DNA of 64,000 nt from Apostichopus japonicus (taxonomy: Eukaryota > Echinodermata > Holothuroidea > Aspidochirotida > Stichopodidae): assembly GCF_037975245.1 (NCBI RefSeq), contig NC_092572.1, positions 1,773,501-1,837,500 of the forward strand, written 5' to 3'. The notes beneath the pieces were generated by a model. That model worked only from the letters and a program-made list of their open reading frames with translations. It was not told where the DNA came from and did not search any database. Position numbers and translations under genes: made by a program. How positions within the stretch are numbered: position 1 is the stretch's first letter; each line of letters begins with the position of its first letter. Positions 1 through 64,000 of the stretch are shown here, piece after piece.

Positions 1-443
1 AGCAATATCCATCCAAAGTAGTGAGTTGCCATTTCTCATACTTTCTAGATAAAGTAGCTGTTATTAATCATGCCATGTTGTTATAACAAATCATAAGGAA
101 TTTGATTTTCTCACGGACGTCCATGCATCCGTATTATCTGTGTTGCACCGCAACCCTTTCTTTTTCCCCGGGTGTGATGAATATCATCTTAGGAAGGATA
201 CCGAATAAACAGCGTAGACTTAGAGAAGCTGGTATGATCTTCTTAAGATAGCAAGACGATCAAGTTACACTATTACTAACATGTCAAAGAGCTGATACCT
301 TTCTGAACAGACAGTTACAGGAATAGAAAACATAATTCAACATTGTTCCAAAACTTATTAGATTTCTGATACTTTGTACTATAAAAAATAAATACGTAAT
401 CATTTTGTTTAGTCTCTTGTATTGATTTCTTTGACTCTTTAAG
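1..443. other. Gene A intron at window edge
   Basis: This is intronic DNA upstream of the first visible gene A exon. A short stretch near 205-255 weakly resembles the sequence at about 60570-60620 just upstream of the equivalent gene B exon. In both places the reading frames are broken by stops, so it could be a degenerate kinase N-lobe exon or simply conserved intron. The Ig and transmembrane exons expected for gene A lie outside the window. Confidence 0.5.
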
Positions 444-30588
<30,145 letters not shown>

Positions 30589-33500
30589 ACTGCAGTAAAC
30601 TAGGCTTTGTAAATCATTGGTGAGCGTTTCTATACCCAGACAGCCCCGAATCCTGCTAGAGTTACCTTCTCGGAATATTAATGTTCTGTACATTTCATGT
30701 AACCTTGACCACCCGGATGCTGTATGCTACCTATGAAGACATATTACGTGCAATACAGTTGAATCAGGGTGTTGTTTCATAACAACTTCCTGGTTGAATT
30801 ACATGCAAAGATGTTCTCATTGTTATCAACATGTGCGTAAAAATGACAGACAATTGCCATGTCATGTTTTATATGTATTGCATAACACGGAAAAATAATT
30901 ATTAATTCATGCCAGTATGACATATTAATAAACATGGAATAATTGTGTACCTAAACATTAACAATGTTTACGTTACTCCTCCTAGATTTGCGACAACTAG
31001 CTGTTAAAGTGAAATGTCCTCTGCTTATTTCAAGTCAGTGTGATTAGCTCATCGCTCCCATAGGAAGGATGAGATATTGTAGTTCACTTGCCATATACAG
31101 CTATATCGGTTGCCATAGCAACATTTGTTATGGTAACGGTTAATTTACCTGATAACCTACTCTCTTAGGCTCTGGAAGTATATGACTGAGGGAGGGGTCA
31201 AACGTGTCCGTGTGTATGCTTGAGTTGGTGGGCGTGTGTAAGTGTGTCAGCAAGCAGTCTAATAGAACACTTTATCTCCAGAAGAACACAATAAATGTAC
31301 ATTATTCTTGGTATATATTTATCAGTTAAGGGTAGTATATGATCATTATTGTTTTTGGTGAAAGTATTATATTTGATGCATTTACAACTGTTATAGCATG
31401 GTCTCATTTGGTATGATTTTATAATGGTGATACTATGCAAGTACATATTACCTCAGCATCATTACATTGATTATTCAGGAGTGGTTTAACAGATAGAAAT
31501 CAGTGAAATAACGCTTATGATATATATATTAATAGGCTAAAAGCTCATGTTGGTTATTTGTAAAATGATGGTGTATGGTGCCTGACCCTACCCCTTCATC
31601 GGTAGACTATCTATTGGAAATGGAAGTAACACAGCATGTGTCACGGAATACCGCTCTGTGCTAGTATCATATACTAACCTAAAGCTCATCAAATATTCAA
31701 TGCCGATCCCTTCGTTCCATATCATCAACCCTCATATAGTCCGTGGATGGAATACATGTTACCAATCTTAAGTATTATTTCAAACCTAATTGTTGCCCTA
31801 AGTGCTATAAGAGTGTTACAATAAATTCCTCACTTAGTAAAAAAAGTAAATGTCGCCATAATTGTCAAATCTGTAATTATTAAAGTAAGTTATTTGGTAC
31901 TTGTAATTTGCTCAGTGAACTCTTCAAATGATACCTAACTGCAGCATTAACAATAGTTTAAAGACATTTACATGTCACTCTAAGTGGTGTTTTCATATTG
32001 TATATCCTAATGGTATAATGCAGGTGTGAAGAAGGAAATACTCCATTGTTCTTAATATCTCAGAAACATGAGCCAGATAGAAAAAAAGGTCAATTTGAAA
32101 TTAAATGTACATTTACTAGTCGAAAATTGTCGGGCTCTGCCATATAAAATATAACTGTATTATTATTGTTTTAGGGCATGTTTGTGTTTTCCGACTTTTA
32201 AAGTTGATATTTTGCAGAAAATTCAAAATTGCACAGGCGGGTTTAGCTTCTATTTTCCATGTTCTGTTTCTCAGTTACGCAACTTATATATTATTCTTTA
32301 ATTGCGCCAGTGCTATAGTACTCAGTCCAGACTGTGGACGTGAGTCCATTTTTCTGTATAATGACTCGGATTAAGATGAACTCAGACTTGAGCCAGAGTC
32401 CAGTCTATGATGATCACTTATGGATAAAAAAGGTTTCTTTATAATTACACTCAATATTATTTGTCATTTACAATTTGCTGCAGAAATATCACCTGCTCAA
32501 GAAAAATATATATTGCAGACATGTATGTACCGATGTTCCATTTTCAACAGCCCTTTACACCAAATGTCATTGGGCTTGCCCATGTGTGAAAAATGGGCCC
32601 TCCGCCGCTGGACCCCGATCAGTGACTTATGATTTGACACCGGAAACAATTCCACAAGGATAAATGTTTTGCTTTGCACCCTTGGTATAACATATATACT
32701 CATGCGAAGTTATTTGAGTCTCCCATTTTTGGAAAAATTGCATGTTATTAATATTGTTTGGTGCTTCCTACTCTGAAAGTATGTTATCAGAAGCGAAAAG
32801 GTGCAGTGCAACATTTCAATAGCCTCCTTCCCACCCCCTCCACACACACCAGCGCGCCCAAATGAACAGTATTACTGATACAGTATTGAAATCCTCATAC
32901 TCACACATGTACATCAATGTGTCCACAAAATGCGGTCCATAGTGGAGTCGGGCCGTAAACAATCAAGAATCGGCTACTACCTCCACGTTTTTGTTGTCTG
33001 ATGATTCTCTCTTCAGAGACGAACTCTTATCAGGTTAGGCACCCATCCTGTCCCCTAACCCAGACGCGTTCCTTTCGAAACCATTAACGGTTTTCAAGGG
33101 CCAGTAGCCTCCACTCTGGGGTACCACTAATTTGAACAGAAGAACCAATAACAATCAGTGACATATAGATGAAAACGTCACACAAATTAAAGCGTAGGCG
33201 CCGTACGGTCCATCGCCCGAATCACGTATTCGACACAGTAAATACTGCGTAAACTGATCAAGTAGATCAACTTATGGGACATCACTGTTGTACTTCATGG
33301 GACATTTGTGTGAATAGAGGGACCAAACTGAGGGACCTGTTACTTTTAGGAAGTTACGAGAATTGTTTTTCTGAGTAAAAAAACAGACATCGTGGACTAC
33401 CACTGCAGTAGTTTGGGAGTATGTTTAGCTTGAGAGAGGGGTTTGAATGTAACATTAAGCATTATGCCATATATGCCTGACTCAAGCTTTGAAAGTGGTC

Positions 33501-33770
33501 GTTTGGACATTTCTGAGTCGCCGTCATTTCTCGTATGTAGTAGGTATGACTTGAAATGTATTATCATGATTAAAGATACGCTTAGATGTTATCACTGCAA
33601 TTTGCAAGAAGATAGCTTTCGCGAACATGATATAGTAACACTGTATAAGATCAAGTTTCCCTAAATTTGAGAAACACACTGGGTTGAACTTCAAATTTAA
33701 AGAAGACATTACTCTAAAATTAAAGATGATATTATATTACAAGTATTTTTTTTTAATAGAAGCACACCGC

Positions 33771-34210
33771 TGTCGCCCTAACTGATTATTTTTGCTATGT
33801 TACCCGAGGTTTTGTTCCAAAGAGTTAATTCACATAGGGTGACATGTATATGTGTAATTAATTAACTAATTCAATTATTTGGTATATGTTTGTTGCAAAG
33901 GTATAGTACATATAGCACACATACTGAAGTCCCAACCATGGTCTAGTGTGACTAAATAACATTAAATCGACAATGTCGCACGAAGTGTTATTTTATGCTA
34001 TGCCGCCCCAAATTGTGTGTAAAGAGTTAAATTCGCTTATGGCGACATGTATATGTGTCATTAAATAATTAATTTATTACATTTCTTGGTAAATGTACTT
34101 TGCTAAAGGATTATTATCAATAGCACCCATACTAAAATGTATATCAGATCGCCAATGTCGCTCTAATTGTTTTAAGCTGTGTATCCCAATGGTACAATGT
34201 AAAATATAAT
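33771..34210 (+). repeat. Diverged tandem repeat, unit about 200 bp
   Basis: At least two collinear units share AAAGAGTTAA, then GACATGTATATGTGT, then ACCATACT-like and CAATGTCGC blocks (33820s and 34020s). A related, more diverged stretch with TAAATGTCGCC and TATCCTAATGGTATAATG lies near 31850-32025. Satellite-like; no gene. Confidence 0.55.
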
Positions 34211-36074
34211 TTAACAAGAGCATTGCGTTACCAAGACATAGCACAGCTCTGCATGCAATTTTAATATATTGTTATTGCAATGCCCTGGACTCGCTTATCT
34301 ACTTGAACTTTGGATTCAAAGCTGGATATAAAGTTTGTTCGATGCTAAACCTATATTTTGCAAATACCAAGTGGCACAGATTGTGGGCTAAAAGTAACCC
34401 CAAAACACCTTTTTTGTATGAGTCTAATAATAATATATGAACGGTTATAGGACAAAGAAATAGTTAACAAAATGGGAATTACTTATTACTTGAAACCTAG
34501 TTTTTCTTTTAACAACAAACTTTGAAAACACGACACTAATATACAAGTTTATATAAAGCTTGCTGATTAGTTGTGCTCTTGCAACGTTCCACGTTAATCA
34601 ATTTCAAGTCGAAACTCAACCACTATGCTAATAATTAATTAAAAAAAGGTACTCGAATACAGAAACAAATGTTTTAAATTTACTCATAAATTTGTCAATA
34701 AAGTAATTTACTTCTGATATTTAATTTCATTATGTGATCTAAGTACGATAAAAACAAGCCTGAAGTTAGTATTCAAATCCGAGTAGTTTTTTTACTGCAT
34801 ATTGTAACAGGAAATTCCAAAAAAAAAGTGTAGTTGTTATCAGTTTATTTGGATACTTCACATTTGATTCTGAAATTAATGATCAGAATACCATATTTGA
34901 TGTGTCTTTAATCGATTGGTCCACCGCTGTGCGTCTTGTTCGTGGCTACATGCCATTGATGAAAAGTTTACGAAGAGAATAATGAACGAGAGACGTCAAC
35001 AGTTAAAGGCATTAGTCCTTTGAAGACATTGTTGAAGACTCACTACGATTACTCTTGCCTTAGACCTACCAAATTTACAGCTGTATCACTAATTCTTCCA
35101 ATGATCTTTTACGCTACGCTAGGCTTAGTTAATGGATGAGCCTACAAAAAAAAAACGACTCTATGAGCATATTGGTGAGCAAATTACACAGAATAATTAC
35201 ATTAATGTTTTTTTTATATTTCGTGCCTCAAACAAAGCTTTAATTTACACTTTTTTACCCGTGCTCAAAGAGTAAAACAAAAATCGCCAAAGCATACATT
35301 TTGTGTTTACATTAACGTTCTTGATACAACGCTTGCGTACACCGATGATGCATAGCATGAGAAACTAAGAGAGATGAGATCTGAGAAAACTTGACATCGA
35401 GAAGGATTTCCCTGCTATTACCAAACGTACACATTATGTTACATATATGTAATCAAAAACAAAAAACAACCGAAATATATCAGAATGTAACTATCTCATT
35501 TCCTACTGTTTTGACCTATTTATTTTCCGAGAGGTATATGACCTAACCGTTACCCAATATGTGGTTTGGTTGTTGCATAATGAAGAAACTGTTCTAAAAT
35601 TTCATTTAAATTTCAGTTAAAACTATACAAATTACGAAATAATTACTAAATGAAAAACAATTACCAAGCAACATATATTGCAGCGTAAACGCACAACTAC
35701 AAAATTGATACTTTGCTTTCTCCTTACTGACAATTCCATTTTGTTAGTGGGCAATTCCTCAGTTACTCGTGTTACACTTTAGGCAATATTTGGTAACCAT
35801 AGCTACTGTAAGTTGGACACATATGCATTGCTAAGTTTAATTCTAGTATGATGCACAACCTATAGATTCAAAGTTTAATGACAGAGAAAGCTAAATCATC
35901 TTCTTTTGTTTTCATTTAATGAGCAAGCAAACCTTGAAATGTCTTCGATTGTTGGCAACTTCAGTTTTTCCAGTGCCTTAACCGTGTGGTAATGTAAGTA
36001 GTAGAGCTATGCTTGTAGTTGGTTCCATTTCCAGTAATGCACATCCCTTGACGTCACTGAAACAAGATGTCTTG

Positions 36075-36185
36075 CTATGAGCTAATGCCGTTGTATTCTC
36101 CTGGGAACAGTGAACCGTCATAGTCAACAACATACCAGTCCCCTACAGTGATCTTCGATTTTGTGGCTTTTAGATCTGGGTACAC
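36075..36185 (-). pseudogene. Coding remnant, unrecognised family
   Basis: A 36-codon minus-strand frame between two stops contains KITVGDWYVVDYDGSLFPGE. This has the look of a real beta-rich protein segment (VGDW..V.YDG...PGE), which I associate only loosely with hypothetical or transposon-derived invertebrate proteins. No flanking exon was found. Confidence 0.3.
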
Positions 36186-37966
36186 TCACATAGCTAGCGC
36201 CAAACTGTCATTGGACAAGGTGAACAACTCTGCATGAGAGTTGATTACCTTAATGCGATGTGAATTTGGAATGTTTGTAAGTTAATAGAATTGGTCTAAA
36301 TAAGGAACATTACAAGAAAAAGCTTCGCGACAAAAGTTACAACACCTAGCCAACTGCTGTATATTTCTACAATCAATATTCATAGTGGTGTGCTTTTAAA
36401 TTTCTGGAACTATTATGATGCATTTGGGTTAACAGTTTAGCATCCAACTCCACCTAATGTAGGTTTTAGCAAGTTTGAGCATAGCATATATTGGTAACGT
36501 GTCCTTGGTAAGTCACACTGTATTACAAATTATAAAATTTGACATCATTTGAAAATATTCGTTACCCGCATCACATATGGTCCAGTTACTCGCGTTACAA
36601 TGGTTCTGTTACTCGCGTTACAATGTTTGAGTGCATTGGACCTGTCACATCCATAGTTCCGGTTGTGTCACATGTCTTTGTTTACATATTATTGTTGATC
36701 ATGACGACGATGACGATCGTGATGAAAATTAATACATAATTTAGGCAAAAAAATGAAAATAGATGACTTGAACATCATGCTAGTTGCGTTTTAAATAATA
36801 CGTTTTATTCACATTGAATGGAGTTACACGTAAAGCATATTAACCTATTAATAGTTTTGCTACATATCATATAAAAACAGTGAAGTAAAATAAAACCAAT
36901 TGCAAGTGCACAGGTCCGTGTATCATTGACTGAATCAAAAATGGAAAATTCGACGCGAAACGTCGGAATTTATATACCACAATTGCAATTTTACAGATCT
37001 GTAGTTATTTTTAATAAAAGCCTCAAATCATTTAAAAAGGAAACAAAATATGAACATTTAAAGAAAGTTTTAATATTGAGAATACAGTACCTCCAAATGT
37101 CGAAATACAACGTCAACACTGCAATATATATGGTAAAACTACTCAGAAAAACATGGGGGGTTATCACAAATAAATTGACAACCCAACTGTAGGATTATAA
37201 CAATAAAGATCGATAAAGCGGATATGTTCAATTGTTCTTCATGCATGTCGATGTTATTACACTTGAATTATTCACGCGTATTTGTCCAAATGAACGCCCC
37301 GATATTAGTAAATATTGCTAATAAGGGCCAAATGTTCCTGCTGCTCGATTGGTTATTGGCTGATTACGTTGAAATCCTTGAATCCTTAAAGCTAAAACAT
37401 ACAATGAACTACGGTAATTTTACGTCATTCTCTGAATACAATTAACTAATGAAACGAACACTCACGTTTCCATCTTAATTAACAAACACATTTACCAGAA
37501 TAAGTATAACACAGGTACTTCATTAAAATCGATATTACCATACTAGGAGGCCTCAATTTTACAGCTTTAGCAGTAGAATTGCCGTGATATTAGTTCAGTC
37601 TCAGATTTCGAGATTTGTAGCAATTTGTGGCAGTTTGTTGAAATTACTTCATGAAAAAATAAAATTCATTTTAGTGACGCTGGATTATTTCTGTTTACTT
37701 GGCATTTGGCAACATGTTGCTTCTTTATTATGTATTGTACTTCCAGAAAGGATACTATTAGGGAAGCATATGTTGTATGTGAACTTTTCACAAAGGGAGC
37801 TACTTGATTATCTGCGCACTGGTATTTTGATTTTAACGTTACACGATAAGTAATTGCATGCATCATGACAACTGAAAACCATCTCTCTGTCTTTCCTGCG
37901 TAAACATATAATTTACCCTAACCCTAATCTACAGTTGATTCTACGATAATTTGTAACACTGTTTAC

Positions 37967-37969
<3 letters not shown>

Positions 37970-38000
<31 letters not shown>
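37970..38000. repeat. (TA)n microsatellite
   Basis: Pure TA/AT dinucleotide tract of about 30 bp. Confidence 0.9.
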
Positions 38001-38004
<4 letters not shown>

Positions 38005-38225
38005 AAACTGCAACTTGAGGTTGTAAATGTACAGATCACAGTAGCATTGTACAATGATCTCTGCTTGAAATTATGTTTGCTTTAGTGCGTCAGAATTTTG
38101 CTTGAGAAAACAAATGTCTGTATTAAAAACAATGATAAATCATTGCATCAAATTGCGATCTCCATGATCAATGACTTATGACCACAGCATTGTTATGTCT
38201 TCATATTTAATCCATTTGCACATAA

Positions 38226-38353
38226 CTAGGATGGAGGATAGGCAGTAAAGTCGTACTGCTGACTTTGTTGTGTTGTTTCCCATTGACCAGTGTCGAAGTT
38301 ATAAGTTACATTGTTGTTGAATTTCATCCAGGAACCCCCTGATGAACGATCAA
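38226..38353 (-). CDS. Gene C last exon
   Basis: The minus-strand acceptor CCACAG (38359-38354) leads in phase 1 into a frame ending at TAG 38228-38226. It encodes a hydrophilic tail with NNNVTYNFDTGQWE and QQYDFTAYPPS. No known domain. The phase match with 42218-42306 supports it. Confidence 0.6.
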
Positions 38354-38401
38354 CTGTGGAGACGAAACAGGATACAAAACGGATATGATTAGAGAGAAAT
38401 A

Positions 38402-41400
38402 CTGACATTGACATTGACATCATTTATTTCCATCATCAATTAAATACAAGAATGTTGAGCGTAACATTTATAAGCTCACAGAAAGCACAATACAATATAG
38501 AGACAACATTCGTTGAATGGATATATATGTAGATAAATCAAGATTTAATGGAAATGGAGAAAAAAGAAGCAAAATGCTTATAAATACTTTCCCCAGTTAT
38601 GTATCTGTCTATACATGTAATACAGTGAAGGTAAATTGGTGATGGCAATAATAAATGGAAGAAAAAAAAATACAGAAAGCACTGAAAATAAAAACACACG
38701 TGTTGTGGCATATACGAGAAGGTGTATAACTTAATTTAAACAATCATCATCATAGGCTGTCAGGAAATTGTTTTTAAGTCATTTTTAAACAAACTTAATG
38801 TAACAGCAGATTTAATGGTTTTATCCAATGAATTCCAAATTTTAACACCAGAGAAGGAAATAGAAAATTGTTTTTTCTTTGTTCTTGCATAATTCAAATA
38901 AAAATTGCCATAAAATCTCTTATTGTTACTAAGTACAAAATAGCTTTGCAAAGTTGATGGCAGACTATTATGAAAAGCTTTATACATGAAAATACTTGTA
39001 TTGAAATCAATAAGATCAAAAAACTTAAGTGCTCGTAACTTATGAAATAGTGGGGAAGTATGGTCCAAAAATTTAGCCTTACAGACAATACGAATAACCT
39101 TTTTCTGTTTTAAAAATATTGGATGTACATTGGTTTTGTAAGTGTTACCCCATGCTTCCACACAATAATTCAAATAAGGAAGGAAAATAGCACAATATAA
39201 AGAATACAGAGCATGTGTATTAAGAACATGGCTAGCTTTGTAAATAGCACCAATACTTTTGGAAAGTTTACTTGAAATATGGGAAATGTGATCTTTCCAG
39301 GAGAGTTTACAGTCAAGAAACACACCAAGAAACTTGACACAGTTAACTTGGTCAATTTCTAAACCATCTATAGTAATGTTGACATTGTTACATGTGGAAT
39401 GGTTGGAGAAAATCATATAATTTGTTTTGTTTACATTCAATGATAATTTATTAAGGGCAAACCATCTACTTAACTTCTGAAGTTCGGTACTGACCAAATT
39501 ACATAATGTATTGATGTCACTATGACTGCAGAATATGTTTGTGTCATCTGCAAAAAAATGAAATTCAATATATTGGTAACATTGCAAATATCATTCAAGT
39601 ACAAAATGAAAAGTTTAGGTCCAAGGATTGATCCTTGCGGAACCCCACACAATACATTACATAAACCAGACTTTTTATTGTTAACTTGAACATACTGATT
39701 CCGGTTTGATAAATAGCTTGAGAGCCAATTTTGGACAATACCACGACAACCATAATGATTTAATTTTTTAAGTAAGATATTATGATCAATAGTATCGAAT
39801 GTTTTTTTCAAATCTATAAATACCCCAACGGCTGCTTCCTTATGGTCTAAAGAAGATGTAATTTTTTCAACAAGCTCAAGTATTGCCATATTAGCGGACC
39901 TACCGGACCTGAAACCGTATTGGTTCTCAGAGAGAATATTATGCTTAGCAATGAAATCATCCAACCTTACATCAAACAACTTTTCAAGAATTTTTGAAAA
40001 CTGTGGAAGCAGTGAAATAGGTCTATAATTATTGAAAGTATTCTTATCTCCAGTTTTATAGATTGGAATGACTTTAGCAACTTTCATTGCATCTGGAAAG
40101 ATACCACTGGCAAAAGACCTATTGCAAATAAATGTTAAAGGTTCAACTACATATAATATAATATCTTTTATAACTAACATACTCATGTTATTACAATCAA
40201 CAGATGTCTTACTAGAAAAATTACTCACAACTTGTAGCACTTCTGAAGTGTCTGTATCTGCTAAGCACATAGAATTCATATTGTGATTTTTAAGATAATC
40301 AAAAATAGACCCATCTTTATGAGGGATTTGAGCTGCTAGGTTTGGTCCTATACTTGTAAAGAAATGATTGAACCTATCAGCAATGGCCTCACCTGTTACC
40401 TCTTTATCATTTTCAACAAAAGTATCAGGATAGCTACTTTTATTTCCACAATTTCTGTTAATTATACTGTTCAACACTTTCCATGTCTCTTTCAAATTGT
40501 CACTATGCTTATTTATAAGCTCTGAATAATACTCCCTTTTACAAGATCTTAAGACTGAATTTAACCTATTTTTATAACTTGTGTACCTCAGTTCAGACTC
40601 ACTTGTTCTTTTCTTTAAGAATCTTATATAAAGCACTTTTTTCTTCTTACAAGCATTTTTCAGCCCTTTGGTCATCCATGGCTTGTCCTTAAATTTCCTC
40701 TTGGCTGACACCAACTTGATAGGACAAGTTTCATTGAAACACCTTGTAATAATATCAATAAAATTATTGTATGAAGAATTAACATTTTCCGCAGTGTAAA
40801 CTTGTTCCCATGACTCATTACTAAGCTTGCTATAAAATGCATTCATATTTACATCACTTTGATTTCTTATGTAGATACAACCATTGTCAGGAACTTGACT
40901 TTTTGTATCGTATCCATGACTACAAATTGTAAAAATGGGGAGATGATCACTTACATCACAAACTAATATACCACAATTATGTTCGGCCCCCAAGACATTT
41001 GTGTAAATGTTATCAATTAATGTAGCAGACTGACTGGTGATACCATTTGTGTAAATGTTATCAATTGATGTAGCAGACTGACTGGTGATACGCGTGGGTT
41101 TATCTATCAAAGGAAACATACTTAAACTACACAAGGCATTCAAAAAATCACGTACATGATTACTGTGCTCACAGTTCAACAGATTTAGATTGAAATCTCC
41201 ACACAGATAAACATTACATCTTTTATGTCTATACAGTTTCTCAAGAGTATCACACAATACTTCAACAGATGAATCAGGTTGTCTGTACATACAAGATATC
41301 AAAACAATCTTTTTGTTTGGCACAGAAACCTTAATTGTTATACACTCAAGTACATTAGTCAATGCAAAACCCATATCAGTCAAAACACTATATTTTAGGG

Positions 41401-41884
41401 TATTGCGAACATAAATCGCAACTCCGCCACCTCTTTTGTCTTTTCGATCTATATGGTGAAAATCATATCCAGTGAGTTGAAAAAGAGCAGTATTTGAGAC
41501 ATGACTCAACCAAGTCTCACTGATAGCTATGATATCAAAGTTAAAATGTAAGTTGTTTAAATAATCAACAAGGTAACAGAAATTTGCACCAAGACTTCTA
41601 CAATTAAAATGCACGACGGACAGGCCACAATCATTTGCATCATCTTTAAAGAAGTTGTCAGTATAATAGCTACAGTTAACATTATTGAATGAATTAAATA
41701 GGTTATTATCAGCATCAATATCCTGCTCATAATCAAGAGATTTGTAATCTGTATAGTTAAAAGGTTGGAAATTAAGATCATTCAATTGATTTCCGTGGTT
41801 ACTAATATCATGCATGTCGAAATTTGTGTTAGGTAAAAAGTCTTCAGCAGATAACTCATTGACGGGAAAAATATTATTAGCCAT
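38402..41884 (-). mobile_element. CR1/Jockey-superfamily LINE with frameshifted ORF2
   Basis: The long frame 41884-39470 carries an AP endonuclease (VVHFNCRSL, ISETWLS, GDFNLN, SDHLPIF) followed by reverse transcriptase (KVIPIYKTGD, NNYRPISLLP, YGFRSGRS, GVPQGSILGP). A one-base shift in a run of seven T's near 39560 moves the catalytic FADDTN motif into the frame 39587-38760, which continues to the ORF end (WNSLDKTIKSAVTLS). The 3' end has ATGTCA repeats (38402-38419 on the plus strand), a simple-repeat tail usual for this superfamily. No ORF1 is found, so the 5' end is probably truncated or just beyond 41884. It sits in gene C's last intron, same strand. Probably inactive. Confidence 0.8.
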
Positions 41885-42217
41885 AGGTGATTGTTACACA
41901 GCTTAAAATATTGCTACATAAGTTTACACTTGCAAGAAGTATGAAATGACTTACTCTGTCCCTGCACAGTAAAAAAGACTCATTTCTTGCATTTAAAAGA
42001 ATAAATCCACAACAACACAAAAGATACAAAAACAACACAGTTATTTCCATTTTCGTAATGCTCCTAGAACTGCATAAACAATAAGGTCAAGCACAACTAA
42101 TGCATGGAAATGCTCCTTTCATGGTTTAACTTGGTATTTTTATCTCGTAATTGAGTTAGTAATACGTTAAGAGACAACACGTAGTTTGCTTATGCATAAC
42201 ACACGTTCGATACTTAC

Positions 42218-42306
42218 TCTGAATCTTATCATGCAAGCGTGACGTAACTTGTTTCAGCTTTCTGATAGTTTCGCCAGAAAATGTATCCATGGCGCAATCG
42301 TGGAAT
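42218..42306 (-). CDS. Gene C exon 8
   Basis: Acceptor TTTTAG at 42312-42307, donor GTAAGT at 42217-42212; phase 2 in, 1 out. It encodes FHDCAMDTFSGETIRKLKQV..., a short amphipathic helical segment of no recognised family. Confidence 0.6.
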
Positions 42307-42552
42307 CTAAAACAAACAGAAATGTTAGAACTGTTGCCATGGTAATGTTGTTGAGACAATGTTAAACATCTAACTTATAATTATCATCCAAAATATTGAT
42401 ACTGTAACACGCAGTTATTATCCGATGTAAATATTGTTGATAGTGCTACTGGCACTGACTAAACTTTAGGAAAGATTTGTAGCTATGTGAAATTTTTAGA
42501 CATTGTAGTAGTAGTTATCCAAAGTGAATAATAAAGGCTTGTCATTACTTAC

Positions 42553-42719
42553 TGAAACTGTACTTTAGGCTTTTTCGCGATCCACTTAACTAAGAGAAGC
42601 ACTGCAGCTTCGTATAGTTCCCTTCCGATTATAACCACTCCCTGAACATTCGGTATTTGTAGATTGATGAGAAAGGATATGTCAACTTCGGTCTCAAAAA
42701 TTATCATGCCACGAGGGTA
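42553..42719 (-). CDS. Gene C exon 7
   Basis: Acceptor AACAG at 42724-42720, donor GTAAGT at 42552-42547; phase 0 in, 2 out. It encodes YPRGMIIFETEVDISFLINL, then VQGVVIIGRELYEAAVLLLV. The alternating strand and helix pattern resembles the C-terminal sensor region of NACHT proteins, but I cannot name a repeat family. Confidence 0.6.
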
Positions 42720-42924
42720 CTGTTTAAAAACCGATAAAAGACATTATAATTGTAAGTGTATAACATATTTTTTCTCATTAGCGGTAATATTAAATAAACG
42801 GTAATATAACTATGAACTCTATGGTCTTTCAAATGACCATAATTTGAAATTTAGAACAAATATTATGCGAGCAGATTTCGCTGAGAAATTATCACGTTAC
42901 CATTATGTATACCATATATACAAT

Positions 42925-43965
42925 TTCAAAGCAATGTAATTAACATCCTCAGGTTCATATTAACAAGAGTTGTAATATTATTCGTTATCAAAATTGCATT
43001 ACAATATAGTTCTTATAATTGACTGGCCAAGCATCTGTATATGTGGTTAACACAAATATGAAAAACCGTCCTCGATAAAATGAGCAAAAACGTATGAAAT
43101 CATTTCCAATTGCTCATAAATAAAACTTTACTCGGTAAAACAAAACTAGGCATTTCTCATGACATGCAAGTTGGCTAAAGCGAGGTAAAGTAAATATTTG
43201 CTCAAATTAAAAAAGAAAAACAAACATTATTATGGTTTTAGCATAAAATATCTGATCAATTAGAGAAAAGGAAATAAGTGAACTATGCAACTATGCAAGT
43301 TTTTATAAATTGTGTCACGTAAGATATTCTTATCTTACTTATTCACATACTTACATTCTTTTTCTTACAGAACGTGACGAAGTCCTTTACATTACGCTCA
43401 TGATACAAGCAGTCTACTTGTTTTAAAGTGATCTTCTCCTATAAAATGTCAAGGCAATGTAAATAACATCCTTAGGTTCATATTAACATGAGTTGAAATG
43501 TTATTCGTTATAAAAATGTCATTACAATACAGTTCGCAGTATTGACTAGCCAAGCATCTGTACATGTGGTTAACACAAATATGTGAAACCGTCCTTGATT
43601 AAAAGAAAAGAGTTGCATGAAATCATTCATTAATTGCTCATAAATAAAACATTACTCGGTAAAAAAAATAAACTTTACTCATGCGTTCAAGTTGGCTAAA
43701 AAAGCGAGGTAAAGTAAATATTCGCTACAATTAAATAAAAAAACTAACATTTATTATGGCTTTAGCATAGAAGATCTGATCAATAAGAGAAAGGAACATA
43801 GTGCACTATACAACTTTGCAAGTATTTGAAGATTTTGTCACGTAAGATATTCACAACTGACTTATTCACATATTTACATTCTTGTTCTTACATAACATGG
43901 AGAATTCCTTCACATTGCGTTCATGATACGAGCTGTCTAGTCGTTTTAATTTGATCTCCTCCTTT
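42925..43965 (-). repeat. Tandem duplication of an exon plus intron, offset about 523 bp
   Basis: About 42925-43440 and 43450-43965 align along their length, for example GCCAAGCATCTGTA (43026 and 43549) and GCGAGGTAAAGTAAATATT. Each copy contains one coding repeat (exon 6, and the last 28 codons of exon 5) and its downstream intron. This duplicated the C-terminal protein repeat. Confidence 0.85.
43355..43438 (-). CDS. Gene C exon 6: duplicated 28-residue repeat
   Basis: Exactly 28 codons, phase 0-0, acceptor TATAG, donor GTAAGT. It encodes EKITLKQVDCLYHERNVKDF and then VTFCKKKN, homologous to the end of exon 5 (EEIKLKRLDSSYHERNVKEF, then SMLCKNKN). A symmetrical exon can be multiplied without frame change. 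Confidence 0.75.
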
Positions 43966-45556
43966 GTTTCCAAAGAGGAAATTATTGTGTCCTTAACTTC
44001 TGTGCTTTGAACTTCGTAAAAGCAATCTATAAAATCATCCCACATATCCGCCTTCTTTAGTCTCAAAAGAACTTTCGTTTTGAAATTTGTATCACATTTT
44101 TTACCGCAAATGTATCTTAACGCATCTAAGAAGTCTTTATTTTGAAGATTTGTTGGGGTAGAAAGTTTGCTGAATTTACTGAAATCATCTAGAATAAACT
44201 GTCCTAAGAAAACTCCTCTTAGAACTGGATAACGAAGACTAACACAATAGTTCTTTGAACTGGAAGCATCATTCGATGAATACTCGTTTGTCTGCAGCAG
44301 ACCTGTTAAAAGAGCTCCTTTAAGATCACCTTCTGGTAGTTCTTTCCATTCGTTGACAGACTGTGGAGCCTTCTTATATAATGCACTAAGCAAAGCCTTC
44401 TCTATTTCTTTCCTCACCTGACAAAATTCGACTTTCTTCACATTTAGCTTTGTCTTGTAATGATCTTCCATACAGTCAATGCAAGATTCAACAATATTTG
44501 ACATACACCAAAGGCCCGCCGGACGCACACCTTCTGTGCTTTTGTCAACGTCCAGATATAGCAATGTCGATAAGAATAAAGGAACGTTGGGAACACGAGC
44601 AAAACCCCAAGACTCAATGAAATTACTGTTTTCCAACATGGGAGCTTTTTCACCTTCAACGGTATCTTGGGCAGAATGTAAACTTTGAGAAAAAAGAGCG
44701 TTCTTTCCTATCACCAGAGTGTCAGCTTTTTCACGATGGATACCTCTACAGCAAAGATGATAGTTGTTAATTCTTTTTGATAATTCTGTTATTTCTTCCT
44801 TTTTAAATTCGCTGAGCTCAATGATCGTAGACTTATAGTTTTTTGAACATATGCCATCAGTCTGGCGCAGTGCAATCCAAACTCTCATTTATTTAGTAGC
44901 TGTTGTTATGGCTTCGCAAATCTCGCTTCCATCTCCATCAAGTAGTTGCATTTCGTTACGGCCCTTTCGAATGGTATTCTCATCAGGTACTTTATTCTTA
45001 GAAATCTCTGTTTGGCGAGGGAATGTTCTATTTAGAAGTTCGCGAACATATGCTGACACATTACCACGCAGGTCGTCTACATACAGTTCGCTAAAGCCAT
45101 CTATCAGAACAATGACAGGCTCATTCAACAAAATAGCAGAGACATCTTTGGTTTTTAAATTGCAATTTGAGGCTAGATCGTCCAATATTAATTCAATGAT
45201 ATTCTTCTGGTAGTTTTTGTAATTCAGATGTACATAAATTAGAACAAACGTTTTCTCTTTTTCCTGAATCCATTGATTTACCATCTGTAGAAAACATGCT
45301 GTTTTCCCATATCCAAGATCTGCTTTCAATATAACAAACTTGTTCTTGAGAAGGTTTTTATTCATCATCAATTTACCGGTAGTTGTCTTTTGTGGATACT
45401 TGTCATTCATCCATTGAACGGAACATTGTCTATCCACGTACAAGGTATCAATATTGAGAGATACAGCTTTTCCGGGGAAAAGATTCAAGTACAGGTGATG
45501 TTTATAGCTCTCACAGAGTAGAGACACGAGATTCTCTAGCTTTTTATCTTTTTCTG
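43878..45556 (-). CDS. Gene C exon 5: NACHT NTPase, interrupted by TAA
   Basis: About 559 codons, phase 1 in, 0 out. It enters just after the transmembrane exon and joins it in frame. Near the N terminus is KFVILKADLGYGKTACFLQM (Walker A, about 45300-45345), then VIVLIDGFSELYVDDLRG (Walker B, about 45080-45125; Asp-Gly-x-Ser-Glu where DGxDE is usual). MRVWIALRQ lies at the sensor-1 position and PNVPLFLSTLLYL fits the later helical NACHT region. A single TAA (44891-44889) sits directly before MRVW and the same frame continues on both sides, so it is a point nonsense change rather than a frameshift. The exon ends with the first copy of the 28-residue repeat. If expressed, the truncated product would keep both Walker motifs but lose the rest of the NACHT. 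Confidence 0.75.
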
Positions 45557-47889
45557 CTAAAAAAAAATGAAAAGTTTGAAAATGTTTAACTCTAGCTTAA
45601 AACAATGATTATCTTATGGAAATATATTACTGCTATAGAATACGCTTTACTACTAGTTTATGATAACATCTAATGCCCTGATCAAATACTGTCGAAAGTT
45701 AGTGATACTTATTATTTAGTGATTTACATTTCGTCGCAGGATAATCGTCTTCAAACACGCTAACGTTTGACGTCGCCTGAAAAAGAATAATTATTTGTTT
45801 AAGCAAAGACTGACAAGTTTTATTCGCATTTCTACCGTTTATGTTACTATAGACCAGAAGAATGTTTATGCAGCAGCGTTGTAGCAAGTAAAAGAATATA
45901 TGTCAGTAACGTGTACGTACGCGTGGTCCTGTTTTTAACAAGCGTTAAATGTTTTAGCAGCCGCTTGGAATATATCAATCAAGCATAACTGGTAGTATCA
46001 TAAATTGCACGAATAATCATATAGTTCTATTCCGGCGCGAGCAAAATATCGCTTCATTTATTACTGAACTTTACTGCTGAAGTGAAGTCATTGTAATGAC
46101 AGCAGGGCTGTCGTAATTGAGACCATTGAGTGTCAGGATGAACCCTCGTTAAAGGAAAGGAGGCAATCTTACAAATGCAGTTTTAACCACAGTAAAATTT
46201 ACAGCATTTTCTGAATGAAGCCGATTGTTGGGATGGGCTGTTATTAAAGTGCTGCATAAGTCAATTTAAGAACAGCCCATCCCTGAATGGGGAAATGGAA
46301 GGATATTGAAAATTTGAACAATTGATATTAAACAAGAAAATAAAGATATATAGTGCAGTTTAAAGGGTAATGTTTATAGAAGTAAACCTAAGTAAAAATT
46401 CATTTAGTTACTCCCAAAAACAATAACAACAAAATTTAGAGCCACTGTGACGGGTGGCCTACTGTATCGTATAGTCTAGCTAATGCAAGCGGCAATGGCT
46501 TCTTTTCTTTAGGAGATGGAACAAGATATTGACTCCTTCATATATGTAGGCTAGAAGGATACATTTAGAGGGAGAACCAGAAATACACAGATGAACAGCT
46601 TTTGTATGGCAAGATGATGAAAGCGCCACCACATAATTTCTGGATCGTTCAGCTAGATTAGTTTGTATCATCAACGAGATTTGTACAGTTTTACAAGAAA
46701 GTGTTGATTGATTCTTAGTTTCAAATACTTTATGAGCTGTACAAATGTCTTATTTTATACCCACAAGTTTTCATAAGAAAATATGAAAAAAGTTATAGAA
46801 TTAAACCACTACTTATTTATTTACTTTTCTATGTTTTAAATGTTTCCATAGATCTTTGCAGAAGACTGGCCATGAAAACTCTTTCAGTTAATTCATTTTG
46901 CTTAAAGTATTCTTTAAATGTGTATTTTGCCTGGACATCAAAATTCAGAACGGTAGAGACACTTGTGCCAGAGAGGAAGTGCCTACTTTATGTTGGGTCA
47001 ACCTCAAAATAACCTATTACATATACTATACTGGTCTCGGACTGGCGGGACTTGATTGCAACTCTTCAACAAAGTGTCAATAAATACTGCGGATTCTGAT
47101 TCAGGTGTATACAGTTTGAACAGACTATTTCAGGATAATTAAGGATTGAGACTTAAGGGTATAGGTAATTACTTGTAGGAAGAGATGATACGTAAACCTG
47201 CACACAACATCTAACACCAAGAGTTATGATTTTGTTTTACTGCACTACATGATTCTATAAGCAGAATATTACACCCTCATACGTCACTATAACCTGTTGA
47301 TATTTATGTAGGACACGTTCTTAAAATAAAACTTGCAATTCGTAACCTTTTAATTCATATGGCTTAGTTCTTCTATGCTTCCTTCAGGGGTCCCTTAGAA
47401 AAGAAAAGTAAAATTTGTTCATTTAAGTTAACACGTAAGTCTTCAATGATATAACAACTGACGATTTGATCAGAGATAAAATCAAAATAGAGGAAAAAGT
47501 TAACTAATGGATGTATTCAAGCTAACTTTGTAATGTCGGGTTATCATGATATTGTTACGAACATAGTAAATTTGTTCTAATTTTACACCAGACATCCAAT
47601 CTATACCGAAGAACACATGAGCAATTAATCTTTAGATTCTGTTCTCATTCATATCGCGGTATTTTTATTTGAAGGTCAACTGAGCATGCAAATTAAAATA
47701 AAAAATAGTAAATTATTTCTTGTTAACATAAATAAAATACAAAGGTCTATGTGAATCAATATATGAATGGTACACACTTCTGAAATGTGGTACACAATTT
47801 ATCCCATCCACGGGAATATATATTAAGGCTGAAGACATTGATATTTAATATTAATAAATTGATTTAATAAAACAAATAAAAAATCTTAC
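45557..47889 (-). other. Gene C intron between the transmembrane and NACHT exons
   Basis: About 2.3 kb. A 13-bp inverted repeat GGGATGGGCTGTT / AACAGCCCATCCC (46230-46242 and 46271-46283) forms a strong hairpin with a 28-base loop. A possible extra exon at about 45710-45780 (frame ATSNVSVFEDDYPATK) has splice-like ends, but its phase does not fit its neighbours, so I leave it out. Confidence 0.5.
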
Positions 47890-48072
47890 TATATTTCTCT
47901 GTGTTATGTCTCTTCCATAAACAAAAACACACTGGCATCATAGAAACAATAACGACAACGATTATGACCAGCGTAGAAAACGGAAGAATTGGAAAGGGAC
48001 GAGACGTTTCCGAAGCTGATGGAAGTACGGTTGAAGAGTAATTAGCAACAACGTTGTCCGAAGAACATGAAT
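47890..48072 (-). CDS. Gene C exon 4: stalk and transmembrane segment
   Basis: Exactly 61 codons, phase 1-1. It encodes a Ser/Thr/Pro-rich stalk, then FSTLVIIVVVIVSMMPVCF (hydrophobic membrane span), then WKRHNTEKY, a basic stop-transfer segment. The orientation places the Ig domains outside and the NACHT in the cytosol. Donor GTAAGA, acceptor TTTAG. Confidence 0.8.
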
Positions 48073-48495
48073 CTAAAGAAAGAGTATACATTGGCTTGAA
48101 ATGTTCGCGTATTCAATAGTTGTTCATACACATTGTAAATGATCATAGTAGCGAAACGAATTACAGCAAACTAAAGCTAGCCGTATTCAACAACGTGCAG
48201 AGTAGTTTCTTTTGAGTATTGTATTTAACTAAATATTATGAATGGTATGTAATTTAAAAAAAAAAAAACCTTTGAACTAAACTTCAAGATGCCACATTTT
48301 ACTATACTCGACTACGGTAGTTACATATTCATCTATTAAATATAATTCATAAAATTTTAAGTATAAGCAAATTCTCTGTTTTTTAGCTTAACATTTTACA
48401 CCACTACTTGGTTAACGACAAACTAAGAATGCCTTGTGTGTTCAAGATTATTTAAAATCATTTTAACAGTCAATAGATGATCAAGACAAACTCAC

Positions 48496-48822
48496 CAGCT
48501 TTTATCTCAATATTACTGTCAGAACGCTGCATAAGATTTACATCTCCTTGAGACAGGCATCTGATCTCTGCAAACCCACCACACGCTGACACTGTGTATT
48601 CGGCAGATATGTATGTGTCCCATGTACCATTAATATAATGTGAAATGGGTTCTTTTGTTGTGAATTGCAGACTGTTGATATTACTTATCTCCCATTGTAG
48701 AGATATTTTAGGACAGGATCCGCTAACTCTACATATTAGCTCACCAGTTTGGTTTACTCGTAGGCCGCAAGTTAAACATGAGCTACAACCACTGATCTTT
48801 GGGCATTCCTGCTGCGGACGAA
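48496..48822 (-). CDS. Gene C exon 3: cysteine-rich Ig-like domain
   Basis: 109 codons, phase 1-1. It starts with the Cys cluster CPKISGCSSCLTCGL. An Ig-like core follows: ELICRVSGSCP, ISLQWEIS (the conserved Trp), then AEYTVSACGGFAEIRCLS. Several N-glycosylation sites (NQT, NGT). The extra cysteines suggest additional disulfides. Confidence 0.75.
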
Positions 48823-49412
48823 CTGACAAATATAATCAATTATTCAATATATTCGTAATAAGTATCAATTTGATTTAAAACTGTAACGGGAGGTTAACAT
48901 AAACATAAAGTCTGGCTCGGAGTAAAATACATCAATTTTTCAATTGTATATAGTACATTATGACGCAACAGTCATGATAGATACACTGGAAATGTTACGA
49001 TGATCGATAGTTTTTCATCAGCGCATAATGAAGGAAATGTAAAAAAATTAGATGTGTATCAATTTGAGATCTGAATGAATTTTTGTATAAAAAGAAGGGG
49101 AGAAGTCTTTCTTTTCTTCAATAAACAAGTTTTATTAAATTGTATATTACCCCATAATGCTACAATAAACCGATATATATAACTGTATTGATTGATTCCT
49201 CAGTTTTGTGAAAATAGAACTATTTATTGCAACATCTGCTATGAAACCGATACTAGCAACGATTGCCTGATGCTTTAAAAGATTAACGAACTTAAAGGAT
49301 TAACATAAAATGTTGTCAAGAATTAGAACTCCATTTATACTGTGACGGGAATGTCCAGTCATTAAGATTATGCCCATTCACTACTATTTGTATTTGGAAC
49401 AGTACATGTTAC

Positions 49413-49724
49413 CTGTTATTTGTAAGGTGATTTGTTCTTGATGGTAACTTTCTGACGAAAAATAAGTAACAACGGTGTATTTGCCTTCATCTTCTAATTG
49501 CGCGTTCGAAATTAACATTTTGCCTTCTAAATTGATATCAAATCGAATTTCGTCATACAATGTGCCAGATTTTTGGTCATTCGTTAAAACAAGGATTGGT
49601 TTTGTACTGGATGTAGGTCCATTAAACCAAAACACCTCTTATGGCACGTCAGTTGAACTGCACCCAATCGTTGCATTGCTGCCCTTCTCGATTTGGTAAG
49701 TTGATTGGCAAGCCATTTTTACAC
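49413..49724 (-). CDS. Gene C exon 2: Ig domain with an in-frame stop
   Basis: 104 codons, phase 1-1. It encodes YQIEKGSNATIGCSS (B-strand Cys), a TAA at 49641-49639, then EVFWFNGP (C-strand Trp) and QLEDEGKYTVVTYF. The F-strand keeps D-x-G-x-Y but has Val where the second Ig Cys is expected. The same frame continues past the stop. Confidence 0.75.
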
Positions 49725-50216
49725 CTACAGGAAAACGTTTTAAAATCTATTAAAAATGTTTGAAGTTCTGCGAAAAATAAATTAGTGATATTTGATTAAA
49801 TTAAAACCCCTTTGAGCCTTACAACTAGAATGACAACATTCTAACTATTGTTTTCTTCAGAACAGCATATTTAAATAACGTAATATTTCATGCATTGGTA
49901 CTATCAAAATGTTCACCAAGTGACCAAGCTACTGATATCACTAATAAAAACCAGATCACTCTGCTTATTGTTATTAGGGGGCAATATATCATTCTCATTT
50001 ATAAAGACGATGAATAAATATCTCGAGATTTAACCCATGCTAATGTCAAACTTAGTTATTTGTATTGTAAGCAGAACTCTTCTGCATCAGATGAGCAACA
50101 TTTCTTAATGTATTGATGTCACTGACAGATGCTTAATTTAGATTGTTATTCACTGGCAGTGATTAAATACAAACGTCATTATTGATATCATCGAGTACAT
50201 AGGACGTTATACTTAC

Positions 50217-50289
50217 CTATAAAAGTATCAAATGCAATGAGCAGGAGGAACCAAGATTCGTAGGTTGCACTGATACTCTTCATTTTCAT
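50217..50289 (-). CDS. Gene C exon 1: signal peptide
   Basis: The minus-strand ATG at 50289 starts MKMKSISATYESW followed by a hydrophobic run FLLLIAF, then a donor GTAAGT at 50216. It leaves in phase 1, matching the Ig exon. A second ATG lies two codons downstream. Confidence 0.7.
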
Positions 50290-52815
50290 ATCTAAATGAA
50301 AGAAAAATAAATTTACATAGTAGGTGTTTGAAATAATGACAATATTTGTAATCGCACCAGTCTACTAGGTCAATGTATGTGTACTTGATGATGATGATGA
50401 CGATGACGATGATGATGATGCGCTTTACAATAAACAAAAACTTAAAGATACACAAACAGTTCGGGAAAAAAGTCCAATGAGCATTGAATCGAGTCTTGAA
50501 TAAATGCAAATTAAGTGTGGTCAAGTCACATATGTCAAGTAACTTTTAATGCGCGCAAATGAAAAAGTATGCCCGATGCATTACTGTTATTGAATAATTG
50601 GCCTGTAGAAGTCACAATCGCTATCAATCACTTCATAGTGTTTAAAAATAACTTGACTAGCCTGCATAACAGTATGTTCATTTATATTGTGTGCAGTATT
50701 AGAATACCAACTGAATTTATATTATCCTTCAAGAGAACAGATGTTTTCGCTCACACAAATCAGCAATTAATGTACTTGTTGTATTAAGATGTTATCTTCA
50801 CTTTCTTGTTTACAATGGCTGACGTATACTGTTCATTAGTTAGTGCTAGTTTATGTTTCCAACGGAACTGTAAATCTACAGCTTTTGTGCGTTTTCACTT
50901 TTCTTTGGAACACAATTGAGTAAGATTGGTAAGTGGAGTTACTTTCATTTCATTTCATTTATTTGTTTTTTCTCAATATACGGTACATTGTATGTCATAC
51001 AAACGTTTACAGATATGAAATTCAGTATAAAGAGAAAGGAAGTGATCTAAAAACCTGAAAGGCTTATCGAGTAGAGCCACTCCCTAAAGAAAGAAAATAA
51101 TTAAGTTATCAGTGTTAACGATATAAACAAACTAAGATTTCTAAAAAGTATTATGGATCAGTAATCACTTATGTAAACCTCGCTTAATTGACGTTTAAAG
51201 GAACGTGGTGACTGAGAATCATTTTGTATATGATCATGATGATTAAGTAGATAATTCCAGCAAGTGTTTGCCCGATAACGTATACTCTGTTTACCCAGGT
51301 TACTATGGGGAAAAAGTCTATGTATGTGACCAGCCTGTCTTGTATTATAATCATGGATTTCCTTATTAACAGTGAATAAATTTTTACATGTGGGCGGATT
51401 ATACCCATTAATAGAGCGATAAGCGAATGTAGCAAGATGAACTTTCACAAGGTCCGGTAATTTCAGTAGCTTAAGTGAGGCAAATGATTTACTAGTATGA
51501 TCGTTATAGTCGGCAGAAGATATATGTCGAATAGCCCTTTTTTGAAGTACAAAAAGTTTCCTAATGTTATAAGCAGCCGTGCCAGACCAAACTGTAATGC
51601 AATAAGTATGGTGAGGATAAATTAAAGTAAAATATAAAGAACGAAGAATCTTTTTTGGTCAGCAGTACTTCACGTACTTAACAATGAAAACTCAAGTCTA
51701 CTTTCGTTTGTGACTCAAGACAAGTCGTTTTGGGACTTTCGCTTCGATTCATATCACATGACTTGACCTATACATCGGAGGTCTTAAATTTCCTATTTTG
51801 TATGCATGATGAGTGATTGATCTTTGCTCACTAATAAGAAGGTCGTATCATTTAAGCGCAAACCAGCCATTATTATTTATTTATATAATATGAAAAAATT
51901 CTTCATTCGTCAAGACAAATATGGTACTTCATATGGAGACATGGAGACAAGTGTTATATGACATCATCAATGCACTTTATTTATTACACTTTAGTTTGTA
52001 CAAAAAGAGTAAACAAAAAGTTGTAAACGTCACAGAACGATGCTTAAAGTGTCACGCTGTCTAAAAGTTCCCTGAAAATATTTTAAGAAAATCAAATTAT
52101 TATATCAGGCACTGGTATTATTCTAGGAGACCTTCCGCACAGAGCTATTATTTCTTATAAACGAGTTGGGGAGTTGTTTAGAACAAACCACATTATTTTG
52201 TATTATAAACATGTTCTGTGTGTTCTTTACTGTTGACATTACAAGACGTCATTAATCGAATCATATCGATCATATTAGGTTACATAATTATACCATCATC
52301 TGTGTACTTGTGCTTAATAGTTTTATTTATTATGCCTATACGGTCTGTTTCGTGCAAGATTACGATATGTACTGCGTTTAAGACAGTTTTGTGCGTGTCT
52401 ATCATAATTCCAAGATTTATCAAATTAATAAAAATCTGCCTAAATATGTTTTATCTTGCTATGCAATATAGCTTGGTTAGTTTACATAGTACCCATCGAA
52501 ACCTCACTATACAAACATTTGTGCAAATGTATTAACATCATTTTTAAGCAATTAAGAAATATAACCATGTTGTCTGGGCCATAATTCCATAACACATGTA
52601 GCTACTCTAGGCTATTGGGAGAAGAGGAAATACAACAGGCATAAATTCACTTTAGATTTAGAAGCAATGCAGAAGTATCTGTTGCTAGTTCATTTAACAC
52701 AAAACCGTGATGCCAAATTGGAAGTCCATTAAAGATAACCGTAGAGTCATACTGATTTCACTTTCATAATATAATTCCGCATACAAAACTTATATTGTTT
52801 CTATTATTGTTACAG
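50290..52815. other. Intergenic region between divergent genes C and B
   Basis: About 2.5 kb, likely to hold both promoters. It contains a GAT/GAC trinucleotide tract (about 50386-50420) and a LINE fragment (50943-51660). No other gene is recognised. Open frames near 50569 and 52218 lack domain signal. Confidence 0.5.
50943..51660 (-). mobile_element. 5'-truncated LINE, 3' end of ORF2
   Basis: The minus strand encodes, in one frame, LRSLYFTLIYPHHTYCITVW, LFVLQKRAIRHI and HDYNTRQAGHIHRLFPHSNL followed by RYRANTCWN, the conserved C-terminal tail of CR1/Jockey-type LINE ORF2. Only the region after the RT core remains. The 3' end is an ATTTC-type simple repeat on the plus strand (50945-50965). 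It is a different subfamily from the LINE at 38402. Confidence 0.75.
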
Positions 52816-52943
52816 TCAATCGACACTTGCAAGATTGAACGATGATGATGATGACTGCAACGAGCCATCCATATCGACAAAGGACGATGTTTTCGTCAGT
52901 GCAAGTTCTTTCCTTTTTATTACGCTTGTTGTTCTTGCGAAAG
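52816..52943 (+). CDS. Gene B leader exon
   Basis: Acceptor TTACAG at 52810-52815, donor GTAATT at 52944; leaves in phase 1. The frame that fits the Ig exon reads ...SASSFLFITLVVLAKG, a signal-like hydrophobic run, but contains no Met. The ATG repeat at 52842 is in another frame. The start is either in an upstream exon or lost. Confidence 0.45.
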
Positions 52944-53042
52944 GTAATTATTATATGTATAAATTATTATATGTAAAAACCGATATAAGAGTCATGTGAT
53001 TCCTTGTACAATTATTATATATTCTTATTTTTCATGTTGCAG

Positions 53043-53372
53043 GAGAGTGGCGAAATGACCTTATTTGTAGCAGTAAGGAAAACTCTACAAATAGTAATTT
53101 TGTCGACTGTGAATGTTCACGCAATTCTTCAAATTGTTTAATTTGCAAAGCGTCAAAAACAGATACAGTTTCGTGGTTCAATGACGGGGAAAACAAAATA
53201 TTAGCTAAGGACACGTTTGTGGTATCCCAAAACGAGATCGTCAAGCTTAATATTTGTAGCTCGGTAAATCATTCTATGATGATTACTACGCAATGCAGTG
53301 AAGAAAACCAAGCGACGTTCTCTTGTCGCCGTAAAAATCTGATAGTTACGAAGTTCTTTTTGAAATTACAAG
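53043..53372 (+). CDS. Gene B Ig exon 1
   Basis: 110 codons, phase 1-1, acceptor TTGCAG, donor GTAAAT. It encodes EWRNDLICSS, a Cys cluster (VDCECSRNSSNCLICKAS), TVSWFNDGE (conserved Trp), LNICSS and QATFSCRRKN. Rich in Cys and N-glycosylation sites, like gene C's second Ig exon. Confidence 0.7.
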
Positions 53373-53535
53373 GTAAATAACTCACTTTTGTCTCATTCAT
53401 GGTTTTAGAGGGAATACATGCAATAATTTTAACACGTCATGCGAGTGTTTAATTTGCCTTTTGTGTTTTAAAGTTTAGTATTTAATAACTTCAAATTTAA
53501 TGTACAGATAAATTATTATGTTTACATTTTAACAG

Positions 53536-53721
53536 TCACTCCAGTTGTCCTTTTGAATGGAGGTAACGTGACAGGTGACAACTCTTTACTGATAATGCCT
53601 AATAAGCATGAAACTATTCAATGCAAAGTTCTAGACGCAGTTTTACCCATTTCAATTACATGGTACGTTAACAACGGAACGAAGACGGAGGTATCCACTG
53701 AAACCTTTAATAACGGGACAT
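53536..53721 (+). CDS. Gene B Ig exon 2, truncated by a stop
   Basis: It enters in phase 1 after TAACAG. It encodes VTPVVLLNGG, HETIQCKVLD (first Cys), ISITWYVNNGT (Trp) and TETFNNGT, then TAA at 53719-53721. The F-strand with the second Cys is missing. Downstream sequence is low-complexity (G run) with a 26-bp direct repeat, so the rest of the exon appears lost or replaced. Confidence 0.6.
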
Positions 53722-53761
53722 AATAACTATTTTATATTATATGAGGGTGGTGGGGGGGGGG

Positions 53762-53886
53762 GATATTGGTTGAAAGAAATCAACACGATGTCAGCTATAA
53801 TTTTATTTTGCATTGTTTTGTGGAGGGTCCATACATTTCCAAGCAAACAGCTTCCCTGTCGATATTGGTTGAAAGAAATCAACACG
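53762..53886 (+). repeat. 26-bp direct repeat, 99 bp apart
   Basis: GATATTGGTTGAAAGAAATC plus CAACACG occurs at 53762-53787 and 53861-53886, just after the truncated Ig exon. It is compatible with a small local duplication or insertion that damaged the exon. Confidence 0.8.
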
Positions 53887-54011
53887 GTAAGTTTATTACT
53901 TCTTCCAATCATAAAGGTCCCCAATTCGAGTCCCTCCAAGATTAATGTATGTCGTTCAGTTACAGAGTTGTCGACAATTGATAATTCATAATCATGGAGT
54001 TAAATATGAAT

Positions 54012-54110
54012 CTAAGAGACTGACTCCGGTCAGCTTGCGGCTCTGATAAGCCAGGGAGGCTTCTTCGCGAGTTCCTGCTTGCAGGAGGATCTAAAATGCA
54101 TACATACATA
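54012..54110 (+). repeat. Possible SINE or LINE 3' end
   Basis: A GC-richer stretch with a CCTGCTTGCAGG hairpin ends in a (CATA)n tail, CATACATACATACATAC (about 54095-54113). Stem-loop plus simple-repeat tail is typical of non-LTR 3' ends. No family assigned. Confidence 0.35.
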
Positions 54111-54938
54111 CATACTACTTGGTTAAGTTTGTCACCATGTTGGTAAATGATAAAAAAAATGCTGAAAATACAAAATAGATTGTTATTTGCTAGTTAAACT
54201 TGGAATCAAGAAATTAAGCGAAACTTGCCAATGACAAGTATACAATTACCCTCAACTAGTAAAACCCTACATTTTCTGCATTGGAGTTAAATAATCTTTC
54301 AAAGAAGCGGAAAATTACAACCCCAAAATTACAATTGAATTTTAGTATTTCTCGTTAGGGCAGCAACATTATTAGACGCACATATTGCGCAAACTTTCTA
54401 TATGCAAATGCAAATATATATGTATGCAATCTCGTCTTTAAAAGTAAACGCAGTTTCATAAATCGTTTCGACTGAAACAATTTCCACTACAAAATAATTC
54501 CAATATTGAAAAATGTATGGGGAATGTCGTCATAATGACGATCAAATCGAAAATACCTACCACGATTTTGTTTCTCCGATGGCTGAGAGCAGGCAAGCAG
54601 TACTAAATACATTCATTCACCGCAATGAACTGATCCCATCTATTAATAGAAAAGTAAATGATACCTTTGTTCGAAATTTTAAAATTGAGACAAAAGTTAT
54701 CACAGCTTTTTACATTTGGAACAATATGTCAAAGTGCAAGATAAGTGTAAGAAGCGATTGAAATTTCAATCCGTCTTCTGACACCTTTTTTAATTTGGAA
54801 ATATTTCTTTCACATTAAATAGGAAGATTATAAAAAAGATTGTAATTAATTGAATCGAAATTAAGGAAAGATATTCGGAAATTTCAATTGATAAGACATT
54901 AAAGAATATTTATAGACAATCGAAATACTCATTCGCAG

Positions 54939-55421
54939 GAACTAACTTGACGATTTCAACTAGGATAACTACTGCTGTGGTCATTATCGCTATTCTTCTT
55001 GGCATATTAGTCGTTTTACTGTTCAGTGGCGTAGGAAGGTACTTTTGAGTGGGGGGGGGGCTGAAGACTTATGTCCGGCCTGGGGGAGGGGTCTAAGGGG
55101 AGGGGTGTCCCCCTCCCCTTTGGATTTTTTTTGCATTTCCAGGCAGCCTCAGTTGCAATTTGGTGCAATATAGCACACTTCAACACCGACTCCATTTTGT
55201 AAACTTAATTTTGTATTTTCACCTGGCCTTAGATGCAATTTGGTGCTCCAAATGAGATTTTTTTTCTCATTTGGAAATTAAAAAGGGGTTTTCTGACTTG
55301 CGAAGTGGGGGGCGGAATGATACTTCCGCCCCTCCACATTTTTCCCGGGGGGGCTGGCGCCCCCCAGCCCCCCCGGTTCCTACGCCCTTGTTAATGTTTC
55401 TCCGTAACATGAAGATAATAT
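54939..55421 (+). pseudogene. Gene B transmembrane exon split by a MITE
   Basis: 54939-55023 encodes TNLTISTRI then TTAVVIIAILLGILVVLL, a membrane span. The MITE follows. 55399-55421 encodes the basic LRNMKII segment and ends at the donor GTGAGT. The two parts sum to 108 bp, a symmetrical phase 1-1 exon. Read through the MITE, the frame ends after SGVGRYF at a TGA near 55047. Confidence 0.75.
55024..55390. mobile_element. hAT-type MITE (family 'GGCGTAGGAA'), gene B copy
   Basis: Target duplication TTACTGTT (55016-55023) and TTAATGTT (55391-55398), 7 of 8 identical. Ends CAGTGGCGTAGGAAGG and (inverted) CAAGGGCGTAGGAACC. It is the reverse-orientation partner of 19644-20018 and highly similar throughout, so the family was active recently. 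Confidence 0.85.
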
Positions 55422-56495
55422 GTGAGTATCACTAGTTTAGGGAGTGTAGAAAATCATAACATCATACTGAGAGGTGAAAGCTAATATACGACATAGATAC
55501 GCGAATACACTCTGTAACAAGTTATTTGTAACTTCTGTGAAAAACAAGTTTACACGAACATGTTGGGAACGTCAATAATAACAATTTTCCATATGCAGAA
55601 GTAACAATACAGTGAGTTAAATGCAATGACAAAGACTTAACAGCATTTACTTAAAATATGCAACTAAAATGTTTCGAATAGGGGGAAATATCTTAATGCA
55701 TAAGCCGTTGCCAATTTTTGAATATGACGTACGGCATAAGACTATAATAACTTAAAAATATAAAGGGAACACATATTTCTCTTAAATCTTTCAACCATTA
55801 CGGATTGTGTCGGTCTGTGAACATGTTACAATATTTGGTACTTGTTTGATTACGACAGCAGTGTGGACTCATGAACGTACAGAGGCAAGGGAACTGGGTG
55901 TTGGGGTTCGGACGAACCTCTGAACCCGACCAAGAGAGAAATGAAGGAGAAATGAAGGAGAAATGACTAACACATTACCGTTTTATATATTTTGATCATT
56001 TATATTACTTTAAATTTAATATAATTTTAATTTTTCTATTCACATTCTTTGTTAAGATCTGATCACTATAAAAAAACATATTTAGCTTACTAGCGTGTAG
56101 ACTAGAGCTACACAGCTAAACAACGCTGCAACATTGATGACCAATTACATGGATTAGTCAATAATCAGTTACGCCGACATTGCTAACATGGAAGCCTAAA
56201 GGGAAATTACAACAAAATAATACAATTTGCTTTATGGTACACTGCGAATTTGACATATGAATGCATAATCCTATAGTTATTGGTGTTACAGATCAGAGAA
56301 ATAGTTCCAATGTAAAATGCCCAAAACTAATACAATTGACCGGATTGCTGCGGAAAGACTAGAATACACTTCTACAATGGTCTTGCTTTGTATACTATAA
56401 TATGTTGTTTGAGTTGTCTGCACTTCGGTGGAACTGAAATTTACTCAAATTTTGGGAAAACGTGAATAATATGAAACTAATTTGATTTCTTTCAG

Positions 56496-56523
56496 CATCG
56501 CTGCAGCAACGGTGCACCCGAAG
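56496..56523 (+). CDS. Gene B candidate 28-bp microexon
   Basis: TTTCAG before and GTAAGATC after. Its phases (1 in, 2 out) are exactly what is needed to link the transmembrane exon to 60435-60499. It encodes SLQQRCTR. Short, so only moderately supported. Other splice-bounded pieces at 59780-59800 and 60322-60340 do not fit the frame. Confidence 0.4.
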
Positions 56524-58448
56524 GTAAGATCCCAGTATCAGTTCGCATATCACCTATTTACATAAAATAACTTAATAATATAGAGAAAAGTAGTAAACAT
56601 GTTTGTCCATAAACAAAACAGATCCTGTTTGAGAATATATATCAAACTGTCATCAATCAACACCATATTTGTGTTTATTTTCTTTGATTTACATTTTCTG
56701 TGAGGTTCTTCTCTCCTAAGAGCAATTATCACTACCATACTTTCGGCTTATAACATCGCTAACGTTGCAATATTCATCTACTTTGTTTACTCCTACACTT
56801 CTTTGTTAAGAAATGTATGCAGTTAAGACAAATTAGTCTCATAGCGTATTTAAATGTATTTTAGTTTCTTGACATGGCTATGGTCACGCACTTCGATGGT
56901 CCTTTAATATACATAAGGCAGTTGCATTCTTTAACGAACCCAATATGAAATATTATATCTCATCATACGCAATCCTTTTCTTCTGTTGATAATCTTTTCA
57001 AAGTCGATTCTGGACACAACTTCATAAAGCTGATTCACGCACTACCGAAGAAAATACCTACAACGAGTGTTATGAAAGCAGCGACCACGGATATGCTTCA
57101 ATACCTCGCTAACTTGCCAAAAAATACGGAATCAATGCAACACCAACTCGATTGCAGTCTTTTTAGTTACTTATTTGGAGTACGCATATTCATTTTGGTT
57201 ATAAAATGGTTATAAAATATCGTCCTGGTGTTGCAATATCTTAGTCGATGATTCAGGTATCTACATTTGAGATTATGAATGGACATAAAACACTTTATGA
57301 AATCAAGGTTTTGTGTAAACTGATAGATTGAAGTATTTACATGATAGTTATATTATTAATGGGATGTCTTGCCAAGAAACGAAACCGTAAGTGCAGTATG
57401 TACAAAACTGTGTTCATTGTTCTTTATGGAGTAGCGCTCAGTTAATAACTATATGCAGGCTCTGCTTTTTCACTTTTCATTGTCTGTTTGAACCGCTAAA
57501 TGGCAAATTATTTCAAAGCGAATAAGGAAGTTGGTGATCGATTCAACTGAAATTGGGACTACAGCCAAATGTACTGTTCACTATAATCTTTGTTTCATAT
57601 TGTTGTCACTTTCACACTAAGTATTATGATATACGTCAATGTTTTAGTTTCGTATTCGATGTTATCTCCTTTCTATTTGTACTGGGAAGTAATCAAGGTT
57701 TCTGTGTATATAATGCGTTGATTGAAATTTTAAAGCTATAAATTTCAAGGGACAATATGAGCAGTCTTGCAGTATTAAGGACCTTCATTTCATGTTCATA
57801 CATTACATTAACGTATGTTTTCCAAGCTATTTCTAGAAATATACGCAACCGAAGAGTATGTAATCTAAAGAGATAATTGAGCGGCTTCTTTCATGCTGTC
57901 AGAGTAACCATTCGCACAACGCGCCAACATGTCCAAATACATGTAACTTATTTATTTCTTAAGTATGAGAACAACGACATTTATGACGAGATAAGAGGCT
58001 GTAACATCTGGATTACACACCCAGCGCTCTACAAACTTAGCTACCCAGCCCTTGTTCTTAGCGATCCATATATACACGTATGCTTTGTCATAAGACACTG
58101 TATACACCGTAAACTTTTTAACCTGTAACTACGTCCCATTTTGCTTTGACGCAACCTAGAAAGCGAAACTCACCACCAGACAGTACCTCATCAAACGATA
58201 CAAATCTTGCAATATGTTAATATACTTACAAATTTTGCGTAACCATATACTGCCATCACAACAACATGACCATAACGTATACGGCATCCAGTATGCCAGT
58301 TTAAATTAGATTATTTCGTATTATTGGACTTCGAAATACCATTCACTGTACAAAGCATACTTAAATCACTGTTCGTATTTGCAGGGTCAGCGATTTGGAG
58401 GCAACAGGACTGTAGCTACTTTCATCCCCATTTTCTCGCGGGCTCCGT

Positions 58449-58472
58449 GATATATATATATATGTATATGTT

Positions 58473-58536
<64 letters not shown>

Positions 58537-58543
58537 TATATAG
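58449..58543. repeat. (TA)n microsatellite
   Basis: TA/AT tract with a few interruptions directly abutting the solo LTR. Confidence 0.9.
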
Positions 58544-58947
58544 TGTTGTGAAGTCTACAGGTAAGGAGAGGAAAGCTGCTTATATCCTAGGGATAGCTTA
58601 AGGGGATTACAAAGCTGGGATTACTTTGTGCATAGACACTTGCTAATAGGATTAAAGTATAGAGCTAGAGATGATGAGAGGGGTTACAGGCAGTTGGACT
58701 GTGGCTTTTGTGAGGTGAGGAGCAAAGGTATTAGGAGGAGACGAGAAACGGAGAGAAGCGTAAGGGAGTGTGGGAAGATAAGGAGGAGAGTGTTGCCAGG
58801 AAGCAGAGGTTGCTAATGGAGAATTGATGTTAGTGAACTGTGAAAGGAAGCAGTAGAGTTATGTGGAGCTATGTGGAGTCTAAAAAATAAAGGAAGAAAA
58901 GCAACGAATGACACTGTCTTGAACTTATTACCCCACACTACGTAACA
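58544..58947 (+). mobile_element. Solo LTR, 404 bp
   Basis: It starts TGTTGTGAAG and ends TACGTAACA (TG...CA), flanked by the 5-bp duplication TATAG (58539-58543 and 58948-58952). An AATAAAGG polyadenylation-like signal lies near 58886. It is unrelated to the Gmr1-like LTR. No internal region is present, as after LTR-LTR recombination. The frame at 58628-58816 inside it is not a gene. Strand is inferred from the position of the poly(A) signal. Confidence 0.7.
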
Positions 58948-60434
58948 TATAGCATTGGGAATTCCAGACACGTCACAGGGAATTCCAACTCAATAGAGCT
59001 ACATATATGTCAGTTGTTATACATATAAACAGGTACTCTACTTTAGCATTTCCACGCGTACAAGGAATGAATACAGCGTTTCTGTATTTACAGTAAGTTT
59101 GCCTATACAGCAATCGTCACAATCATAACAGATGTGCACATGTACAATACAATAGAATGTAGCTCTCTTGTTAGTAATAAACGGAATTGGCTATGAAACA
59201 ATTTATGCTGTGTTCCTTAGAGGCCATAGCCACGTATTTTTCGAATGACAGTATTTGCTGGGTAGGGGACAGGATCCCAGTCAAATGTCCTATCCCTGTT
59301 ACCCCTCACCACCCAAATGACATTTGGGATAAGAAAGTTCGGAAGACAATTAAAAATTCATTTAAAGTCTCAGTCAAACCAGCTCGCGGTCGACGTTAAT
59401 CATGCAGTAATGGAAGAAAACTATCAAATTAATACCAGACAATTGCGTTTACTTAAATATTAGGCCCATGTCTGCCATCAATACGAACTTTGGTCCCGGT
59501 ATCAATAACCTGCTTATTTTTTATCATGTTAATAATTCTTATAATATTCTGATAAGAAGATTAGTATTTCACTGAAATTGATACAAGGAAATTCAAGTAG
59601 TCCATAACATGTGTGACAGATAGAAATCATGTGCTTCTTACACATTTCAAGGTCAATTGATTTTTCCAAGAAAGATTTAAGGCAAGCAAATATCACTAGT
59701 CTGAATAATCACCTGGTGAACATTTACACTGGAGACCCAAGTAATTAGAACAAATATATATTATCTTTCTTTTTTGACAGATGCAGTGCCTGTAACCAGT
59801 GGTAAACAAAATTGTTTATTTCCTTTCAAGTTTGTCTACATAGTTATACAATTCCAAGCTTAACAAGAAAGTAATATTAACAATCTGATTCCAATAATAT
59901 CGTACTGTGTCAAATACGATACAAAAACGATATAAATACCAAAGCCTGGAAGCATTTTCCAAGGGTCGCTATGATTTAGTCAATGAGAAATGATTTTTTA
60001 TTTGTGGTAAACAATTATCTTCTCATCCGTACTTTTAACAAATGATATTAAGGGTTAATAGTATATTAAGGCAGGGTTTATTGATTGCCCATGAACAATA
60101 AACTTTTCAATCATTACATTATAATAAATTCACTTGGCCTCCCAGTGACTTGAGACCATTCGAATAGGGGAATATAACACAAGTAGGTTTTCTAATTTGA
60201 TTAATAATTATGGCCACATAAAGGGAATAGTAATTAATTTTGGGTTACTTACCCTCATTGTGGATGGATTAACCCAAATATCCATTTCTTCTATGTCCGT
60301 TTAAAGTTTCAGTAACAAGAAACCGCCAAGGGTGAGTATTATTAAAAACATGATATTGTAAATTGAATTAACGTTTATAATACAATCCAAAACTTATATT
60401 TTGCTTTTGATTAATTATTTTCCGTTTGGTTTAG

Positions 60435-60499
60435 AAATATCAACTCAAGTCATCAAACGAACGTACTCGATAAAGAAGCCTTAGATACCGATCAATCAA
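60435..60499 (+). CDS. Gene B juxtamembrane exon
   Basis: Acceptor GTTTAG, donor GTAAGA; phase 2 in, 1 out. It encodes NINSSHQTNVLDKEALDTDQ. Its out-phase fits the hinge exon at 60825 directly, so a transcript can skip the kinase N-lobe position in frame. Confidence 0.5.
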
Positions 60500-60824
60500 G
60501 TAAGATTTTTACACCACGCCTTCCTAAAACTCAGAGTGTGACTATGTCCGCCAAATGGAACAGAAAGGAATGGAATATACTAAGGAGCTGATATAATCTT
60601 TTGGTCATCATAAAGATATGACAAAGAACCTGAATTAGAAATAACTATCTAAATTAGCTGCTGAGCGATTCCAGAATTGTGGTAATTATTTATTATAATA
60701 ATAAAGTTTCTTACACCACAATAATTATCATATGCAGGTCATTTCAACATATGTTAATGTATTTTATGATAAACACGTTTTGTTTAACGTAATTTATTCT
60801 ATTTTGTTTCTTGTATTGTTTCAG

Positions 60825-60997
60825 ACAAACTGTTTCTTATCAGTGAACACCTCGTTAGTGAAAACGTGCACAAAGTATTTTCACGTGGCACTAAATATGA
60901 GATGGACTACTATTGTTGTAGTTCATTGTCAGTTCCTGACGTAATCAAACATATAGCAGGAGTTTTGGAAGGAATGGACTTTCTTAATACGTTTGGT
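60825..60997 (+). CDS. Gene B exon: kinase hinge to alpha-E region
   Basis: Acceptor TTTCAG, donor GTAAGG; 173 bp as in gene A. It encodes KLFLISEHLV, DYYCCSSLSVPDV and GMDFLNTFG. Confidence 0.8.
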
Positions 60998-61235
60998 GTA
61001 AGGTAACGGATATAGACCTTTGCACTTAATACTTAACCACAGTTGTAACGTGTGTTCATATAGCTGTATGATTATTGAGTATTATCGTCATCTTCATTAT
61101 ATTTATATTTTTATAACCTTATTTTGATTTCGTATTTCATATCTAAGTGAACAACGTGTTAACACTGTGTCTCATATTACCCGTTTGTGCTTCTCCACAC
61201 ATGAATCTAACTTATCGATTTTCATCTTCGTTTAG

Positions 61236-61355
61236 TTCCTTCACCCTGGCTTAACAACTATAAAGGTTTTGCTAACCAAAGAAGGACAGGTCAAATTATT
61301 TGGCTTCTGCCTGGCTCGCGATGCACCGAAAATAGCTGCTCTTAAGAAAGAAAAG
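61236..61355 (+). CDS. Gene B exon: degenerate catalytic loop and DFG region
   Basis: 120 bp, phase 0-0. FLHPGLTTIKVLLT replaces the HRDLAARN loop and VKLFGFCLARD replaces DFG, so both catalytic Asp residues are gone. Compared with gene A the exon has 11 synonymous and 6 non-synonymous codon differences. Confidence 0.85.
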
Positions 61356-61972
61356 GTAGAATAAAAATGTATAATTCAAATATTAATTACATCTTTAAGA
61401 TAAATACTTTCTCTAATAAACTTATTCGTCATCCCGTAATAAATCTTCCAATCACTCATTGATTTAATTTACCCAATTATTAAAATCAGCATAATCTCCG
61501 GCTGAAAAAAAAAAAACGGTCTGCGGCTTTTTTGGGTATAATGCTACAGGTTAGACTTGTATGGTTGAAGTTGATCTCGATGTTTTACATTTTGTTTTAG
61601 ACATTTAACAACTTTGTGTGCCAAATAAAATGCATTAAAGAAATAACGAGGTCTAGGTTGTACTTACATAACAGAGAGCAACAAAACAAATTAAATTCAA
61701 CCTTCTATGAGATTGCTTTTTATTTGAAAATGTTTCGATTATATTGGATTATAGTTTACAATAACATGCATGACTTGTGTGCGTTGTTTTAACTAATGCA
61801 GTTACAGCAACTTCCTCTTTTGCTACGCCTTTACCCAATGTGATAAAGTTCTCCACACACTCGCTTTAACAATGTTCGCCCCAATGAAGCACCAATGTTC
61901 ACCGTGCATCTAATTTAATTGTTGTTTAATAAAACATTTTAATTCATATTAAATATTTGATTTTTGCATCAG

Positions 61973-62087
61973 ATTCGTTCCATGATTTTGAATCAATTTC
62001 CACCTGAAATGTTAATGTTGAATCAGTATACAGAATCCAGTGACGTTTGGTCTACAACAGTAGTAATATGGGAGATTATGAAAGCGG
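61973..62087 (+). CDS. Gene B exon: activation segment end and subdomain IX
   Basis: 115 bp, acceptor ATCAG, donor GTAAAT. It encodes NQFPPEMLMLNQYTESSDVW, then the WSTTVVIWEIM helix. Confidence 0.85.
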
Positions 62088-62815
62088 GTAAATCAAACTT
62101 AAAGCATTTGCATAAAGAGAAAGTATTGACACATATTTCAATTAAGTAACATAACATTGAATTGAATATGCTCATGTCACATATACAACATTAATAAGTG
62201 ATGTTCTTAAAATTAAATATGCATCACCATCGATTTACTAACGATTGTAATATTTTACAATCTTCCTTCACGGGTGACGAAAAATAATGTACTGATCTTG
62301 AGTAGCATCGATATTTAAAGACATTTTATTGACCTTGAACGAATTAGAACATGAAATAGTTTACAACCTAAGGCACTGGCTACACCCCTCTTCATTAAGC
62401 GATATATAATGCCTTCCCAGAAATGTAGTGTCATCGGTAAATAGAAAGAATGAAAGGTGAGAGAAGTGATTGAAAAGTTAATACAAAACAGAAAGACGGA
62501 TTCTTAAGGTACTTATCAAGAAATATGTCGGTAGTCAGAAGTAACTGGAATATACGAGACGAGTAGTTGTCTGTTTAATATAACCTCTTCATTAATTAAT
62601 CACATTACCAAGTTTACCATGCTTGTAGTTTGATTTTAGGTTCACTGACATAATACAAAACGAAAATGTACAACGTAGAAGTTTAACATAGCCATATTAT
62701 AGTTTAGCCCGCTCCTCGTGCTACCTGTAATGTTTGGGCATGGTAGCTCTAGTGTAACCTCAGTCTTAGAAGTCATATACAAGTATCAATTATTCTAAAA
62801 TCTTAATTTTGTAAG

Positions 62816-62909
62816 GAAATCCACCATATCCTATTGACCGGGAAGTTAGATTTGACGAGGAAAATATCAAACCATCAGTTCTCTGGCCCGAGAAGTACTT
62901 ACAGATATA
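62816..62909 (+). CDS. Gene B exon: helix G region, splice donor lost
   Basis: The 94 bp align base for base with gene A 28303-28396 (GNPPYPIDREVRF ... WPEKYLQI). After ATATA the next bases are TTAAG, where gene A has GTTAAG, so the G of the GT donor is deleted. Unspliced, the frame ends at a TAA one codon later. Confidence 0.75.
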
Positions 62910-63425
62910 TTAAGAAGGCATATGCTTTTTTTCAATTTTCTACTTTATTTCCAACGGACCAACATGACACATTAAATATGTTATTTGGACACATAAATGT
63001 AGTAATCGCATAGTTTACAACCCTACTGTATTGTGTTCAAGTTTTAAAGGTGGATGCAGAACTGTGGATATTTGGACAATTGACTCCGGAACATAGGAGA
63101 AAATTACTCAGTTATGTTCATACAATTGTGTTTTTACTTAGTGTATCATGCAATACAGACAACAGTGCAATTTAAGGAACACTAACTCTTCTCATCACGC
63201 AAACTCCTGATCAGTGTATGTTTTCATTTTTGATTATATTACAGCTTTGTAGTCCTTATTTCAGTTGTTAGATTAAAGTTTTAACGAATTGATAGCACAA
63301 AAAAAACTCTCATAAGACCTTCATTTGTTTCAAGCATCTTGTACTTCACTTAACATAAAGATCTACAAAGTAGATTAATATCTTGTAGATTAAGTATTTG
63401 TAGTATATTTCTCAATTATTTACAG

Positions 63426-63507
63426 GGATAAAATCTTGTTTGATTGTTGGTATTATGACTGTTCTCTTCGACCACCCATTCATCAATTGAGAGCAACATT
63501 CGTAGCT
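63426..63507 (+). CDS. Gene B exon: subdomain XI
   Basis: 82 bp, acceptor TTACAG, donor GTAAGT. It encodes DKILFDCWYYDCSLRPPI and the following helix LRATFVA. Confidence 0.8.
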
Positions 63508-63796
63508 GTAAGTAATGTATTATCCATCTTTAGAACATAATTTATCAATCAGTCCATAGTATGATGGGAGTTAACAACAGTATGCGGTACTGTCAGACTT
63601 TGCTCAATAGTCTGCTTTGCTTTTTGAAATATTTCAACTCAGTTTTTGTTTTTTGTTTTTTGCAAAAAAAGCCTAAGGGACAAAGAAGGTACTTTATCTA
63701 ATAGTTACTTAAAACTTAATGCTAAGTCTACTTTTATTATCCTTTTCTTATCCTGATTTTATATCCTTCATTAAGTACTTATTTTCCCTTCAACAG

Positions 63797-63922
63797 ATAT
63801 TTGAGAAATTAGTCACGGACAGTTCTTACGAGATACCGATACCTCCGACGTATTTACCTATGAGAATCCCTGATACCGCTCAACATACCTATGCAGAACA
63901 AATCTACCATGCTGGAATGTGA
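63797..63922 (+). CDS. Gene B last exon: C-terminal tyrosine tail
   Basis: 126 bp ending at TGA 63920-63922. It encodes SSYEIPIPPTYLPM and TYAEQIYHAGM. All four tyrosines and YLPM match gene A although nine other codons differ non-synonymously. Confidence 0.85.
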   Translation: MFEKLVTDSSYEIPIPPTYLPMRIPDTAQHTYAEQIYHAGM

Positions 63923-64000
63923 ACTCTCTGTCGCAGGACTATGATATCGGATGTCATTGCTGGATGGTACGGTATCTGTAGATCCCAGGATGCTGTTGGA

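Follow-up and report, generated by a model that had tools for sequence, protein, structure and literature searches.

Exons of the receptor gene in the window

The window, a stretch of 64,000 nucleotides of Apostichopus japonicus DNA, contains on its minus strand (50289-38226) a gene copy named A here, whose paralogs are named B, C, D and E. The copy has 8 introns, all of which are GT-AG with compatible phases, and its exons follow the order of signal peptide, V-set immunoglobulin domain (Ig1), Ig-like domain (Ig2), transmembrane (TM) segment, a single large exon for NACHT and four small ones. The features are listed below.

50217..50289, minus strand: exon 1, with the start codon and a hydrophobic signal peptide, phase 1 at its end (hydropathy 1.62; conserved in B and C)
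49413..49724, minus strand: exon 2, Ig1, V-set, with the first in-frame TAA (V-set match after the stop)
48496..48822, minus strand: exon 3, Ig2, membrane-proximal and Ig-like (conserved cysteines; no Pfam match)
47890..48072, minus strand: exon 4, TM helix (TLVIIVVVIVSMMPVCFCL) and basic stop-transfer KRH
43878..45553, minus strand: exon 5, NACHT NTPase and the region after it, with the second in-frame TAA
43355..43438, minus strand: in-frame copy of exon 5's final 28 codons, phase 0-0 (tandem duplication)
42553..42719, minus strand: C-terminal exon, phase 0 to 2, without accepted family match (exon model; family matching done on B's version)
42218..42306, minus strand: C-terminal exon, phase 2 to 1 (exon model, compared with B and C)
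38226..38353, minus strand: final coding exon including the stop codon (exon model, compared with B and C)
38763..41893, minus strand: non-LTR retrotransposon, whose endonuclease and reverse transcriptase lie in two frames that overlap (Pfam)

An earlier note on this DNA had proposed a surface Ig-TM-NACHT receptor gene at this place. The exons, strand, phases, Walker A, Walker B and two TAA stops that it described are all present in the sequence of A, with Walker A (DLGYGKT) and Walker B (VIVLIDGFSEL) both read in the NACHT exon. Its exon layout stands overall, except in two places: the acceptor of the NACHT exon is a NAGNAG, of which B-E retain the second site, with the exon beginning at 45553 rather than 45556, and the exon at 43438-43355 is a tandem duplicate. 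The retrotransposon (RVT_1 94.4 bits and Exo_endo_phos 43.1 bits; RVT_1 in the second frame 26.2 bits, below cutoff) sits within the last intron of A and is no part of the receptor gene.

The copy is broken, as had been claimed. One in-frame TAA lies in Ig1 and another in the NACHT exon, past Walker B and ahead of the MRVWIALR strand. In addition, the last part of the NACHT exon is tandemly duplicated together with its intron, in blocks that are 82-95% identical and spaced by 523-524 bp. No counterpart of the duplicate exon was found in B or C. The reading frame of A would terminate in Ig1, and most likely the copy yields no receptor. With C as outgroup, 28 synonymous and 63 nonsynonymous changes were counted on the lineage of A and 38 and 57 on that of B (no significance test applied; reading on A's codons turned 2 additional B changes into stops), and these counts seem to lean weakly to relaxation in A.

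Domains encoded by A and its paralogs

The V-set domain passes the Pfam cutoff (26 bits) in three genes, with 26.7 bits in A on the part of Ig1 past the stop, 32.1 in B and 29.0 in E. For Ig2 there is no Pfam Ig match in A or E and B has only sub-cutoff C2-set matches, while six invariant columns (C, C, L-x-C, P, C) are found across nine sequences including AjNLRC4, a receptor described below. A single-sequence AlphaFold model of Ig2 (pLDDT 41) did not confirm the fold, and Ig2 is taken as a putative Ig-like domain by its conserved cysteines only.

One strong TM segment per protein was observed, with hydropathy of 2.88 in A, 3.48 in B, 3.42 in C (where the scan covered the first 300 residues only), 3.09 in D and 3.28 in E; signal peptide and TM calls are made by hydropathy alone. 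The earlier note had suggested an HMM search for the NACHT domain. It turned out that A itself (exon up to the stop; 21.3 bits, E-value 2.6e-4) and B (17.6 bits) stay below the Pfam cutoff of 26.7 bits, but paralog E (28.5 bits) and the relatives L036 (27.4), L027 (46.3) and L005 (75.0) pass it, and the exon on contig C16 that was matched to AjNLRC4 reaches 66.4 bits.

Pfam gave no LRR in B's C-terminal exons or in the NACHT exon of A, B or E, and no CARD, Death, DED or PYD in A's exons or in those for Ig and NACHT in B and E. In the exons covered, both the LRR and the N-terminal domain of a strict-sense NLR are thus missing. With A1 as query, a PDB profile search returned one match, a chitinase (E 0.93).

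Related genes and selective constraint

The same genome was searched for further Ig-TM-NACHT genes, as the earlier note had proposed with intact relatives in mind as the real test. Four paralogs, B to E, share the architecture, and so does a locus on C16 that the AjNLRC4 primers match. B (C12:2032892-2023846) is intact, with 8 exons in phases 1-1-1-1-0-2-1, 988 open codons and no duplicate exon. D and E were modelled up to the NACHT exon only, through which E is open for 878 codons; three C-terminal exons of E were matched in order and on the same strand (33-43% identity, E-values 2e-9 to 5e-4) by similarity only, with provisional ends and splice sites. The NACHT of B and C is 75-81% identical to that of A, and the NACHT of D and E is 35-36% identical to that of B. 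Splice phases are identical in A, B, D and E, while in C two exons of altered length break the frame; the length change in its TM exon is disruptive. Since the same exon order recurs in all four paralogs, the architecture of A is not a product of chance. Only B of the five modelled genes reads open from start to stop, and the stops or frameshifts in A, C and D indicate that the sub-cluster decays often.

Selection was estimated as dN/dS by Nei-Gojobori (bootstrap range in brackets). Between B and E, dN/dS is 0.35 (0.17-0.61) for Ig1 and 0.40 (0.21-0.70) for Ig2, and for NACHT it is 0.43 (0.30-0.60) in A-B, 0.57 (0.41-0.79) in B-C and 0.66 (0.48-0.95) in D-E. Purifying selection is seen between distant paralogs. 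Constraint is not seen in Ig1 of the close pairs A-B (0.67; 0.26-3.2), B-C (0.68; 0.32-1.7) and D-E (0.52; 0.19-2.1), nor in Ig2 of A-B (0.90; 0.36-3.4), and values above 1 occur in the signal peptide and last-but-two exon of A-B and in the signal peptide and TM of D-E.

Comparison with described receptors

Two background statements of the earlier note cannot be kept. It held that animal NACHT proteins are cytosolic (PMC8699970, PMC13133943 describe otherwise) and knew of no established family of Ig-NACHT membrane proteins, whereas AjNLRC4 and AjNLR-new are known from A. japonicus with Ig, TM and NACHT (PMC8699970, PMC11932488, PMC13133943). AjNLRC4 (MN607598) is reported with extracellular Ig-like domains, a TM and an intracellular NACHT, and the accessible sections of its papers report neither CARD nor LRR (PMC8699970, PMC11932488). 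Phagocytosis via actin and Arp2/3 and lytic death via caspase-1 and MLKL are ascribed to it (PMC8699970, PMC11932488). Plasma-membrane location, microbe binding and phagocytosis come from bench work on AjNLRC4 only (PMC8699970).

AjNLRC4 resembles A in species, in the Ig-TM-NACHT order and in the six invariant columns common to its membrane-proximal Ig and the Ig2 of A. It differs in contig (C16 versus C12), in its NACHT, which falls into another clade of the tree (identity 21.7% across 129 residues, E 5e-7), in its longer ectodomain, with the TM reported at 483-503 versus about 271-289 in A, and in a second reported TM at 776-795 (PMC8699970, PMC11932488), of which hydropathy shows none in the C12 subfamily. 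Its qF primer has a single exact site in the genome; qR matches exactly, and EX-F and EX-R (restriction sites removed) match with 1 mismatch each, at C16:4497304-4499117. The intracellular primers IN-F and IN-R are absent at up to 4 mismatches in 9.4 kb around this locus, and the published siRNA matches it only with 4 mismatches. The C16 locus is therefore possibly a very close duplicate of AjNLRC4 rather than the gene itself.

AjNLR-new (PIK48001.1) is described as a protein of 1197 aa with two TM segments, extracellular NACHT and intracellular Ig (PMC13133943). Compared by description only, it is like A in having Ig, TM and NACHT in one A. japonicus protein, and unlike A in its two TM segments and reversed topology. 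NLRs of Chiridota heheva, also compared by description, combine V-set and NACHT in another holothurian, and the accessible text mentions no TM (PMC8913654). No Ig-TM-NACHT protein appears in the accessible parts of the ctenophore (PMC11797021) and amphioxus (PMC2575513) papers. Among the open-access papers listed by the searches, no title or opening of an abstract deals with the C12 subfamily or with how large the Ig-TM-NACHT family is. The subfamily of A is a new addition to an already described receptor kind, probably separate from the subfamily of AjNLRC4.

NACHT genes elsewhere in the genome

Among 12 further NACHT loci, picked by hand and viewed in their upstream flanks, 6 have Ig-like and TM frames ahead of NACHT, indicating that such receptors form a multigene family. 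Other NACHT genes of this genome carry NACHT on one large open exon, as A does. Unlike A, the gene at C6:5.75 Mb has a Death domain upstream (54.5 bits), and the genes at C12:28.5, C17:14.2 and C10:8.63 Mb belong to another NACHT clade, and their flanks, viewed over 4.5 kb, showed neither an Ig nor a strong TM. Exons upstream of C12:28.5 Mb look DED-like by eye; they have no Pfam match and DED is not claimed.

In the NACHT tree, where the label "DED" and two rows marked q reflect by-eye inspection alone, the subfamily of A and AjNLRC4 fall in separate clades. An arrangement with 14 Ig-TM or TM rows on one side of a branch and 4 others on the other side was not rejected (p-AU 0.173; 18 rows, with 7 ungrouped rows left out).

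Interpretation and significance

We consider it very probable that A belongs, as a damaged copy, to a subfamily of type I single-pass membrane receptors that has been duplicated in tandem in A. japonicus, with the layout of predicted signal peptide, V-set Ig, Ig-like domain, TM helix, cytoplasmic NACHT (STAND) NTPase and short C-terminal region. The conserved structure in the paralogs and the intact B support the surface receptor gene proposed earlier, and judging from this conservation the TM exon would be spliced to the NACHT exon. An Ig-TM gene and an adjacent cytosolic NACHT gene might be mistaken for one, given that the intron between them spans 1.4-3.5 kb and that exon joining is read here from genomic DNA. 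This is highly improbable, because exon order and strand are constant in A, B, D and E, as are the donor and acceptor, both of phase 1, Ig-like and TM frames precede NACHT at the 6 further loci, AjNLRC4 is published with that domain order (PMC8699970), and the NACHT exon has no Met at its 5' end to start from. From the upstream stop as far as the acceptor no in-frame Met exists in A-E; within the exon before Walker A there is none in D and E, and Met codons are present in A, B and C.

The orientation could also be turned round, with NACHT outside and Ig inside, as reported for AjNLR-new (PMC13133943); the hydrophobic signal peptide before the Ig domains and the basic residues after the single TM predict Ig outside and leave this a very slim chance. 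That A is functional, its stops being assembly errors, or is a null allele of a working gene, is unlikely: there are only two stops, the assembly derives from one animal with HiFi reads (PMC10344927), the rest of A is open and NACHT is constrained between A and B, yet the two stops are separate, an exon end is duplicated as well, the lineage counts point weakly towards relaxation, and C and D are broken too.

For the intact members of the membrane receptor subfamily, the Ig domains would bind a ligand outside the cell, either microbial or from damage, and binding would cluster the receptor. The clustered cytoplasmic NACHT, an oligomerisation module switched by ATP/ADP, would build a platform for uptake and for the killing that follows, in the way reported for AjNLRC4, whose mechanism may not transfer to a subfamily 22% identical to it.

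It is about an even chance that a large share of the NACHT repertoire in sea cucumbers has moved to the cell surface, in a family that expands in tandem and shuffles exons, includes at least two deeply diverged NACHT clades and perhaps dozens of genes, and serves diversified surface recognition, so that AjNLRC4 is no lone case. The shuffled modules in that reading are phase-1 Ig and TM exons placed ahead of one NACHT exon.

NLRs are taught as cytosolic sensors. A surface NLR family with Ig ectodomains would be a second way of wiring the STAND switch to outside ligands, and for one such surface receptor a link with phagocytosis and lytic death has already been reported. Together with the intact B and the C12 cluster, the exon model provides a concrete gene set for asking which member binds what.

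Structure and damage of the window gene

The window gene, called A here, reads as nine exons on one strand: a signal peptide, a V-set exon (Ig1), a membrane-proximal Ig-like exon (Ig2), a transmembrane (TM) exon, the NACHT exon, a short exon and three C-terminal exons. All introns are GT-AG. The exon phases are compatible, as the earlier note had read them. The features of the window are:

50289-38226, minus strand: gene A, a damaged Ig-TM-NACHT receptor gene
43355-43963, minus strand: tandem duplication (spacing 523-524 bp), which repeats the NACHT exon's end together with the intron after it
52848-63922, plus strand: Ig-TM kinase-like gene or remnant, head-to-head with A
2352-6962, minus strand: LTR-type retroelement with a long open frame (SCAN, zinc-knuckle, integrase, reverse transcriptase and RNase H matches)

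The two stops proposed to damage gene A are both seen as in-frame TAA codons, the first in Ig1 and the second within the NACHT exon. The portion of Ig1 past its stop is over the Pfam V-set cutoff. The suggested Pfam NACHT search does give a match, but the part of the NACHT exon before its stop reaches 21.3 bits, below the cutoff of 26.7. The short exon (43438-43355) sits within the tandem duplication and yields an extra in-frame exon, and a counterpart looked for in paralogs B and C was found in neither. The last intron holds a LINE-type retrotransposon.

The neighboring gene at 52848-63922 runs from a signal peptide through two Ig-like exons and a TM to exons matching tyrosine kinases (PK_Tyr_Ser-Thr, 77.1 bits). 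Its first Ig-like exon has no Pfam match, and the second is sub-cutoff with a double stop. In the kinase exons, the HRD and DFG motifs are replaced by HPG and LFGFC, and the whole appears to be an Ig-TM pseudokinase gene or remnant. In the retroelement frame, the integrase matches come ahead of reverse transcriptase, an unusual order for Ty3/gypsy elements.

Paralogs and selection

A search of the same genome with the NACHT exon of A gave at least 69 matches, with 78 of 226 candidates scored. Among the matches scored, the nearest were B (81%) and C (75%), followed by others on contig C12 including D and E, and gene models of these four paralogs were built from fetched upstream flanks. Intact relatives had been named as the real test, and B is such a copy, with all 8 exons open over 988 codons. 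The open frame of paralog E runs over 878 codons to the end of the NACHT exon, downstream of which lie matches to the three C-terminal exons with putative ends and splice sites. In paralog C, Ig2 is damaged and the length of the TM exon is changed by 1 nt; D carries a TGA close to the NACHT exon end.

The exon order is common to A-E as far as modelled, and the phases are also common to A, B, D and E. The NACHT exon is unlikely to be a separate gene of its own, because none of the five genes (A-E) has an in-frame Met ahead of the NACHT acceptor, and D and E have none up to Walker A either.

About four more copies lie on the plus strand of C12:0.77-0.93 Mb (L012-L015 and overlapping pieces), near 0.771, 0.807, 0.900 and 0.926 Mb. 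In their longest matches, identity to the NACHT exon of A is 59-71% and stops are present; they look like a graveyard of the C12 subfamily, on the opposite strand.

Constraint was asserted solely for comparisons whose dN/dS range leaves out 1. Both ectodomain exons are constrained between the distant paralogs B-E (Ig1 0.35, 0.17-0.61; Ig2 0.40, 0.21-0.70). For the NACHT exon, dS is saturated in B-E, and the close pairs are all below 1: A-B 0.43 (0.30-0.60), B-C 0.57 (0.41-0.79), D-E 0.66 (0.48-0.95) and A-C 0.70 (0.50-0.995). The ranges for close-pair Ig exons mostly extend beyond 1 (A-B Ig1 0.26-3.2; A-B Ig2 0.36-3.4), and dN/dS exceeds 1 in four comparisons of short exons.

Spread of the architecture in the genome

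A genome NACHT search scored 106 of 488 candidates, all of which (106/106) exceeded the cutoff. For 12 more NACHT loci, hand-picked from different clusters, upstream flanks were fetched and three of them extended. Ig-like frames with a TM occur at six (L043, L045, L046, L051, L052 with L067, L054). A TM without recognised Ig was found at two (L044 and L047, both extended) and a Death domain at one, L049 (C6:5754901-5759400), where its frame (54.5 bits) lies upstream of the genome's best NACHT match among those scored. The upstream flanks of the other three, which form one clade (L048, L050, L053), gave no recognised domain.

Four of the 6 Ig-TM loci exceed the cutoff of a Pfam Ig family, a count that took in no Ig frames of L067: L043 (V-set, 26.1 bits against 26), L045 (C2-set_2, 21.7 against 21), L046 (43.2) and L054 (V-set, 29.8). 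The L051 frames have no Pfam match and their Ig call rests on alignment. Among the ends inspected for some of these frames, Ig2 is preceded by AG and two further bases, the pattern of a phase-1 exon, in L043, L045, L046, L064 and others; some ends do not fit.

AjNLRC4, a published receptor of this species, was sought with its primers (qF, qR, cloning) and siRNA from PMC8699970. The sole exact genome match of qF is at C16:4498344; with 3 mismatches it has three other sites, about the number from a reversed control. Within 9.4 kb around this position, qR is exact at 4498513, both ectodomain cloning primers have one mismatch each, the best siRNA match has 4 mismatches, and the intracellular primers, sought at up to 4 mismatches, were not found. 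AjNLRC4 or a very close copy lies at C16:4.497-4.503 Mb, a stretch that carries a NACHT exon (66.4 bits) along with Ig-like frames and a hydrophobic frame resembling a TM.

Across nine membrane-proximal Ig sequences, AjNLRC4 among them, six columns are invariant (C, C, L-x-C, P and one more C further on); this alignment left out paralogs C (broken) and D (close to E), and also L067, which was added to the set afterwards. The AjNLRC4 clade (L045, L054, L067, L064) has two Ig-like domains within one open frame of 230-276 codons, whereas the C12 clade has one-domain exons. In the NACHT tree, which has long branches, the window clade and the AjNLRC4 clade are separate, and the Death and unassigned rows fall closer to the latter. 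A topology that unites all 14 Ig-TM or TM rows apart from the 4 others was not rejected (p-AU 0.173; 18 rows, after removal of 7 that belonged to no group).

Relation to published receptors

The earlier note knew of no established membrane Ig-NACHT family, but the architecture is already in print (AjNLRC4, PMC8699970), so A adds a broken member to a receptor kind that was known before. The open-access literature searched gave no account of the C12 subfamily, of its gene structure or of how the architecture extends across several NACHT clusters. The 2022 Chiridota heheva genome report describes NLRs with a V-set domain, by its account absent from sea urchin (PMC8913654). A Holothuria glaberrima preprint cites A. 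japonicus expansions of the NLR and tyrosine-kinase receptor families (PMC13228809), which fits the kinase-like gene adjoining A.

AjNLRC4 is reported to be located at the membrane, to bind microbes with its Ig domains, to oligomerise and to mediate actin-dependent uptake (PMC8699970); caspase-1 activation via the Ig domains once internalised, and MLKL cleavage, are also described (PMC11932488). For AjNLR-new, a second such receptor, a reversed topology is reported (PMC13133943). The caspase contact reported for the Ig domains and this reversed topology do not fit easily with a simple model that keeps the Ig domains outside, and any mechanism is tentative on that account. By the architecture shared with AjNLRC4, the window subfamily would be located at the membrane, bind microbes, oligomerise and take them up, and may act through the caspase-1 and MLKL steps.
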